From contig NC_015957.1 in the NCBI RefSeq assembly GCF_000147815.2, forward strand, positions 2,666,001-2,730,000: a stretch of 64,000 nucleotides of DNA, in the 5' to 3' direction. Made by a program: the position numbers and the translations under genes. Below, piece by piece: positions 1-64,000 of the stretch. The notes below the pieces were generated by a model that did not search any database, had not been told where the DNA came from, and saw only the letters and a list, made by a program, of their open reading frames with translations. This stretch comes from Streptomyces violaceusniger Tu 4113. Its GTDB lineage: Bacteria; Actinomycetota; Actinomycetes; Streptomycetales; Streptomycetaceae. Position 1 is the first letter of the stretch; each line of letters starts with the position of its first letter.

Positions 1-215
1 ACATGCGGCGCGGGGTGCACGAGCATCTGCCGTTCGGCGAGGGGGAGATCGACTTCCCGCCGGTCCTGGAGGCGCTGCGCGCCGCCGGGTACGGGGGGCT
101 CGTCGGCGTCGAACTGCCCCGCCACTCCCACGCCGGTCCCGAACTGGCCCGCACCTCCCTGCGCTTCCTCCAGGACGCCGAACGGGCCGCGATCGAGGGA
201 GGTGTCCGGTGCTGA
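1..215 (+). CDS. Sugar-phosphate isomerase/epimerase, C-terminal part
   Basis: Only the last ~70 codons are in the window; the gene starts upstream. The tail (HLPFGEGEIDFPPVLEAL, then VELPRHSHAGPELA) looks like the last strands of a xylose-isomerase-like TIM barrel. It overlaps the following gene by 7 nt, which indicates translational coupling. Its place directly before eboA suggests it belongs to the ebo-type operon. Substrate unknown; the active site lies outside the window. Confidence 0.7.
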   Translation, partial: MRRGVHEHLPFGEGEIDFPPVLEALRAAGYGGLVGVELPRHSHAGPELARTSLRFLQDAERAAIEGGVRC

Positions 216-1216
216 CCCCGAACGGGCTGCGCGCCGCCGTGGAGCGGCGACTGGACGAGGCAGGACGCGCCTGGCTGGACAGGGCCCTGACGGAGGCGGC
301 GAAAGCCGGGCCGGGACCGGGAGATTCCGGCCCCGCGTCGGGCCCAGCCCGCTGGGAGCGGGACTTCGCCTCCGCGGGCCGCCACGTCCGGTCCACCGAT
401 GCCGGGGCGACCGGGAGAGCACGGCACCCCGGAGGCACCGGGGACGCGCGCGAGGCCCGCGAGGTGTCGGGCACCCGCGAGGCCCGCGAAGTTCTTGGTA
501 CCCGCGAGGCCGCGGGCACCCAGGAAGCCCGAGGCGTCGGCGAGGCGCCGGAACTTCCGGACGGCCCGGGGGACCAGGACGACGCTCGGAGAGCCGAGCA
601 TGCCGGTCCTCCGGCCCCGGGGCACGAGGCGCGCGTCGTCCCCACCGGCGGCTCGGCCGACCGCCGTACGCCGCCAGCCCCCGACAACCTCGCCCCCCAC
701 GACCTCCCCGACGCCGCCCGCATCCTGCTCCTCCACGCCGCCGACGCGGACGCGCCGACCGCCGCGAGGCTGTACGCGCGGGGCACCGGCGCCGAGCGCC
801 GCGCCGTGCTCCTCGCGCTGCCGCATCTCCGTCTCGACGCCTCGGACGCCGTCCCGCTCGTCGAGGACGCTCTGCGGACCAACGACACCCGGCTCGTGGC
901 CGCCGCCGTCGGCCCGTACGCTGCCCGCCACCTCTCGCCCCACAGTTGGCGGCAGGCCGTGCTCAAGTGTCTGTTCACCGGCGTCCCGCTCACCGCCGTC
1001 GCCGAATGGGAGCGCCGGGCGCGCGGGGACGCCGAGCTGGCCCGCATGCTCACCGACTACGCCCGCGAGCGCACCGCCGCCGGCCGCCCCGTGCCCGCCG
1101 ATCTCGACCGCGTACTGGCCCTGACGTCCCAAACAGCCGCGACGTCCCCGACAGCCGCGACGTCCCCGACAGCCGCGACGGCCCCCACCCGCGCCCTGAC
1201 CCGCGAGGAGTCCTGA
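209..1216 (+). CDS. eboA: EboA-like protein
   Basis: 335 aa, GTG start preceded by GAGGGAGG. Assigned as EboA mainly from operon order (EboA, TatD-like, EboE, phosphatase-fold protein) and a C-terminal alpha-helical region (about residues 165-310) with HEAT-like repeats (RAVLLALPHLRLDASD). In ebo loci EboA is a conserved protein of unclear biochemistry; the locus is linked to movement of metabolite precursors across the membrane. Odd points: residues ~70-150 are a low-complexity insert of TREA/REAREV-type repeats, and the C-terminus has TSPTAA repeats encoded by 18-bp tandem DNA repeats, so the real core is probably shorter than the ORF. Stop overlaps the next start (ATGA). Confidence 0.65.
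   Translation: MLTPNGLRAAVERRLDEAGRAWLDRALTEAAKAGPGPGDSGPASGPARWERDFASAGRHVRSTDAGATGRARHPGGTGDAREAREVSGTREAREVLGTREAAGTQEARGVGEAPELPDGPGDQDDARRAEHAGPPAPGHEARVVPTGGSADRRTPPAPDNLAPHDLPDAARILLLHAADADAPTAARLYARGTGAERRAVLLALPHLRLDASDAVPLVEDALRTNDTRLVAAAVGPYAARHLSPHSWRQAVLKCLFTGVPLTAVAEWERRARGDAELARMLTDYARERTAAGRPVPADLDRVLALTSQTAATSPTAATSPTAATAPTRALTREES
1124..1177 (+). repeat. 18-bp tandem repeat x3 in eboA
   Basis: Three consecutive 18-bp units (acgtcccCgacagccgcg; the first unit has aa for cg in the middle) encode TSPTAA-type repeats near the EboA C-terminus. The reading frame is kept, so it is a coding minisatellite likely to vary in copy number. Confidence 0.8.
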
Positions 1217-2103
1217 TGCGCATCTTCGACCCGCACATCCATATGACCTCCCGCACCACCGACGACTACGAGGCCATGTACGCCGCGGGGGTGCGCGCCG
1301 TCGTCGAGCCGTCCTTCTGGCTCGGACAGCCGCGCACCTCGCCCGCCAGCTTCTACGACTACTTCGACTCCCTCCTCGGCTGGGAGCCGTTCCGGGCCGC
1401 CCAGCACGGGATCGCCCATCACTGCACCCTCGCGCTCAATCCCAAGGAGGCCAACGACCCGCGCTGTGCCCCCGTCCTGGACGAGCTGCCGCGTTATCTC
1501 GTCAAAGACGGCGTCGTGGCGGTGGGCGAGATCGGCTACGACTCGATGACCCCCGCCGAGGACACCGCCCTCGCCGCCCAGCTTCAGCTCGCCGCCGACC
1601 ACGGCCTGCCCGCCCTCGTGCACACCCCGCACCGCGACAAGCTGGCCGGACTGCGCCGCACCCTCGACGTCGTCGGGGAGTCCGCGCTGCCCATGGACCG
1701 CGTCCTGGTGGACCACCTCAACGAGACCACCGTCAAGGAGGCCAAGGACAGCGGCTGCTGGCTGGGCTTCTCCGTCTATCCCGACACCAAGATGGACGAG
1801 GAGCGGATGGTCGCGATCCTGCGCGCGTACGGGCCCGAGCGGGTCCTGGTCAACTCCGCCGCCGACTGGGGCAGGAGCGACCCGCTCAAGACCCGCGAGG
1901 TCGGCGACCTGATGCGCGCCGAGGGCTTCGGCGAGGACGACGTCGACCAGGTGCTGTGGCGCAACCCGGTCGCGTTCTACGGGCTCAGCGGCCGCCTGGA
2001 CCTCGACCTCGACAGCGAGGAGACCGAGGCCACCGCCACCCACGAGGGCAACTCCATCCTGCGCGGCGGCGGCGCCCCGGCCGCCGCGCCGACGGAACGG
2101 TGA
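1216..2103 (+). CDS. eboB: TatD-family metal-dependent hydrolase (EboB-like)
   Basis: 295 aa, ATG overlapping the eboA stop. Begins MRIFDPHIHMTSRT with the HxH metal motif of amidohydrolase/TatD enzymes. Further metal or catalytic candidates are E (AVGEIGYD), H (ALVHTPHRDK), H (VLVDHLNETT) and D (NSAADWGRSD), matching the usual TatD order. Likely a cytoplasmic metallohydrolase acting on a phosphorylated or amide intermediate; substrate not predictable. The last ~30 residues are acidic/Ala-rich and probably disordered. An upstream in-frame extension exists but runs through eboA, so the ATG at 1216 is preferred. Confidence 0.85.
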   Translation: MRIFDPHIHMTSRTTDDYEAMYAAGVRAVVEPSFWLGQPRTSPASFYDYFDSLLGWEPFRAAQHGIAHHCTLALNPKEANDPRCAPVLDELPRYLVKDGVVAVGEIGYDSMTPAEDTALAAQLQLAADHGLPALVHTPHRDKLAGLRRTLDVVGESALPMDRVLVDHLNETTVKEAKDSGCWLGFSVYPDTKMDEERMVAILRAYGPERVLVNSAADWGRSDPLKTREVGDLMRAEGFGEDDVDQVLWRNPVAFYGLSGRLDLDLDSEETEATATHEGNSILRGGGAPAAAPTER

Positions 2104-2113
2104 GGAGGACACC

Positions 2114-3292
2114 ATGCGCTTCCGCCACCCCGACGGCTCCACCGTCCACCTCGCCTACTGCACCAACGTCCACCCGGCCGAAGACCTCGACGGCGTCGTG
2201 GAGCAGCTCCGGCTGTACTGCGAACCGGTCCGTCGCCGCCTGGGCCGCGACCGGCTCGGCATCGGCCTGTGGCTGGCCCGCGACGCCGCCCGCACTCTGA
2301 GCGCCGACCCCGCCGAACTCCGCAAGCTGCGCACCGCGCTGGACATCCGCGGCCTGGAAGTGGTCACCCTCAACGGCTTCCCGTACGAGGGGTTCGGCGC
2401 CCAGGAGGTCAAGTACCGCGTCTACAAGCCCGACTGGACCGATCCGGAGCGGCTGGAGCACACCACCCATCTGGCCCGGCTGCTGGCCGCGCTGCTCCCC
2501 GACGACATCGCGGACGGCTCCGTCTCCACCCTGCCGCTGGCCTGGCGCACCCCCTTCGACGCCGAACGGGCCCGCGCCGCCCGCCGCCACCTCACCACCC
2601 TCGCCCAGCGGCTCGACGCCATCCAGGAGCTCACCGGCCGCTCCATCCGCATCGGCCTGGAGCCCGAGCCCGGCTGCACCGTCGAGACGACCGCGCAGGC
2701 CATCGAGGCGCTGACCGCGCCCGGCGGCCCGCCCCTGGACCGTATCGGCGTCTGCCTGGACACCTGCCATCTGGCGACGCAGTTCGAGGACCCGCACACG
2801 GCCACAGGCGCGCTCACCGCCGCCGGGGTCCCGGTCGTCAAGGCGCAGCTCTCCGCCGCGCTGCACGCCGAGGACCCGGGACAGCCCGGGGTGCGGGAGG
2901 CCCTCGCGGCCTTCGCCGAGCCCCGCTTCCTCCACCAGACCCGCACCCGGGCCCCCGAGGGCGGCGTCCACGGCACCGACGACCTCGACGAGGCGCTCGC
3001 GGGCGGGCTCGGCGACACCGCCCCCTGGCGGTCCCACTTCCATGTGCCGCTGCACGCCCCGCCCGAGCCGCCGCTCACCTCCACCCTCCCGGTGCTGGCC
3101 GACGCCCTCGCCCGGCTCGTCGGCGGGCCCGCCCCGCTGACCCGCCACCTCGAAGTGGAGACCTACACCTGGCAGGCGCTGCCGCCCGAGCTGCGCCCCC
3201 GCACCCGCGACCGGCTCGCCGACGGCATCGCCGCCGAACTCGCCCTCGCCCGCGACCTGTTGACCGACCTCGGCCTCAAGGAGCTGCCATGA
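2114..3292 (+). CDS. eboE: EboE-like metabolite traffic protein (TIM barrel)
   Basis: 392 aa, ATG with GGAGG a few bases upstream. Xylose-isomerase-like TIM barrel: RIGLEPEPGC and IGVCLDTCHLATQFED fit metal-binding strands of the sugar-phosphate isomerase superfamily. EboE proteins are the hallmark of ebo loci. The C-terminal HLEVETYTWQALPPELR segment is typical of the family. Overlaps the following gene by 4 nt (ATGA). Role inferred from family and context; the reaction is unknown. Confidence 0.8.
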   Translation: MRFRHPDGSTVHLAYCTNVHPAEDLDGVVEQLRLYCEPVRRRLGRDRLGIGLWLARDAARTLSADPAELRKLRTALDIRGLEVVTLNGFPYEGFGAQEVKYRVYKPDWTDPERLEHTTHLARLLAALLPDDIADGSVSTLPLAWRTPFDAERARAARRHLTTLAQRLDAIQELTGRSIRIGLEPEPGCTVETTAQAIEALTAPGGPPLDRIGVCLDTCHLATQFEDPHTATGALTAAGVPVVKAQLSAALHAEDPGQPGVREALAAFAEPRFLHQTRTRAPEGGVHGTDDLDEALAGGLGDTAPWRSHFHVPLHAPPEPPLTSTLPVLADALARLVGGPAPLTRHLEVETYTWQALPPELRPRTRDRLADGIAAELALARDLLTDLGLKELP

Positions 3293-4722
3293 GCGACGCA
3301 AGCGGCATGAGCGCCGGGACCGGTAGCCCGGCCCCCCTCCTCGTCCTCGACGTCGTCGGGCTGACCCCACGGCTGCTGGACCATATGCCGCGCCTCAAGG
3401 CCCTCGCCCGCTCCGGCTCCCGCGCCGCGCTGGGCACCGTGCTGCCCGCCGTCACCTGCGCCGCCCAGTCGACGTTCCTCACCGGCACCACCCCCGCCGA
3501 ACACGGCATCGTCGGCAACGGCTGGTACTTCCGCGAGATGGGCGAGGTGCTGCTGTGGCGGCAGCACAACGGGCTGGTCGGCGGCGACAAGCTGTGGGAC
3601 GCCGCCCGCCGCGTCCACCCCGGCTACACCGTGGCCAATATCTGCTGGTGGTACGCGATGGGCTCGGACACCGACATCACCGTCACCCCGCGCCCCGTCT
3701 ACTACGCCGACGGCCGCAAGGAGCCGGACTGCTACACCCGGCCCCCCGCGCTGCACGACGAACTCACCGCGAAGCTGGGCACCTTCCCGCTCTTCCACTT
3801 CTGGGGGCCGGGCGCCGATCTGGTCTCCTCGCAGTGGATCATCGACGCGACCCGCCACATCCTGCGGACCAGTCCCACCGATCTGGTGCTGACCTACCTT
3901 CCGCATCTGGACTACGACCTCCAGCGGTACGGCCCCGACGACCCCCGCGCCCATACCGCCGCCACCGAGCTCGACACCGCCCTCGGCCCGCTGCTCGACG
4001 ATGCCACCGCCCGCGGCCGTACCGTCGTGGCGCTGTCCGAGTACGGCATCACCCGGGTCTCGCGGCCCGTGGACATCAACCGGGCGCTGCGCCGCGCCGG
4101 GCTGCTGGAGGTGCACACCCAGGACGGCATGGAGTATCTGGACCCCGGCGCCTCCAGGGCCTTCGCGGTCGCCGACCACCAGCTCGCCCATGTGTATGTG
4201 CGCCGCCCGGAGGACCTGGACGCCACCCGCGCCGCCCTGGCCGGTCTGTCCGGGATCGCCGAACTCCTCGACGACGAGGGGAAGAAGGCCCACGGCCTGG
4301 ACCATCCCCGCTCCGGGGAGCTGGTCGCGGTGGCCGCGCCGGACGCCTGGTTCACGTACTACTACTGGCTCGACGACGCCCGCGCCCCCGACTTCGCCCA
4401 GCTCGTGGAGATCCACCGCAAGCCCGGCTATGACCCGGCCGAGCTGTTCATGGACCCCAAGGACCCCTATGTGCGGGTGCGGGCCGCCACCGCGCTGGCC
4501 CGCAAGAAGACCGGGATGCGCTACCGCATGGCCGTCGTCCCGCTCGATCCGTCCCCGGTGCGCGGCAGCCACGGCCGCCTGCCGGACCGCGAGGAGGACG
4601 GGCCCGTCCTCCTCTGCTCCCAGCCGGGCGCGGTGAGCGGCCAGGTGGCCGCCACCGACGTCAAAACCCTGCTCCTCCGCCTCGCCGGCCTGACGAACGC
4701 AACCGAAGGAGAAACCCCGTGA
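3289..4722 (+). CDS. Alkaline-phosphatase-superfamily phosphodiesterase (EboF-like)
   Basis: 477 aa. Type-I phosphodiesterase/nucleotide-pyrophosphatase fold: metal Asp in LLVLDVVGLTPRLLDHMP, nucleophile region LPAVTCAAQSTFLTGTTPAEHG with Thr as likely nucleophile, LTYLPHLDYDLQRYG with metal Asp/His, and a late H-containing metal segment (FAVADHQLAHVYV). Probably hydrolyses a phosphodiester or phosphomonoester of the ebo pathway metabolite. No signal peptide, so cytoplasmic. Translationally coupled at both ends (ATGA upstream, GTGA downstream). Confidence 0.8.
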   Translation: MSDASGMSAGTGSPAPLLVLDVVGLTPRLLDHMPRLKALARSGSRAALGTVLPAVTCAAQSTFLTGTTPAEHGIVGNGWYFREMGEVLLWRQHNGLVGGDKLWDAARRVHPGYTVANICWWYAMGSDTDITVTPRPVYYADGRKEPDCYTRPPALHDELTAKLGTFPLFHFWGPGADLVSSQWIIDATRHILRTSPTDLVLTYLPHLDYDLQRYGPDDPRAHTAATELDTALGPLLDDATARGRTVVALSEYGITRVSRPVDINRALRRAGLLEVHTQDGMEYLDPGASRAFAVADHQLAHVYVRRPEDLDATRAALAGLSGIAELLDDEGKKAHGLDHPRSGELVAVAAPDAWFTYYYWLDDARAPDFAQLVEIHRKPGYDPAELFMDPKDPYVRVRAATALARKKTGMRYRMAVVPLDPSPVRGSHGRLPDREEDGPVLLCSQPGAVSGQVAATDVKTLLLRLAGLTNATEGETP

Positions 4723-5771
4723 AGAGGGCTCAGGAACACCCCGAACTCGCCGAGACGCTCCGCCGCCGCAGATTCCTCGGCGTCGCCGCGGGTGCCACGG
4801 CCGCCACTCTGGTCGGCACGGCCACCGCCACCGCCGCCCAGACCGGCACCTCGGCCCAGAGCGACACGGCCGCCCGGAAAGGCCGGGGCGGCCCGCTGGT
4901 GCCCCGCGGCCACCTCGGCATCCAGCTCTACACCCTCCGCGACCAGGTGCAGTCCATCGGCTTCGCCCAGGTCTTCAAGGAGCTGGCCCGGTACGGCTAC
5001 GACCAGGTGGAGTTCGCCGGATACACCCAGGGCACCGGCGACATCACCCTGGGGCAGCTCACGCGGCTGATGCGGGACCACGGGCTGCGCGGTATCGGCA
5101 GCCACGTCGGCTACTACTCCGACGACCCGAAGGCGTACACCTTCGCCACCAACCTCACCCAGGTGCTGGACGACGCCGAGGCCCTGGGCCTGCCGCATGT
5201 GGGCACCGCCTCCGGGCCCTGGCGCTACGGCTCCACGGTCGACGGCTGGAAGCGCTGTGCGGAGGAGTTCAACACCTACGGCGCGGCGGCCAAGGCGCGC
5301 GGGATGAAGTTCTACCAGCACAACCACGCCGAGGAGTTCTCCTTCGCCACCGACCGGCCGGACGTCCGCCTCTACGACGTGCTGCTCGCCGAGACCGACC
5401 CCGACCTGGTCCATCTGGAGATGGACATCTACTGGGCGTATGTGGCCCAGTACCGCTTCGGCAAGAAGGTGGACGGTTCCCCGGCGCCCTTCGAGCCGCT
5501 CGACTACGTCCTGCGGGCCCCGCACCGCTATCCGCTCTTCCACGTCAAGGATGGGGAACACGACGAAACCGCCACCGACGGCTACCGGATGGTGGACGTC
5601 GGAGACGGTGACATCGACTACCGCCGCTTCCTGACCGCGGTCGGCAGGACCCATGGCGGCCGCCGTGACCACCACTGGATGGTGGAGCACGACCAGCCCG
5701 CCGATTCGCTCACCACCGCCCGCCGCTCCGCCCGCTATCTGCGGTCACTGCGGTGCGGCGGACGGGGCTGA
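4719..5771 (+). CDS. Tat-exported sugar-phosphate isomerase/epimerase
   Basis: 350 aa, GTG start overlapping the previous stop. The N-terminus carries a twin-arginine signal (TLRRRRFLGVAAGATAAT), so the barrel is predicted outside the membrane. Mature part is a xylose-isomerase-like TIM barrel: HLGIQLYTLRDQ start, FYQHNHAEEF, HLEMDIYWAY and FHVKDGEHDE supply Glu/Asp/His metal ligands. Last gene of the ebo-type operon and convergent with the transporter that follows (22 nt apart). Export together with cytoplasmic Ebo proteins fits processing of a metabolite on both sides of the membrane. The exact substrate is unknown. Confidence 0.8.
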   Translation: MKRAQEHPELAETLRRRRFLGVAAGATAATLVGTATATAAQTGTSAQSDTAARKGRGGPLVPRGHLGIQLYTLRDQVQSIGFAQVFKELARYGYDQVEFAGYTQGTGDITLGQLTRLMRDHGLRGIGSHVGYYSDDPKAYTFATNLTQVLDDAEALGLPHVGTASGPWRYGSTVDGWKRCAEEFNTYGAAAKARGMKFYQHNHAEEFSFATDRPDVRLYDVLLAETDPDLVHLEMDIYWAYVAQYRFGKKVDGSPAPFEPLDYVLRAPHRYPLFHVKDGEHDETATDGYRMVDVGDGDIDYRRFLTAVGRTHGGRRDHHWMVEHDQPADSLTTARRSARYLRSLRCGGRG

Positions 5772-5793
5772 GCGAGGGCCCCTCGGGGCGGAG

Positions 5794-7185
5794 CTAGACG
5801 GCCTCGCGGCTGATCGGCTGCGGGTTCGGGGCGATGTCCCGGACCCGTGGCCGACCTGGTTGCCGCAGCAGCAGGGCCACCGCGGCCGCCAGCATGGAGA
5901 TGCCTCCGGCCAGCGCGTACGCGCCGTCGTAGCCCCAGGAGTCCACCACCATCGAGCCCAGACCGCCGCCGAACAGCCCGCTGATCAGCTTTCCGCTGTA
6001 CACCAGGCCGTAGTTGGTGGCGTTGTAGTTCTCCCCGAAGTAGTCCGGGGTCAGCGCCGCGAACATCGGGTAGAAGGCGCCGCCGCCGAATCCGGAGAGG
6101 AAGGCGAAGAAGAGGAACAGCACCTCGTTGTGTATGTTGCCGGCCCAGATCACCCCGAACTGGGCGAGGCCCAGCACCACGATGACGAACACCAGGGTCG
6201 ATTTCCGTCCCCACAGGTCCGAGAGCCAGCCGACCACCCCGCGTCCGACACCGTTGATGACGGACATGATGCCCATGGACGAGGCCGCCACCAGCGGGCC
6301 GAAGCCCACCTCCTTGGCGTAGTCGACCTGGAAGGAGATGCCGAAGATGGACACCCCGGCGGTGAGCACCAGGCACACCCACATCAGCGGCAGCATCCCG
6401 GTCCTGATGGCCTCCTTGGGCGTGTACTGCCGTGATGCCGGCGGGTTCTTCGCCAGACTCGCCGCGCTCTTGGCGTTGCCGCTGTAGCTCAGCGGGTCGA
6501 TGTCGGCGGGCCACCAGTTCTTCGGCGGATCCTTGAAGAACCAGGCGCAGATCGCCACGGCGATCAGCACATAGACCCCGATAAGGTCCAGGACCTCGTC
6601 GAAGTTAGCCGTGTCGAACCAGTAGTTGAAGATGAAGATGAACGGCAGCGCGCCGTAGGCGAACCCTCCGTTGACGAACCCCGTCTTCGCCCCGCGCCGC
6701 TCCGGGAACCATTTGCCCACCATATTGATGCAGGTGGCGTAGATGAATCCGGAGCCGAGCCCGCCGATGACGCCGAAGCCGACGATGGCGGCGAAAACGT
6801 TGTCCAGGTGGGCGAGGGCCACGAACCCGATCAGGCACAGCCCCGACCCCAGGAACATCGCCGCGCGGGCGGTCAGGATCCCCTTCTCCCGCAGCCACCC
6901 GGCCGGGAAGGCGATTCCCGCCTGGAAGAACACCCAGACGCTCAGGATCCAGAAGGTGTTGCTCTGGGTCCAGCCGTGCGCCTCCGAGAGCGTGTCCTCG
7001 GCCGAGCCGTACGCGTACTCGGACACGCTGATGGCCATCATCGCGATCCACGGCAGATAGACCATCAGCTTCCGGCTGTGGCCCAGGATGTCGCGGTCCG
7101 TCTCACCGATGCGATACGTGCGTCCCTTGCTGTCCTGCACTTCACGGAAGGGGAGGGCCCCCTCCGGTCGTTCTGCTGTGCTCAT
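5794..7185 (-). CDS. MFS transporter, oxalate/formate antiporter (OFA) type
   Basis: 463 aa with about 12 hydrophobic segments. The loop 2-3-like MFS signature appears as GWLSDLWGRKSTLVF; YGSAEDTLSEAHGWTQSNTF and GFGVIGGLGSGFIYATC resemble OFA family carriers. Start chosen at the ATG giving MSTAERPEG because the upstream extension has poor coding character. Last gene of the minus-strand operon with formyl-CoA transferase and the ThDP enzyme, which makes oxalate uptake with formate export the best guess; a related carboxylate is possible. Confidence 0.8.
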   Translation of the reverse strand: MSTAERPEGALPFREVQDSKGRTYRIGETDRDILGHSRKLMVYLPWIAMMAISVSEYAYGSAEDTLSEAHGWTQSNTFWILSVWVFFQAGIAFPAGWLREKGILTARAAMFLGSGLCLIGFVALAHLDNVFAAIVGFGVIGGLGSGFIYATCINMVGKWFPERRGAKTGFVNGGFAYGALPFIFIFNYWFDTANFDEVLDLIGVYVLIAVAICAWFFKDPPKNWWPADIDPLSYSGNAKSAASLAKNPPASRQYTPKEAIRTGMLPLMWVCLVLTAGVSIFGISFQVDYAKEVGFGPLVAASSMGIMSVINGVGRGVVGWLSDLWGRKSTLVFVIVVLGLAQFGVIWAGNIHNEVLFLFFAFLSGFGGGAFYPMFAALTPDYFGENYNATNYGLVYSGKLISGLFGGGLGSMVVDSWGYDGAYALAGGISMLAAAVALLLRQPGRPRVRDIAPNPQPISREAV

Positions 7186-7261
7186 GTCGTCCCCTTGGCT
7201 TCGAAGGAACCCGGCCAGCGCCCCCTGTCCAAACTCTTCGTGCTCCGGGAAACGTGGTGGC

Positions 7262-9397
7262 TCAGGTGAGCAGCCCCGCTGACCTGGCCCAGCGGTACTT
7301 GGCACCCAGGACGGCCACCGGCTTCTCGGTGGTGTACGGATAAGCCACGACCCCGCGCTCGAAGAGGTAGGCGCACGCCTCCTCGACCTCGGTGTCGCCC
7401 GCGAGCGAGGCCACCACCGGTTTGGCGATGCCCCGGGCGCGGAACTCCTCGACGACCCGCGCGGTCAGCTCGGCGAACACCATCGGCGGGGTGACGATGG
7501 TGTGCCAGTAGCCCAGGACCAGCGAGTGGATCCGCGGATCCTCCAGGCCCAGCCGGATGGTCGCCTCGTAGGTGGACGGCGGTTCGCCGCCGGTGATGTC
7601 CACCGGGTTCCCGGCCGCGCCGAACGGCGGGATGAAGCGGCGGAACGCGGCGTCCAGGTCGTCCGGGATCTCCATCAGCGACAGCCCGTTGTCGACGATC
7701 GCGTCCGACAGCAGCACCCCCGAGCCCCCGGCGCCGGTGATGATGACGACGTTGTCACCCTGTGGCGTGGGCAGCACGGGCAGCGCCCGCGCGTACTCCA
7801 GCATCTCGTTGAGGCCCGGCGCCCGGATCACCCCGGCCTGCCGCAGGATGTCGTCGTAGACCGCGTCGTCCCCGGCCAGCGCGCCGGTGTGGGAGCCGGC
7901 CGCCTTCGCGCCCGCCGCCGTACGGCCCGCCTTGAGCACCACCACGGGCTTCCGGGGCACCGTGGCCCGCGCCGCCTCCACGAAGGCCCGGCCGTCCTTG
8001 AGGTCCTCCAGATGCATCGCGATGCACTGGGTGCGGTCGTCCTCGGCGAACCAGGTGAGCAGATCGTCCTCGTCCACATCGGACTTGTTGCCGAGGCCGA
8101 CGATCGCCGAGACACCGGTCTTGGTCGTCCGGGCGAAGCCGAGGATCGCCATCCCGATGCCACCGGACTGCGAGGTGAGCGCCACCGGCCCCTTGACGTC
8201 GTACGGGGTGCAGAAGGTGGCGCACAGGTCCTGCCAGGTGGAGTAGTAGCCGTAGATGTTGGGCCCCAGCACCCGCACCCCGTACTCCTCGGCGATCTCC
8301 ACGATCCGCCGCTGCAGCTCGTGTTCACCGGTCTCGGCGAAGCCGGACGGGATCAGCACGGCGTTCGGGATGCCCTTGCGGCCGACCTCCTCCAGCGCGG
8401 CGGGCACGAACTTCGCGGGGATCGCGAAGACCGCCACATCCACCTCGCCGGGGACGTCCGTGACGCTCTTGTACGCCTTGCGGCCCAGGATGTCGTCGGC
8501 CTTGGGGTTCACCGGGTGGATCTCCCCGGGGAAGCCGCCGTCGATGAGGTTGCGCATCACCGAATTGCCGATCTTGCCCTGCTCGTTGGAGGCACCCACC
8601 ACCGCCACCGAGCGCGGCTGCATCAGCCGGCGCATCGCGCTCAGGATCTCCTCGCGTGAGTAGCGGCGGCGCTCCTGCGGGGCGGGGTCCCCGATCAGCA
8701 GCCGCACATCGGCGGCGAGCACCCCGCTCGGCGTGGCGAACACCGGGTTGAGATCGACCTCCGTGATCTCCGGGAAGTCCGCCACCAGCCGGGAGACCCG
8801 CACGATCAGATCGGCGAGCGCCCCGCGGTCCACCGCCGGTCCGCCGCGCACCCCGCGCAGCACCTCGGCGGCGCGGATCCCGTCCAGCATCGACAGTGCC
8901 TCGTCCTCGGTCGCCGGGGCCAGCCGGAAGGTGATGTCCTTGAGTACCTCCACCAGCACCCCGCCGAGGCCGAACGCCACGACCTTGCCGAAGGTGGGAT
9001 CGGTGACCGCGCCGACGATGACCTCCTGCCCGCCGTCCGGGACCATCTGCTGCACCTGGACGCCCTGGATCCGGGCCTCGGGGTCGTAGGAGCGGGCGTT
9101 GTCGACGATCGCGGTGAACGCGCCCCGCACCTCTGCGCAGGAGGCCAGCCCCACCCGGACCCCGCCCGCGTCGGTCTTGTGCAGGATGTCCGGGGACACG
9201 ATCTTGAGGACGACCGGGAAGCCGATCCGGTCGGCCAGCGACACCGCCTCGTCGACGGTCTCCGCCAGCCCCTCGGCCGGGGTCGGGATGCCGTAGGCAT
9301 CGGTGATCCGCTTCCCCTCGGGAGCGGTCAGCGCCGTGCGCCCCTCGGCGCGGGCGGCGTCCAGCACCGCGCGCACGGCATCGTTGTCATACGTCAC
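7262..9397 (-). CDS. ADP-forming acyl-CoA synthetase (fused beta-alpha)
   Basis: 711 aa. N-terminal ATP-grasp half (about 1-235; VVLKIVSPDILHKTDAGGV, DLNPVFATPSG) followed by CoA-binding and succinyl-CoA-ligase-like domains (from about 255; SVAVVGASNEQGKIGNSVM). The phosphohistidine loop is AAGSHTGALAGDD. Such enzymes convert acyl-CoA + ADP + Pi to acid + CoA + ATP, reversibly. Only 2 nt from formyl-CoA transferase, so cotranscribed. It may recover ATP from formyl-CoA or charge the starting acid; which acid cannot be read from sequence. Confidence 0.85.
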   Translation of the reverse strand: MTYDNDAVRAVLDAARAEGRTALTAPEGKRITDAYGIPTPAEGLAETVDEAVSLADRIGFPVVLKIVSPDILHKTDAGGVRVGLASCAEVRGAFTAIVDNARSYDPEARIQGVQVQQMVPDGGQEVIVGAVTDPTFGKVVAFGLGGVLVEVLKDITFRLAPATEDEALSMLDGIRAAEVLRGVRGGPAVDRGALADLIVRVSRLVADFPEITEVDLNPVFATPSGVLAADVRLLIGDPAPQERRRYSREEILSAMRRLMQPRSVAVVGASNEQGKIGNSVMRNLIDGGFPGEIHPVNPKADDILGRKAYKSVTDVPGEVDVAVFAIPAKFVPAALEEVGRKGIPNAVLIPSGFAETGEHELQRRIVEIAEEYGVRVLGPNIYGYYSTWQDLCATFCTPYDVKGPVALTSQSGGIGMAILGFARTTKTGVSAIVGLGNKSDVDEDDLLTWFAEDDRTQCIAMHLEDLKDGRAFVEAARATVPRKPVVVLKAGRTAAGAKAAGSHTGALAGDDAVYDDILRQAGVIRAPGLNEMLEYARALPVLPTPQGDNVVIITGAGGSGVLLSDAIVDNGLSLMEIPDDLDAAFRRFIPPFGAAGNPVDITGGEPPSTYEATIRLGLEDPRIHSLVLGYWHTIVTPPMVFAELTARVVEEFRARGIAKPVVASLAGDTEVEEACAYLFERGVVAYPYTTEKPVAVLGAKYRWARSAGLLT

Positions 9398-9399
9398 CG

Positions 9400-10656
9400 T
9401 CAGATCACTCCGTTCGTTTTGAGCAGCCGCAGTTCCTCGTCGCCGAGTCCCAGCTCCCCGACGTACACCTCTTCGTTGTGCTCACCCAGCAGCGGGGAGC
9501 GCTCGACCTGGACCGGGGAGTCGGAGAGCTTCAGCGGGGAGCCGACCGTGGTGAAGGAGCCGCGCTCGGGGTGGTCGACCTCGACGATCATCTCGTTGGC
9601 CGCGAGCGACGCGTCCTCGACGATCTCCTTGGTGGACAGGATCGGCCCGCACGGGATGTTGTGGGCCGTGAGCTGCTCCAGCACCTCCCACTTGGGCAGG
9701 GTGCTGGACCACTCCTCGATGAGCTGGAACATCTTGGCCAGCTTCGGCAGCCGCGACTCGGGCGAGGCCCACTCCGGGTCCTCGGCCAGCTCGGGGCGGC
9801 CGATGAGCCGGGTGATCGGCTCCCAGCCGACCGGCTGCACGATGACGTAGACGTAGTCGTTGGGCCCGCCGGGCGCGCATTTGACCGCCCAGCCGGGCTG
9901 GCCGCCACCGCTGGCGTTGCCACTGCGCGGCACCTCGTCGGCCTCAGAGGTGTTTTCTGCGTTTGGATACTCTGCGAGCGGCCCGTGCGTCAGCCGCTGC
10001 TGGTCGCGCAGCTTGACCCGGCACAGGTTGAGGACCGCGTGCTGCATCGCCACGTTGACCCGCTGGCCACGTCCGGTGTGGGTGCGCTGGTAGAGCGCGG
10101 CGAGGATGCCCGCCACGCAGTGCACCCCGGTGCCGGAGTCGCCGATCTGGGCGCCGGTGGCCAGCGGCGGGCCGTCCTCGAAGCCGGTCGTGGACATCGA
10201 CCCGCCCATGGCCTGCGCGACCACCTCGTACGCCTTGAACTTGGTGTACGGGCCGTCGCCGAACCCCTTGATCGAGGCGTAGACCAGCCGCGGGTTGATC
10301 TCCTGGATGCGCTCCCAGGAGAACCCCATGCGGTCCACGGCGCCCGGACCGAAGTTCTCCACCAGCACATCGCTGCGGCGGATCAGCTCGGTCAGGATCT
10401 CCTTGCCGCGCTCGGACTTGGTGTTGAGGGTGATGCTCCGCTTGTTGCAGTTGAGCATCGTGAAGTACAGCGAGTCCACGTCGGGGAGGTCCCGCAACTG
10501 CTTGCGGGTGATGTCCCCGGTGGTGTTCTCCAGCTTGATCACATCCGCGCCGAGCCAGGCGAGCAACTGGGTGGCGGAGGGACCGGACTGCACATGCGTC
10601 ATGTCGAGGACGCGGATGCCCGTCAGAGCTTGATTGGCCTCAAGAGCCTGGGACAT
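9400..10656 (-). CDS. frc: Formyl-CoA transferase (CoA-transferase family III)
   Basis: 418 aa, close to the usual Frc length. Class III features: [24 protein letters not shown] start, [15 protein letters not shown], catalytic Asp in [12 protein letters not shown], and a glycine loop [10 protein letters not shown] like the active-site lid of Frc. Predicted reaction: oxalate + formyl-CoA to oxalyl-CoA + formate. Upstream neighbour is the ThDP decarboxylase/lyase (12 nt gap), downstream the CoA ligase; all are on one transcript. A different dicarboxylate as acceptor is possible, but the Frc lid and context favour oxalate. Confidence 0.88.
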
Positions 10657-10668
10657 GGTGGCGGCTCC

Positions 10669-12351
10669 CTACTTGTACATGGTCTGGTTCATGGTTCCGG
10701 GGGCGTACGCGTCCGGGTCCACCCAGACGTTGATCAGCGACGGCTTGCCGGACTCCCGGGCGCGTCGCAGCGCCGGGCCGATGTCCGCCGGGTCGCGGAC
10801 CTCCTCGCCGTGGCCGCCGAGCATCCGCGCGAACTGGTCGTAGGGCACATCGCCGAGGGTGTTGCCGATCCGCTCCCGCTCCTCGCCGTACTTGGCCTTC
10901 TGGCCGTAACGGATCTGGTTCATCGAGGAGTTGTTGCCGACGATGCCGACGAACGGCAGGTCGAAGCGGACCAGCGTCTCGAAGTCCCAGCCGGTCAGGG
11001 AGAACGCGCCGTCGCCGAAGAGCGCCACCACCTCCTTGTCGGGGCGGGCCTGCTTGGCGGCCATCACGAACGGCACACCGACGCCGAGCGTCCCGAGCGG
11101 CCCCGGGTCCATCCAGTGGCCGGGCGACTTGGGCTGGACGACCTGACCGGAAAAGGTGACGATGTCGCCGCCGTCGCCGATGTAGATCGAGTCCTCGGTG
11201 AGGAAGTCGTTGATCTCGCTGACCAGGCGGTACGGATGGATGGGGGAGGCGTCGGACCGGAGGTTGGGCAGCCGCTTCTCGATCGCCTTCTGCTCGGCGG
11301 CCCGCAGCTCGTCCAGCCACTCCTTGCGCTTGCCCGCGCCTCCATTGATGCGGCCGGAGGCGGCCTGGGTGACGGCCGAGAGCACCAGCCCCGCGTCGCC
11401 CACGATGCCGAGGTCGATGTCCCGGTTCTTGCCGACCGTGCGGTAGTCGAGGTCGATCTGGACCACGGTGGCGTCGGGGGAGAGCCGCTTGCCGTAGCCC
11501 ATCCGGAAGTCGAAGGGCGTGCCGACGATGACGATGAGGTCGGCGTTGGAAAACGCGTAGCGGCGGGAGAGCTGGAAGTGGTGCGGATCGCCGGGCGGCA
11601 GGGTGCCGCGCCCCGCGCCGTTCATGTACGCGGGCACATTGAGCGTGCGCACCAGCTCGATGGCCGCGTCGGTGGCGCGGGTGGTCCACACCTGACTGCC
11701 CAGCAGGATCGCGGGCTTCTCGGCCTGGACCAGCAGATCGGCCAGCTTCTGGACGGACTCGGGGTCGCCGGCGCTGCGGGTCGATGCCCGGTAGTGCCCG
11801 GCCTGGGGGATACGGGCTTTGTCCACCGGCACCTTCGCGTCCAGCACATCCCGCGGGATCTCCAGGAAGGAGGGTCCGGGGGCGCCGTGGAAGCACTCGC
11901 GGAAGGCCATGGAGACCATGTCGGCGGCACGGGCGGTGTCCGGCACGGTGGCGGCGAACTTGGTGATCGGCGCCATCATGTCGACGTGCGGAAGGTCCTG
12001 CAGGGAACCCATCTTGTGCTGGTTGTGGGCGCCCTGGCCGCCGATGAGCAGCATGGGTGACTCGGCGCGGAAGGCGTTGGCGACGCCGGTGACCGCGTCG
12101 GTGGTGCCGGGGCCGGCGGTGACGACGGCGCAGCCGGGCTTGCCGGTGATCCGGGCGTAGCCGTCGGCGGCGTGGGCGGCGACCTGTTCATGGCGTACGT
12201 CGATGACATCGATGCCTTCGTCGACGCAGCCGTCGTAGATGTCGATGATGTGGCCGCCGCAGAGGGTGTAGATGACCTCGACGCCCTCTGCCTTGAGTGC
12301 TTTGGCGACCAAGTGCCCGCCGGAGATGACGTCCTGGCTGTCGTCGGGCAT
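10669..12351 (-). CDS. ThDP-dependent oxalyl-CoA decarboxylase / 2-hydroxyacyl-CoA lyase-like enzyme
   Basis: 560 aa, typical three-domain ThDP enzyme. Catalytic Glu in [16 protein letters not shown] (residue ~55); ThDP/Mg motif [12 protein letters not shown] ending in VGNNSSMNQ; acetolactate-synthase-like middle domain. With frc and an OFA carrier it is best read as oxalyl-CoA decarboxylase (oxalyl-CoA to formyl-CoA + CO2). Caution: the C-terminal tail ([15 protein letters not shown]) does not resemble the Ser/Arg lid I recall from Oxalobacter Oxc, so a 2-hydroxyacyl-CoA lyase or glyoxylate-related lyase is a real alternative. First gene of the minus operon, under the palindromic promoter region 12352-12543. 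Confidence 0.75.
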
Positions 12352-12412
12352 GGCGAATCGCGTCCCTTCGTAGGGGTCGGTGCTTGCCTCGCGGGGTGGT
12401 TCAGGTGGATTG

Positions 12413-12437
12413 CATACAGTCGACGTTATCCTGTATG
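12413..12437. promoter_or_regulatory. Inverted repeat CATACAG-N11-CTGTATG (putative operator)
   Basis: Perfect 7-bp arms in the divergent promoter region between the ThDP enzyme gene and sucC. A TTGCAT hexamer overlaps the left arm, and a GTTATCC heptamer occurs twice (12425 and 12444). Shape and position suit a dimeric repressor site controlling both arms; no regulator gene is adjacent. Confidence 0.55.
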
Positions 12438-12494
12438 AACTTTGTTATCCCACCATCGGCCGAGCGATGTCCAGGGGGCGTGCGCCACTCGTTC

Positions 12495-12510
12495 GATCCA
12501 GCGCTGGATC
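12495..12510. promoter_or_regulatory. 16-bp perfect palindrome GATCCAGCGCTGGATC
   Basis: Uninterrupted palindrome 34 bp before the sucC start codon, about 60 bp from the first inverted repeat. A second candidate operator for the plus arm; it could also be a hairpin in the sucC leader. Confidence 0.5.
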
Positions 12511-12543
12511 AAGCGCTGTTGACCGGTCATCAGGGAGCGGGCG

Positions 12544-13668
12544 ATGGACCTGTACGAACACCAGGCACGGGAACTCCTCCAAGAAAACGGCGTGTTGGTG
12601 CCGCGAGCCGAGGTCGTGGACACGGCCGAAGCCGCCCGCGCCGCCGCCGAGCGGCTCGGCGGCCGCGTCGTCATCAAGGCCCAGGTGAAGACCGGCGGCC
12701 GGGGCAAGGCCGGCGGGGTGAAACTCGCCGACGACCCGGCGGCGGCCGAGCGGACCGCACGCCGGATCCTGGGCATGGACATCAAGGGCCACACCGTCCA
12801 CCGGGTGATGGTCGCCGAACCGGTCGAGGTGGAACGGGAGATGTACCTCGGCTTCACCCTGGACCGGGCCGCGGGTCGCTTTCTGGCCATCGCCTCCGCC
12901 GAGGGCGGTATGGAGATCGAGGAGGTCGCGGCGCACCGCCCCGAGGCGGTGGCCCGGATCCCGATCGACCCGGCGGAGGGGGTGACCGAGGCCAAGGCCG
13001 CCGAGATCGCCGCCGCCGGGGGACTGCCGCCGGAGACGGCCGGGACCATCCGCCGGCTGTGGACCGTCCTGACCGCGTACGACGCCCTCCTGGTCGAGAT
13101 CAACCCGCTGGTGGTGACCCGGGACGGCGCGATCGTGGCGCTGGACGGAAAGGTCACCCTGGACGACAACGCCAGCTTCCGGCAGCCGTCATGGGACGAC
13201 TCCGGCGACCGCGCCCGGGACCCGCTGGAGGCCCGCGCCGCGGCCGCCGGGCTCGGCTACGTCAAACTGGACGGCCAGGTGGGCGTCATCGGCAACGGCG
13301 CGGGCCTGGTGATGTCCACCCTGGACGTCGTCGCGGGCTGCGGCGCCCGCCCCGCCGACTTCCTCGACATCGGCGGCGGCGCCTCGGCACAGGTGATGGC
13401 CGACGGGCTGTCCCTCGTCCTCGACGACCCCGAGGTGCGCTCCGTCCTGGTCAACGTCTTCGGCGGCATCACCGCCTGCGACGCGGTGGCCGACGGCATC
13501 GTGCGCGCCCTGGACACCGTCCCCCTCACCAAACCACTGGTCGTCCGGCTCGACGGCAACAACGCCGCACGTGGCCGGGCCATCCTTGGCCAATTGGCTC
13601 ATCCACTCGTCCACCAGGCCGACACCATGGACGGCGCCGCCGCACGCGCCGCCGAACTCGCCGCGTAG
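12544..13668 (+). CDS. sucC: Succinyl-CoA ligase (ADP-forming) beta subunit, accessory copy
   Basis: 374 aa. ATP-grasp protein starting [20 protein letters not shown] with [20 protein letters not shown] nucleotide loop, [11 protein letters not shown] metal ligands and C-terminal [16 protein letters not shown]. Slightly shorter than housekeeping SucC (~390 aa). With sucD 11 nt downstream it should form an alpha-beta ligase. Placement opposite the oxalate operon suggests a specialised CoA ligase, not the TCA-cycle copy, perhaps for oxalate, formate or another small acid. GGGAGCGGGCG precedes the ATG. Confidence 0.85.
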
Positions 13669-13679
13669 GGGAGCACATC

Positions 13680-14576
13680 ATGGCCATCTTCCTCACCAAG
13701 GACAGCAAGGTCATCGTCCAGGGCATGACCGGCGCCGAAGGCATGAAGCACACCCGGCGGATGCTCGCCGCCGGCACCGATGTCGTCGGCGGTGTCAATC
13801 CGCGCAAGGCCGGGACCCGGGTCGACATCGACGGCGCTGCGGTGCCCGTCTTCGGCTCCGTACGCGAGGCCATGGACGCCACCGGTGCCGATGTGAGCGT
13901 CCTGTTCGTCCCGCCGCCCCACGCCAAGGCCGCCGTCACCGAGGCCGCCGACGCCCGGATCCCGCTCGCCGTCGTCATCACCGAGGGCATCCCGGTCCAT
14001 GACGCGGTCGCCTTCCAGGCGTACGCCCGGGCCCGCGCCACCAGGATCATCGGCCCGAACTGCCCCGGGCTGATCTCCCCGGGCCAGTCCAACGCGGGCA
14101 TCATCCCCGCCGACATCACCAAACCGGGCCGGATCGGCCTGGTCTCCAAGTCCGGCACCCTCACCTACCAACTCATGTACGAGCTGCGCGACATCGGCTT
14201 CTCCACCTGCGTGGGCATCGGCGGCGACCCGGTCATCGGCACCACCCACATCGACGCCCTGGCCGCCTTCGAGGCCGACCCGGACACCGACCTCATCGTG
14301 ATGATCGGAGAGATCGGCGGCGACGCGGAGGAGCGCGCCGCGCGGTACCTCGCCGACCACGTCACCAAGCCGGTCGTCGGCTATATCGCCGGTTTCACCG
14401 CCCCCGAGGGCCGCACCATGGGCCACGCGGGCGCCATCGTCTCCGGCTCCTCGGGCACCGCCGCGGCCAAGAAGGCGGCGCTGGAGGCGGCGGGCGTGCG
14501 CGTAGGGGCGACCCCCACGGAGACCGCCGGGCTGGTGGTGGCCCTGCTGGCCCAAACACCCGGCGACGCCGCGTGA
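13680..14576 (+). CDS. sucD: Succinyl-CoA ligase alpha subunit, accessory copy
   Basis: 298 aa, ATG preceded by GGGGAG. N-terminal CoA-binding Rossmann domain ([19 protein letters not shown]), [17 protein letters not shown], and the phosphohistidine loop [16 protein letters not shown]. Normal SucD length. Partner of the upstream beta subunit. Confidence 0.87.
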
Positions 14577-14648
14577 GCTGAGCCGTACCCGATCCGCGAA
14601 CCGGTCACCGTCACGCTCCGTGCCGCCACCTTCCTCTCCGTACGGCCG

Positions 14649-14683
14649 CCCGCCACGCACAGCCACGACGCGTACGTGGCGGG
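14649..14683 (+). terminator. Hairpin after sucD
   Basis: CCCGCCACG and CGTGGCGGG form a 9-bp perfect stem with a 17-nt loop, about 70 nt after the sucD stop. No U-tract, as is common in Streptomyces. May separate sucCD from the aldehyde dehydrogenase gene. Confidence 0.4.
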
Positions 14684-14750
14684 TGTCCGTACGGACCGCC
14701 ACAGACCGCCACGTCCCGCCCCGCCTGTGCAACGAGAGCGGAGATCCCCG

Positions 14751-16325
14751 ATGGCACCCACCCGCACCCTCACCCTCAAGCCCGGAACCGCCTGGGCCGA
14801 CGCCTGGCAGCGCTGCCTGGCCGCGGCCCCCGAGGCGTTCCAGGACGGCCGCGTCCTCAACCTCTGGGACGGCACCTGGCACCGCGACGGCCGGGCCCTC
14901 CCCGCCACCAGCCCCGCCACCAGCCCCGCCACCACCCCCGTCGACGGCACCCCGATCGCGGGCCCGCCACGCCTCGACGCCACCACCGCCCACCAGGCCG
15001 TACGCGCCTCCCTCGACCAGCACCGCGGCTGGCGCCATATCGCCCTCCCGGAGCGCCGGGCGCGGGTGTCCGCCACCCTCGACGCACTCTGCGCGCACCG
15101 GGGACTGCTCGCCCTCCTGCTGGTCTGGGAGATCGGCAAGCCCTGGCGGCTCGCCCAGGCCGATGTGGACCGGGCCATCGACGGCGTCCGCTGGTACGTC
15201 GACGAGATCGACCGCATGGCCGAGGGCCGTACCCCGCTGCCCGGCCCGGTCTCCAACATCGCGAGCTGGAACTACCCGATGAGCGTCCTCGCCCACGCCC
15301 TGCTCGTCCAGGCGCTGGCAGGCAACGCCGTCATCGCCAAGACCCCCACCGACGGCGGGCTGGCCTGCCTCACCCTCGCCTGCGCGCTCGCCGCCCGCGA
15401 AGGCATCCCGGTCACCCTCGTCAGCGGCAGCGGCGGTGAGCTCTCCGAGGCCCTGGTCCGCGCGCCCGAGATCGGCTGCGTCTCCTTCGTCGGCGGTCGC
15501 GACACCGGCGCCCGGGTCGCCACCGCCGTCGCCGACCTCGGCAAGCGCCACATCCTGGAGCAGGAGGGGCTCAACGCCTGGGGCATCTGGAACTTCACCG
15601 ACTGGGACGCCCTCGCCCCGCTGATCGGCAAGACCTTCGACTACGGCAAACAGCGCTGCACCGCCTATCCGCGCTTCGTCGTCCAGCGCTCGTCCTTCGA
15701 CGCCTTCCTCGCCGTCTACCTCCCGGCGGTGCGCGCCGTCCGCATGGGCCACCCCCTGGCGGTGGAGCACCCCTCCGACCAGCTCCCCGACCTGGACTTC
15801 GGACCCCTGATCAACGCGGCCAAGGCCAAGGAGCTGGCCGACCAGGTCGCCGAGGCCATCGACCGCGGCGCCGTCCCCCTCCACCGCGGCGACCTCGCCG
15901 ACGGCCACTTCCTCCCCGACCAGGACCTCTCCGCCTACACGCCCCCCGTCACCCTCCTCAACCCGCCCTCCACCTCCCCGCTCCACCACGCCGAGCCCTT
16001 CGGCCCGGTCGACACCCTCGTACTGGTCGACACCGAGGCCGAACTGCTCGCCGCCATGAACGCCGGCAACGGCGCCCTCGTCGCCACCCTCTCCTGCGAC
16101 GACCCCGCCACCTACGCCCGGCTGGCCCCCCAGATCCGCGCCTTCAAAACCGGCCACGGCACGCCCCGCTCCCGCGGCGACCGCGACGAACTCTTCGGCG
16201 GCTTCGGAGCCTCCTGGCGCGGCGCCTTCGTCGGCGGCGACCTCCTGATCCGCGCCGTCACCGAGGGCCCACACCCCGAGCGCCTGCCCGGCAACTTCCC
16301 CGACTACCACCTGATGCCCAGCTAG
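14751..16325 (+). CDS. Aldehyde dehydrogenase family protein
   Basis: 524 aa. ALDH fold: SNIASWNYPMSVLAHALLVQ, cofactor-site AKTPTDGGLA, VSFVGGRDTGARVA, general-base Glu in LEQEGLNAWGIWNF and catalytic Cys in YGKQRCTAYPRFVV. The Glu segment deviates from the usual ELGGK, so substrate or CoA preference may be unusual. An Ala/Thr/Pro-rich patch near residues 45-60 is encoded by simple repeats. Start is the ATG after a GAGAGCGGAGATC ribosome-binding region. Its link to the oxalate/CoA genes suggests glyoxylate or a similar aldehyde as substrate, possibly acylating; this is inference. Confidence 0.75.
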   Translation: MAPTRTLTLKPGTAWADAWQRCLAAAPEAFQDGRVLNLWDGTWHRDGRALPATSPATSPATTPVDGTPIAGPPRLDATTAHQAVRASLDQHRGWRHIALPERRARVSATLDALCAHRGLLALLLVWEIGKPWRLAQADVDRAIDGVRWYVDEIDRMAEGRTPLPGPVSNIASWNYPMSVLAHALLVQALAGNAVIAKTPTDGGLACLTLACALAAREGIPVTLVSGSGGELSEALVRAPEIGCVSFVGGRDTGARVATAVADLGKRHILEQEGLNAWGIWNFTDWDALAPLIGKTFDYGKQRCTAYPRFVVQRSSFDAFLAVYLPAVRAVRMGHPLAVEHPSDQLPDLDFGPLINAAKAKELADQVAEAIDRGAVPLHRGDLADGHFLPDQDLSAYTPPVTLLNPPSTSPLHHAEPFGPVDTLVLVDTEAELLAAMNAGNGALVATLSCDDPATYARLAPQIRAFKTGHGTPRSRGDRDELFGGFGASWRGAFVGGDLLIRAVTEGPHPERLPGNFPDYHLMPS

Positions 16326-16460
16326 TCACCCTCCGTGCCCACTCCCGCCATCCCCCCAGGTCGGCCCAGGGGTGGGCGCCCGGCATACGCAGGTGAAACG
16401 CACTCCGAAACCTTGGTATCGTGGTCCATGTCGCCGCGGCGGGCCGCGGAGACACACCTG

Positions 16461-16546
16461 GTCCGGGTGGCGGAATGGCAGACGCGCTAGCTTGAGGTGC
16501 TAGTGCCCTTTATCGGGCGTGGGGGTTCAAGTCCCCCCTCGGACAC
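16461..16546 (+). tRNA. tRNA-Leu (anticodon GAG)
   Basis: 86-nt class II tRNA. Acceptor GTCCGGG pairs with CTCGGAC (one G-T), anticodon loop CTTGAGG gives GAG, a long variable arm (TGCCCTTTATCGGGCG) is present, and the T-arm is GGGGGTTCAAGTCCCCC. CCA is not encoded. The 3' half is the probable integration site of the element whose recombinase ends inside it. Confidence 0.95.
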
Positions 16547-18195
16547 GATCTTACGTACACGGATGAAGCGGGTTGTGACTCAACGGTCACGACCCGCTTC
16601 TTCATGTTGTAGGTGAGAGTGAGGCCGAAAGCCTGGTAGAGAGGGGCTTTGCGGTCGGCGGGGGCGGTGAGAAGCCGGTCGGTGAGGTCACCGAGGTCTT
16701 TGATCATGCCGTGGATCTGTTCGTCGGTGAGGACGGTGGGCCGGGCTGCGCTGGCGGCGATGAGCTGTTCTTGTGCGGCGGCTTTGTCGGCCTCGGCCTG
16801 ACTGATCCAGCCGGCGACGGTTGCGGGGTTGGCTCCGACGTCGAGTGCCGCGCGGTATTGGTTCAGTCGCCGGTCGCAGTCGGTAATGGTGCGGCGGGCG
16901 GCCTCGAGGCCGGGCAAGGCGGTGGTTGTCGCCCGTTGGGATTGCTGCATGGCCTGTAGCGTGGTCTTCAGCTGTCCGGGGGCGAAGACCTGTGAGACCC
17001 ACCGGTCGAGTTCCGGGAGAATGACGGCTTCCCGGATGTAGACGGTGAGCGGGTGGTCGAGGGTGCCGCTCTTGGCGTATTCGTACGGGTAGCGGCAGCG
17101 GTAGTGGGGGTGGCCGTGGTTGAAGGTGCCCTGCATCTTGCGGTCGCACAGGGAGCAGCGGATGAGTCCGCGCAGGGCGTAGGTGCGTGGTGTGGTGCGG
17201 GGGCTGCGTTCTGCGGGGTGGTGCTGGCGGCGGTCGTGTCTCCTGGCTTGGGCGCGGGTGAAGGTGGTCTTGCTGACCAGGGGTTCGTGGACGGGTTGGG
17301 TAGACCAGATCCACTGTTCGGGGGTGTTCCAGGTCTGTTGGGTGCGGTGGCCCAGGGTGACATCGTCGATGTCGAGGAGGATTTCCTGTTTGCGTTGTTT
17401 GTTCCATACTTCGTGGCCGGTGTAGCGGGGGTTGGTGAGGATGGCGCGGACGGTGTTCTTGGACCAGGCGTGGCCATCGCGGTGCGGATTGCGGGCGCGG
17501 TCGTGGGCCGAGGGGCAGGGGATGTTGTCACGGGTCAAGCCTTCGGCGAGGGCGTATAGGCCGGTTCCGCGAAGGTACTCGGTGAAGATGCGGACCACGA
17601 TGGGCGCGGTTTGGGGGTCGGGTTCGAGACGGTGGAGGCGTTTGCCGTCGGCGGCCTTGGCCGGGTTGGGGTGTGGGCCGGCGTCGGCGAGCCGGTAGCC
17701 GTATGGGGGTCTGCCGCCGAGGAAGCGGCCCTCGATCTTGGCTTGAGAGCCCATGGCGGTGCGTACACGGATCTTGACGCGATTGCGTTCGCCTTTGCTC
17801 ATGCCGCCGAAGACGGACATGACGAGATCGTGGGCCTCGTTGTCGGGATCGATCGGCCCGCCGATTTCCGGAACCCACAGGGGGACGTTGAAGTGGGTGA
17901 ACAGGGGGAAGGTATTGCCGAACTGGTTGCCGTAGAAGGTGCGCTGGGGTTCGCCGATCACGACCGCGTCGAAGCCGCGGTGGGGGTCACGCAGGGCTGT
18001 GAGGAGGGCGGCGGCCTGGGGGCGGCGTTTCCACGGCAGTGCGCGGGAGTGTCCGGCGTCGAAGTATTCGGCGACGATTTCGCCTCCAGCGGGTTCCATG
18101 AGGGCGCGGGCGCGGGTGAGCTGCCAGTTGCGGGAGGTCTCCGGGTCCTGGAGGTCCTCGGTGGAGCAGCGTCCGGCGAAGGCGAAGCGGGGCAT
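16510..18195 (-). CDS. Large serine recombinase/integrase
   Basis: 561 aa, within the usual large-serine-recombinase size. N-terminal catalytic domain starts MPRFAFAGRCSTEDLQDPET with the nucleophile Ser in GRCSTED; AVVIGEPQRTFYGNQ follows. The recombinase DNA-binding domain spans about residues 155-290 (GGRPPYGYRL), then a zinc ribbon with CSLCDRKMQG and YRCRYP, a coiled-coil region and a late basic tail. The stop codon and last ~11 residues (CPRGDLNPHAR) are encoded by the complement of the tRNA-Leu gene, so the element integrated at the tRNA. The start at 18195 was chosen because the upstream extension lacks family character. Confidence 0.88.
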   Translation of the reverse strand: MPRFAFAGRCSTEDLQDPETSRNWQLTRARALMEPAGGEIVAEYFDAGHSRALPWKRRPQAAALLTALRDPHRGFDAVVIGEPQRTFYGNQFGNTFPLFTHFNVPLWVPEIGGPIDPDNEAHDLVMSVFGGMSKGERNRVKIRVRTAMGSQAKIEGRFLGGRPPYGYRLADAGPHPNPAKAADGKRLHRLEPDPQTAPIVVRIFTEYLRGTGLYALAEGLTRDNIPCPSAHDRARNPHRDGHAWSKNTVRAILTNPRYTGHEVWNKQRKQEILLDIDDVTLGHRTQQTWNTPEQWIWSTQPVHEPLVSKTTFTRAQARRHDRRQHHPAERSPRTTPRTYALRGLIRCSLCDRKMQGTFNHGHPHYRCRYPYEYAKSGTLDHPLTVYIREAVILPELDRWVSQVFAPGQLKTTLQAMQQSQRATTTALPGLEAARRTITDCDRRLNQYRAALDVGANPATVAGWISQAEADKAAAQEQLIAASAARPTVLTDEQIHGMIKDLGDLTDRLLTAPADRKAPLYQAFGLTLTYNMKKRVVTVESQPASSVYVRSCPRGDLNPHAR

Positions 18196-18225
18196 GGGCC
18201 GTCTTCCTTGGGATCGCTTGGTGTG

Positions 18226-18289
18226 CACGGTGGACGGTGGTCGTCCGTCGTACCTCTGGCTCGGCCCGGAGGGCCAGCCGTCCACCGTG
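18226..18289. promoter_or_regulatory. 12-bp inverted repeat upstream of recombinase
   Basis: CACGGTGGACGG (18226-18237) and CCGTCCACCGTG (18278-18289) are perfectly complementary; the 40-bp gap holds a smaller GGCCC/GGGCC hairpin. It lies 31 bp before the recombinase start, where an autoregulatory operator or recombinase-binding site would be expected. Confidence 0.5.
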
Positions 18290-18310
18290 TCTCCGCCCGG
18301 TCGTGGGTGG

Positions 18311-18502
18311 TCAGCCGCTGTGATGAACGGTGCGGCGGTGTTGGTACTCGTCCTGGATGAAGGCCAGTAGCGCTTTGGCGGCATGCGGGGTGAGCGGCAC
18401 AGGACCGTCCGGGAGGATCACGGTCACCTCGGGTGGCTCATCCGCTTCCTGGGCCTGGCGCACTGCTGCTGGGGAGCTTGGGGTGGTAGCGGCTGGTGTC
18501 AT
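18311..18502 (-). CDS. Small conserved-looking protein upstream of recombinase
   Basis: 63 aa from the ATG at 18502 (MTPAATTPSSP...). Acidic/Pro-rich N-terminus, then VTVILPDGPVPLTPHAAKALLAFI and a charged end. Small proteins of this kind commonly precede serine recombinases in actinobacterial elements; a recombination-accessory role is possible but not shown. Its promoter region is interrupted by the IS256-type element that begins at 18543. Confidence 0.55.
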   Translation of the reverse strand: MTPAATTPSSPAAVRQAQEADEPPEVTVILPDGPVPLTPHAAKALLAFIQDEYQHRRTVHHSG

Positions 18503-18542
18503 GGCTTCCCCGCTTCGTGTGTGCGCGTTCACAGCCTTGTCT

Positions 18543-19914
18543 GGGACTGTAAAACGTTCGGTGTAACTCCCGATCATGGAAGATACATCGATGACCAGTG
18601 AGAACGTGTCCGGCTCTGTCGAGCCCGTGGAGGCTGTGCCGGCGAAGGCCGTGGACGACCAGTTGATCGACGAGCTGGTGGGCCGGGCCCAGGCCGGGGG
18701 TCTGCAGTTGACTGGTGAGGGCGGGCTGCTGCAGCAGCTGACCAAGCGGCTGTTGGAGTCCGCCCTGGAGGGTGAAATCACCGACCACCTCGGCTATGAC
18801 AAGCACGACCCGGCGGGCAAGAACGGCGGCAACTCCCGCAACGGCAAACGCTCCAAGACAGTCCTGACCGACGTCGGACCTGTGGAGATAACCGTGCCCC
18901 GCGACCGCGACGGCTCCTTCGAGCCGAAGATTGTCAAGAAGCGGCAGAAGCGTCTGACCGGCGTCGATGAGATGGTCATCTCGCTGGCCGCGAAGGGCCT
19001 GACCACCGGCGAGGTCCAGGCCCACCTGGCGGAGGTCTATGGTGCCGAGGTCTCCCGCCAGACAATCTCCACCATCACGGACAAGGTGCTGGAGGGCATG
19101 GCCGAATGGCAGAGCCGCCCCCTCGACGCCGTCTATCCGGTGGTCTTCATCGACGCCATCCACGTGAAGATCCGCGACGGCGCGGTCGCCAACCGGCCCG
19201 TCTACGTGGCCCTGGCCGTCACCGCCGAGGGCCGGCGCGACATCCTGGGACTATGGGCCGGCGACGGCGGCGAGGGCGCCAAGCACTGGCTGCACATCCT
19301 CACCGAAATCAAGAACCGCGGCGTCAGTGATGTGCTCATGCTCGTCTGCGACGGGCTCAAGGGCCTGCCCGAGGCAGTGGAGACCCTCTGGCCGCGGACG
19401 ATCGTGCAGACCTGCGTGGTGCACCTGCTGCGGAACTCCTTCCGCTATGCCGCCCGCCAGGACTGGGACAAGATCGCCAAGCTTCTGAAGCCCGTCTACA
19501 CGGCGCCGACCGAAGAGGCCGCCCTGGAGCGGTTCGCCGAGTTCGCCGATGCCTGGGGCCGGAAGTATCCGGCGATCGTGAAGCTGTGGGAGAACGCCTG
19601 GGAGGAGTTCATCCCGTTCCTGCGGTTCGACACCGAGATCCGCCGCATCGTCTGCACGACGAACGCGATCGAGTCGGTCAACGCCCGCATCCGCCGGGCG
19701 GTCAAGGCTCGCGGCCACTTCCCCAACGAGCAGGCCGCCCTGAAGTGCGTCTACATGGCGATCATGTCCCTCGACCCCACCGGCAAGGGCCAGGCACGCT
19801 GGACCATGCGTTGGAAGACCGCGCTGAACGCCTTCGACATCACCTTCGACGGCCGCCTCTCCGCAGCCCGTCAGTAACCATCAGCCCCAGTTACACCACT
19901 CGTTTGACAGACCC
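18543..19914 (+). mobile_element. IS256-family insertion sequence
   Basis: 1372 bp with imperfect 26-bp terminal inverted repeats: 18543-18568 (GGGACTGTAAAACGTTCGGT...) and complement of 19889-19914 (GGGTCTGTCAAACGAGTGGT...), 21 of 26 positions identical. Encodes one full-length transposase. The 8 bases outside each end (CCTTGTCT; TGACTTCG) do not match, so no target duplication remains; the flanks were probably rearranged after insertion. Confidence 0.85.
18576..19877 (+). CDS. IS256-family (Mutator-type) transposase
   Basis: 433 aa, full length. Catalytic DDE: Asp in VVFIDAIHVKIRDG, Asp in MLVCDGLKGLPEAVE, Glu in CTTNAIESVNARIRRA, together with C/H segment TCVVHLLRNSFRYA typical of the family. 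N-terminal region (LLQQLTKRLLESALEGEITDH) is the usual DNA-binding part. No stop or frameshift, so probably active. Confidence 0.93.
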   Translation: MEDTSMTSENVSGSVEPVEAVPAKAVDDQLIDELVGRAQAGGLQLTGEGGLLQQLTKRLLESALEGEITDHLGYDKHDPAGKNGGNSRNGKRSKTVLTDVGPVEITVPRDRDGSFEPKIVKKRQKRLTGVDEMVISLAAKGLTTGEVQAHLAEVYGAEVSRQTISTITDKVLEGMAEWQSRPLDAVYPVVFIDAIHVKIRDGAVANRPVYVALAVTAEGRRDILGLWAGDGGEGAKHWLHILTEIKNRGVSDVLMLVCDGLKGLPEAVETLWPRTIVQTCVVHLLRNSFRYAARQDWDKIAKLLKPVYTAPTEEAALERFAEFADAWGRKYPAIVKLWENAWEEFIPFLRFDTEIRRIVCTTNAIESVNARIRRAVKARGHFPNEQAALKCVYMAIMSLDPTGKGQARWTMRWKTALNAFDITFDGRLSAARQ

Positions 19915-20716
19915 TGACTTCGCTGTCCGCCTGGTCAGCCGTGCTGGGCAGATGTCCGTGAAGGGCTTCTTCGGTGACTGGCACAGCCGTCGCAAGGAGG
20001 ACGGGAGCGAGGTCACCGAGGTCGACGAAGCGGTTGAGGAACTGATCAGAGCCGGGTTAGGCCGCCGTGCTCCGGGGGACGGGGTCTTCGGCGAGGAGGG
20101 AGGCGTGACCAGCGGAACATCCGGACGCCGATGGATCATCGACCCCATCAACGGCACGAGCTACTTCACCCGCAGGGTTCCTCTGTTCTCGAATGATCTC
20201 GCCTACGAAGACGAGCACGGCCCGGCCATTGGCGTGATCAACCTGCCTCTGAGTCAGCAGATGGTCGTGGCCGGGCGTGGTCTGGGGTGCTGGGTGCTGC
20301 CTGGCCCGGAGCCGGACCTGCAGTCGGGATACCGTGCCCGGGTCACAGAACGGGCCGGCATCCGCGCAGCCAGGACTCAGATGCACAACCCGGTCGGCTG
20401 GCCGGAGGAACTCCTTATCGCTCTCCACCGTCAGGTCTTCCTGCTGCCCTCGACGGGCGGCATCGTGGATCTGGTCACGGGCCGTGCCGATGCGGTGGTG
20501 GTCGCCGGTCCGCCGATGGGCTACGAGGACGTGGCGCCGATGCCCGTCATCGTCACGGAGGCAGGCGGCCGGGTGACCGACCTGAGCGGGACGTCCGTGC
20601 TGGAGGGCGACATGACGGTGCTGGCCACCAACGGCCGACTCCATGACGCCTTCCTGCACCTGGTTGAGGGCTTGCCGCACAGCCGTGACCTGCATGCCTT
20701 CGACAGTGGTGATTAG
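19915..20716 (+). pseudogene. Inositol-monophosphatase-like gene, 5' end lost to IS256
   Basis: Sequence from the IS end encodes a near-complete IMPase-fold protein (about 266 aa): GEEGGVTSG, WIIDPINGTSYF, and PMGYEDVAPMPVIVTEAGG. The native start and promoter are missing; reading frame continues into the IS right end, and an internal ATG at 19952 could restart translation. The signature DPIDGT reads DPINGT, replacing a metal-binding Asp by Asn, so catalysis may be impaired even if expressed. Other family relatives are HisN and SuhB phosphatases. Confidence 0.7.
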
Positions 20717-20844
20717 TGCGGCTGCCTGCGCCGCACCAGTGGCTGGCGATGTTCGCGAGTTCGCCGACAACAAGGTCGGCGACGTGCCCTCTTTGTAGTG
20801 AATGCGCTGCTCCGTCCGCTCGGCGACGGCAGGGTTTGTGCGTC

Positions 20845-20898
20845 GATCACGGTCATGTCGGAGGCCGTGTTGCTTGATCACGGTCGTGTCGGGAGGCC
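20845..20898 (+). repeat. Direct repeats at IS21-type left end
   Basis: GATCACGGTCATGTCGGAGG and GATCACGGTCGTGTCGGGAG start 31 bp apart (20845 and 20876), just before the istA fragment. IS21 elements carry multiple terminal transposase-binding repeats, which fits. Confidence 0.55.
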
Positions 20899-20901
20899 GG
20901 G

Positions 20902-21474
20902 ATGGGTTTGTCACGGGCGGAGTTGTTCGCTGCGATCCGGAGGGATAAGCGTCTTGATCCCGGGTTGTCGCAACGGGCTCTGGCGGAGAAGTACGGGGTG
21001 CATCGCAGGACGGTGCGGCAAGCTCTGCTGTCTGCGGTTCCGCCACCGCGGAAGAAGCCGGCGCCGCGGGTCGCGGTCCTGGACCCGGCCAAGCCGTGGA
21101 TCGACGCGATGCTGCGGGAAGACGCTAACGCGCCGCGCAAGCAGAAGCACACTGCCCGCCGGATCTACCAGTGCCTTGCCCAGGAGTACGACTTTGACCT
21201 GGTGTCCTATTCCACGGTCTGCGATTACGTGCTGGCCAGGCGCCCGCAGATCGAGGCCGAGGTGCTGGAGGGCCGTCGGCACCTGACCGGGATGGCTCCG
21301 CAGGTTCATCTGCCCGGCGAGGAGGCCGAGGTCGACTTCGCCGATGTCTGGGTCCGCCTGGCGGGCCAGGCCGTCAAGTGTCACCTGTTCACACTGCGGC
21401 TGTCGTACTCCGGCAAGGCAGTCCATCGACCCGTTGACCGCACTATCGGCGTGTCCTACGTGTTGGCTTTGTGA
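20902..21474 (+). pseudogene. istA: IS21-family istA transposase, N-terminal fragment
   Basis: About 177 aa match an IstA N-terminus: HTH QRALAEKYGVHRRTVRQAL, then PGEEAEVDFADVWV with the first catalytic Asp, ending at LRLSYSGKAVHR near 21433. The remaining codons (PVDRTIGVSYVLAL) are unrelated. The rest of istA and all of istB are missing. Good ribosome-binding site (GGGAGG) is still present. Confidence 0.8.
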
Positions 21475-21520
21475 GGGCGAGGAGTCTCCGTTCGGATGTT
21501 CCCGATGAGACGGAGACGTG

Positions 21521-21808
21521 ATGGATCACGCTGCGGTGATGGACGAACGCGAGGTGACTGGGCTGGTGGTGGCCCGGGTCGGCAGGGTGGAGGCGACCAG
21601 TGCCACCGCGTTGCCCTGGGTGGTTCTCGACGGGGCGGGGCGGGCGATCACACCGGCAACCGAGTTCCTGCGGGAGTTGCTGGCCTGCGGCAATACTGCG
21701 GCTTCCTGCCGCTCCTATGCCTTTGACCTGCTTCGCTGGTTCCGGTTCCTTGCCGCGGTTGACGTCGAGTGGAGCCGCGCGTTATCTCTGACCCCAGCCG
21801 CAGGCTAA
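21521..21808 (+). pseudogene. Tyrosine site-specific integrase, N-terminal fragment
   Basis: Starts ATG with GGAG 5 nt upstream. SAM-like core-binding region SCRSYAFDLLRWFRFLAAVD is characteristic of phage-type integrase N-termini. Breaks off near 21785, followed by unrelated SLTPAAG. No catalytic domain here. A C-terminal piece of a similar family lies at 22711-23188 in the same orientation, so both may be ends of one integrase split by inserted DNA. Confidence 0.65.
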
Positions 21809-21834
21809 CCGACTTGCCTGACACAGGCCAGCTG

Positions 21835-22458
21835 CTACAGCTTCAGCGCCGCTTTCACCTCCAGTCTGAAGTCGGCGCACCCGACCGAGTAGCGGTAGAC
21901 CTCGGCCTGCATAAGGTCAGCGGCCGTACTCGTGGGGCCTCCGCCATTGATTTTCGCTTCCATCTCCATGGCTCGCGCCAGCAGCTCGAACCCCTCGTAT
22001 CCCTCGCTGAGCTGGTGCGCCGACTCCACCACACGCAATGCCGCTTCGCGAACTTCCTTTGGCCCCTCAAGGTCAACCGCATCAAAAGCGACCGCCAGAG
22101 CGTGGAGAAGCTCCGGGCTCCGTTCCAGCCATGCGGCGTCCAGGCTGCCGCCAGCCAGCAGCACGACCGATTCGAATGGCACCTGCTCTCCCGTCTCCGT
22201 GAGTACGACAGAGCTTTGGGAGTCGATCAAGGCGCCGTCGCGGTGCTGGTTGCGGAACGCCGTCTGTGTGAGGGGCGCGAAGGCACGTGCGGCCTTCATG
22301 AAGTCCAGGTAGGCATCCTTGCGGCGGTCGTGCAGCCACTCGGTGCGCTTCTCCCGTGCCTGGGCCCGCTGTCCAGCCCTGGCCACGGTGACCGCACCCG
22401 CGAACGCGATGCAGGCTGCTATGACCGCGCCCGACGCAGTAATCATGGAAGGTTCCAC
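21835..22458 (-). CDS. Hypothetical single-pass membrane protein
   Basis: 207 aa, GTG start with GAGGAG 5 nt upstream. One N-terminal membrane helix (ITASGAVIAACIAFAGAVTV) then a cytoplasmic, charged alpha-helical domain (REKRTEWLHDRRKDAYLDFM, LLARAMEMEAKING). I do not recognise a family with known function; similar one-helix proteins are frequent in Streptomyces accessory DNA. Lies inside the gap between the two integrase pieces. Confidence 0.65.
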   Translation of the reverse strand: MEPSMITASGAVIAACIAFAGAVTVARAGQRAQAREKRTEWLHDRRKDAYLDFMKAARAFAPLTQTAFRNQHRDGALIDSQSSVVLTETGEQVPFESVVLLAGGSLDAAWLERSPELLHALAVAFDAVDLEGPKEVREAALRVVESAHQLSEGYEGFELLARAMEMEAKINGGGPTSTAADLMQAEVYRYSVGCADFRLEVKAALKL

Positions 22459-22710
22459 CGTGGCTCCTCACCATCCGACCGAATGCCGTTACGGGGTGAG
22501 TGTGCGCGGCTGTGCGGCCTTGGCGCGGGGAGTTGAGCGGGCTCAGAGGTTCCACCGGCCAAACCCGGTCCGATCCTGCCGCCCCGCCAGCCGAAGAGGA
22601 CTGCGGCCACGAAGCCTTGACCACTACTTTGCGGCTGGGGCCAGGGGCAGGCGACCGGGGCCGACAACGGGGTATTCCGCGAGTTCTAATACCTGAGCAC
22701 ACCATTAGCG

Positions 22711-23188
22711 ATCTACCCGGCCGAGACCATCGAGGCCCATCGCGCCTTCATCGCCCGTCGCCGGGCCAGCCGGCCCAGCGAAGAGTATCGGACACCGACC
22801 GAGGAGGAATGGGACGCTTTCCTCGCGCACTTCGAGAAGCGCAAGGTCTCCATCGGCACTTGCGGTCGCGCCTTTTCAAGCCCTTGTGTTCATGAACACG
22901 CTTGCGTTCAGTGCTCGCTTCTCCGGCCGGACCCGGCCCAGCCGGGCCGGTTGGAGGAGGTCCGCGACGACCTCGTCGCCCCGCATCGCCGAGGCCGAGC
23001 GCGAAGGCTGGCTCGGAGAGGTCGAAGGACTACAGGTCAGCCTCGCCGCCGCCGAGGACAAACTCACCCAACTCGATGCCGAAGCAGCACGGCGGTCAAT
23101 CGCCGTGGACCTCGGCATGCCAGCCTTCGGGCAGATCGCCCTCGGCACACGGGAAACGAAGGAGCCCACTCCATATGTCGGTCCCTGA
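22711..23188 (+). pseudogene. Integrase C-terminal remnant with frameshift
   Basis: From 22711 the frame reads IYPAETIEAHRAFIARRRA, then TPTEEEWDAFLAHFEKRKVS and a Cys-rich CGRAFSSPCVHEHACVQCSL segment, the C-terminal part of a large actinobacterial site-specific integrase. An extra C near 22980 shifts the frame, and the second frame continues RIAEAEREGWLGEVEGLQVS to the stop at 23188. The 5' part is missing. Clearly decayed. Confidence 0.65.
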
Positions 23189-23190
23189 CC

Positions 23191-24018
23191 TCACTTGGCG
23201 CGTTGTCCCACACGGAGGACGCTCAGGTAGCGGCGTGATGCTCGGTCGCCCATTCGCCTGCGGATACGCTCAGCGATGGCGTCGAGCAGGGGCTCACGGA
23301 CGTCGCGGTCGAGCCTCCGGTACGGCGACAACGAGCGAAGGTGATCGGCAAAGCCGTCCCCGTTGAACCACTGAACGGTTGGATACCAGCGCACGATCGT
23401 TGGGCCGAACAACCCTCCGGGATCTTCGACCAGGCCCCAGCCCTCGTCGGTGGTGCGCACGTCGTCCTCCAAGGGAGGATGACCCCAGTCGGGGTTCCCG
23501 GGGCAGAACCGCTCGTGGAGATCGGCGGTCTCGGCGTACACCTCCGGCTCTCCCGGTCGGCGGACAACGACGTTGCCGAGCAGCGCCATCCAGCCTGCGG
23601 GATAGAGCACTTTGTACGCTCGCTGCCAGCCAATCGACGGGTCGACCCAGTGCCACGACGATGCAGCCACGAGAACATCGAAGCGTCGACCGCGGTCGTC
23701 CCACTCCTCAAACGTCGACGTCTCGACTTCGACGTTGCGGAAGGAGGCGAGCCGCTGGCGAGCAAGTGCGGCCATGTCCGTGCCCGGCTCGATAGCGGTC
23801 ACTGAGCATCCGAGCGCTGCCAGCGAGCGCGTCGCCTGACCGGTACCGCAGCCTACCTCCAGCACCGACGACCGCTCATCCATGCCGGTGATGGCGCCAA
23901 GGTCCGCGAACAACTCGTCGGGGTATCCCGGCCGGACCCGGTCGTAGAGCTCCGGCACCTCGTTGAACACTCGGCCGAGGTCGTGTCGATTCGGGCGTAC
24001 CTTCGGATCATCAGTCAC
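23191..24018 (-). CDS. SAM-dependent methyltransferase, class I
   Basis: 275 aa from GTG at 24018; a further in-frame GTG at 24057 is possible. Motif I VLEVGCGTGQATRSLAALG, acidic residue after strand 2 (VTAIEPGTDMAALARQ), and FDVLVAASSWHWVDP as post-I/motif II typical of small-molecule methyltransferases (Methyltransf_11-like). The N-terminal NEVPELYDRVRPGYPDELF is common in this subgroup. Substrate unknown. It sits between two related integrase remnants, 2 nt from one of them, suggesting cargo captured by integrating elements. Confidence 0.8.
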   Translation of the reverse strand: MTDDPKVRPNRHDLGRVFNEVPELYDRVRPGYPDELFADLGAITGMDERSSVLEVGCGTGQATRSLAALGCSVTAIEPGTDMAALARQRLASFRNVEVETSTFEEWDDRGRRFDVLVAASSWHWVDPSIGWQRAYKVLYPAGWMALLGNVVVRRPGEPEVYAETADLHERFCPGNPDWGHPPLEDDVRTTDEGWGLVEDPGGLFGPTIVRWYPTVQWFNGDGFADHLRSLSPYRRLDRDVREPLLDAIAERIRRRMGDRASRRYLSVLRVGQRAK

Positions 24019-24116
24019 GAACGCACAAGCTACGAGGCCCGTACACGGAGACGCCACTGGTTTACCGGCAGCCGCTGACGCGCTGCCGCCGGTAGTTCAG
24101 AGAAGCTTGTATCAGA

Positions 24117-24365
24117 TGTCCCGTCCTGCGGCCAGATCCCGAGCAGATGCCCCGTCTGGAGGAGATCCACGGGAACCTGCTCGACCGGCTCCAGGAAGCC
24201 AAGGAACAGGGCTGGCTCGGCGAGGTCGCCGTGATCGAGGCCAGCCTCGCCGCCGCCGAGCAGAAACTCGCCGCCGTGCGCGACCTCGCCGCCCGGCACA
24301 CCACCGTCCACCTCGGTATGCCCGACTTCGTCAGCAGTGCTGGATGTCGTGATCCCGAGCTGTGA
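24117..24365 (+). pseudogene. Second integrase C-terminal remnant
   Basis: Frame from 24117 reads CPVLRPDPEQMPRLEEIHGN then EAKEQGWLGEVAVIEASLAA, homologous to the tail of the remnant at 22711-23188 but clearly diverged, so it is from a different integrase, not a recent duplicate. No N-terminal or catalytic part. Confidence 0.6.
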
Positions 24366-24435
24366 TCACCTCAGAGTGACCCACCGGGCCGGCGCCATGC
24401 TGGTTAGGCGTCGGCCCGGTCTTCGTCGCGCACGG

Positions 24436-24693
24436 TCAGGGGCGCTGGGGTCCATGCTGCTGGTCGGCGATGGCGTCCTGGGGCGGGCGATCCCGAGCAA
24501 CGCGCGGCTGTCCACCACGGTGTCGACGCCTGGGGCGCAAGGGGTAGAGCTGGAAGATGTGGGCCAGCCCGGCGTCATACTCCAGTGCTGTCTCCAGAGA
24601 GCCGAGTACCGAGTCGTCAGCAAGTGCTAGGAGTTGGTCGAGCAGTGCGTCCTCTTCGGTGCGGCTGAAATCGGTGCTGCGGTCGTCGGTCAT
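24436..24693 (-). CDS. Small acidic protein coupled to sigma factor
   Basis: 85 aa; its ATG overlaps the sigma gene stop (ATGA). First ~55 residues are acidic and helical (EEDALLDQLLALADDSVLGS), while the tail is Arg/Pro-rich and may be out-of-frame read-through after a lost base. Could be an anti-sigma or accessory factor by position; no zinc-binding HxxxCxxC motif is seen. Confidence 0.55.
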   Translation of the reverse strand: MTDDRSTDFSRTEEDALLDQLLALADDSVLGSLETALEYDAGLAHIFQLYPLRPRRRHRGGQPRVARDRPPQDAIADQQHGPQRP

Positions 24694-25253
24694 AGTTGGT
24701 CTCCCGCCGTCAGGCCCAGGGCGCGTTTCAATGACACTCGGGCACGGGCGTAGTTTTGACGAACCGCCTCAACAGTGATCCCTAGCTCGTCACTGATTTC
24801 GGAGTGTGAGAAGCCGTCCAGGTGCCACGCCATCACCTGGCGCTGACGCGGGGGCAGCGCGCTCAAGGCCGCGCACACGTGCTGTTCCTCATCCTTCAGG
24901 ACCAAGGCCGCCAAGGGGCATTCCCCACCGGGCTGGTCCGGGATGGTGTCGGTTGGCCGGTCGCGGAGCTGGGTCTGGCGCAGATAGGCCCGTGCAGCGA
25001 CCGTACGCAACCAGGCCCGGGGCGTCGTGATCTGTGACCACTTGGGGAAGGCTTCGACGAATGCAGCGTGTGCGGCTTCCGCCGCCTCGTAGGGAGACGC
25101 ACCCAGGCGCATCACGAACCGAGTCAGCATCCCCAGGTGTTCGGAGTAGAACAGTGCGAAATCCAGCCGGCTCCCGGGCGCATGCAGTGGCGTCTGTGCC
25201 GATTGTCGGCGTGTGACTCGCTGTTCCTGGACCGGTGCTCGTTGTTCACCCAT
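24690..25253 (-). CDS. ECF-type RNA polymerase sigma factor
   Basis: 187 aa. Region 2: FALFYSEHLGMLTRFVMRLG ... AFPKWSQITTPRAWLRTVAA; region 4: LSALPPRQRQVMAWHLDGFS followed by a helix-turn-helix (EISDELGITVEAVRQNYARA). Middle gene of a three-gene operon with 4- to 8-nt overlaps. Typical of Streptomyces ECF factors with unknown regulon. Confidence 0.85.
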   Translation of the reverse strand: MGEQRAPVQEQRVTRRQSAQTPLHAPGSRLDFALFYSEHLGMLTRFVMRLGASPYEAAEAAHAAFVEAFPKWSQITTPRAWLRTVAARAYLRQTQLRDRPTDTIPDQPGGECPLAALVLKDEEQHVCAALSALPPRQRQVMAWHLDGFSHSEISDELGITVEAVRQNYARARVSLKRALGLTAGDQL

Positions 25254-25488
25254 GCCTGCGCTCTTCCGGGCTAGGACAGCCGACCTTGATGACGACTTCG
25301 CGGCCTCGGGACCTCTCCGACAGGCGACTGCCCTGTGGCAAACAGCGCACCCTGTCGCTGAGACCCTGCTGGTCCAGCTGGGTCAACCGCACCGCGGTCC
25401 GGCTCCTGATCCACTGACAGCACAGTCGAGTAGTCACAGGGACGAGCATCGCGAGTGCCCCGGTCCATATCGGGTCCATGACGGCCAC
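25246..25488 (-). CDS. Small membrane-anchored protein before sigma factor
   Basis: 80 aa (GTG 25488; ATG 25479 also possible). Short hydrophobic N-terminus (MDPIWTGALAMLVPVTTRL) then a basic region (RGLSDRVRCLP-like QGLSDRVRCLPQGSRLSERS). Overlaps the sigma gene start by 8 nt, implying coupling. Function unknown; might tether or sense for the sigma factor. Confidence 0.55.
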   Translation of the reverse strand: MAVMDPIWTGALAMLVPVTTRLCCQWIRSRTAVRLTQLDQQGLSDRVRCLPQGSRLSERSRGREVVIKVGCPSPEERRHG

Positions 25489-25756
25489 TTCTCCATCCGC
25501 TCAGCGGTGCTCGGAACACCGCGTACACCAGATAGTGCGGCCAGCAGGCGTCAGCGTGACATCGCCGAGACGGCGATTACCAATGTCCCCCACATGGTCT
25601 TGCTCTGCTCGGTGGTTGACGAGTGCCGCCAGCGCGTCACCACTGGCGCTCGACACGCCCGGCGAGCCGCGGCCTCACACCTTCACAATCACTACTCTCT
25701 GCGAGGAGATGACTGGTAACGGTGGCCACTCGGCCGTGCTGGAGTAGTTCGGATAA

Positions 25757-25810
25757 GACCAGTTCGGCGCGCTCGTCTTGGTCCTCAACGCCATCGTGCT
25801 GTGTTATCTG
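25757..25810 (+). pseudogene. Tn3-family transposase C-terminal scrap
   Basis: Frame reads DQFGALVLVLNAIVLCYL, close to the DQLGALGLVLNAVVLWN motif near the end of Tn3-family TnpA. Only ~18 codons survive before unrelated sequence. Confidence 0.5.
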
Positions 25811-25839
25811 GGGCGGCCGGAGGCCGTCCGCTACGCAGC

Positions 25840-26503
25840 GACGAGCAGGCCGTCACCGACGCCGGGCAGCAGGCCGCCGCGAAGGCCCGCCTCAAGCCCG
25901 AGGCCCAGGCCAACTTCACGGACCGACTCGCGGATCATGAAGAATAGCGATGGCGCCTACATCCAGGCATACAATGCCCAGGCCACCGTGGACGAGCAAC
26001 ACCAGATCACCGCCGCCGACGTGACGACCAACCCCTCGGACGCGCTGAACTACACCACGATGCTCGACCAGTCCGCCCAGAACACCGGCCCTCACCCCAA
26101 GCAGGCATCGATCGACGCCGGATACTGCTCCGAGACCAACCTCGAAGCCGCGAAGGACCGCCAACTCGCTTGCGGGACCGACAGTTTCATGGCCACCAGC
26201 CGCCGCGCCCACGACGAGCAGAGCCCGCCCGCACCGCGCGGACGGACCCCGGCGAACGCCACCCTGAAGGAACGCATGGCCCGCAAGCTGCGGACCAAGC
26301 CCGGCAAGACCGCCTACAGCCGCCGCAAGGCCATCGTCGAACCCGCCTTCGGCCAGATCATGACCTGCCAGCAAGGCTGCCAACTCCTCCTGCGCGGCGA
26401 GGACGGCACCCGCGGCGAGTGGCGACTACTGGCCGCCTGCCACAACCTCCGCAAGATCTTCCGACACGCCGGAACCGCCGAACTCGCCGCCCTCGAAAGC
26501 TGA
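25840..26503 (+). pseudogene. IS1182-family transposase remnant with frameshift
   Basis: DEQAVTDAGQQAAAKARLKP then FTDRLADHEE-stop in one frame; the continuation SRIMKNSDGAYIQAYNAQAT is in another frame from about 25925. It carries the C-terminal half (TVDEQHQITAADVT, LRTKPGKTAYSRRKAIVEPA with the late Glu region, GEWRLLAACHNLRKI). N-terminal half missing. Stop at 26503. Confidence 0.75.
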
Positions 26504-26942
26504 CCAGCCGGGCCTCCCAGCCCCGTCACGGGCCCCGCTAGGCCGCACATCTGACGGGCAGGGCGCCCCCACCACATCCCCACAGGCGGCGGGCGACCGC
26601 GACCGATCCATCGATCACAGCCAGCGAGGCCGCTTGCACGTCACTGACCCAGGCTCCTAGATCGGCATGCTAACTGGCTTTACGCGCCCGACGCTCCGGA
26701 GCCGCGGACTTCGGCCGTGCTGACTGCCTACAGGGAACTCCGTGCAGCCCTGCTGCGCGACCAAGGTGAGGCGCCCGCAGCGCAGAGCGCTTTGGTTCGC
26801 GCGCGGGTTGACGAGCTATGGACGATGCCGGAAGACCCCGAGACCGCTGGGCGCGCCACGGAAATCCTGGATCAGCTCGTCCAGATCATCCACGGCAAGA
26901 CCCGACCCGTTGGCTCTCCCAATGGCATACATGGAAAGGGCC

Positions 26943-26974
26943 CTGTCAGCGGTCGTCGTACGGGCCGCTGACAG
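26943..26974 (-). terminator. Hairpin terminator
   Basis: CTGTCAGCGG (26943-26952) and CCGCTGACAG (26965-26974) form a perfect 10-bp stem with a 12-nt loop, 20 nt past the stop of the minus-strand gene at 26994. Confidence 0.6.
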
Positions 26975-26993
26975 AGCTCCTTATGTAATCGCG

Positions 26994-27488
26994 TTATCGG
27001 CCACCGCATCCTGCGTGTCCGCAGCCGCCGCAGGAGCCTCCGCTGTTGCACGCGCACGGGCAGGGGCCCACACGTCTGCGGCTTGCCGTGGGGGCACCGG
27101 TGCGCTGCTGGGGCAGGGAGACGGAGGGCGGTGTGGTGGGGCGGTCGGGGTTGGCGCGGTGGGCTGCGGTGTCCAGCAGGCGCAGCCGTGCCGGGTAGGG
27201 GCGTTGGTCGAGGCGGGTCAGGTAGTGCGGGAGGGTGGGGTCGGTCAGTCCGGTGAGCTGCCATCCGGCGGCGTTGATCAGGTGGGAGGCGGCTTCTGCT
27301 TCGAGCCATGCGGCGTGGTGGGGTGAGACGCGGGTGGCGTGCTTGTTGCAGACGTGTTCGGTTGCGGTGTTCAGCACGCTCGCGAGTGCGGATCGTGCGC
27401 TGACGGCGTCGCGCATGAGGAGACGTTGGCTCTGGGTGAGGATCTTGTGGACCAGGGCGCGGTGGTGGTGGAGGTCAGGCGTCGTCAT
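26994..27488 (-). CDS. Hypothetical protein with Cys/Gly-rich tail
   Basis: 164 aa from the ATG at 27488 (an ATG 15 nt upstream is also usable; AAAGGA precedes). Helical body (HHHRALVHKILTQSQRLLMR; AAWLEAEAASHLINAAGWQL) and an unusual C-terminus GPCPCACNSGGSCGGCGHAG with seven Cys in about 20 residues, reminiscent of a metal-binding or thioether-forming tail. First-listed gene of a minus-strand group of small unknown proteins. Confidence 0.55.
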   Translation of the reverse strand: MTTPDLHHHRALVHKILTQSQRLLMRDAVSARSALASVLNTATEHVCNKHATRVSPHHAAWLEAEAASHLINAAGWQLTGLTDPTLPHYLTRLDQRPYPARLRLLDTAAHRANPDRPTTPPSVSLPQQRTGAPTASRRRVGPCPCACNSGGSCGGCGHAGCGGR

Positions 27489-27700
27489 GGAGGCGGTTCC
27501 TTTCATCGGGTGTTCGGCGCTGTCCGGCGGGTGCGCGCAGTAGCACATGGCGGTGGCGTGGGGAATGCGCGCGGTGGGTTGGCGCTGTGGTCCCGGCAGT
27601 CAGGTCGGGGCGCGGGTGCTCTGCGGACTGTTCGTAGGCCGTGGCAGCTCGGGGTACGGCGGTGCCCTGCGGGAGGCGGCGTGTGCCGGGGAGATGCCGG

Positions 27701-28102
27701 TTATACGGCGAGCAGGGCGAGTTTGTACGCTTCGATGACCAGGTTGAGCTGGTTCATCTGTTGTGCGTAGCGGGTGGCGTTCACGTCGATGGCGCGGCTG
27801 GTGTGCTGCAGGAATCCGAGCGGGACGGTCTCGGTCTGGTTCGCGTGGGCTGGGACGTGGCGCGCGTGGTCGCAGGTGTTCCTGGCGTAGGAGCGCAGCT
27901 CGCCGTGGAGGTGGTCGGCTTCTTGTGCGGTGGTCCAGAGCAGTTCGGCCAGGGGGCCCAGCGCGGTGTCGGTGAGGCGGCGGTGGCGGCGTAGCGTTGC
28001 GTAGCCGTCGTTGCCCAGGGCGGTGCGCAGGGCGGTTTCGCCGGGACCGGTGTGGGTGGATGGGCTGGTGTGGGACCGTGGGGTGTTGAGGTGACTGTCC
28101 AT
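27701..28102 (-). CDS. Hypothetical alpha-helical protein
   Basis: 133 aa. No recognisable domain; mostly helical with many Ala/Thr/His (GNDGYATLRRHRRLTDTALG; AELLWTTAQEADHLHGELRS). Good Streptomyces codon bias supports coding. Same orientation and spacing as its neighbours at 26994 and 28128. Confidence 0.6.
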   Translation of the reverse strand: MDSHLNTPRSHTSPSTHTGPGETALRTALGNDGYATLRRHRRLTDTALGPLAELLWTTAQEADHLHGELRSYARNTCDHARHVPAHANQTETVPLGFLQHTSRAIDVNATRYAQQMNQLNLVIEAYKLALLAV

Positions 28103-28127
28103 GGGGGTGCCCTTTCGACCGGTTTCC

Positions 28128-28598
28128 CTACGCGTCGCCGTAGCGGCAGGTCGGGGCGTGTGCTTCGTCGGTGTCGAAGGTGTCGGGGTAGGTGGCGGGG
28201 GTTGGGCCGTTGCTGAGTGGGGCTGGTCCGGTGGTCAGGTGGGTGCCGAGGTCGGCGAGGTGGCGGACGGTGGCCAGCGGTACGGGTGCGGCGCACACGG
28301 GACAGGGGCCGAGGAGTTCGAAGGGCTCGTCCTCGTAGAGGGGGTAGCGGGCGAGGAAGGTGTATTGGGTACGGGTGGTCGGGCAGGTGGCGATGGCCAG
28401 GAGGGGTTCGCCGGGTGTGGTGCGGCGTTTGCTGTCCGGGGTGATGGTGATGTGCTGGAGGCTGAGGCCGAGGGTGCTGGCGAGGCGTACGGCGGTGCGG
28501 GCGTGGTCGCGGCCGCGGTGGGGTCCGTATTCGCTGGCGGCGGCGGTCTGCTGGATGAAGGTGGAGGCTGCCTGGGCTTGTTCGGCGATGGAGGTCAT
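28128..28598 (-). CDS. Hypothetical protein with CPVC motif
   Basis: 156 aa. N-terminal helix (TSIAEQAQAASTFIQQTAAA), then a beta region with FLARYPLYEDEPFELLGPCP and the CPVCAAP pair, which may bind zinc with C at the C-terminus (TCRYGDA). Starts ATG with GGAG upstream (aaggagaacacccc). Unknown role in the DUF317-containing operon. Confidence 0.65.
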   Translation of the reverse strand: MTSIAEQAQAASTFIQQTAAASEYGPHRGRDHARTAVRLASTLGLSLQHITITPDSKRRTTPGEPLLAIATCPTTRTQYTFLARYPLYEDEPFELLGPCPVCAAPVPLATVRHLADLGTHLTTGPAPLSNGPTPATYPDTFDTDEAHAPTCRYGDA

Positions 28599-28785
28599 GG
28601 GGGGTGTTCTCCTTGTGTCCGGTGCTGGCGGTGGCGGCTTGGTGAGTTGCCGGAAGGCGGCTCGGGCGGATGGCGGTCAGGTTGGGCGGATGCGGGTGCG
28701 TTCCCTGGCGCAGGCCTTTTGGTGGTGGTCTGGGCACCGATGGCTCCTCGTGCGTATGGGGAACAGGGTTTGAGCAGGGTGGTGT

Positions 28786-29505
28786 TCAGGGGCACGGGGT
28801 GATGGTCAGTGCGCCGACCTCGGGATCGGGGAGGGTGTGGCGCGGGACTGGTGTCGGGTCGGTGAGGGCGCGGCATAGGGCGGCCATCAGGTGGGTTGGG
28901 GTGGCCGGGGAGGCTAGGGCGACCCACAGCACCATGGCGTCGGCGGCGCGGCGGGCGGCGCACAGCCAGTTCGCTCCGCTCTTCCCGGTGGTGGTGGGGA
29001 CGGTGGCGGTGATGACGACGGCCTGCTCGTTGGGGGAGTACCAGGAGTCGTCTTGGTGGCCGATGTCGCGGATCCATCCGGCTGTGGCGAGTGCCTCGGT
29101 GGCCTTGTGCGGGGATTGCGACAACAGGAGGTAGCGCGGACCGTCTTCGGGGGTGGGCCCGGGGGTGTCGTCGGCCACGGCGGCGGCGAATGCGGCGGTG
29201 ATTTCGGGTGGGGTGTCGTGGGAGAACCACGCTGTCCAGGTCACACGTGTGGTGGGGCAGGGACTGGCCGTGAACTCCCAGGCCATCAAAGGCTTCCCGG
29301 GGTGCTCGGCCCGGCTGTGGAGATGGCGCGCGTGGCGCTGGCCGCTGGGGTCGCGGTAGTCGGTGTGGCACGGCTCGCGGGTGGCCTTCCATCCGGCTGC
29401 CAGGAGCACGTCGTCAGCTGTGGTCACGGCGGCGGGGTCGGGCCCTGCGAGGTAACGGGGCGAGATCAGATAGCGCGGTGTGCTGGGGCGATTCCGGTTG
29501 TGCAT
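28786..29505 (-). CDS. DUF317-domain protein
   Basis: 239 aa, ATG preceded by CCAGGAG with 7-nt spacing. Two DUF317-like units: YLAGPDPAAVTTADDVLLAA ... WEFTASPCPTTRVTWTAWFS, and LSQSPHKATEALATAGWIRD ... ADAMVLWVALASPATPTHL. DUF317 proteins are Streptomyces-specific, often near conjugative or integrative elements; function unknown. The upstream 440 bp contain the 89-bp promoter-like module. Confidence 0.8.
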   Translation of the reverse strand: MHNRNRPSTPRYLISPRYLAGPDPAAVTTADDVLLAAGWKATREPCHTDYRDPSGQRHARHLHSRAEHPGKPLMAWEFTASPCPTTRVTWTAWFSHDTPPEITAAFAAAVADDTPGPTPEDGPRYLLLSQSPHKATEALATAGWIRDIGHQDDSWYSPNEQAVVITATVPTTTGKSGANWLCAARRAADAMVLWVALASPATPTHLMAALCRALTDPTPVPRHTLPDPEVGALTITPCP

Positions 29506-29681
29506 GATGAACTCCTGGCGGGGTATCGGGTGGGGGATCTGTGCTGTCGGCGTCGTTTCGGGCTGTGAGGTATTCGGGGTCCCGCCGCTCCGGTCACCGG
29601 AATGGCACTGTTCTGTGCCGATCGCTGGTGGAGTCGGCTTGTGAATGCGTTGCGGCATGTGGCGTGATGGTGATGTGACAT
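29466..29681 (-). CDS. Possible small His/Arg-rich protein
   Basis: 71 aa, ATG with AAGGAG nine bases upstream, overlapping the DUF317 start by 40 nt. Sequence (MSHHHHATCRNAFTSRLHQR) is unlike known families. The good ribosome-binding site is the main argument; it may act as a translated leader for the DUF317 gene. Confidence 0.35.
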   Translation of the reverse strand: MSHHHHATCRNAFTSRLHQRSAQNSAIPVTGAAGPRIPHSPKRRRQHRSPTRYPARSSSCTTGIAPAHRAI

Positions 29682-29945
29682 GAGCTGTCGCTCCTTGTGA
29701 ATGGAATAGGGAAATCGGGGGCGGCGTGTTGTCATCCGGTCGTCGGGGCGGAGCAGCAGGCCTTCGGCTGGGACCTCTGCCAGGGCTGCTGGGCACGTCA
29801 GGTGGCACTTAGCTTGCGGCTTCTTTTGATACGGCCTCTGAATCCGTATTCGGCCGTACCTCCCACCGCCCAGCCTCATGGGCACATGTCGCCCGTAGCG
29901 GCTTCTTCGAGTTAATTCTCTGCAGATTTCCGATTCCGGTCATTG

Positions 29946-30034
29946 CCGGGAATGCGACCAATGTAGCTCGATATTGGGAATCGGTCGACATTGATGGCGG
30001 CTGCGAATTGCTGGAATTATCGCGAATTCACGAC
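29946..30034 (-). promoter_or_regulatory. 89-bp promoter-like module, copy A
   Basis: Two blocks match copy B (33413-33501) at identical spacing: CCGGGAA..CGACCAAT.TAGCTCGA at 29946-29971 and GCTG.GAATT.CTGGAATT.TCGCGAATTCACGAC at 30000-30034; the ~28 bp between them differ. On the minus strand this gives AATTC repeats at ~10-bp phase, then a TACATT -10-like hexamer (29960-29965). It precedes the DUF317 operon. Confidence 0.6.
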
Positions 30035-30153
30035 AGTATCGGAGGGGTATTCCATGGCTGGGTGACGCATAGTGTCGTCGGGTGTGCGGCGTCCGGCGGG
30101 TGCCGGGTTCGACCGGTCAGGCAACGGGCGCGGGGTTCCGGGTGGGGGCGGCG

Positions 30154-30175
30154 CCCCGGCCCGGGTGGGCCGGGG
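30154..30175 (-). terminator. GC-rich hairpin terminator
   Basis: CCCCGGCCC-GGGT-GGGCCGGGG, 9-bp perfect stem and 4-nt loop, ~50 nt after the VWA gene stop (30224). No U-run. Probably ends the AAA/VWA transcript. Confidence 0.6.
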
Positions 30176-30223
30176 GGCGTGTGGGGGCGTGTGGGGTCCG
30201 GTGCGGGTGGTGCGGTGGGGTGG

Positions 30224-32032
30224 TTATCGGGTGGTGGTGAGGGCGGTGGTCGCGGCTTTGGCGATCGCGGTGATGGCCTGGGCCGGGTGGGTCAGTTCCA
30301 GCGGCGTGGCGCCCGGCAGCGGGCACGGATCGGGGGCGAAGGCGAGCCATAGCACCGCGCATCCGGCGTCCTTCAGGGTGGTGATGCGTTGGGCGGCGCG
30401 GGCGGCTTCGTCGGGGTGGTAGTAGCCGTCGGAGGCGATGACCAGCAGGCGGCCCGTTCCGGGCTGGGTGAGGGCGAGCCCGGCACAGAGGGCGTCGATA
30501 GCCTCGGCGAGGCGGTGTCCGAGCCCCCTGGCCTCGAAGCGGGTGACCTTGGCGGGGGCACGGCCGGGTGCGGTGATGGCGGTCAGGGCCCGGTCGTAGG
30601 CCACGGTCGCGGTGCGTGAGTCGGGGTCGGTCAGTGCGGTGGCTTTGGCCAGGATCCAGGCGGCCGAGGCGATCGGGTCTGCTGCGGCGTTCATGGATCC
30701 GGACACGTCGACCGCGATCCCCACGCGCAGTGGCGGTGTGGGGTTGGGGCGGCGCAGGGTCCGGGTCCAGGGTGTGGCCGTGGGGGTGGCTCCGGCCGCC
30801 TTCTGGGCTTCCCGGGCGAGTGCTTGGCGCATGTTGAGGCGACCGGGTGGGGCGGCCGAGGCGGTGTGGGTGGTGGTGCGTTCGCGGTAGGCGGCGGCCC
30901 GCAGAGCCTTGGCGAGCTGTCCGGCGGCGGCCTTCTCGGTTGCGGTCGGCAGCCGGGTGCCGGTCACCGGGGATGGGGTGTTGCCCTTGCGGGGTTTGCC
31001 GGGTGTGAACGGTCGTGCTCCGGGCGAGAAGACCCGTTCCGCCGTTTTGGCCGCTTGCCGTTCGTGGGTGGCCTGGGCGGCTTTCGCCTCGGCCCGGGCG
31101 GTTCGGGCGGCGGCGACCCGTGCCTGTGCGGCGGCCTGCGTGGCCTCGTTCGCCTGCACCCGTACCGTCACCTTCCCGATGGCCTCGGCGAGTTCACCCA
31201 GTGGTCCGCCGCCGGTGGGTTCGGGTGCGGTGGCTGGTGTGCCGAGGGCTTGGCACCAGGCATGCGCGTGATCCAGCATGCCGGGCGCGTCGTCGTCGGC
31301 GGTGGCGTGGGCCGCCGTCCAGATCTGGGTGAGGGTGTCCAGCAGGTCGGGACCGAGGATGCTGGTGACGGCCTGTTCGAGGGGTTCGGTTTCGTCCGGG
31401 TCGAGGATTCCGGCATCCCTGCGGGCAAGGATCAGACCGGCGGCCTGGGCAGCCTGCCAGCGGTTGCTGGGAGTCTGCGCGGTGATATCGGCGAGGATGA
31501 GGGTGTTGGTGGCCGATCGCAGGAACGTGCGGTCGGCGGGGCGGCGGGTGAGATGAGCGCGTTCGGCGCGGGACTCCTCCAACAGCTGTGCCGCCCTGTC
31601 CAGCGCGGTCCCGCGCAGGTTGGGCGGGGTGGTCCAGATGCTGTGCGCGGCGTGCGCGGCCTCGTGGACCAGGACTCCCCAGGCGGCCGGGTAGCGTTCC
31701 TCATCACCGCGTCGGTCGGGGTTGATGGTGGCCGGTGGCAGCGGGGCGAAGAGGGCGGCATCGATCTCCAGCTCGGCCGTGGTGGGGTAGAAGGCGCCCG
31801 GGGCGCCGGAGCGGGTGCCGTGCTGGCAAGTGACGATCACGTCCTTGCGGTCCGCGAGTTCGGGGAGCCGTCCGGTCAGGGCTGCGGCGATCCGGATCCA
31901 TTGCCCGGCCTGCGCGGCCGGGCTGGGTTCGAACGGCGGGCCACCATCGTCCTCCCACCGGGCTTGAGCCCATTCGGCCTCAGACAGTGCGGGCGGCTGG
32001 TGCTGTACGTGGGCTGTGGTCTGCGCGGGCAT
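30224..32032 (-). CDS. Metallopeptidase-motif + VWA domain protein
   Basis: 602 aa. N-terminal half carries a zincin-like motif: HEAAH at 123-127 within WGVLVHEAAHAAHS and a downstream acidic LLEESRAERAH (150-160) that could supply the third ligand. Middle (300-330) is an Ala/Arg/Gln-rich coiled coil. C-terminal VWA domain has the MIDAS DVSGS at 442-446 and VIASDGYYHPDEAARAA. AAA+ partner gene lies 69 nt upstream. The pair resembles MoxR-VWA and CobS-CobT chaperone systems, where the ATPase remodels a target through the VWA protein; a fused protease-like domain is notable. No chelatase genes nearby. Confidence 0.75.
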   Translation of the reverse strand: MPAQTTAHVQHQPPALSEAEWAQARWEDDGGPPFEPSPAAQAGQWIRIAAALTGRLPELADRKDVIVTCQHGTRSGAPGAFYPTTAELEIDAALFAPLPPATINPDRRGDEERYPAAWGVLVHEAAHAAHSIWTTPPNLRGTALDRAAQLLEESRAERAHLTRRPADRTFLRSATNTLILADITAQTPSNRWQAAQAAGLILARRDAGILDPDETEPLEQAVTSILGPDLLDTLTQIWTAAHATADDDAPGMLDHAHAWCQALGTPATAPEPTGGGPLGELAEAIGKVTVRVQANEATQAAAQARVAAARTARAEAKAAQATHERQAAKTAERVFSPGARPFTPGKPRKGNTPSPVTGTRLPTATEKAAAGQLAKALRAAAYRERTTTHTASAAPPGRLNMRQALAREAQKAAGATPTATPWTRTLRRPNPTPPLRVGIAVDVSGSMNAAADPIASAAWILAKATALTDPDSRTATVAYDRALTAITAPGRAPAKVTRFEARGLGHRLAEAIDALCAGLALTQPGTGRLLVIASDGYYHPDEAARAAQRITTLKDAGCAVLWLAFAPDPCPLPGATPLELTHPAQAITAIAKAATTALTTTR

Positions 32033-32101
32033 GACGGATCGGTCCCTTTCTGCGGGCGTCGGGGGCGCGTGGGGTGGTGGCCTGTGGGCCGGAGACGCGG
32101 G

Positions 32102-33310
32102 TCAGAGTTGGCGGCCCAGGGACAGGGCGGTCACGGGCTTACCCAGGGCTTTGGTCACGATTTCGGCGACGGTGTCGCGGTCTTCGAGCGGGGCGATGCC
32201 GACCAGATTGGCGAAGGCCGCCTCGGCGCCGAGGACATCGGCGATCTTCTGAAACGCGATCAACTCGCGTAGCTGTGGCGCCCAGCCGACCTCACCGGCC
32301 TGTTGGCAGGTGGCGAGGTTCCTCGCGATCCGTACCGCCGTCCTGTTGATCTTCAAGGCGGTCGCCAGGTCGTAGTCCGACCCCACCTGGATCTGTACCG
32401 AGAACCGGCTGGCGAGGGCCTCGGTCAGCACCGCTCCGTGGACCCCGGGGTTGTGGCCCGCGATGACGTAGAAGCCCTCGGCGGCGGTGATCGTCTCGCC
32501 CTTGTGCGCCTTGCCCTGGATCTGGCGCCGCCCGTCCATCGCCGGATACAGCGCTGCCAGCACCTTCGGGGAGATCAGGGTCGCATCGTCCAGCAGCAGG
32601 GCCCGCCCCTCCTGCATGGCCGTCACCAACGGCCCGTAGATGAACTCATAACCACCGTGCTGATCCTGGGTGTACTCCCCGATCAGGTCACCGACTGTTG
32701 TGTCACCGTCCCCGGCAACCGTGATCAGGTCCGGAAAGGCGGCCTCGATCAGCGAGGTCTTGCCCGTCCCCGGCGGACCGTAGAGCAACACCGGCACACC
32801 CGCCTCGCGCAGCCGCCGCAGCGCCTCGACATCGGGGAGGTTGGCCAGCGCCCGGGGGTGATACTGCTGCCCGTTCGGGCGGGTCACCGGCCCGGGCCGC
32901 CCACCCGGCGGGCCAACGGCGGGCGTCGGCCGAGCCGTGGATGGCGGGGCCGGTGGCGTATGGGCCGGGCCGGGTGGCCCGGGTGCCGTGGCGTGTGCGG
33001 CGGCTGCGGCGGTGGTCGCTGTTGCCCGGTACATACGGGGGTTGAAACCGACTCGCACCGCCTCCCCTCGGCGTACGAGGGTTTCACACGCGTTACCGAT
33101 CGCACCGCCGGAATGCCCCAGCATGTTGACCAGCTCCGTGACACTGAACTGCGCCCCCGGCGCGCCTCCGACCAGGGCCTTCGCGATACGGGCCCGCAAC
33201 TCGCCCGGACGGGCCTTCCCGTTCACCGGGGCCATGGAGGCCGACGGACCTGCCGGAGGGTTCGGGGTGGCCGAGTTGGGCGTCGGAGACAACTGAGCGG
33301 CACTGGTCAT
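32102..33310 (-). CDS. MoxR/CobS-like AAA+ ATPase with N-terminal winged helix
   Basis: 402 aa from the ATG at 33310 (AAAGGA upstream; longer starts possible). Residues 36-95 look like a winged-helix domain (FSVTELVNMLGHSGGAIGNA); Pro/Ala linker 97-150; AAA+ core with Walker A LLYGPPGTGKTS (~175-186), Walker B RALLLDDATLIS (~236-247) and sensor FYVIAGHNPG. MoxR-type ATPases act with VWA proteins, here the next gene. Transcribed from the promoter-like module at 33413-33501. Confidence 0.8.
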   Translation of the reverse strand: MTSAAQLSPTPNSATPNPPAGPSASMAPVNGKARPGELRARIAKALVGGAPGAQFSVTELVNMLGHSGGAIGNACETLVRRGEAVRVGFNPRMYRATATTAAAAAHATAPGPPGPAHTPPAPPSTARPTPAVGPPGGRPGPVTRPNGQQYHPRALANLPDVEALRRLREAGVPVLLYGPPGTGKTSLIEAAFPDLITVAGDGDTTVGDLIGEYTQDQHGGYEFIYGPLVTAMQEGRALLLDDATLISPKVLAALYPAMDGRRQIQGKAHKGETITAAEGFYVIAGHNPGVHGAVLTEALASRFSVQIQVGSDYDLATALKINRTAVRIARNLATCQQAGEVGWAPQLRELIAFQKIADVLGAEAAFANLVGIAPLEDRDTVAEIVTKALGKPVTALSLGRQL

Positions 33311-33412
33311 CGCGGTCATTCCTTTTCGCAGCCCCGGAGCCTTTCGGGCATACTCCACCTGCAATCCGTATTCAGGCGGACCCTGTTGGCCTGGATTTCT
33401 TTCCCGGAATTC

Positions 33413-33501
33413 CCGGGAACACGACCAATATAGCTCGACGCGCGGCCCTCTTCGATATCAATCCGGGCTGGGAATTACTGGAATTCTCGCGAATTCACGA
33501 C
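33413..33501 (-). promoter_or_regulatory. 89-bp promoter-like module, copy B
   Basis: Same two conserved blocks and spacing as copy A. Minus-strand order: GTCGTGAATTCGCGAGAATTC..., variable spacer, then AGCTATATTGG with a TATATT -10-like box (33427-33432). A further shared AATCCGTATTC element lies downstream of both (29841; 33364) in the predicted leaders. Drives the AAA/VWA pair. Confidence 0.6.
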
Positions 33502-33523
33502 GGGAATTCATGGCAATTCGCGG

Positions 33524-33548
33524 GTGCACGACGCTTTGCGTCGTGCAC
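33524..33548. terminator. Perfect hairpin, 11-bp stem, TTT loop
   Basis: GTGCACGACGC-TTT-GCGTCGTGCAC. Lies between the end of the pilus/BTAD transcript and promoter copy B, so it may end read-through transcription; it could also be a protein-binding palindrome. Confidence 0.5.
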
Positions 33549-33572
33549 GGCGGGGTGGACGACGCTTCCCCA

Positions 33573-33670
33573 GGCCACCCGGCGCGGCCACCCGGCGCGG
33601 CCACCCGGCGCGGCCACCCGGCGCGGCCACCCGGCGCGGCCACCCTCGGCTACGCCTGGGTGGCCGCGCC
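33573..33670. repeat. 13-bp tandem repeats plus one inverted copy
   Basis: Five perfect direct copies of GGCCACCCGGCGC (33573-33637) and an 8-nt partial, then GGGTGGCCGCGCC at 33658-33670, which is the exact complement of 33633-33645. Any unit can pair with the inverted copy, giving alternative hairpins. Non-coding. Confidence 0.8.
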
Positions 33671-34072
33671 TCACCTCGAGGCGTCGGCCGACTGCAACGT
33701 GCCGGCCGGCGAGGAGCTTATGGGGTTAAGGAATGGAAGGTGGCTGAGGACGGTGCACGCCTTGCGGACAGGTGAGCGGGCAGCCGTTGCGGGGTGAGTT
33801 GCGGTGGCCGGGGCCGCCGGGTTCAGGTAGATCGGGATGTGTTTCTGCACCGATATACAGTCGCCCTCGCCGGCGCCCGGCTCGTATACGGCCTGTACTG
33901 CGGTGATGCGGTGTGCGGGGGCGTCGCATCCAAGGGCGGCCCCGGAAGCGGCCCCCGGAACGACTACGGAAACGACGGGGGAAACGCCAGCGAGCCATGC
34001 AGGCACTTTGCTGGTCCATCCGCTGCTGCATGGATGCCTCGGGATTCGCGGGGCATCCAGGGAAGAGTTGGA
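33671..34072. other. Intergenic region without supported gene
   Basis: About 400 bp between the repeat array and the end of the LysM/BTAD gene. A 111-codon minus-strand frame (33671-34006) exists but has no clear ribosome-binding site or family features. No further structure seen. Confidence 0.5.
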
Positions 34073-36796
34073 CTATGCCGAGTGGACGGAGCGGCTGCGT
34101 GCTGTGAGCAGGGAGCGAGTGGCGGGGTCTGGTTCGAGGCCGAGTTCGTTGAGGTGGCGTGTGAGGAGGGTGAAGGTGTGGCGGGCGGTGTCGTGGCGTC
34201 CGGCGGCTTGGTGCAGACGGATGGCGTGCTGGTAGAGCAGTTCATTTGTGGGGCTGAGGCTGATGGCCTTCTCCAGCAGGGCGAGTGCGGAATCGGCGTC
34301 CTGACGGGTGCCGGTGTGCTCGGCGTGGTGGGCGATGTGGGCGACAGCGTCGGCGGCCTTGCTCGCCAGTGATTCGCGAATGCTGTCACACCAGGGGTAG
34401 TCGCCGCCGTGGGCAAAGGGGCCGTGATACAGGTCCGCCGCGCGCCGTAGGGCGGACAGGCGCCCGGCTTCGTCGGTGGCGGTCGCGGCGCGCTGGAGGG
34501 TTTGGGTGAAGGCAGCGAGGTCGGTTTCGATCAAGCCAAGATGGAGTTTATGCAATTCTCCATGAAGCTGGATGAATTCCGCTTTGCTGTGCCCGGTGGC
34601 TGAGCGGAGCGCGCGTCTTACGGCCCGGCGAAGGTTCTTGAGTTCCTTCGCAGACTGGTCGGAATCCTCGCTGAGGCGGAGGTGACGCGCGATGTCGTCG
34701 GCGATCAGCCCGGCGGGATGGGCAGCGAGGAGGGCGAGGAATTCTCGTACTTCATCGCGCAGCCCCAGCCCGACGGGCTCGGGGTTCGGGTGAGCGTAGA
34801 GCGTCACCGGTCCCAGAACGTTCAGGCGGACTGGCTTGGCCGGTCCTGGCTCTCGTGGTTTTACGGGCCCTACGGGCTCCGACCGGACAGCCGGTGGATC
34901 GTCTTCCGGCTCCTGCTCGGCATCCTCGCTGTCCGCGTCTTGCGGCAGGTGTGCGGGGGCTCGGGCGCCGGGGACCATGCGCGGGCGCGGTCGCTCATCG
35001 TGCGCGGTGAGGAGGACGTCCAGGACGTCGCGGCCGGCCTGCGGGGTGAGGTGGAACAACCGCAGGCCACTGCTCCGATCACCGCTCTCCTTATCCCGGC
35101 TGACGGTGCCGTCTGCCGCGACATGCCAGGAGGCAGCGCCGGGCAGATCGCCCAGGGTGAGGACGACGAGGTTGCCATGCGTGGCCCGGGCGGCCAGTGC
35201 GGTGAGGCGGCCAGTGTGCGCGGCATCCGGCTCGGCGAGGAAGACCAAGGTGCCTGGGCTGGGCTTCTCGTCCTTGCCCTCGGGGGTCGCCAGGGGCGGT
35301 TCGCCTCCGGCTTCTTGCGCATCGTGCCGGTGGCGGGCGTGCGCGAGGAGGTGCTCTTCTCCGCGGCGGACAGCGTAGTCCAGGTCCTCGGCCGTGGTCA
35401 GGGCACTGAAGTCGGGCGGGAGCCCCGGCAGGAGCCGGTCGGCCAGGTCGTGGGCAAGGAGCCCTGTAACGCCTGGTGTGCCAGGACGTTGGCGTTCGGC
35501 CGCGGTGAGGATGCCGACCACCAGCGCGCGGGCGGCTGCCTCAGCACCGGGCCCATTCCACGCGCATCCTCCGGCTTCCGCGAGGGCGTCCAGTGGGACT
35601 TCAGCGTGACCGGCGGTGCCGATAGTCACCGTGGAGGGAAGCTGGGCCGGTTGAGGCGGGGTACGGCGCGTGATCAAGCTGTCTGGATCGGCAGTGGTGG
35701 TTCGGGGCAAGGCGGCCTCGCGGGCGGCCAGAACCGCTTGCTCGACCAGGGGGCTCAACGGCGGGGGCTCCGCATCGAGACCGGGACGACGGGATCTGCT
35801 CTGGTAGAAGCGGAAGAAGCGCAGGGCGGCAAGGAGACCGGCCGCAGTGGTGATGCCGATGACGCCCGCCGTGCCGACGCTTATCGCGGCCGGTCCTGGC
35901 GGCGCGTGGCTCGTGGCGTGCTCGCTGACGGCTCGGCCGTCGGCGTCATGCTGCATGCCCAGGCCCGGCGCCGGCTCCGTGGTGGGGGTGACAGGCTTAC
36001 TCGGGGCGGAAGGCTTGACTTGCGGGGGCGCGGGCTGGGTGGGAGGGCGTGGTGGTGAGGCGGAAGCGGTAATGGGGATGGCGAGTTGCCAGCCGGGCGT
36101 GATCACATCGGGGTTGGTCAGTCGCGTACCGTCGGCCTGGACGCGGGTCTTGTTCAGGGCGTAGATCCGCGGCCACTTCAGCGGATCCCCGAGGTGGGTT
36201 TCAGCGATGTCCCACAGGGTGTCGCCTTCCACCACGGTGTACTCCACACAGCGGGGCTGGGCGTTGCCTACTACTCGCGTCCGCGGGCGTCCGTCCTCCA
36301 CCGGTCCCGGATGGGCAGGAGCTGTCGAGGCGACATCGGCACGCAAGCCCTCAGCCGGGGTGCGTTGGTGAGCATGCGCGGCGGAGGGCCGCCAGAGGCT
36401 GATCAGGGCGAGTACGAGTGTGCCCACGCACACTGCGGCGAATGCGCGTCGCAGAGGCAGGGTGTCCACATGCGCCGCATGGGCCGTTTGGTCGCGCAGC
36501 AGCCTCGGCAGATGAACCACGTACCAGGTGGTTTCCTTCAGGATGGAGTAAGCGAACGCAGCCCAACACACCCAGCCCACCATCGCCAGCAGGTCGACCA
36601 TCACGAGATCGGTGACGGGCTGCGTCAGTCGGTCACCCAGGCTCCGCCACGAGCCGATACGGTCGGGCCAAGGCACTTCGGCCGCCTGCCAGAGGATGTA
36701 CGGCATGCCGCCCAGGAGGGCGAGGATGACGGCGCTGGTGCCGGTGGCCGTGACGGCGGCGCGCAGCCGCGCCCGCCACGAGGATCGGTAGGCCAT
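34073..36796 (-). CDS. Membrane protein with LysM and C-terminal BTAD domain
   Basis: 907 aa. Three N-terminal membrane helices (~16-38, 62-87, 117-136), LysM peptidoglycan-binding domain at ~184-241 (YTVVEGDTLWDIAETHLGDP, TNPDVITPGWQLAIP), Pro-rich linker, a fourth helix ~303-327, then a long cytoplasmic part ending in a SARP-like region with an N-terminal winged-helix-like segment and a BTAD helical domain (about 750-900; ADLYHGPFAHGG, HLNELGLEPDPATRSLL). A LysM-BTAD fusion could couple cell-wall contact to regulation or assembly. Last gene of the Tad operon, 35 nt after the TadG-like gene. Confidence 0.8.
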   Translation of the reverse strand: MAYRSSWRARLRAAVTATGTSAVILALLGGMPYILWQAAEVPWPDRIGSWRSLGDRLTQPVTDLVMVDLLAMVGWVCWAAFAYSILKETTWYVVHLPRLLRDQTAHAAHVDTLPLRRAFAAVCVGTLVLALISLWRPSAAHAHQRTPAEGLRADVASTAPAHPGPVEDGRPRTRVVGNAQPRCVEYTVVEGDTLWDIAETHLGDPLKWPRIYALNKTRVQADGTRLTNPDVITPGWQLAIPITASASPPRPPTQPAPPQVKPSAPSKPVTPTTEPAPGLGMQHDADGRAVSEHATSHAPPGPAAISVGTAGVIGITTAAGLLAALRFFRFYQSRSRRPGLDAEPPPLSPLVEQAVLAAREAALPRTTTADPDSLITRRTPPQPAQLPSTVTIGTAGHAEVPLDALAEAGGCAWNGPGAEAAARALVVGILTAAERQRPGTPGVTGLLAHDLADRLLPGLPPDFSALTTAEDLDYAVRRGEEHLLAHARHRHDAQEAGGEPPLATPEGKDEKPSPGTLVFLAEPDAAHTGRLTALAARATHGNLVVLTLGDLPGAASWHVAADGTVSRDKESGDRSSGLRLFHLTPQAGRDVLDVLLTAHDERPRPRMVPGARAPAHLPQDADSEDAEQEPEDDPPAVRSEPVGPVKPREPGPAKPVRLNVLGPVTLYAHPNPEPVGLGLRDEVREFLALLAAHPAGLIADDIARHLRLSEDSDQSAKELKNLRRAVRRALRSATGHSKAEFIQLHGELHKLHLGLIETDLAAFTQTLQRAATATDEAGRLSALRRAADLYHGPFAHGGDYPWCDSIRESLASKAADAVAHIAHHAEHTGTRQDADSALALLEKAISLSPTNELLYQHAIRLHQAAGRHDTARHTFTLLTRHLNELGLEPDPATRSLLTARSRSVHSA

Positions 36797-36831
36797 ACGC
36801 GGATTCGCCCCTCTTCAGCTTCACAAGTGCG

Positions 36832-37275
36832 CTACCGATTGGCGCGTTCGGCACGCACGATGGCACGGGCCGTGACGGTCAGCGTGCGTACGCCGATCAC
36901 CCGCAGGATCTGGGCGCGCTGGTGGTGGGTGACCCACACGGTGACTTCATCGCCGTGAACCGAGGCCCTGCCGGTGTCGCCGGTGGCGGCGACGTACGAA
37001 GTGGCGGCCCGGGTGGCCTTGCCATTCGAAAGCCGGATGTCATCCGCGCTGCGGAGTCGGCCGACATCGAGTTGCTGGGCACCGGTCCGGGCCGCCTCCT
37101 GCGCCACGTCCAGCGCGCGGGCCTTGCTGGCCAGAGCCAACCCACCGTCAACGACGATCCCGGCGAACAGCCACAGCGCCGCCACCACGCCGATCACAAA
37201 CGCGGTGACCTGACCCCGGTCTCTATTCGTCGCCACCGTCTCGCGGACAACTCTCGAGGACGCTGAGGGTTTCAC
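36832..37275 (-). CDS. TadG/Flp-pilus assembly-like membrane protein
   Basis: 147 aa, GTG start overlapping the previous stop (GTGA). DRGQVTAFVIGVVAALWLFA is the conserved TadG-type N-terminal membrane segment with ADVAQEAAR-like helix (ALDVAQEAARTGAQQLD) and a beta-rich extracytoplasmic tail. Pseudopilin-like component of the pilus. A longer frame upstream overlaps other genes and is not used. Confidence 0.75.
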   Translation of the reverse strand: MKPSASSRVVRETVATNRDRGQVTAFVIGVVAALWLFAGIVVDGGLALASKARALDVAQEAARTGAQQLDVGRLRSADDIRLSNGKATRAATSYVAATGDTGRASVHGDEVTVWVTHHQRAQILRVIGVRTLTVTARAIVRAERANR

Positions 37276-37706
37276 GGTGCGCTCCGGTGCACGTCCACCG
37301 GGGAGGAGGCGGTGCCGCTCACCGTCACCCGGCCCGGCATGCCGGTGTGGGTGAGGTGGTGAAGTGCGACGGTACAGGTGACTTTCGCGGTGACGGAGCC
37401 ACCGGGCTGGAGTCCGCTGGTGATGAGCGCGACCGTGGGGTGCGAGCATCCAGCCCCCGCGTGATGGAGCGCGGCCTGAGCGGTGCGCCGGGCGCCGGTG
37501 CGGGCGGCGGCTTCGGTGCGGGCGAGGGAGGCTGCCCGGGCGGCCTGGTGAGCGGTGTCCGCCACGACGAGTCGGGCGTCGGCCAGACGCCCCAAAGCGA
37601 CGACCGTCATAAGAACGAGCAGGAGCAGCGGGGTGACCAGGACGAGTTCCACGGCAGCCGAACCGCGATCCGCCGAGGACGGGGCAGCGCTCGTTCCCTC
37701 GTTCAC
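37272..37706 (-). CDS. TadE-family pilus protein
   Basis: 144 aa. TadE-like N-terminus DRGSAAVELVLVTPLLLLVL (with the Glu typical of type IVb pseudopilins) and an extracytoplasmic domain containing two Cys (AGCSHP, VTCTVAL) that may form a disulfide. 4-nt overlap with both neighbours. Confidence 0.8.
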   Translation of the reverse strand: MNEGTSAAPSSADRGSAAVELVLVTPLLLLVLMTVVALGRLADARLVVADTAHQAARAASLARTEAAARTGARRTAQAALHHAGAGCSHPTVALITSGLQPGGSVTAKVTCTVALHHLTHTGMPGRVTVSGTASSPVDVHRSAP

Positions 37707-38119
37707 GCGTGCCCTCCTGCGGGGGTGGTGATGCGCTCGACCGCACCCGAGGCCGTGCCGCTGGCCGTCAGATGCAAGCCCGGCAGAACCGGCATCACCC
37801 TCCCCTGCACACGCACCACAGCTTGCGTGGCGGTACGGCGGACCGTTACCGATGGGGCGGTGAGGACACGGCTGCCGAGCTGGGTCAGGCTGCGGACGCC
37901 TCGCGCGTGGCCGTCTGCCGCGCTGCCGTGCTGTACCCGTGCGGCGGCCAGGGCGCGTTCGGCCGCGTACTGGGCGATGTGCCTGGCGTGCCAGGCCAGC
38001 GCGAACTGGACGATCAGCAACGCGAGCATCAGCAGCGCCGGAACGACGACCACCAGCTGGGTGGTCACGGCGCCGCGGTCGCCCCGGAATCCGCGCGGTA
38101 CGCGCAACAGATGGTTCAC
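37703..38119 (-). CDS. TadE-family pilus protein, second copy
   Basis: 138 aa. DRGAVTTQLVVVVPALLMLA membrane segment, then AQYAAERALAAARVQHGSAA helix; TadE-like. Here Gln replaces the usual Glu of the pseudopilin signature. Encoded directly after the Flp-like pilin. Confidence 0.75.
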   Translation of the reverse strand: MNHLLRVPRGFRGDRGAVTTQLVVVVPALLMLALLIVQFALAWHARHIAQYAAERALAAARVQHGSAADGHARGVRSLTQLGSRVLTAPSVTVRRTATQAVVRVQGRVMPVLPGLHLTASGTASGAVERITTPAGGHA

Positions 38120-38123
38120 CGGC

Positions 38124-38327
38124 TTATCCCAGGTCGATGGAGTGGGCCTTGGCGAGGACCTTGGCGACGATGATGCCGACCACGGTGAGGGCGAGGACGG
38201 TCAGCAGCGCGGTGACCACGATGGTTTCGGTGGTGTAGCCCGCGTCACCGCGGGCATGGCGGCGAACCAGGGCGGTGTGGTTGCGCAGTGTGGCGGCAAT
38301 TGCTTGCAGGCGTGGGTGGAGCATCAA
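38124..38327 (-). CDS. Flp-type (type IVb) pilin-like protein
   Basis: 67 aa. Basic leader then GDAGYTTETIVVTALLTVLA, a short prepilin-like signal followed by one membrane helix, and ends KAHSIDLG. Likely major pilin. Glu lies at +4 after G (or +5 after A), slightly off the standard position. No prepilin peptidase gene is in the window. Confidence 0.7.
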   Translation of the reverse strand: MMLHPRLQAIAATLRNHTALVRRHARGDAGYTTETIVVTALLTVLALTVVGIIVAKVLAKAHSIDLG

Positions 38328-38382
38328 GAGCGTTCTCCAAAACGTCCGAAGGCGTACAGCGGGGTGATTGAGGGCATGCTCG

Positions 38383-39282
38383 TCAGCTCACCGCGAGGAC
38401 GTGCACGAGGGCGGGATAGCCGATGAGGAGCAGAAACGCGGCGAAGAGAAGCACGACGGGCAGGGACATCTGCTCGGTGGCCGCCTGGGCCGCCCCGTCG
38501 GCTTCTGAGAGTCGGCGTCGTCGCATGGCGCGCGCTTTTGCAGCGAGGGAAGCACGGACCTTGGCGCCCTCGGTGCCGGCCAGACTGAGCGTGGCGGCGA
38601 GTTCCGTCAGATCACTGACCTGTAGGTGTTGTCCGAGGTCGCCCAGGTGCTGCCAGGGGCTGGTCCGGGTGAGCTGGGCGACACGCAAGGCATGACGCAG
38701 TTTGGATGCGGCCCAGCCGTGGGGTGCCTGGACGGCGTCGGTCAGGGCCTGCTGCACGCCGGCTCCGCCGGCCAGGGAGATCACGGTCAGGTCCAGGATC
38801 AGGGTGAGCGTGTGCCGCATCTGGCGTCGGCGTTCGGCTGCCGCCTTGCGCACCGTGATGTCCGGGAGGAAGAACAGCACTCCCGCGAACACGAGTGATC
38901 CGGCCAGCGGCATCCACCAGCCCGCGTCGGCACCGGTGCCGACGCGGGCCAGGGCGACCGCGATCCACGGTGTGGCCAGACCGGTGGCAGTGCAGGTCGC
39001 CTTGCCCGCCAGGTGCTTGTCCACATCCCGCCCGCAGGTGGCAAGATCGGCGCGTAGAGAAGCGGTGGGGAAACCGAGCGCCCGCACCAGCGGTACGGCC
39101 CTACGACCGAGGCGTGTTGCCCACTCCGTTTCCCCGTCCGGCGCGACCGCATCGGCCCGCTTCGGGGACGTCGCGTCGAGAGCGGCCATCACGTCCGCAA
39201 GCGCGGGCCGCGGTGGGCGCAGGCCGTATGCGAGTGCGACCAGTCCGGCGCCGAACACACTCCCCAGCACGACGGTAATCAC
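38383..39282 (-). CDS. tadC: TadC-like type II/IV secretion F domain protein
   Basis: 299 aa inner-membrane platform protein. Hydrophobic segments at the N-terminus, centre (WWMPLAGSLVFAGVLFFLPD) and C-terminus (SLPVVLLFAAFLLLIGYPAL); T2SF region LILDLTVISLAGGAGVQQAL. 4-nt overlap with tadB. Confidence 0.85.
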   Translation of the reverse strand: MITVVLGSVFGAGLVALAYGLRPPRPALADVMAALDATSPKRADAVAPDGETEWATRLGRRAVPLVRALGFPTASLRADLATCGRDVDKHLAGKATCTATGLATPWIAVALARVGTGADAGWWMPLAGSLVFAGVLFFLPDITVRKAAAERRRQMRHTLTLILDLTVISLAGGAGVQQALTDAVQAPHGWAASKLRHALRVAQLTRTSPWQHLGDLGQHLQVSDLTELAATLSLAGTEGAKVRASLAAKARAMRRRRLSEADGAAQAATEQMSLPVVLLFAAFLLLIGYPALVHVLAVS

Positions 39283-40190
39283 CGCGTCCTCCCCGTGTCG
39301 TTCGTGGCTTCGGCGGGGTGGTGGCCGACGAGGCGAACGGGTTCGTGTACACGGCCGATGGCGGATAGCCAGGTGAAGGAGGCCGCGAACAGGGCACCGA
39401 CGACGGCCAGGACCAGCTGGCCCGTCAGGGTGTTGAAGGGGTCCAGATAGGGACGGTTGAAGACGGTCAAGCCAACAGCCATGCCGAGGGTGACGGTAAC
39501 CGTGACGCGGACTCCGGTGCGGATGCTGGCGCGGCCCGCGTCGATGCGCTGGCGCATGGCCACCTGTTCGCGCACCGAGTCGGCCAGCTCGCCCAGCAGG
39601 GCGGCGAGCTGGCTGGCCTGCCGTTCGGCGGCCATCACCAGGGCGGCGACCACGACATCGGCGAGCGGGTCGTCCGCGTCGTCAGCGAAGGTCCGCAAGG
39701 CAGCGGGCAACGGCTGGCCGGAGCGGACCGATACGACCAAGGCGCTCAGCTCTCGCCGCAGAGCGGTGGGCGCGATGTCGGCTGTGGCCAGGACAGCCTG
39801 CTCCAGCCCTGCCGCCGCGGAGAGGGTGTCGCGCAGCATCTCCGTCCACAGCGCGAGTGCTTCCAGCCGCTCCGTCCGCGCAACCGCTGCCCGATCGGGG
39901 CCGAGCAGACCGGGGAGGGTCAGAAGCGCCGCGGTGGTCAGTACCGCTGCCACGGGCCATCTCGTCAGGGCTCCAGCCATCACCCCCGCCACCACGGCGG
40001 CGGTAAGGCGGCGCTGGTTCCACCCCGCGGGAAGTTGACGGGCCAAACGCCGCCCCCACCCTGCCCCCGATCCTTCGGAGGCAGGCCGACGAAGCACACC
40101 ACAGATGATCAGGAGGAGACCGGTACCGAAGGCGACGCCGAGAACGGCGGCGATGGCACCTGCGGTGTCGCCCAGCCTCGTTGGAGTCAT
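39279..40190 (-). CDS. tadB: TadB-like type II/IV secretion F domain protein
   Basis: 303 aa from the ATG at 40190 (GGGAG seven bases upstream, overlapping the tadA stop). T2SF features LEQAVLATADIAPTALRREL and SVRSGQPLPAALRTFADDAD; membrane helices at both ends. Works with TadC as the pilus platform. Confidence 0.85.
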   Translation of the reverse strand: MTPTRLGDTAGAIAAVLGVAFGTGLLLIICGVLRRPASEGSGAGWGRRLARQLPAGWNQRRLTAAVVAGVMAGALTRWPVAAVLTTAALLTLPGLLGPDRAAVARTERLEALALWTEMLRDTLSAAAGLEQAVLATADIAPTALRRELSALVVSVRSGQPLPAALRTFADDADDPLADVVVAALVMAAERQASQLAALLGELADSVREQVAMRQRIDAGRASIRTGVRVTVTVTLGMAVGLTVFNRPYLDPFNTLTGQLVLAVVGALFAASFTWLSAIGRVHEPVRLVGHHPAEATNDTGRTR

Positions 40191-41530
40191 TGTTCGGCTC
40201 CCCACCAGGTGAAGCCCGCCGCTTCAGTGTCCAGTCCGGCATCGATCAGGTCCTGGAGCGTCTCAGCCCGCAAAGGTGTCGCCCGGACCGCGCGGCCGTC
40301 GGGTCCGGGCCGGTAGATCTCGTTCGAGACCAGCTGCGCACCGTCGGCGTCGACGACCTCGCGTACGGAATCGATCACGCGTTTCCCCGTCGTGTCCCAT
40401 CCCAGATGCACGACGAAGTGGACGGCGGAGGCCACCAACAGGTTGGTGGCCTCCAGCGACAGCCTCTCGGGAGCCTGGGCGGCGTACGCGGCGAGCTTGG
40501 TGAACACCCCTCGGGAGGTCGAGGCGTGGATGGTGGACAGCGAGCCGTCGTTGCCCTGGCTCATGGCGTTGCACATCGGGATGACCTCGCTGCCGCGGAT
40601 CTCGCCGACGATCACACGGTCCGGTGACATCCGCAGTCCCCACCGCACCAGTTCCGCCTGGTCGATGGCGCCTTGGCCCTCAATGTTGGGTTCCCGGGCC
40701 TGCATGGCCACAACGTTGGGATGAGCGGCCGTATCGGTGTTGAGGCCGAGCTCGAAAGTGTCCTCGATGGTGATCAGCCGCTCGGTCGGCGGGATCTGCG
40801 AGGCGAAGGCCCTCAGCACGGTGGTCTTCCCGACGTTGGTGCCACCGCCGATGATGATGTTCTTCCGAGCCCGCACAAGCGCTGAGAGGAAACCGGCCAT
40901 GGCCTCATCACATGCTCCGAGGCGCACCAGGTCGTCCATGGACGCGGCAGGGAACCGATGGCGGCGTACTGACAACGAAACGCGGCCGGTCACGGCCATC
41001 ACCGCGAACAGTCGAGACCCGTCGGGGAGCTGGAGATTCAGCCGGGGTACGCCGCGGTCGAAGCGGCGTTCCTCGCCGTCCACGCTCGCGGCCAGGGTGC
41101 GTACCAGTTCGATCAGTTCGGTGTCCGAAGCGGCCACCGGGGAAGTTGACTGCCAGGTGCCGTCCGCACGGCGGATCCACACCGCATCGCACCCGTTGAC
41201 ACAGATGTTCTCGATCGTCTCATCTGCCAGCAGCCGCTCCAGCGTGCCGCTGCCGAACAGCGCATCCATCACAGCCTGCGCGATACGTTGCTCCGCCGCG
41301 CGGCCCATTGCACCACTGCCCCGGGCGAGGGCGACGCGGGCCAGTGACGCGAGCTCCTCGTCTACCAAGCGCCCCACCGTCGCGCGGCGCTGGGTCTCGG
41401 TCTCCGGCGGCAGCCCCGCGGCTTCTCGCTCATCGGCGTAGTGGGCCAGGCGGGCTACTACGCGCTGGCGTACCTCTGCGGCCGGCTCGTGCTCCTCGCC
41501 GCGGCTCTGCTGGACCAGTGTGTTGTTCAT
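40187..41530 (-). CDS. tadA: TadA/CpaF-family secretion ATPase
   Basis: 447 aa. Walker A IIIGGGTNVGKTTVLRAFAS, Asp box/LITIEDTFEL, Walker B RVIVGEIRGSEVIPM, His box STIHASTSRG. N-terminal CpaF region includes LLADETIENICVNGCDAVWI. Powers assembly of the Flp pilus. Central gene of the operon with 4-nt overlaps on both sides. Confidence 0.92.
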   Translation of the reverse strand: MNNTLVQQSRGEEHEPAAEVRQRVVARLAHYADEREAAGLPPETETQRRATVGRLVDEELASLARVALARGSGAMGRAAEQRIAQAVMDALFGSGTLERLLADETIENICVNGCDAVWIRRADGTWQSTSPVAASDTELIELVRTLAASVDGEERRFDRGVPRLNLQLPDGSRLFAVMAVTGRVSLSVRRHRFPAASMDDLVRLGACDEAMAGFLSALVRARKNIIIGGGTNVGKTTVLRAFASQIPPTERLITIEDTFELGLNTDTAAHPNVVAMQAREPNIEGQGAIDQAELVRWGLRMSPDRVIVGEIRGSEVIPMCNAMSQGNDGSLSTIHASTSRGVFTKLAAYAAQAPERLSLEATNLLVASAVHFVVHLGWDTTGKRVIDSVREVVDADGAQLVSNEIYRPGPDGRAVRATPLRAETLQDLIDAGLDTEAAGFTWWGAEQ

Positions 41531-42369
41531 GATGCGGACTCCTTCGGCGCCAGGCCCGCCGCTCGACGGAGGTGCCCGCCGGGGGGTGGCACGGCGCCCA
41601 GCCCCGCGAGATCACCACTCAGCCCCTTCGTCACCACCTCGTCGGTGCCGCTCAGCTGCCGTGCGGCAGCCCCCGCAGCCGCCATCAACGGCGATGCCCT
41701 CCACCCCTTGGCCCGCAGCGCCGAACGAGCGCGGCCGGCCAGAACGTCAGCCGCCTTGGGGTCCCAGGGCAGGAAGACCACGCGGCCCACACCGAGCGTC
41801 GCGGTGATCTCCCCTGCCGCGTACGGGCACGGACCCACCACAGCCAGCACATATTGCTCCACGCGCGGCCCGGCTTCCGAAAAGTGGGCGTATGCATGCG
41901 CCAACGCATCCGCCCCTCCCCGGGACACCAACACCACCGCCTCAGCCGCCTCCATCACGCCCGAGGCGTCGTCGCCGATGCGGCCCATATCCAGCAGAAC
42001 TGTTCCCCGGTCGCTCTCATCTCCTCGCAGCACACGCTGTCCCGGGCCGGCCACCAATCGCACCGCCTCCCCACATGCCCCGCCACCCGCCGGTGAAGCC
42101 ACCACACGGATCCCGAACGGCAGGTCCGTAGCCGCGGCCAGGAGCGAACCCGGCTGCTCCTGGCGGGCGGAGGTGGCCACGTCCAACAGCCCCGGCGTGT
42201 GCGGACACCCGAACCGGACCGCGAGATCCCCGCCCGAAACGTCAGCCTCGACCACCACCGGCCGCACCCCGTGATCAGCCCGGTTCGGCCACACAGCCGC
42301 CAGCGCCAGAACGGTCGTCGTCACCCCCGGCGCGCCCTTGACCGACCCCACCGTGATCAGGCGCCTCAC
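41527..42369 (-). CDS. TadZ/CpaE-like ParA-type ATPase
   Basis: 280 aa. Starts LITVGSVKGAPGVTTTVLAL, a deviant Walker A (KGxxGxTT), and VVEADVSGGDLAVRFG. Later motifs are weak, as in TadZ proteins that localise the pilus machine. Coupled to tadA by a 4-nt overlap. Confidence 0.8.
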   Translation of the reverse strand: MRRLITVGSVKGAPGVTTTVLALAAVWPNRADHGVRPVVVEADVSGGDLAVRFGCPHTPGLLDVATSARQEQPGSLLAAATDLPFGIRVVASPAGGGACGEAVRLVAGPGQRVLRGDESDRGTVLLDMGRIGDDASGVMEAAEAVVLVSRGGADALAHAYAHFSEAGPRVEQYVLAVVGPCPYAAGEITATLGVGRVVFLPWDPKAADVLAGRARSALRAKGWRASPLMAAAGAAARQLSGTDEVVTKGLSGDLAGLGAVPPPGGHLRRAAGLAPKESAS

Positions 42370-43070
42370 GGCGCCTCCCGCCCCTCGGCGGGGAGCACCA
42401 CCACACGCGGGTGCTCCAACCCAGCGGCCCGCCGTACCGCCCCCGTCTCCACCAGGACCGTCACCACTCGCGGACCACCTGGAGAGTCAGCGGTCTTCGC
42501 GGCGGTCACCGTCCCCACGACAGGAGCGACATCCTCCTTCTCCTCGCCGGCCCTGCCTGCGGACCCGCCCGGGCCCTCCAGCACCGCCACTCGGTCACCT
42601 CGCACCACCTCGGGCGACGCATTGCCCACCTCGATGGCGAAGGCCACCTCCGACTGCCCCCGTGGCGGAAAGTCCCGGGCGCCTCCGAACTGTCCCGGTG
42701 CCAACAACGACCCGGCCACCAGTGGCACTTTGGCCCGCTGCCCCAGCACCCTCGCCCGGTCCGCCGCCAACACCACGCCAGTCCCGGATGCCACCTCCGC
42801 CTGACGCAGATCATCCGCGGCGAGAACGTGCCCAACCGGCACATCCCGCGCCAGCACCAACACCTTCTCCCGCCCCCCAACCGCTGAAGCGACCATCACG
42901 AAACCAACCGCAGAGACAACCACCGTCCCCACGCCTGCCCACACCCATCCCGGTCTGCGCCGCACTCCGCCGGTCGCCGCAACCGGCCGCTGCTGCGGAT
43001 CAGACCGGCGCGCACCCGGCAGACCACTACCCGCGCCTCGGGGGCGCGAAGGTGACATAGAGGCACCCAC
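42366..43070 (-). CDS. SAF-domain CpaB/RcpC-like pilus assembly protein
   Basis: 234 aa, GTG start with GGAG six bases upstream. One N-terminal membrane helix (WVWAGVGTVVVSAVGFVMVA), then an SAF domain: VLVLARDVPVGHVLAADDLR and LVAGSLLAPGQF. Extracytoplasmic periplasmic-type assembly factor. Confidence 0.8.
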   Translation of the reverse strand: MGASMSPSRPRGAGSGLPGARRSDPQQRPVAATGGVRRRPGWVWAGVGTVVVSAVGFVMVASAVGGREKVLVLARDVPVGHVLAADDLRQAEVASGTGVVLAADRARVLGQRAKVPLVAGSLLAPGQFGGARDFPPRGQSEVAFAIEVGNASPEVVRGDRVAVLEGPGGSAGRAGEEKEDVAPVVGTVTAAKTADSPGGPRVVTVLVETGAVRRAAGLEHPRVVVLPAEGREAP

Positions 43071-43149
43071 AAATCACTCCGGAAGAGAAAGAAGACGAAC
43101 TGATTGGTATCGGCATGCATTCCGACAGACCCCATGTACCGCCGTGGCA

Positions 43150-43995
43150 TCAGCGCACGACGACAGCCTGTACCTCATCGACCGCAAGTGGCCTCTCGGC
43201 GGCTATCACCAGCCCTGGCACCCGCCCTGTCTGTCCGCCACCATGCCACTCGACATCCCACAACACCCGGACCGATAACTTGAACGCCCGGCTCGGCTCG
43301 CCTGAAGACGACCTCCGGTAGGTGTAACCACAATCAGGCGACGGCCGATCCGGCCGGAACTTTCCCGAGTACTCCGTCCCGGGCCCGGCGCACGCGACGC
43401 TGCCACCCTCACCCATCGACCACGTCGCCTGACGTGGCCGAGCCGTCGCCGTCACCCTCAAACCTGGCACCACAGCGGTCTCCGTGACCGGCCTCCACGT
43501 ACCATGCTCCACCCACATCCACGTGGGCACGCCCACCACTTGCACGAAATCCTCATCCGGACTCGTCCGGATCGCAGGCTTCGGCAGTTGCAAACTCTCC
43601 ACAGCTCGCCGGGCGACAACCGCTACCGGCACCTTCTGGTGATGCTTGCGCTTGGGTCTTTTCGGCTTTCCACCGTCAAAGCGTGGCAAGATCCCCAAGC
43701 CATCACCGAGCCCGTACTCCCACCCGTCCGACGTGACCGTCGGCGACTTGGAGGAAGTACTCCGCCTATGCTGCAAGGGACTGCTTCGGGAATGGGCCAT
43801 GCCCTCTCTACTCACGCCAGCCGTACGTCTGCCACGGGTTTCGGCACGCACTTTGCACCCGCCGGCCGCGCAACTCACCCCGCCAAAGATGCCTCGTCCG
43901 TCATCAGCTTGCGCGAACGGCCCGGTCACCATGACGTCCAAGACGCCAAGCAGTGAAGCGATGGTCCAAATGCCAACGCGTCGCGCGGTCAACAT
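43150..43995 (-). CDS. Secreted protein of the Tad operon
   Basis: 281 aa. Signal peptide (IWTIASLLGVLDVMVTGPFA then QADD). Basic mid-region (KPKRPKRKHHQKVP) and a C-terminal beta domain with VQVVGVPTWMWVEHGTWRPV, SMGEGGSVACAGPGTEYSGK and one more Cys. Similar secreted proteins accompany actinobacterial Tad loci; may be a wall-side pilus partner. Starts 7 nt inside the preceding gene. Confidence 0.7.
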   Translation of the reverse strand: MLTARRVGIWTIASLLGVLDVMVTGPFAQADDGRGIFGGVSCAAGGCKVRAETRGRRTAGVSREGMAHSRSSPLQHRRSTSSKSPTVTSDGWEYGLGDGLGILPRFDGGKPKRPKRKHHQKVPVAVVARRAVESLQLPKPAIRTSPDEDFVQVVGVPTWMWVEHGTWRPVTETAVVPGLRVTATARPRQATWSMGEGGSVACAGPGTEYSGKFRPDRPSPDCGYTYRRSSSGEPSRAFKLSVRVLWDVEWHGGGQTGRVPGLVIAAERPLAVDEVQAVVVR

Positions 43996-44528
43996 GTTCC
44001 GGCGTCATGCATGTAGAGATACGAGACCTTCCACACGGGGCCCTTACGCAGCACCGTAGCGTCAGCCCTGAAATGGCTGCCCGGAACGTCGTTCTTCAGC
44101 TTTCCGTCAAGCCCGTACTGAAGCCAATCGGTGCCATCCACACAGTCTCGCAGTTTCACTTGCTGAGCGGCAGCCGTGACGACCTCAGGATTAACGTGCA
44201 GCGTTCCCTTGACGACGACCTTCTCCGCCTTGGCCTTCTTCAAGCCGTACTTCATCAGCTCCAGGGCTCCGCCTGTCGCGTGGTCATCCAACAGCGGAGA
44301 GCCTGCGTCGGATGTGGTCGATGCGGCGGCCAGGTCCCGCCACATCGCACGGTAGGCCGCTCGGGCATCACCCTCGGGCCCATGAGCGATGTGCAAGGAA
44401 CTGTTCGAGGTCGAGACTGAGGGCTCATGCTTGGCTGATGGTGCGCCATCCGAGTCCGTTCCCGAACAACCGATCGCACATAGGTTGGCAACCGCGATGG
44501 CTACGGGAAGAATCCAGCGCCTTGTCAT
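43989..44528 (-). CDS. Putative lipoprotein, first gene of the Tad operon
   Basis: 179 aa from the ATG at 44528. Signal with lipobox-like AIGC (ILPVAIAVANLCAIGCSGTD). Mature domain has AYRAMWRDLAAASTTSDAGS and LLDDHATGGALELMKYGLKK, a fold common in Streptomyces lipoproteins of unknown function. Its position suggests a pilus-anchoring role. Confidence 0.65.
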   Translation of the reverse strand: MTRRWILPVAIAVANLCAIGCSGTDSDGAPSAKHEPSVSTSNSSLHIAHGPEGDARAAYRAMWRDLAAASTTSDAGSPLLDDHATGGALELMKYGLKKAKAEKVVVKGTLHVNPEVVTAAAQQVKLRDCVDGTDWLQYGLDGKLKNDVPGSHFRADATVLRKGPVWKVSYLYMHDAGTC

Positions 44529-44862
44529 ATGTTCAAGATTCCGCACAACCCCCCACCTTCCATTCAACAGCGAAGCAGAGACTAGCAGGCCGATTGCTCC
44601 AGGCTTCGCAGATTCCCGTACCGACGCGACATCAATCCCGGCGGATACTGGACCCCGCCGCTGCGCAACTAAGACAATCGCATTGACGCCTGAGGTGATA
44701 TTGCGGACGCACTTACGGTTTGTGGTTCACGCTCAGGTAATACGTGGGCGCGGCCGCACGCAGAGCTTTGGTCTCCACGACCAAGTTCTTCTCATGAACG
44801 CGTGCGACCGCGCCTGTCGTTGGATCAGATTGTGAGGGGCCCTCTTTCGCTGGCGAGGGGCT

Positions 44863-45300
44863 TTAATCCTCAGATGCGCTAGAGATTGCCATCCAGGCGA
44901 CCTTCGTCTCGCTCTCCGACAGGCGGAATCCCCATCGTCCACGAGCAAACGCCTCCACGATCTGCAAACCCCGCCCTCGTTCCGGTAGCTCCGTATCGGC
45001 TCTCACTCCGCTGTTACGCGATGAGGGCATCGCCGGTAGAAACGGATCGCTGTCTTCGATCTCGAAGACGAACGAGGAGCCCCTGCGAAGGAGGCGCATC
45101 TCGTATGGACCGTGCGCGTGTTCCAGAGCGTTGGCCGTGAGCTCCCATGCCGCCATCACTGCGTCCCCGACCGTCTCATCGGGGATTCCTAGCTCATGAA
45201 GTGCGCACCGCAGCGCAACGCGGATTTGTGAAGCGACATGGCGGGTTCTATCGGTCCAGCGCCAAATCAGAGCCTGACCGCCGTCTTTCATCTGCGTCAT
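44863..45300 (-). CDS. HATPase_c anti-sigma-like ATP-binding protein
   Basis: 145 aa from ATG 45300 (AGGGA upstream). GHKL ATPase features: N-box VMAAWELTANALEHAHGPYE, G1-like EIEDSDPFLP, G2 ERGRGLQIVEAFARGRWGF. RsbW/SpoIIAB-like kinase type frequent in Streptomyces; target unknown. Confidence 0.8.
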   Translation of the reverse strand: MTQMKDGGQALIWRWTDRTRHVASQIRVALRCALHELGIPDETVGDAVMAAWELTANALEHAHGPYEMRLLRRGSSFVFEIEDSDPFLPAMPSSRNSGVRADTELPERGRGLQIVEAFARGRWGFRLSESETKVAWMAISSASED

Positions 45301-45602
45301 GACCGCATCCCTTGCGTGTTTCGGGGTGCCCGCAGCGACGGTCTGTGGGTGGCGTTTTTGGACGCAGGTTGTATGGTGCTCGTATCGCTCGACAGGAATG
45401 GTGTGGCGACGAAAAGGATTGCGGCCATGCGGATTCCTCCGATTGGTTCGCGAATGGAGCGCAACTACGACACCGCGGACCAGTCCTAGAGCGGAATAAC
45501 CCCGTGGGGTGAACTTTGCATGTCGCTGACTTACGACATCAAAACCTTTCTCTGGCGCAGAGATCGACGCCTTCGCTCGCCGACTACGGGGGTAATTTAT
45601 TT
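45301..45602. other. Intergenic, no gene seen
   Basis: About 300 bp between the ATP-binding protein and the small protein. Lower GC in places (gtaatttatttttactgagg at its right edge). No supported ORF, tRNA or clear hairpin. Confidence 0.5.
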
Positions 45603-45848
45603 TTACTGAGGCACTTCTCGCGTACATGGCAGGGCGACCCACAAATGGTTATCAAGCACGCCCCGGGCATCCGTGAGTCGTAGGACTTCCCGGGTACCTA
45701 TGCCAAAGCAAGTCCAGGTCGTGACTTCGCGCACCGCTGGGCCAAAGATGCGGAACGCCTGGCCTCGAACGGCTACTGCCATGCCGGTGGGCGTTGCCTT
45801 CAGCGGTGTGACTAATGTGTCGCGTGACACGCATACGCGACCTGCCAT
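45603..45848 (-). CDS. Small hypothetical protein
   Basis: 81 aa (MAGRVCVSRDTLVTPLKATP...). A compact beta-rich sequence with CFGIGTREVLRLTDARGVLD; coding bias fits. Divergent from the XRE gene at 45913; the 64 bp between them would hold both promoters. Confidence 0.5.
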   Translation of the reverse strand: MAGRVCVSRDTLVTPLKATPTGMAVAVRGQAFRIFGPAVREVTTWTCFGIGTREVLRLTDARGVLDNHLWVALPCTREVPQ

Positions 45849-45912
45849 GGGGAAACTGATCTTCCCATGGATGAGTTGAGCGGGCCTTTGTCCTGGCAGA
45901 GGGCAAGCCTGG

Positions 45913-47073
45913 GTGAGTGGGCATGAGAGCGAACTGGTGATGCGTGAGCTGGACGAGCCGACCGGCGGCGGCCCCATCGGAGCCCGCTTGGCCACTTGGC
46001 GCCGTCACCGAGGACTCACCCCGGATGAGCTTGCCTCCCGCACGGGCCTGGAGCTCGATTACGTCACCGAGCTGGAGGCGGGCCGGGAATGGATGGACCG
46101 GCGCGGTCGGCTGGCCGCCCTCGCTGCCGCCTTGCGACTGGACATCGCGGATCTCACGGGCCAGCCCTACACGCCGCGTGGAGAGGACCACGCGGCGGTT
46201 CGAGCGACCGCCTTCCACCTACGGCACCGCCTGCACCGCCTGCACCGCCACTACCCGGACACGGCGCCCAGGACGGTGCTGGAGGACCTGGCGGAACGAT
46301 CCCGCGCCGCCGCACAGGCGGATGCCGCTGGCGATGAGTGCCGACTCGCGCTCGTGCTGCCGGAGCTCATCGAATCGACGGACCGCGCGGTCCTCATCGC
46401 CTCTTCTGTATCAGAGCGGGAGGCGGCGAACCGGCTGCGCGTGCAGGCGCATCTGCTGGGCTCCGGGCTGTTGCGGCGCCTGGGCTACAAGGACCTGGCT
46501 TGGGTGTTGCTGCAAAGAGCTCGCCCTGACACCCGCGAAACGCTACCGGTGCTGGTCGAGGAGGTGCGGCTGCTGATCGACCTTGGCTTGCCGGAGCATG
46601 CGCTGACTCGCGCCGCACGGGCTGGGGACGCCGACACCGGATGGGAGCTGTCCGCTTTGGGCGCCGTTGCTCAGGCAATGGCCGGACGCCGCTTGGAAGC
46701 GGAGGAGTTCCTCGCCACAGCGACTGCGCGGGCCGCCGACACACAGGAGTCGGCATTGGTGTTCGCGGCCCGCGCCACCGTCGCCGTCGAGTTCGGCGAT
46801 TCCGCCGAGGCCGCCGATCATGCCCGTGCGGCAGATCAGGCCGGGCTCGGCGGCGCCCACCGCTCCAGCCTGCTGATAACAGCCGCGGCGGCCGAAGCTC
46901 GTCAGGGCCGCAGCGATCAGGCAGCAATCCATCTCGTCGAAGCCGACGCGGAGTCACCGCTGCGGCTGCGGCTCGCCCCCTTCGCACGGGACCTGATCGT
47001 CGCACTCACCAACCGCACCACCACCCAGGCCGAAGCCATACGGGACCTGGCCGAGCGAGCCGGACTGCGGTGA
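45913..47073 (+). CDS. XRE-family regulator with helical repeat domain
   Basis: 386 aa (GTG 45913; ATG 45940 possible). N-terminal HTH at ~22-85: IGARLATWRRHRGLTPDELA ... YVTELEAGREWMDRRGRLAA. The rest is TPR-like, typical of Streptomyces regulators that sense peptides or small molecules. Tandem with a paralogue at 47158; both share the LTGQP(Y/F) junction after the HTH. Confidence 0.8.
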   Translation: MSGHESELVMRELDEPTGGGPIGARLATWRRHRGLTPDELASRTGLELDYVTELEAGREWMDRRGRLAALAAALRLDIADLTGQPYTPRGEDHAAVRATAFHLRHRLHRLHRHYPDTAPRTVLEDLAERSRAAAQADAAGDECRLALVLPELIESTDRAVLIASSVSEREAANRLRVQAHLLGSGLLRRLGYKDLAWVLLQRARPDTRETLPVLVEEVRLLIDLGLPEHALTRAARAGDADTGWELSALGAVAQAMAGRRLEAEEFLATATARAADTQESALVFAARATVAVEFGDSAEAADHARAADQAGLGGAHRSSLLITAAAAEARQGRSDQAAIHLVEADAESPLRLRLAPFARDLIVALTNRTTTQAEAIRDLAERAGLR

Positions 47074-47157
47074 TACCGCCCGACTCGGCGGAAAGTTCCC
47101 TGATGGCGGGAGTTCGCCCTACGCTAGGGCTGACGCACGGAAGCTGAGGCGGGGGCT

Positions 47158-48402
47158 ATGGACGAAGAGCAGGCCCGGAGGATCGGTGACCGACTGCGCT
47201 CGGCCCGCCGCCAGCGCGGGATGAGCCTGCGCACCTTAGCGGGCCTGGCTGGGGTGTCTGTCGGCTACCTGTCGATGGTGGAGAACGGCCGACGGCTGCT
47301 GGACCGCTCCAGTCTCATCACCGCTTTCGCCGAGGCGCTGCAGATCGCCCCGTCCGAACTGACCGGCCAGCCCTTCGCCCCGGCGGACCCGCGCTCCAGT
47401 GAGGCTCACGAGGCGATCCCCGCTTTGCGGCTGGCGCTGATGGGCGTGACCATGGCCGCCCCGCCGGACCGCCGCCCACCAGAGGTTCCGGTGGCGGTGC
47501 TGGCCGAGCGCGTCGAGCGGGCCAATCGCCTCTATCACGCGGCGGAATATGGCACCCTTGCCGCCAATCTACCGGCGCTGTTGGCCGACCTGCACGCGGC
47601 TGCCGAGACAGCCGATGGCGTCGTCGCACGGCATGAGCTACTGAGACTGCTGGCGGATGCCTACCATCCGGGCTGCACCTTGCTCCTGAAGAACCTCGGC
47701 TACACCGACTTGGCGTTCATCGCCGTCACCCGCGCCGCTGAGGCGATCGCCGAATTGGATGACCCGGTCTACTCCGCGCTGTCCGCCTTCTTCCACACCC
47801 ATGTGCTCATGGCGGTGGGCAGCCCCGCTGAAGCCCTGGCCCAGGCCACCGCCGCCGCCAACACGCTCCAAGCCCACCTGACGACTCCGGACGCCTATGC
47901 ACTGCTCGGCGAGCTCCACTTGATCTCCGCCACCTGCCTGACTCAGGACAGAAAGAGGTCTGGAAAGACCCGTGCGGAAGAGGTCCGCGACCATCTCACC
48001 GAAGCTGCCGACCTCGCCGACCGTACGGGGGAGACACGGGCCTGGCACCTGAACTTCGGCCCCACCAACGTCGGAATCCACCACGTCAGCCTCAACACCG
48101 ACCTTGGCCTGCACGGCGAGGCCGTACAAGCGAAGGACGGGGTGCGTCCCGAGACCCTTGCGGAGGCTCCTGGGCGGCAGGCCGCGTTCCATGCCGATCT
48201 GGGCCGGTCGTTGACACATTTGCGGGGCCGGGAAGCCGAGGCGGTCGCCGCCCTGCTGACCGCCGAACAGATCGCCCCGCAACGCATCCACGCCAACGCG
48301 CCCGTGCGAAACACCGTCGAATATCTCGCTGATCGGCAGTTGCCCACCGGCGCCGCCCGGGACCTGCGAGGTCTGGCGCACCGTATCGGCCTGTCGCTCT
48401 GA
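47158..48402 (+). CDS. XRE-family regulator with helical repeat domain, paralogue
   Basis: 414 aa. HTH: RIGDRLRSARRQRGMSLRTL ... VGYLSMVENGRRLLDRSS. TPR-like C-terminal part (ARAAEAIAELDDPVYSALSA; AEALAQATAAANTLQAHL). Ribosome-binding GGCGGGGG just upstream of ATG. Separate promoter region of 84 bp from its paralogue. Confidence 0.82.
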   Translation: MDEEQARRIGDRLRSARRQRGMSLRTLAGLAGVSVGYLSMVENGRRLLDRSSLITAFAEALQIAPSELTGQPFAPADPRSSEAHEAIPALRLALMGVTMAAPPDRRPPEVPVAVLAERVERANRLYHAAEYGTLAANLPALLADLHAAAETADGVVARHELLRLLADAYHPGCTLLLKNLGYTDLAFIAVTRAAEAIAELDDPVYSALSAFFHTHVLMAVGSPAEALAQATAAANTLQAHLTTPDAYALLGELHLISATCLTQDRKRSGKTRAEEVRDHLTEAADLADRTGETRAWHLNFGPTNVGIHHVSLNTDLGLHGEAVQAKDGVRPETLAEAPGRQAAFHADLGRSLTHLRGREAEAVAALLTAEQIAPQRIHANAPVRNTVEYLADRQLPTGAARDLRGLAHRIGLSL

Positions 48403-48707
48403 CTAGTGGCCTGCTCGATCAAGTGACCCGGGAAATGCCGCGGCGGCGGGTGCGCTTATTCGCGGTGCCGCCAGAACGCGCCCGGTTGGCCGCCCGAGGA
48501 CCGGTGGCATGACGGCGCAGACGTGATCGGCAGTGCGAATGTGAGTCGGCCCGATCGGGTGACTCAACGCTGGTGATGGCGCGGGTGTCTCGGCCCTTTG
48601 GGGAGCAGGCGGATAGGTTGAGCGGGATCCGGTCGCTGAAAGCGGTGCTGACGAGGCCGAATCCCCGGCCCCGCAGTCCAGTCGCAGCAGGGAGTGCCAC
48701 CACCGGC
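48403..48707. other. Intergenic, no gene seen
   Basis: About 305 bp between the second XRE gene and the VOC gene; plus-strand frame continuing into the VOC gene is not convincing as coding. No tRNA or strong hairpin seen. Confidence 0.5.
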
Positions 48708-49145
48708 ATGGACGTTCTCTTCATCACGAGCGTGGCGGTGGTCGTCGCCGACCCGCCCCTGAGCCGCAAGCTGTTCATCGAGGCTCTTGGCCTCCCCCTG
48801 GAGGGGGAAGGCAACGGTTACTACTCCAGCGGGCGCGTCCCCGGCAGCAAGCATTTCGGCCTGTGGCCGCTCTCGCAGGCAGCCGAGGCATGCTTCGGCA
48901 CTGCCCAGTGGCCCGCCGACCGGGTGGTCCCGCAGGCATCGATCGAGTTCGAGGTGGCGAACGCGGAAGCCGTCACAGCCGCCGGTGCCGAGCTTCAGCG
49001 CGCGGGCTTCGACCTGGTGCACCAGGCCCGCACCGAACCGTGGGGCCAGACGGTGACCAGACTTCTCACGACGGACGGTTTGATCGTCGGGATCTCCTAC
49101 GCCCCCTCCTTGCACGACTTGCAGGACGACCAGCTCCTCGACTGA
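48708..49145 (+). CDS. VOC-superfamily (glyoxalase/bleomycin-resistance-like) protein
   Basis: 145 aa from ATG 48708. Beta-alpha-beta-beta-beta unit: LFITSVAVVVADPPLSRKLF, FEVANAEAVTAAGAELQRAG, then QTVTRLLTTDGLIVGISYAP. Size fits single VOC proteins that bind or degrade small toxic molecules. Substrate unknown. Confidence 0.75.
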   Translation: MDVLFITSVAVVVADPPLSRKLFIEALGLPLEGEGNGYYSSGRVPGSKHFGLWPLSQAAEACFGTAQWPADRVVPQASIEFEVANAEAVTAAGAELQRAGFDLVHQARTEPWGQTVTRLLTTDGLIVGISYAPSLHDLQDDQLLD

Positions 49146-49261
49146 GCCCGGCTCAGCAGCCGATCAATTTCCGGACCGATCAATCGAACTGAGCCACTAG
49201 CAGCATCCTCTGCCGAGGCTGTATGCATGCGCCCGCGCCTGAGTGCATAGGCCGGACGTGG

Positions 49262-49269
49262 GCGAGAAC
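49262..49269 (+). repeat. Target-site duplication, left (GCGAGAAC)
   Basis: Identical to the 8 bases at 50449-50456, immediately outside the 204-bp inverted repeats. Shows that the whole structure moved as a unit. Confidence 0.85.
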
Positions 49270-49473
49270 TGGCTCTGACGTCGTCGTTCGGCCCCGCCCG
49301 GACGGCTAGAGCTGGCCCCGATTGGTGAAGATCCGTGACGGCTTCAAGTGGCTCCTCCTGGTGACTGCCGCCTGGTCAAGGCCAGGCCCGAATGGGGCCG
49401 CTTCAAGCCGTCACTTCAACTTATTGGGCTGGCTGGGACGTCTTGGTGGGGCCGCTGAACAACGTGGAAGCCA
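49270..49473 (+). repeat. 204-bp terminal inverted repeat, left
   Basis: Contains a nested inverted repeat: 49335-49348 (GTGACGGCTTCAAG) and 49401-49414 (CTTCAAGCCGTCAC), 13 of 14 paired, plus GCCTGG/CCAGGC hairpin between. So each terminal repeat can itself fold. Confidence 0.85.
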
Positions 49474-49606
49474 CCGGGCTCGCACCGTGAGGCGGCGTCC
49501 TGCGTTTCGAAGGCTTCGGCGCTGTCTCCTGCCCATGTCGCGGGGTTCTGACGCAGCTCCTGCTGACTTCGCAGTGCTCTCGCGCGCGCCGCGCGTCGAG
49601 CAGGTG

Positions 49607-49966
49607 TCAGCAGTAGGCGCGCAGCGCCCAGACGAGACTCCAGTTGATCTCGGTGGGACCGGAGTCGGCGGGCGCGACATGGTTCACGGAGCCGTAGTAG
49701 TCGAACATCTTGACTATGCCGCCTCCGGGAAGGCGGTTGTCCCAGTATCCGACGCCGCTCCAAGGCACCAATGCGGACTCGCCGCAGTGCAGGACGAGCT
49801 GGTCGCCGCTGCCGCTGGTGGCGCAGAACGCGTCGGGCACGGTGCACGGAGCCGCGGCCGCACGGCTGGTTGAGAAGCTGTCGGTGGCGGCGGCGCCGGT
49901 GGTCGTGCCTGTCAGCGCAGCGGCCGAGAGAGCGAGGACGGTGAGGGCGGTGCGTGTCTTGCGCAT
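49607..49966 (-). CDS. Small secreted protein, cargo of the long-TIR element
   Basis: 119 aa from ATG 49966. Sec signal peptide (MRKTRTALTVLALSAAALTG ... AAAT). Mature ~85 aa with four Cys (PCTVPDAFCATS, VLHCGES, RAYC-end), enough for two disulfides, and aromatic GYWDNRLPGGGIVKMFDYYG. Looks like a small secreted inhibitor- or toxin-like protein; family not recognised. Only gene within the element. Confidence 0.7.
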   Translation of the reverse strand: MRKTRTALTVLALSAAALTGTTTGAAATDSFSTSRAAAAPCTVPDAFCATSGSGDQLVLHCGESALVPWSGVGYWDNRLPGGGIVKMFDYYGSVNHVAPADSGPTEINWSLVWALRAYC

Positions 49967-50244
49967 GTGTGCCTGCTTTCGTGTGGGTCCGGTTGCTGTG
50001 GTGGCAGCGTGCTGGAACGGGCGTGGGAGAACCTGCGGCGAATCTTGATTGTGCCGGTGGTCGGCGGTGCGTACCACGATCGGGCACGCTGGGCCTTGTG
50101 GCAGCGCTGCGCCTACGTACGCCTAACGCTTGAGGCTTGCGGCCCACCGCGGCGCAGTCCCGTCTGCGGCGGGCCCTTGCGGTCCTGACGGACATCGGCG
50201 ACCCACGCGCGGCCGCCGTCAGCACCAGGCTCGATCACCTCACC

Positions 50245-50448
50245 TGGCTTCGACGTTGTTCAGCGGCCCCACCAAGACGTCCCAGCCGGCCCCCAAAGGT
50301 GAAGTGACGGCTTGAAACGGCCCCATTCGGGCCTGGCCTTGACCAGGCGGCGGTCACCAGGAGGAGCCACTTGAAGCCGTCACGGATCTTCACGAATCGG
50401 GGCCAGCTCTAGCCGTCCGGGCGGGGCCGAACGACGACGTCAGAGCCA
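50245..50448 (-). repeat. 204-bp terminal inverted repeat, right
   Basis: Inverted copy of 49270-49473. Nested stem at 50304-50317 and 50370-50383. The five differences clustered near 50288-50300 lie close to the inner end. Confidence 0.85.
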
Positions 50449-50456
50449 GCGAGAAC
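50449..50456 (+). repeat. Target-site duplication, right (GCGAGAAC)
   Basis: Same 8 bases as 49262-49269. Confidence 0.85.
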
Positions 50457-50673
50457 ATTGACCCGTACTCGACGTCTGTACAGGTCTCGTACGCCACCGG
50501 GCACGCGGGCGTGCGTGCTTCCCGCTTCCTGGCGGACGTTTCGTAGCGGTGAACCCCCTGATCCATGGCTCGGAAGTCGTGAGTTCACCGTCGTGAACAC
50601 CTCTTTGTGCTCGAACCCTTACCTTCGGTGACGGTCTGGGTGGCTGCCGCCCGGAGAGAGGGTGAGCCCCACG

Positions 50674-51096
50674 ATGTCCAGCACTGTGATGCACCACGAG
50701 TTCCAGGTGATCTCCACGGCCGAGCACGTACGGCCGGCCCGCCACGAGACCGCCAAGGTTCTTGCTGAGTGGGGCATATCCAAAAGGGTCGTGGACACCG
50801 CCTGTCTGATCATCAGCGAGCTGGTGACGAATGTGGTGAGGCATGCGGCTGTGCTCTCGCCGACTGCCACGGTCACCCTGGCCGTGGATGATGCGGCGAT
50901 GGTACTGAGCGTCGCGGACGCCCATCCACTCAAGCCGAAGCCCCTGCTCGCTCCCCACAGCGTCGGCGGTCGCGGTCTGTTCATGGTCAACGCTCTGGTG
51001 AGGGAGGTCCATGGCCGAGCCGAGGTCCTCTCGGACACCGGCACAGGCGGCAAACGGATCGTCATTCACCTTCCCCTGGCTCCCGTTGCCACCTGA
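50674..51096 (+). CDS. HATPase_c anti-sigma-like ATP-binding protein
   Basis: 140 aa from ATG 50674 (GTG 50662 possible; GGAGAGAGG upstream). FQVISTAEHVRPARHETAKV, N-box LIISELVTNVVRHAAVLSPT, D-box VLSVADAHPLKP, G2 VGGRGLFMVNALVREVHGRA. Single-domain regulatory ATPase. Stands before the biosynthetic cluster, 82 nt from the radical-SAM-like gene, and may regulate it. Confidence 0.8.
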   Translation: MSSTVMHHEFQVISTAEHVRPARHETAKVLAEWGISKRVVDTACLIISELVTNVVRHAAVLSPTATVTLAVDDAAMVLSVADAHPLKPKPLLAPHSVGGRGLFMVNALVREVHGRAEVLSDTGTGGKRIVIHLPLAPVAT

Positions 51097-51178
51097 TCCA
51101 CCGCACGGCACCCGCGTCAGAAAGCGCCCACAGCGACGCTGCCGAACACCATCTCTCCCCACGTGAAAGGGACAGCCC

Positions 51179-52243
51179 ATGCTCGAATCTGTCCGCCACC
51201 TTGATCGGGTGGCCCGCGAGTGGAACATCAACGCCGAAGACGTACTGCTGATCGCGCTGAACGCGTCCGGCGCCCGTTCCCCGCTGACCAAGCCCCGCAT
51301 GCGCTTTCGACTGCGGTTGGACTCCCGTCCCGATTCCCCGCTGTTCCTGATCCTCTCGCTCGGCCGCCAGGAGTCACCGTTCGAACTGGATGAGCACGAA
51401 CTGCGTCTGAACGGCGAGAAGGTCGGCGAAGTCGACAGCATCGAGGACGACGACGCGGTGCTGGGTTACTGGCGTAACGGCACGAAGATGCTCACCCTCA
51501 ATTCCAATGCCCGTAGCCAGTGCACCGGCTGCGTGTTCTGCCCCAACACTCTCGAAGGCGCGTCCGACCCGAAGAGCAAGGCCTTGGACCTGTCCGGCTA
51601 CCTCGGTGCGCTGGCCGCGAACTCCGACATGGAGGATCTGTCGTCAGTACAGACAGTCACGGTGTGCACGGGCTGCTTTCTCCATGAGCACCTCGCGCTC
51701 GACCACCTGGCCGAGGTCCGTACGGCGATGGGCATGAACGGATGCACCGGCACCCTGCACTTCCTGTCCTCCGTTCTGACCAGCGAGAAAGGCATGGACT
51801 CTGCCGCCGACCTGGGACCGTTCCACCTCACGCTGACCGCCGAGTGCTTCACCGAACGACGGCAGATCCTCAAGGAGTCCAAGGCCAAGCTCACTCCGGC
51901 CGAGATGACCGACGCTCTGGGCCGCGCGAAGCAGCGGGGTATCACCACAGACTTCACCTACATCGTCGGCCTGGACCCGATCGAGGACGCCATCAGGCAC
52001 CTCAAGGACTTCGTGCCGGTCACCACCACCTTCCCCCGGTTCCAGACCTACCAGGCCCACAACGCGTTCATGGACATGTACCGCACGCCCGGGTCGGAGA
52101 CGATCGAGTGGCACCTGACCATGCGCCAATGCCTGGAAGAGCTCTTCGCTCCTACAGGGCTGCGTCCACAGTGGTGGCAGAACTACCGCAGCCCGTGGTG
52201 CTTCACCTTCGCCGGGGAGGAATTGACGGGGGCGAAGGTTTGA
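51179..52243 (+). CDS. Radical-SAM-like protein with CxxCxxC cluster motif
   Basis: 354 aa, ATG with AAAGGGA upstream. Three clustered Cys at 115, 118 and 121 (SQCTGCVFCPN) give CxxCxxC in place of canonical CxxxCxxC. The following TIM-barrel pattern fits radical SAM: VTVCTGCFLHEHLALDHLAE, HLTLTAECFTERRQILKESK, LTPAEMTDALGRAKQRGI, YIVGLDPIEDAIRHL. N-terminal ~100 residues are a separate beta-rich domain. First plus-strand gene of the putative biosynthetic cluster. Could perform a radical modification of a nucleoside or sugar; substrate unknown. Confidence 0.7.
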   Translation: MLESVRHLDRVAREWNINAEDVLLIALNASGARSPLTKPRMRFRLRLDSRPDSPLFLILSLGRQESPFELDEHELRLNGEKVGEVDSIEDDDAVLGYWRNGTKMLTLNSNARSQCTGCVFCPNTLEGASDPKSKALDLSGYLGALAANSDMEDLSSVQTVTVCTGCFLHEHLALDHLAEVRTAMGMNGCTGTLHFLSSVLTSEKGMDSAADLGPFHLTLTAECFTERRQILKESKAKLTPAEMTDALGRAKQRGITTDFTYIVGLDPIEDAIRHLKDFVPVTTTFPRFQTYQAHNAFMDMYRTPGSETIEWHLTMRQCLEELFAPTGLRPQWWQNYRSPWCFTFAGEELTGAKV

Positions 52244-52267
52244 TGACGCGGCCGACCACTCCCGCGC

Positions 52268-52597
52268 TCAATGGGATCGGGACGACCGTAGTCCGCGCCG
52301 TCCGTGCGTGGCGGCTATCCCCACAGCCCGCTGGGTTCCCTTCCGGTCTTCCTCAGCCGGTCGCCGCCGCAGTGGGTGAGCCGCCGGCAGGCCCTGCCTG
52401 GGCCGAGCACCGCACCCGGTTCGCCATCGTGTGTGGTTCGTAGGGACGTTTTCACCGTTCTCATACCGACTTACCTCCCGGCGGGTCACCGTCGCCCGGC
52501 CGGACGCCGCGTTGATCGCATCCGCCTGCTCGTCCTGCGATCGGTCCGCGTTACGGCGCAGCTGACGGAGTAGCTCGGCGAACGGATCTGCTGCCAT
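52268..52597 (-). CDS. XRE-family HTH regulator
   Basis: 109 aa, ATG with AGAGG upstream. HTH: FAELLRQLRRNADRSQDEQA ... VTRREVSRYENGENVPTNHT. After that point the sequence turns Arg/Pro-rich, so a frameshift may have replaced the native tail. Only minus-strand gene in the cluster, flanked upstream by GGGGAAA boxes; candidate cluster repressor. Confidence 0.7.
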   Translation of the reverse strand: MAADPFAELLRQLRRNADRSQDEQADAINAASGRATVTRREVSRYENGENVPTNHTRWRTGCGARPRQGLPAAHPLRRRPAEEDRKGTQRAVGIAATHGRRGLRSSRSH

Positions 52598-52641
52598 GAG
52601 TCTGACCTCTATCGGTGGGGGAAAGCCAATCCTCTCTCCAA

Positions 52642-52691
52642 CTCCCCCCTGATTTCCCCCTTGACAAAGATTTCCCCCCTCAGGTTTCCCC
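52642..52691 (-). promoter_or_regulatory. Repeated GGGGGAAATC-type boxes
   Basis: On the minus strand AGGGGAAACC, GGGGGGAAATC, GGGGGAAATC and GGGGGGAGTT occur within 50 bp, ~45 bp before the XRE start. Spacing is uneven (14, 18, 12). Candidate operator cluster for autoregulation. Confidence 0.45.
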
Positions 52692-52809
52692 TGTTACGGA
52701 TGGCGAGGCCGCGGTGCGATGGGCACATGACCACGTACCGGGCAGCATCGTCGCCCCGACCTGAGAGGGATGAGGGCGGGGCCACCGCCGTCAGCAGCGC
52801 ACCCGCCGG

Positions 52810-53025
52810 GTGTTCACACCGGCCGTGCTGCGGCAGAACGCGAAGAACTTCATGAAGGGGCCTACGGCCCGCAAGGCGTGGGCCCTGTCCCGCCACGGAC
52901 GTGCTCTGCAGCCCCGAGGGCGGCGCGACCGCATGCACGTGGCGCTGTTCAATGCCGCGTTCGAGGAGGTCGGCGGCCCGGATCAGTACCCCGAGTGCGA
53001 ACTCGAACCGGGTTCGGCCCTCTGA
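52810..53025 (+). CDS. Small basic hypothetical protein
   Basis: 71 aa, GTG start without clear ribosome-binding site. Sequence VLRQNAKNFMKGPTARKAWA then MHVALFNAAFEEVGGPDQYP. Coding bias suggests a real gene or the end of one. 34 nt before the HAD gene. Confidence 0.4.
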   Translation: MFTPAVLRQNAKNFMKGPTARKAWALSRHGRALQPRGRRDRMHVALFNAAFEEVGGPDQYPECELEPGSAL

Positions 53026-53059
53026 GGCGCGACAGCCACCCCTGACGAGAAGGACGATC

Positions 53060-53767
53060 ATGACCGTTCCCGCTCCGGAATCACCACCGGCTCCGCCCAC
53101 ACCCAGCATCACAGCCAGCGACAGCACGTCGTGCGCACTTCTTCTCGACCTCGACGGCGTCCTGCTCGACACCCGTCCGGTGATGCGGAAGGCGTGGCGG
53201 AAGGTCCAAGAGCTTCACCGCATCACCCTTCCGTTTCACGACTACGAGCGCCACCTGGGGCGCGAATTCGGCGACATCATGCAGCGACTGGGTGTGACCG
53301 ACGCCGAGGCAGTCCGCCGGACGTACGAAACGGAATCCGTCGGCGCCGCACACCTCGCGCAGGAATTCACTGGCATCGTCGAGATGCTCCACGCCTTCGT
53401 GGCCGCCGACTGGCGGCTGGGTGTGGTGACGTCGAAGCACGTCGATCGCGCGGCACCGCTCCTCGCGCGCCTCGGATGTCCCTTCGCGACCATCCGTACC
53501 CCCGCGGGGGCGGGCCGGACGAAGCCGGCCCCAGACCCGCTCCTCCTCGCCCTGGTCGACCTCGGAGTCGATCCCGCCGCAGCCGTGTACGTGGGGGACA
53601 TGGCGGTAGACCAGGAATCGGCCGCCCGCGCCGGGGTCGCCTACATCCACGCTGGATGGGGATACGGGCAGCCCGCCTCTCCCGCACCCGAGACTGCCGC
53701 TTCGCCCAAGGAACTGCTGCGCCTTCTCCGCCCCGCCGAGCAGCTCGTCGAGGGGAGCATGGTGTGA
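53060..53767 (+). CDS. HAD-superfamily phosphatase
   Basis: 235 aa, ATG after GAGAAGGA. Motif I LLLDLDGVLLDTRP, motif II VVTSKHV (Thr), motif III Lys in AGRTKPAPDPLLLAL, motif IV VYVGDMAVDQESAARAG. Phosphoglycolate-phosphatase-like with a helical cap. Probably dephosphorylates a sugar or nucleoside phosphate in the cluster. 4-nt overlap with the next gene. Confidence 0.87.
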   Translation: MTVPAPESPPAPPTPSITASDSTSCALLLDLDGVLLDTRPVMRKAWRKVQELHRITLPFHDYERHLGREFGDIMQRLGVTDAEAVRRTYETESVGAAHLAQEFTGIVEMLHAFVAADWRLGVVTSKHVDRAAPLLARLGCPFATIRTPAGAGRTKPAPDPLLLALVDLGVDPAAAVYVGDMAVDQESAARAGVAYIHAGWGYGQPASPAPETAASPKELLRLLRPAEQLVEGSMV

Positions 53768-55611
53768 GTGCCCCCACGACTGGTGGTCTGGGCCTGGTCC
53801 GCTCCGCCTTCGCCAGGAAGCCAACGTGGGCTCTCGTCGGTAGCGGCGCCCTGGCGCACGCAAGAACCGACCACATCCACACTGCGGAACTGGAAGCCAC
53901 GGCCGTCGACCGGCAGGTGCTGCGCGCTTGCGTCGAGGACGTCATGGCTTCCCTGGATCGCTATGGCGCCTCGCTCGCCTCCACTCCTGGCGGAGCCGGG
54001 TGGCTCCACGTCCAGCATGTTCCCGTGCGGCGCTTCGTTGCCGAGATCGTGCGCAAGCTCCTGGCGCTGAACGCCTGGGAGCCGTTCGCTTCGGCGCCGG
54101 GGCCCCTCGCTCTGGCCCCGTACGAGGGACTCGTGGGACTGCGTTCGAGCAGCTCGCGGGAGTACCTGGCCTACACCGTGACCTGGTCCGGCATCGCGTA
54201 CCTGCTCGGGGCCGCGGCACCGCACAACCCGACCCACTCCGCCCAGCTACGCAACCGCGCCCGGGTAGGGGCGGCGAACACGGAGCCGAGCCCACTCCCC
54301 GCGGACGTGCGAAGGCAGGACGTCTTGGCGCTGTCCTGGACCTCCCGGCACGCTGCCACGCTGATGCCGGTTCTCGCCGAACTGGCGCGCGACGGACAGA
54401 CGAGTCTTCTGCTCGATCTCGCCACCGATGCCGCAGAGCGGTGCTCCGCGGGATCGGTCACAGGCATCGAACTGCGCTCGGCGCCGAGTGACCTCTTCAC
54501 CCTCTCCGGCACCGCCGAGGGCCTACGCCTGTCTGACGACGAGCACGTAGTCCACGTGGAAGGCCACGATGTTCAACTCGCGCGGCTGGTGCGGCTCTTG
54601 TCAGTTCTGCTCGAAACCAGCGGTGGCTGCACACAGCCGTCGTGGCGGACCCTGGTGCGGGCGGAGAGCTGGCTCGACGACATGCTGTCGACAGCCCGGC
54701 CGCACACCGTCCTCCTGAGTAACGACACCAGCCCCCTCGGCGTGCTGGCCGCGCACGTCGCCGAACGACACGGCGCGAATTCGGTGCACGTCCAGCACGG
54801 GGCGTGGACGGCGGAATCGGCAGCCTGGCCGGCCCTGCACAGCCGCGACATCATCGTCATGGGCGAACGAGACCTTGCTCTGGGACGAGCGTGGGTGCGC
54901 CACCCCGACGCTGAGGTGCACGTACTCGGACAGCCCCGCTTCGATGTACTCGCCGGTCTGGGCCGCGAGGCACAGCGACGGTACCTGGAGAAGCTGCTGG
55001 CTCTGGGTAGCCGCCACGTGCCCGCCCGGATCGCGGTGTGGGCCTGCCAGCCGTTCAGCCCGGATCACCTCAAGTCCCATGCGGACTTTCTCCTGGACGG
55101 CCTTGGTGAGGCGGACGGCGGCTGGGGTCTCGTCATAGCTCCACACCCGGCGCAGGGTGCCGATGCCTTCACCTCTCTTTTGAAGCGGGATGGCGGGCCG
55201 CTCGTTGCCGTGGCCGATCCCCGGGTCGGTGCGCGAGGCTGCCTCGCCGGCGCTGACGCCCTGGCGAGCGCGTACTCGACGTGCGGGATCGAAGCCGCGC
55301 TGCTCGGGGTCCCGGTCCTCGAAATCGGCCCGCCGGGTGAACGCACGCTGGACCTGGCCGGTCACGGTCTCGCGACCCGCTGCCTTGACGCCGGTGGCGT
55401 CGCCGAAGCGCTTTCCGCACCGCGTGAACCGCGTACGCCCATCCCGCAGACGGCCCTGGACGCGGTGTGCCGGTGGCGTGGCGACAGCGCGGCTCGGATC
55501 GCTCGCCTCATCACCGATCGTGCCGCATCCGCCAACGGGTCGTCCAATCCCATCCACCAAGATGCGGGCGCCTCTGCGTCGCCCCAGGACGAAGGAGCAT
55601 CCGTCCGATGA
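53764..55611 (+). CDS. GT-B-like glycosyl/glycerophosphotransferase
   Basis: 615 aa, GTG start. C-terminal half resembles CDP-glycerol/capsular GT-B enzymes: VHVQHGAWTAESAAWPALHS, DIIVMGERDLALGRAWVRHP, HVLGQPRFDVLAGLG, LVIAPHPAQGADAFTSLL, ALASAYSTCGIEAALLGVPV. N-terminal half not recognised. Translation coupled to the HAD gene and to the thymidylate-synthase-like gene. Confidence 0.7.
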   Translation: MSAPTTGGLGLVRSAFARKPTWALVGSGALAHARTDHIHTAELEATAVDRQVLRACVEDVMASLDRYGASLASTPGGAGWLHVQHVPVRRFVAEIVRKLLALNAWEPFASAPGPLALAPYEGLVGLRSSSSREYLAYTVTWSGIAYLLGAAAPHNPTHSAQLRNRARVGAANTEPSPLPADVRRQDVLALSWTSRHAATLMPVLAELARDGQTSLLLDLATDAAERCSAGSVTGIELRSAPSDLFTLSGTAEGLRLSDDEHVVHVEGHDVQLARLVRLLSVLLETSGGCTQPSWRTLVRAESWLDDMLSTARPHTVLLSNDTSPLGVLAAHVAERHGANSVHVQHGAWTAESAAWPALHSRDIIVMGERDLALGRAWVRHPDAEVHVLGQPRFDVLAGLGREAQRRYLEKLLALGSRHVPARIAVWACQPFSPDHLKSHADFLLDGLGEADGGWGLVIAPHPAQGADAFTSLLKRDGGPLVAVADPRVGARGCLAGADALASAYSTCGIEAALLGVPVLEIGPPGERTLDLAGHGLATRCLDAGGVAEALSAPREPRTPIPQTALDAVCRWRGDSAARIARLITDRAASANGSSNPIHQDAGASASPQDEGASVR

Positions 55612-56558
55612 CACACCTCACCGCCGACAGCATGGCCGAGCTGTTCTCCGGCGCTGTCACGCTGGCCAAATCCGGCGAGAAGGTCAGCCCACGGGGCATG
55701 GCCACCCGCGAAGTCCGTGACGTCCACCTGCTGCTCGCCCAGCCGCGCGCCCGTCTGCTCTACGCACCGCCGACCCGGATCGTGAACCCGGCCTTCGCGG
55801 TCGCCGAGACAGTTTGGCACCTGTCCGGATCCGACGCCTCGTGGATCTTCGACTACAACGAACGGCTGCGGCAGTACGCCGACGACGGTGTCCTCCTCGG
55901 TGCGTACGGACCCAGGATGCGGAACTGGGCCGGCAAGGTGGACCAACTGGCCCGCGTCGTGGAGATCCTCAAGGAGGACCCCGACTCCCGGCGAGCCCTG
56001 ATCCAGCTCTACGACCCGGCCCAGGACGCCGCAGGGCACAAGGACGTGCCTTGCACCCTCGGTTTCCGGTTCCACCTTCGCGCCGACCGCCTGCACATGG
56101 CGACCATGATGCGCGGCCAGGACGTGTGGATCGGCATGCCGTACGACGTGTTCTTCTACACCGTGCTGCACGAGCTGGTCGCCGGGTGGCTCGACGCGGA
56201 GCTGGGCGAGTTCCACCTGCACGTCGGCTCGCTGCACATCTACGACGAACACGTCGAGCAGGCCGAGCTACTGACCTCGCTCGCGGCGAGCCCGCACATG
56301 CCTGACCTGCGAACGCCCTGGACAGGCTTCGCCAGCCTGCTCGACCAGGTCGAGGCCCGCGACGTGACCGGCCACCCCGGCTGGGACGCGATGGCCGAGA
56401 CGCTGCGCAGTTACCGGCTGTGGAAGGACGGCAAGCGCGAGCAGGCGGGGCGGGCGGCCGACAGGATCGACGGCCCCCTCGGCCAGGCCCTCACCGCCTG
56501 GTACGGAGAGCTGAAGCGGCGCTCGACCAAGCGCGCCGCGACGGCCGGGGCAAGGTGA
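55608..56558 (+). CDS. Thymidylate-synthase-family (d)CMP hydroxymethylase-like enzyme
   Basis: 316 aa. ThyA fold: catalytic Cys149 in HKDVPCTLGFRFHLR, Arg169 and Asp172 in MMRGQDVWIGMPYDVFFY, His210 and Tyr212 in GSLHIYDEH. The residue aligned with E. coli Asn177 (LPFNIASY) is Asp180 (MPYDVFFY). Asn to Asp here is known from T4 dCMP hydroxymethylase and the mildiomycin CMP hydroxymethylase MilA, where it selects cytosine. So it likely makes 5-hydroxymethyl-(d)CMP using methylene-tetrahydrofolate, not dTMP. Overlaps the upstream gene; the carbamoyltransferase follows at once. Confidence 0.8.
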   Translation: MTHLTADSMAELFSGAVTLAKSGEKVSPRGMATREVRDVHLLLAQPRARLLYAPPTRIVNPAFAVAETVWHLSGSDASWIFDYNERLRQYADDGVLLGAYGPRMRNWAGKVDQLARVVEILKEDPDSRRALIQLYDPAQDAAGHKDVPCTLGFRFHLRADRLHMATMMRGQDVWIGMPYDVFFYTVLHELVAGWLDAELGEFHLHVGSLHIYDEHVEQAELLTSLAASPHMPDLRTPWTGFASLLDQVEARDVTGHPGWDAMAETLRSYRLWKDGKREQAGRAADRIDGPLGQALTAWYGELKRRSTKRAATAGAR

Positions 56559-56566
56559 CCGCCGCC

Positions 56567-58285
56567 ATGAAGCGCACACCTTCCGTCGTCCTCGGCCTGT
56601 GCTCGTACACCCACGACTCGTCGGCCGCCCTTCTCGTGGACGGTGAACTCGTCGGCTTCGTCGAGGAGGAGCGCCTCTCCGAGCAGAAGCACACCAAGCT
56701 TTACCCGGCCCGCGCCATCGGGTGGCTGCTCGGCCAGGCCAAGCTGAGCGCCGACGACGTGGACGCCGTCGCCTACAACTTCCAGCCCTCCCGCTACCTC
56801 GCCGAGTCGCCCGCCGCCCTGCGCCTGGCGCTCTCGCCGACGACGCGCGACCGGAGCCTGGCGCGTGCTCACGGGTTTGCCAAGGTGGCCGTGCGTACCC
56901 GGCAGCGGCTGCGTGTCCTCGGCAGCCAGTTCCCCTCTGCCCACGTCACCCCGGTCCTGCACCACCGCGCTCACCAGCTCACCGCCTTCGCCGCCTCGGG
57001 CTGGGACGAAGCCGCCGTGCTCGTGGTCGACAGCCTCGGCGAGCGGCAGACCACCACCATCGCGCGGGGCCACGGCACTCGTCACCCCCGGTCCCAGACG
57101 CTGGAAGCGATCAACGACCCGGCCTCCCTGGGGTACGTGTACGGCGCTGTCACCGAGCACCTGGGCTGGCGCCGGGGTGACGAGGAAGGCACCGTCATGG
57201 CACTGGCCGCCCTCGGCGCCCCCGCCCGCTTCCGCCATCTGTTCGCGAGGGCCATCCGCACGACGGCTACGGGCTTCCGCATCGACCCCGGCTACTTCCC
57301 CACACGCACCCTCACGTCGGGATACCAGAGGACATCGCGGCGGTTCGTCACCGAGACCTGCCCCGAGCGGCACCCGAGCGAACCGCTCACGGACCTCCAC
57401 CGAGACCTGGCGGCTGCCCTCCAGGAGCGGACCGAGCAGGTGATGGTGCACCTCGCCCGCCGCGCCCGTGTGCTCAGCGGCTCCCGACGCCTGTGCGTGG
57501 GAGGCGGTGTCGCCACGAACTGCGTGAGCATCGGGAAGATCATCGAGTCCGGCATCTTCGACGAGGTATTCGTACCGCCCGCCCCTGGTGACGCCGGTAC
57601 CGCGATCGGCGCCGCCCTCGCCGTGCACGTCGACCGGCGCAACCCTCGCCCGGTCGCCGGCGTCGCCCGCACCTGCTACCTCGGCCCCTCCTACGAGGAC
57701 CAGCCCCTCGACCTCACCCCCTGGCCCGGCCTCCGCCAAAAAACCCTGGGCATCGAGACCGCCGAGTTCCTCGCCGACCAGCTCGCCCACGGCACGATCG
57801 CCGGACTGTTCCAGGGTGCCGTCGAAGCCGGGCCGCGCGCCCTGGGCAACCGCTCGATCCTTGCCTCCCCGCTGGAGCTCGGCGTCGTGAAGCGCCTGAA
57901 TGCCACCGTGAAGTTCCGTGAACCGTTCCGGCCCTTCGCCCCCATGGTCCCCGCCGAGCGCGCTGACGAGTTCTTCACGCTCGGCCAGCCGGCGCCGTAC
58001 ATGTCCATGGCCTCCGGGGTGACGGACAAAACGCGCGAGCGTGTGCCAGCCATCGTGCACGCCAACGGCACCGCTCGCCTGCAGACCGTCACCAGGTCGC
58101 AGAACCCCTTCATGCACGAGGTCCTGACCGCCTTCGGCCGCCGGACCGGCGTGCCCGTGCTGATCAACACCTCCCTCAACGTCAAGGGAAAGCCGATCTG
58201 CGGGACACCCGAGATGGCCCTGGACTGCCTGGCCAACTCTGGACTCGACGCCCTGCTCCTCGAAGGGCGGTGGATCACCAAGTGA
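56567..58285 (+). CDS. NodU/CmcH-family O-carbamoyltransferase
   Basis: 572 aa (ATG 56567; GTG 56555 also possible). Kae1-like N-terminal domain: VVLGLCSYTHDSSAALLVDG, metal His in LHHRAHQLTAFAASG, VLVVDSLGERQTTTI, ARVLSGSRRLCVGGGVATNC; C-terminal YrdC-like part with GAVEAGPRALGNRSILASP, FREPFRPFAPMVP and LINTSLNVKGKPICG. Transfers carbamoyl from carbamoyl phosphate via carbamoyl-AMP to a hydroxyl. A natural acceptor would be the 5-hydroxymethyl group made by the preceding enzyme, or a sugar. Confidence 0.88.
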   Translation: MKRTPSVVLGLCSYTHDSSAALLVDGELVGFVEEERLSEQKHTKLYPARAIGWLLGQAKLSADDVDAVAYNFQPSRYLAESPAALRLALSPTTRDRSLARAHGFAKVAVRTRQRLRVLGSQFPSAHVTPVLHHRAHQLTAFAASGWDEAAVLVVDSLGERQTTTIARGHGTRHPRSQTLEAINDPASLGYVYGAVTEHLGWRRGDEEGTVMALAALGAPARFRHLFARAIRTTATGFRIDPGYFPTRTLTSGYQRTSRRFVTETCPERHPSEPLTDLHRDLAAALQERTEQVMVHLARRARVLSGSRRLCVGGGVATNCVSIGKIIESGIFDEVFVPPAPGDAGTAIGAALAVHVDRRNPRPVAGVARTCYLGPSYEDQPLDLTPWPGLRQKTLGIETAEFLADQLAHGTIAGLFQGAVEAGPRALGNRSILASPLELGVVKRLNATVKFREPFRPFAPMVPAERADEFFTLGQPAPYMSMASGVTDKTRERVPAIVHANGTARLQTVTRSQNPFMHEVLTAFGRRTGVPVLINTSLNVKGKPICGTPEMALDCLANSGLDALLLEGRWITK

Positions 58286-59333
58286 AGATCGGATACAGCT
58301 TCTGGGGCTTCCTCGGCAACGGGGTCACCGACACCCCGGACGGGGCCGCAGCCACCGCCGCCCCTTCATCGACGCCCTCAGCGCCCGCGGGCACAACGTC
58401 GTCTTCCTCCAGGCCGACCGCGACCGCCTCGAAGCCGGCGACGACCTCGGCGACGTATACACCTTCGACGACGGCACCCCCGGCATCGACGTCCTGTTCC
58501 TGGAATGGCGCTGGGCGATCCCCGGCCGCAACACCACGGTCTGCGGGGCCGAGGGGCACACCTGCGATCTCCACCGTCAGGCCCAGCTCATCAACCACTA
58601 CACGGTGCGGCACCGTACGCCTACCGTGATCTGGGACAAGGACCGCACACTGCGGGCCGAGAGCGTGTGGCGACGTTCGGCCCACACCCTCGTCTGCGAG
58701 GCCGCGCTCGCCCCGACCCACGGCGCACGCTCCCTACTCTTCCCCGTAGCCGAGGACCTCATCGCTCAGGCGGACCCCGTGGCCCTCGCGGCACAGCGGC
58801 GGGACCTCGTGCTCGGCTACGTGGGCAACCAGTACGACCGCGACGAGCCCTTCGAGCGCTTCTTCGCCCCGGCCGCCGCCCGCGTCGATCACCTGGTCGC
58901 CGGAAAATGGACGAAGACCGACCGCTGGCCGCACGTCCGCTTCGTGGGCCGGATCCCGTTCGAGGCCGCCGTCGGCGTCTACGGCCGGTCTCTGGCCACA
59001 GTGCTCATGCTGCCCGAGCGGTACGCCGCCGTCGGGCAGATGACCCAGCGCATCTTCGAGGCCGTGCTCGCCGGGTGCCTGCCGCTGGCCCCGGCGGACA
59101 TCCGCTTCGCCGACCGGTTCGTCCCGCAGGAGCTGGTCGTGCGCTCCGGCCGAGACGTGCTCGAACGCCTCTCCTACCTCCGCGAGATCGCCGGCACCCA
59201 GCAGCACGCCGACCTGATCGGCGCGTGCGTGGACTGTCTGCGCCTGTTCGGCCTGAGCAAGCAGGTCGACACCCTGGAATCCGTCCTGCACGGGCTCGTC
59301 GGGACCACCGCGACCGAGCGGGGAGCTGCCTGA
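58282..59333 (+). pseudogene. CgeB-like glycosyltransferase, single-base frameshift
   Basis: Starts GTG overlapping the carbamoyltransferase stop (KIGYSFWGFLGNGVTDTPDG). In the C-run at 58361-58364 one base is missing: upstream frame ends ...ATAAP and the matching frame resumes FIDALSARGHNVVFLQADRD. With the base restored it is ~350 aa: DVLFLEWRWAIPGRN, RTPTVIWDKDRTLRAESVWR, LVLGYVGNQYDRDEPFERFF, and MTQRIFEAVLAGCLPLAPAD of the glycosyltransferase C-terminal domain. May be a real inactivation, a sequencing error or phase variation. Confidence 0.75.
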
Positions 59334-59429
59334 TGCAGACCGCTCGACAGGCCACGGCACCTGGATCATCCAATCGTGTCCGGGAGGATGGGCCCGCCGG
59401 ACACCCGAATCTCTCTACGCTGGAGCACC

Positions 59430-59939
59430 ATGAAGAAGGTCGCCATCGTCGGCTGCGGAGGCAGCGGCAAATCCCACGTGGCCCGCGAACTGGGCATGAT
59501 CCTCGACGCCCCGGTGACGCATCTGGACGCCGCGTTCTACGACGACGAGTGGAACGCGCTACCCATGGACAAGTTCACCGAAGTGCAGCGCGAGCTGGTC
59601 GCGCAGCCGCGGTGGGTGATCGACGGCAACTACAACTCGACGCTGCAGGTGCGGCTCGAAGCCTGCGACACGGTGGTCCTGATGGACGTGTCGACGGTAG
59701 CGGCGCTGTACGGGATCTTCTCCCGGCAGATCCGGCACGGGGCCGGGCACAAGGGCAACGGGGTGCACAACCGCATCCACTGGGGCGTGATCAAGTACGT
59801 CGCTACGTACCGGCGCAAGATGAGGCCGCGCGTGATGGCGAAGATCGAGGAGTTCGGCTCCCGCGCCGACGTGGTGCTGCTGGCCAACCGACGCCAGACG
59901 CGCCGCTGGCTGCGGAAGGTGGCCGCCGAGCAGGCCTGA
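59430..59939 (+). CDS. P-loop kinase-like protein (adenylate-kinase/topology-modulation type)
   Basis: 169 aa from ATG 59430 (GGAG upstream). Walker A KVAIVGCGGSGKSHVARELG; VTHLDAAFYDDEWNALPMDK; QPRWVIDGNYNST, typical of the FlaR-like/DNA-topology-modulation kinases. Arg-rich lid RQIRHGAGHKGNGVHNRIH. Might phosphorylate a nucleotide or sugar in the pathway. Confidence 0.8.
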   Translation: MKKVAIVGCGGSGKSHVARELGMILDAPVTHLDAAFYDDEWNALPMDKFTEVQRELVAQPRWVIDGNYNSTLQVRLEACDTVVLMDVSTVAALYGIFSRQIRHGAGHKGNGVHNRIHWGVIKYVATYRRKMRPRVMAKIEEFGSRADVVLLANRRQTRRWLRKVAAEQA

Positions 59940-59970
59940 ACGGCCCGCGCCCCCGAGCAGGGGGTGCGGC

Positions 59971-60819
59971 ATGAACGAGCCCAACCCGTTCCTGGACCCC
60001 GCCCAGCAGCAGGAGCTGTATGGGCATGCCTCGCGGCTGGCCGGGCGGACCAGCGCCCTGATGCGCGCGAAGACCTCCGGCCACCCCGTGCCCGAGACGA
60101 TCGTCAGTCTGGTGCAGACCCACCACGCGCAGCCTGACTGGCTCGGCGTGGTGCTCGACATCGGCTGCGGTCGCGGCACGAGCAGCCTCGTCATCGCCGA
60201 GCAGCTCCGGCCGCAGCGCGTCGTCGGCCTGGATGCCGCCCCCTCCCTGCTGGCCCATGCCCGCGAGCGCGCCAAGGAGCTGCACGACACCACGGTGGAC
60301 TTCGTCGAAGGCGACTTCCACGACCTTCCGCTGCCCGCCGGATCGTGCGACGTTGCCGTCGCCGCGTTCTGCCTCTACCACTCGCAGCACCCCGAGGACG
60401 TCATCGCGCAGATCGCCAGGGTCCTCGCCCCTGGAGGCCTGGCCGTGCTCGTCACCAAGGGCCTCGACAGCTACCAGGAGATGGACCAGCTGGTCGCCTC
60501 CGCCGGCCTTGACCCGCGGGCCGACCAGCACGAGAGCCTCTACACCGCAGCCCACAGCGGCAACCTCGCCGACCTGGCCGCCTCCTCGCTCGACGTGTTC
60601 GCCGTCCTGGACGAGGAGCACGCCTTCACCTTCGACGGCCACGACCACACGGCGCAGTACCTGGCCAGCAACCCCAAGTACGACCTCGCGCCTGGCCTGT
60701 ACGGCAACCCCGGAGCCTTGGCCGCGACCCTGCACGAATTCCTTCCCGACCAGCCACTCACCACCCGGTCCCGCATCACCTTCGTCGTCGCCCAGCCGAA
60801 CGAAGGGCGGCCAACATGA
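59971..60819 (+). CDS. SAM-dependent methyltransferase, class I
   Basis: 282 aa. Motif I VVLDIGCGRGTSSLVIAEQL, motif post-I VGLDAAPSLLAHARERAKEL, DFVEGDFHDLPLPAGSCDVA, APGGLAVLVTKGL. Methyltransf_11-type small-molecule enzyme. 4-nt overlap with the next kinase gene. Confidence 0.85.
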   Translation: MNEPNPFLDPAQQQELYGHASRLAGRTSALMRAKTSGHPVPETIVSLVQTHHAQPDWLGVVLDIGCGRGTSSLVIAEQLRPQRVVGLDAAPSLLAHARERAKELHDTTVDFVEGDFHDLPLPAGSCDVAVAAFCLYHSQHPEDVIAQIARVLAPGGLAVLVTKGLDSYQEMDQLVASAGLDPRADQHESLYTAAHSGNLADLAASSLDVFAVLDEEHAFTFDGHDHTAQYLASNPKYDLAPGLYGNPGALAATLHEFLPDQPLTTRSRITFVVAQPNEGRPT

Positions 60820-61577
60820 GCCTCACGCCGTTCACCAAGCCCTACGCGACACCGGAGCGCGCGGTGAGGGCTGTGCGCCACTACCGGTGGATCAACGAAC
60901 ACGCAAAGCCGCTGCAGCAGCCGGCTCTCCGCACCATCGGGCCGACCAGCCTGACGTTCGAACGGATCGAGGGCCGCCCCGTACGTCCCGCGGATCTCCC
61001 GCGCATGGCGGAACTGCTGGGCCACGCCCACGGTGCCGCCTGGGCCAGCGACCTGCAGTCCGCGTCGCTGGGCACCCCGCACCGCTTCCAGGACGGCACG
61101 ACGTTCGACGACTACCTCGACCTCCGGGAGATCGCGCTCCGGCGTCGCCACGAGCAGGGCTACCTGCCGAACAAGGTGGCCTTGTACGCGATGCTTGGCC
61201 TGCTGGAAGAGACCGCCCAGGGGCCGTTCGCCTTCTACAAGGACAGCAACCCGCGGAACTTCATCATCACCAGCACGCAGGACATCGTCACCATCGACAC
61301 CGACGACCTGTCCCTCGCCCCGATGGGATACGACCTCGCCAAGCTCATCGCGACGCTCCACCTGACATACGGACCACTCACGGACCAAGCCGTCAACGCT
61401 GCCCTGCTCGCGTACAACGCGGCGGCCGGAAGCTACAACGCCCGGCTCGGCACCACAGACCGCGAACGACTCGGCGACTTCCTGACCCTGCACGCCGTCC
61501 TGACCGCGCCATACGTCGGGCGCAACGGTTACCGCTACAGCTGGCCGATCCGGTCCCACCTCCGAGGAGCCTCATGA
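60816..61577 (+). CDS. Aminoglycoside-phosphotransferase-fold kinase
   Basis: 253 aa. Catalytic segment FYKDSNPRNFIITSTQDIVT (usual H-D-x-x-x-x-N pattern reads K-D-x-x-x-x-N) and metal Asp in VTIDTDDLSLAPMGYDLAKL. N-lobe is short, with FERIEGRPVRPADLPRMAEL. Probable small-molecule kinase. Couples to the methyltransferase and histidine phosphatase by 4-nt overlaps. Confidence 0.75.
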   Translation: MSLTPFTKPYATPERAVRAVRHYRWINEHAKPLQQPALRTIGPTSLTFERIEGRPVRPADLPRMAELLGHAHGAAWASDLQSASLGTPHRFQDGTTFDDYLDLREIALRRRHEQGYLPNKVALYAMLGLLEETAQGPFAFYKDSNPRNFIITSTQDIVTIDTDDLSLAPMGYDLAKLIATLHLTYGPLTDQAVNAALLAYNAAAGSYNARLGTTDRERLGDFLTLHAVLTAPYVGRNGYRYSWPIRSHLRGAS

Positions 61578-62230
61578 TCACCACTGAACTCGTCTTCGTA
61601 CGGCACGGCCAGGCCCAGTGCAACACCGACGGCCTCGTCGGGGGCCCGCGCACCTGCACGGGCCTGACCAACCTCGGGTACGCCCAGGCCGAACAGGTTG
61701 CACGCCGCCTGGCTACCGAACACCTGAAGAAGCCCTTCGACGTGGTCTACGCGGGCCCGCGGACCCGTCTCGTCCAGACCGGCGAGATCATCGCCAAGAC
61801 GCTCCAGATCCCACTGCACGACGACGATCGTCTCGACGGCCCGGTCCACGGCGATGCCGACGGCAAACCTTGGGATGCGGTGAAGACGGCCGCCAACGGC
61901 GGACCGCATGCGCATCCCGACACTCCCTGGGCCGCTGGCTCCGACACCTGGAACGGGTTCCTGAAGCGCGCCAGCAGGAACCTGAACCAGCTCATCGGGG
62001 AGAACCAGGGGAAGCGCATCGTGTTCGCGGCCCACGGGGAGACGGTTATCACCGCACACACTCTGCTGCTCGGCATCCCGATCGGCTCGCCGACCGGTTT
62101 CACCCACAACCACGCTTCGATCACCCGCTGGCAGCACCACCGCAACCGCCTGGGCCAGACCCGCTGGATGCTCGACCGGCACAACGACACCGAGCACCTC
62201 AGTCTCCTCACGCCGGAGCCGACTCCGTGA
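61574..62230 (+). CDS. Histidine phosphatase (phosphoglycerate-mutase-like)
   Basis: 218 aa. RHG motif LVFVRHGQAQCNTDGLVGGP with catalytic His, YAGPRTRLVQTGEIIAKTLQ, second His in IVFAAHGETVITAHTLLLG. Likely removes phosphate from a pathway intermediate. Overlaps both neighbours by 4 nt. Confidence 0.85.
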   Translation: MITTELVFVRHGQAQCNTDGLVGGPRTCTGLTNLGYAQAEQVARRLATEHLKKPFDVVYAGPRTRLVQTGEIIAKTLQIPLHDDDRLDGPVHGDADGKPWDAVKTAANGGPHAHPDTPWAAGSDTWNGFLKRASRNLNQLIGENQGKRIVFAAHGETVITAHTLLLGIPIGSPTGFTHNHASITRWQHHRNRLGQTRWMLDRHNDTEHLSLLTPEPTP

Positions 62231-63063
62231 TCGCGACATCGGACGACCCCCGGATCCGATTGGCGCACCACTTCCTCGGCGCAGTCGAGGTCGCACCCGA
62301 CCCCCTGCTTCCGCCCCGGGTCCTGCGTGTGGTGAGCGGCGACGGGCGTCACTTCGTCGCCAAGCAGCACGCAGAGCGAGACCGGTACGCAGGGGAACTC
62401 CACGCCTACCGGGCATGGGTCACCCACCTGACCCGCCACGCGCCGAAGCTGGTCGGCCGTGACGACGCCACCCGCACCCTGCTGCTGACCGCCCGCACAG
62501 GCGATCGGGCGGACACCGCGGCCCCGGGCTCACCGGAGGAGGAACTGGCCCACCACGAGGCCGGCCACGTCCTCGGCAAGCTCCACCGGGCCACCGCCAT
62601 GCCCCAGGGCGGCGCCGCTGGCGCAGCGCTCGCCGAGCGCTTCCAGAGCTGGATCGACCGGGCCGTCCACGCCGACCTGATCGACACGGCCGAGGAGAAC
62701 CTGCTGAAGCACCACGCGGCCATCCTGGGAAACAGCGGCATGGACAGTGCGGTCTGCCATCTCGACTACCAGCCGCGCAACTGGCTGATAGGCGACACCT
62801 TCGGTGTCTGCGACTTCGAGCACATGCGACACGACGCCCGTGTCCGCGACTTCGCACGGCTCGAATTCCGACGCTGGCAAGCCGCACCCCACCTCCGTAC
62901 GGCTTTCTTCGACGGCTACGGGCGTCCGCTGAACGACACCGAGCGTCGCCTCTTGGAGTCCTTCGGCGCCATCGAGGCGGCCACGGCCCTGGTCAAGGGC
63001 CATCAGGAGAACGACCCCACCCTCAGCGAGCACGGCAGAACCGTCCTGTCCCGGCTCACCTGA
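62227..63063 (+). CDS. Aminoglycoside-phosphotransferase-fold kinase, second
   Basis: 278 aa, GTG start. Brenner motif VCHLDYQPRNWLI and metal Asp VCDFEHMRHDARVRDFARLE. N-lobe HFVAKQHAERDRYAGELHAY includes the ATP-binding Lys and Glu. Canonical HxDxxxxN, unlike the first kinase. Possibly sugar or nucleoside kinase, or self-resistance enzyme. Confidence 0.82.
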   Translation: MIATSDDPRIRLAHHFLGAVEVAPDPLLPPRVLRVVSGDGRHFVAKQHAERDRYAGELHAYRAWVTHLTRHAPKLVGRDDATRTLLLTARTGDRADTAAPGSPEEELAHHEAGHVLGKLHRATAMPQGGAAGAALAERFQSWIDRAVHADLIDTAEENLLKHHAAILGNSGMDSAVCHLDYQPRNWLIGDTFGVCDFEHMRHDARVRDFARLEFRRWQAAPHLRTAFFDGYGRPLNDTERRLLESFGAIEAATALVKGHQENDPTLSEHGRTVLSRLT

Positions 63064-63098
63064 CCTTCCTCTTCGACGACACCTCTCTGGAGATCCCC

Positions 63099-64000
63099 GT
63101 GCCGCAGCACGAGCAGCCCCCGATCACCGCTGCCCCCCGTCGGGCCGTGGTGACCGGCGCCGCCGGATTCATCGGCTCCCACCTCGCACACGCCCTCGTC
63201 CAGGCTGGCACCACCGTGATCGGCGTGGACCGCCAAGACCCGTCCACCGACCCTACGGCCGTCGCCAACCTCGCTACGCTGCGGGGGCTCCCGGGATACC
63301 ACCACGTCACGGCCGACCTCCTCCACTGCGCGATCGACCCTCTCCTGATCGACGCGGACGCGGTCTTCCACCTCGCCGGAATCCCCGGCGTACGGCCCTC
63401 CTGGGGACCGCAGTTCGGCGACTACCTCGCGTCCAACGTGCTGGCCACCCACCGAGTCCTGGAAGCCTGCACCCGCATCAGTGTCCCCCGACTGGTCGTC
63501 GCCTCCTCCTCCAGCGTCTACGGTCCGACCGACGGCGGCGCGAGCCTCGAGGCCGACCGTCCGAAACCCGCCTCCCCTTACGCCGTGACCAAACTGGCCG
63601 AGGAACAGCTCTGCCTCGCCTACGCCGAGCGCCCCATCGGCCCCAGCGTTGTCGCCCTGCGGTACTTCACCGTCTACGGCCCCCGGCAGCGCGCCGACAT
63701 GTTCACCCACCGCGCCCTGCAGGCCGCCCTGACCGGACAGCCGCTGCGTCTGTACGGAGACGGCCATCAGCGACGCGACTTCACCTACATCGACGACGTG
63801 GCCGCCGCCACGATCGCCGCCGCCGTCGTGCCGACCGCCCAGGGTGCCATCAACGTCGGCGGCGGATCGAACGCATCGCTGCTGGACGTGATCAACATCG
63901 CCACCAGCCTCACCGGCCGCGACATCCAGCTCCACCAGGACCACGCGCGCAACGGTGACGTCCTCCTCACCCGGGCCGACCCCAGCCGCGCCCGAGAAGT
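63099..64000 (+). CDS. NAD-dependent sugar epimerase/dehydratase, 3' end outside window
   Basis: At least 300 codons from GTG 63099 (GGAG six bases upstream) and open at the window edge. Extended SDR: VTGAAGFIGSHLAHALVQAG (GxxGxxG), VFHLAGIPGVRPSWG, VVASSSSVYGPTDGG, catalytic SPYAVTKLAEEQ (YxxxK), LRYFTVYGPRQR, RRDFTYIDDVAAA. Similar to UDP-glucose/glucuronate 4-epimerases. Would supply the sugar donor for the cluster's glycosyltransferases. Confidence 0.88.
   Translation, partial: MPQHEQPPITAAPRRAVVTGAAGFIGSHLAHALVQAGTTVIGVDRQDPSTDPTAVANLATLRGLPGYHHVTADLLHCAIDPLLIDADAVFHLAGIPGVRPSWGPQFGDYLASNVLATHRVLEACTRISVPRLVVASSSSVYGPTDGGASLEADRPKPASPYAVTKLAEEQLCLAYAERPIGPSVVALRYFTVYGPRQRADMFTHRALQAALTGQPLRLYGDGHQRRDFTYIDDVAAATIAAAVVPTAQGAINVGGGSNASLLDVINIATSLTGRDIQLHQDHARNGDVLLTRADPSRARE

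Follow-up and report, generated by a model that had tools for sequence, protein, structure and literature searches.

The last part of a 64,000-nucleotide stretch of the Streptomyces violaceusniger Tu 4113 chromosome (the window) carries a cluster that runs from a HAD-family phosphatase gene to a gene for a CMP-KDO-synthetase homologue (KdsB), 2.7 kb beyond the window's end (Table 1). Reading on along the same chromosome past 64000, as the first-pass annotation had proposed, completes the epimerase gene and adds three more cluster genes. The gene types which that annotation had named are present according to Pfam and NCBIfam, and the 4-nt overlaps that it had described are exact in 8 of the 13 neighbouring gene pairs between HAD and KdsB, with the gene starts chosen here. 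There is likewise no NRPS or PKS in the conserved part of the cluster. The tRNA-Leu at 16461 was checked for a repeat that could mark an attachment site, and none was found, as no exact 18-mer occurs elsewhere within 111 kb.

Table 1. Genes of the cluster, with positions counted from the first letter of the window
Feature	Position	Strand	Evidence or remark
HAD-family phosphatase	53060..53767	+	PF13419 E 2e-24; accessory module with GT-B and KdsB
Second glycosyltransferase-like protein, 615 aa	53764..55611	+	GT-B fold in C-terminal two thirds
Predicted (d)CMP 5-hydroxymethylase, thymidylate-synthase fold	55608..56558	+	PF00303 E 5e-30
O-carbamoyltransferase (NodU/GdmN/TobZ type)	56555..58285	+	PF02543 E 5e-41, PF16861 E 3e-61
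CgeB-like glycosyltransferase	58282..59333	+	PF13524 E 1e-7 (piece downstream of frameshift)
P-loop small-molecule/nucleotide kinase (FlaR 'DNA topology modulation' family)	59430..59939	+	NF005994 E 2e-46, under curated cut-off
SAM-dependent methyltransferase	59971..60819	+	PF13649 E 3e-23
APH-fold kinase 1	60816..61577	+	PF01636 E 5e-7
Histidine-phosphatase family phosphatase	61574..62230	+	PF00300 E 2e-28
APH-fold kinase 2	62227..63063	+	Weak PF04655 E 0.001, under cut-off
NAD-dependent epimerase, nearest UDP-glucuronate 4-epimerases	63099..64097 (window stops at 64000)	+	Profile matches
SAH-hydrolase-like gene	64123-65250		Outside window
NUDIX gene	65247-65807		Outside window
KdsB (CMP-KDO-synthetase homologue)	65843-66709		Outside window

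The radical-SAM-like protein, which had been counted into the gene run, lies outside the cluster. Its gene (51179-52243) is separated from HAD by 816 nt, and no match was found in 27 related loci (matches shown at 40% coverage or >50% identity) or in 80 further loci (threshold >40% coverage). Its homologues in other cluster-bearing genomes are located elsewhere, away from the cluster, and the genome-level association is weak and unlinked (5/27 cluster genomes vs 17/364, not counting this genome itself; Fisher p 0.012). On the gap, the absence from related loci and the unlinked homologues, it was rejected as a cluster member.

Close relatives of the cluster occur in 28 of 392 Streptomyces genomes, with the hydroxymethylase and the CgeB-like glycosyltransferase (GT) together in 27 of the 28, and also, with a patchy spread, in many other actinobacterial genera. 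Among the 70 loci with enough flank, all found through the hydroxymethylase, that gene is present in 70, the carbamoyltransferase and the CgeB-like GT in 69 each, the P-loop kinase and APH kinase 1 in 67 each, the epimerase in 66, the methyltransferase in 62 (at a loose threshold), and the histidine phosphatase and APH-fold kinase 2 in 60 each. The HAD gene was found in 51 of these 70 loci and follows the GT-B gene in its occurrence. Since gene order is conserved in other genomes, the cluster is not a chance assembly, and the earlier concern that its genes might not be conserved together was not borne out. A literature search recognised no description of this cluster. These data support an undescribed, conserved actinobacterial gene set, predicted to make a modified cytosine. 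From the first-pass claim of such a cluster, the conserved block and its genes for putative hydroxymethylation, O-carbamoylation and glycosylation are retained, while the MilA-type start from CMP is not.

In this genome, the CgeB-like gene seems to be frameshifted within its first ~25 codons; of 75 related ORFs from the wider set of loci, 74 are at least 330 aa. Profile, Foldseek and VIA-align comparisons of relatives all place the T4 DNA beta-glucosyltransferase (BGT) first, tied with other GT-B enzymes, at a sequence identity to BGT of 10-13%. BGT contacts UDP through R269 and E272, which hhalign pairs with the invariant R257 and E260 of the CgeB-like GT in an alignment that is itself weak. 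The 615-aa protein has no Pfam match at E 0.01 and only weak matches to PDB profiles. Its best structural matches are UDP-GlcNAc 2-epimerases, MurG and other GT-B enzymes; because the AF2 model has a pLDDT of just 75 and the VIA matches an rmsd of 8-12 Å, only a GT-B fold is claimed. Of its 222 homologues, the 120 listed are mostly named hypothetical.

By sequence, the epimerase is closest to UDP-glucuronate 4-epimerases: its best PDB profile matches are MoeE5 (E 1e-107), 6zl6 (E 2e-100) and 6zlj (1e-99), followed by a next row at 1e-64, and the catalytic Y161 and K165 are invariant (n=13). The carbamoyltransferase matches GdmN (E ~1e-83) and TobZ (9e-69) and has both its N- and C-terminal domains, with PF02543 and PF16861 at full length. 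The moenomycin sugar genes include, besides the MoeE5 epimerase to which the one here is nearest, a carbamoyltransferase, and sugar O-carbamoylation is plausible here. Unlike in moenomycin, however, a pyrimidine hydroxymethylase heads the cluster, and the phosphoglycolipid genes of moenomycin were not seen in it. The P-loop kinase has an invariant Walker A motif (GCGGSGK, 10/10 aligned) and APH-fold kinase 1 invariant KDxNxRN and DxD motifs (11 aligned); against PDB profiles both gave weak matches only. By profile, the KdsB homologue matches 1gq9 at E 6e-57, and its gene belongs to the same run as those for a HAD phosphatase and a GT, as in the KDO/CMP-ulosonate pathway. That pathway led nowhere as a context for KdsB, as the genome has no match to KDO-8-phosphate synthase (PF00793), which a control search found in 11 of 14 known genomes.

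The best PDB match of the hydroxymethylase is MilA of the mildiomycin cluster (E 1.7e-34), and it also aligns with the T4 dCMP hydroxymethylase gp42 (hhalign Prob 95). Its signature residues in this window are E67, R128, C149, G170 and D180. These positions were surveyed in 80 sequences (its own and 79 ORFs from 78 of 80 loci). The base-recognition residue, which bears on whether the enzyme might make only dTMP, is the cytosine-type aspartate (D180, MilA Asp186) in 79 with one gap; R128 (MilA Lys133) is likewise present in 79 with one gap, and position 170 (MilA Ala176) is Gly in 52, Ser in 26, Ala in one and a gap in one. The preference of MilA for CMP is set by Lys133 and Ala176, according to PMC5175136. 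The T4-type combination of Ser with Arg and Asp was seen in 21 of the 22 ORFs of type B, as well as in loci L130 and L132-L135, and phage G and phage DSL share this type-B R/S/D signature. At the Ser position, the Streptomyces type, to which this window belongs, has Gly. In a FastTree phylogeny of the stretch 26-230, 22 cluster hydroxymethylases form their own clade, apart from MilA and 10 other Streptomyces homologues (support of 0.97 for the branch that separates them and 0.999 for the MilA group, with poor support for the order inside). The MilB hydrolase family (PF05014) was found in none of the 11 cluster genomes searched, one of which also has a K/A-type hydroxymethylase homologue, yet it is present in all five chosen MilA-type genomes, in four of them within ~1.2 kb of the milA-like gene. 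MilA-type membership was rejected on the residue signature, the tree and this MilB control.

These results bear on a mildiomycin-like route, in which a MilA-type enzyme would hydroxymethylate CMP, the base would be released, and the CgeB-like enzyme, in a MilC-like role, would attach a uronic acid to it, giving a nucleoside antibiotic. MilA is the closest solved structure, the cluster has a UDP-uronate-type epimerase, and Gly at the place of MilA Ala176 would leave room for ribose. MilC places UDP-glucuronate on 5-hydroxymethylcytosine (hmC) in mildiomycin, according to PMC11784345. Although TS-fold hydroxymethylation of a cytosine nucleotide in Streptomyces and, likely, a uronate donor would be common to both systems, the Arg at position 128, the separate clade and the missing MilB family argue against this route, as does a GT that is most like BGT (in a comparison that did not include MilC), and the conserved genes here contain no aminotransferase. 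The route is thus considered unlikely.

A second alternative is that glycosylated hmC is made in the DNA or RNA of the host or of a resident element, as T4 does in its own DNA. The type-B signature shared with phages and the BGT-like GT are consistent with this, as is the viral contig L182, which carries a CgeB-like GT and a hydroxymethylase beside a DNA polymerase. Searching with the L182 hydroxymethylase gave 14 loci (6-kb flanks), with the GT also present in L182 only, and no relative of the CgeB-like GT was found among 50,697 phage and 72,556 plasmid records. The flanking families scanned contain no transporter, which also fits; however, the cluster genes and the conserved flanking families scanned contain no polymerase or dCTPase either, the presence of phosphatases, a methyltransferase, APH kinases, KdsB and another GT is more in keeping with a small molecule, and the Streptomyces type has Gly in place of Ser. 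Nucleic-acid hypermodification is therefore rather improbable.

A surface glycan locus, in which the GTs, epimerase, KdsB and carbamoyltransferase would modify a polymer of the cell wall, with the ThyA homologue either incidental or dTMP-making, is quite improbable. In its favour, the 615-aa protein weakly matches a surface-polysaccharide model, glycan loci commonly contain KdsB and UDP-uronate epimerases, and sugars are substrates of NodU-type carbamoyltransferases. The hydroxymethylase, on the other hand, has the cytosine Asp, overlaps its neighbours by 4 nt and is paired with the CgeB-like GT in the counts above (from loci found by the hydroxymethylase), and the cluster genes scanned include no polymerase, flippase or membrane-protein family. 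An intracellular antimetabolite, a modified (d)CTP analogue made by the kinases to poison phage or rival polymerases, agrees with the frequent P-loop kinase, the patchy spread and the lack of a transporter among the flanking families scanned, but is very improbable, as the phosphatases argue for phosphate removal and nine of ten scanned proteins (eight of them from the 14 cluster genes) had no PADLOC match. The tenth, NACHT-FGE, has a weak mad8 match and lies outside the cluster; a PADLOC defence system was rejected on this basis.

The preferred reading, given about an even chance of being right, is a phage-like hmC glycosylation module that would make a carbamoylated, probably uronosylated 5-hydroxymethyl(deoxy)cytidine compound. 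It builds on the gene families, their conservation, the clade, the signatures and the fold matches, from which every reaction, their order, the sugar and the product are proposed. The ThyA-fold enzyme would convert dCMP and/or CMP, with methylene-THF, to the 5-hydroxymethyl nucleotide, and the epimerase would convert UDP-glucuronate to UDP-galacturonate, from which (or from another UDP-sugar) the BGT-like enzyme could transfer the sugar onto the 5-hydroxymethyl group. The carbamoyltransferase would then place a carbamoyl on a hydroxyl, and the methyltransferase, the P-loop and APH kinases and the phosphatases may serve in tailoring and phosphate transfer. Clusters of the Streptomyces type would use another unit, of HAD, KdsB and GT-B, to add a CMP-activated acidic sugar, and in them the SAH-hydrolase-like dehydrogenase may act on the sugar. 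The product would be a small nucleoside or nucleotide, and the free-base route of mildiomycin would not be used. The xinaomycins of S. noursei were weighed as a candidate product; the available passages of the published account offer no cluster for comparison.

Like the T4 hmC module (gp42, b-gt and the kinase gp1), the cluster combines genes for a predicted ThyA-fold cytosine hydroxymethylase, for a GT that resembles BGT and for a kinase, with the Arg and Asp in common. In contrast to T4, it is found on bacterial chromosomes without a polymerase, its carbamoyltransferase gene lies between those of the hydroxymethylase and the GT, its GT shares hardly any sequence identity with BGT, and it adds a uronate-type epimerase, a methyltransferase, APH kinases and a second sugar module. 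It is conceivable, though doubtful, that actinobacteria took over a phage-type module (dCMP-type hydroxymethylase, BGT-like GT and kinase) and added carbamoylation and uronic or ulosonic sugars, leading to hypermodified nucleic-acid bases or new glycosyl-hydroxymethyl(deoxy)cytidine metabolites, with L182 keeping the ancestral arrangement. If the preferred reading is true, nucleoside-like compounds of a widespread class have gone unnoticed because their genes bear generic labels and include no NRPS or PKS, and the base-disguise chemistry of phages has a bacterial counterpart. The cluster would then connect the modification of phage DNA with bacterial metabolism in a way that can be tested directly. 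Relatives of the carbamoyltransferase are present in 135 phage records, mainly from cyanophages, with ~27-32% identity among the 20 matches listed.

A 14-gene run on the + strand (families assigned by Pfam and NCBIfam) begins within the window, which covers positions 2666001-2730000 of a 10.66-Mb contig in a genome of 11.1 Mb, and extends from a HAD phosphatase gene to a homologue of CMP-KDO synthetases (KdsB), with 4-nt overlaps at 8 of 13 junctions, depending on the starts chosen. The first-pass annotation gave the span as 51179 to 64000, with the radical-SAM gene (51179) first. Neither border stands, as the run continues beyond the window and the radical-SAM gene lies 816 nt from the HAD gene, its protein being unmatched in 27 related loci (cut-off 40% coverage or >50% identity) and in 80 further loci (>40% coverage); these sets partly share genomes, and their counts are not to be added. 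Elsewhere, homologues of this protein are unlinked to the cluster and somewhat commoner in cluster genomes (5/27 vs. 17/364). The general idea of a modified-cytosine cluster holds, the gene set being conserved across related loci, and on the best reading the product would be a 5-hydroxymethyl(deoxy)cytidine compound that is both glycosylated and carbamoylated, the module behind it working like that of phage T4. No description of the cluster was found in the literature searched, and as far as these searches show it is undescribed.

Coordinates of the cluster and of other features (window or continued coordinates unless a locus is named)
Feature	Coordinates	Strand	Remark
tRNA-Leu and serine recombinase (PF07508)	16461-18384		gene overlaps tRNA-Leu gene end
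Tad/Flp pilus-type locus	36832-43070	-	T2SSE, T2SSF, Tad, SAF matches; adjoins BTAD/LysM protein
Radical-SAM-like gene	51179-52243		residues 86-136 match PDB 'WRAP-T' chains (whole-sequence E 2.4e-9)
Frame between radical-SAM and HAD genes	52244-52600	-	resembles helix-turn-helix regulator N-terminus, by eye
Cluster	53060-66709	+	HAD to KdsB
Apparent frameshift, CgeB-like gene start	58282-58360		this genome; assembly error or real
Methyltransferase + 905-aa NACHT/FGE-sulfatase protein	L002 (downstream stretch):16097-19605		genes overlap 4 nt
Long ORFs (downstream stretches L003, L004)	about 87.6-104.4 kb	-	2252, 1650, 993, 714 aa
Type-B radical-SAM gene, locus L136	13675-14517		similarity judged by eye
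Type-B radical-SAM gene, locus L150	11086-11931		Pfam match

The cluster is real and conserved. Its hydroxymethylase has matches (E <= 1e-20) in 75 of 392 genomes of the genus, with at least 60% identity in 28 of these (own included) and at most 44% in the others. The comparison of gene order across Streptomyces genomes proposed in the first-pass annotation found it conserved in the 27 loci fetched, where the genes present follow HAD-GTB-ThyA-CarbT-CgeB-Ploop-MT1-APH1-HisP-APH2-Epim-SAHH-NUDIX-KdsB (ThyA being the hydroxymethylase). Several copies are shortened, some of them by contig ends (e.g., loci L043, L050, L056, L060, and L061), and Streptomyces tanashiensis JCM 4086 has the cluster twice, on separate contigs (L109, L115). 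GTDB species genomes yielded 98 relatives, the best 80 of which are mostly Streptomyces, with Asanoa, Actinacidiphila, Streptantibioticus, Thermoactinospora, Glycomyces, Sinosporangium, Bailinhaonella, Nocardia, Micromonospora, Prauserella, Amycolatopsis, Kitasatospora, and others. Flanks were too short in 10 of these; in the remaining 70, all found by ThyA, a loose criterion (>25 aa aligned at >30% identity) gave ThyA in 70, CarbT and CgeB in 69 each, Ploop and APH1 in 67 each, Epim in 66, MT1 in 62, and HisP and APH2 in 60 each.

Two layouts occur: (i) type A, that of the window, with HAD and GT-B upstream and KdsB usually last; and (ii) type B, spread over many genera at about 50-57% identity, with the epimerase first and without HAD, GT-B, and KdsB. 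Since these three genes are jointly present (44/70) or jointly absent (18/70), we regard them as one accessory unit; HAD and GT-B lack a KdsB match in 7/70 and GT-B stands alone in 1/70, KdsB lying at the extreme end of the sequence retrieved. In some type-B clusters, a radical-SAM gene of their own separates the glycosyltransferase from the P-loop kinase; the 51179 protein had no match at either of the two loci tabulated.

The closest PDB entry to the hydroxymethylase is MilA, and a MilA-based mechanism had initially been proposed. This does not hold. A tree was built from 22 cluster sequences (the window's own plus 21 from the 80 loci) together with MilA, 10 further homologues from Streptomyces, one thymidylate synthase, and 5 of the phage enzymes, for which there were 1823 matching phage records; in it, a single branch (0.97) parts the cluster enzymes from all else, MilA included. 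According to published mutants, substitutions A176S/K133R shift MilA from CMP preference to dCMP, both positions setting ribose preference (PMC5175136). Lys/Ala occupies these positions in MilA and in each of the 10 other Streptomyces enzymes. Cluster enzymes have Arg at the first and, at the second, Gly in type A and Ser in type B (21/22, the exception being Ala); the Asp of the cytosine type is retained in 79/80, with one gap. The Arg and Ser of type B are dCMP-enzyme-like, and the type B protein therefore looks like a dCMP enzyme. Among 16 hand-chosen genomes searched together, the MilB hydrolase family is present in 5/5 MilA-type genomes and in 0/11 cluster genomes. Because the mildiomycin route requires MilB (PMC11784345), the base is probably not freed in the cluster pathway. 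A counterexample is G343, one of the 11, which also encodes a K/A-type homologue (L172) and yet lacks the hydrolase; the two are thus not strictly linked.

For the other enzymes, the epimerase is much closer to MoeE5 and 6zl6, which we take to be UDP-glucuronate 4-epimerases, than to all other solved structures, and this resemblance thus points to UDP-galacturonate as the likely sugar donor. The carbamoyltransferase is full length, and catalytic motifs are intact in APH1 and the P-loop protein. The SAH-hydrolase-like protein retains a Lys/Asp pair and a Glu of AhcY and lacks the GHFD motif. The KdsB matches are CMP-KDO synthetases throughout; no KDO-8-phosphate synthase (PF00793) was found in the genome. 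The CgeB-like gene is intact in relatives, 74/75 ORFs in the loci from GTDB species genomes having at least 330 aa.

Seventeen flanking families are common to at least 4 loci; 16 were scanned, by family matches of one representative each, and no transporter was found among them. They comprise TPR, HATPase, DUF6082, 2'-5' RNA-ligase-like, TrmO, CutA, WhiB, DUF218, DUF2637, relaxase, and IstB families, a weak integrase match, a weak P450 match, and two without match. The downstream NACHT-FGE gene was not found alongside the cluster in the 27- and 80-locus sets. Elsewhere in the window, the recombinase/tRNA-Leu overlap suggests that an integrated element has its boundary here; a search of 111 kb for exact 18-bp repeats of the tRNA-Leu region found none. 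An IMG/VR contig (L181) carries a different set, namely a ThyA homologue, a 391-aa protein, an AAA_28 match, an aldo-keto reductase, and a CgeB-like glycosyltransferase (50%), with a weak TPR match close by.
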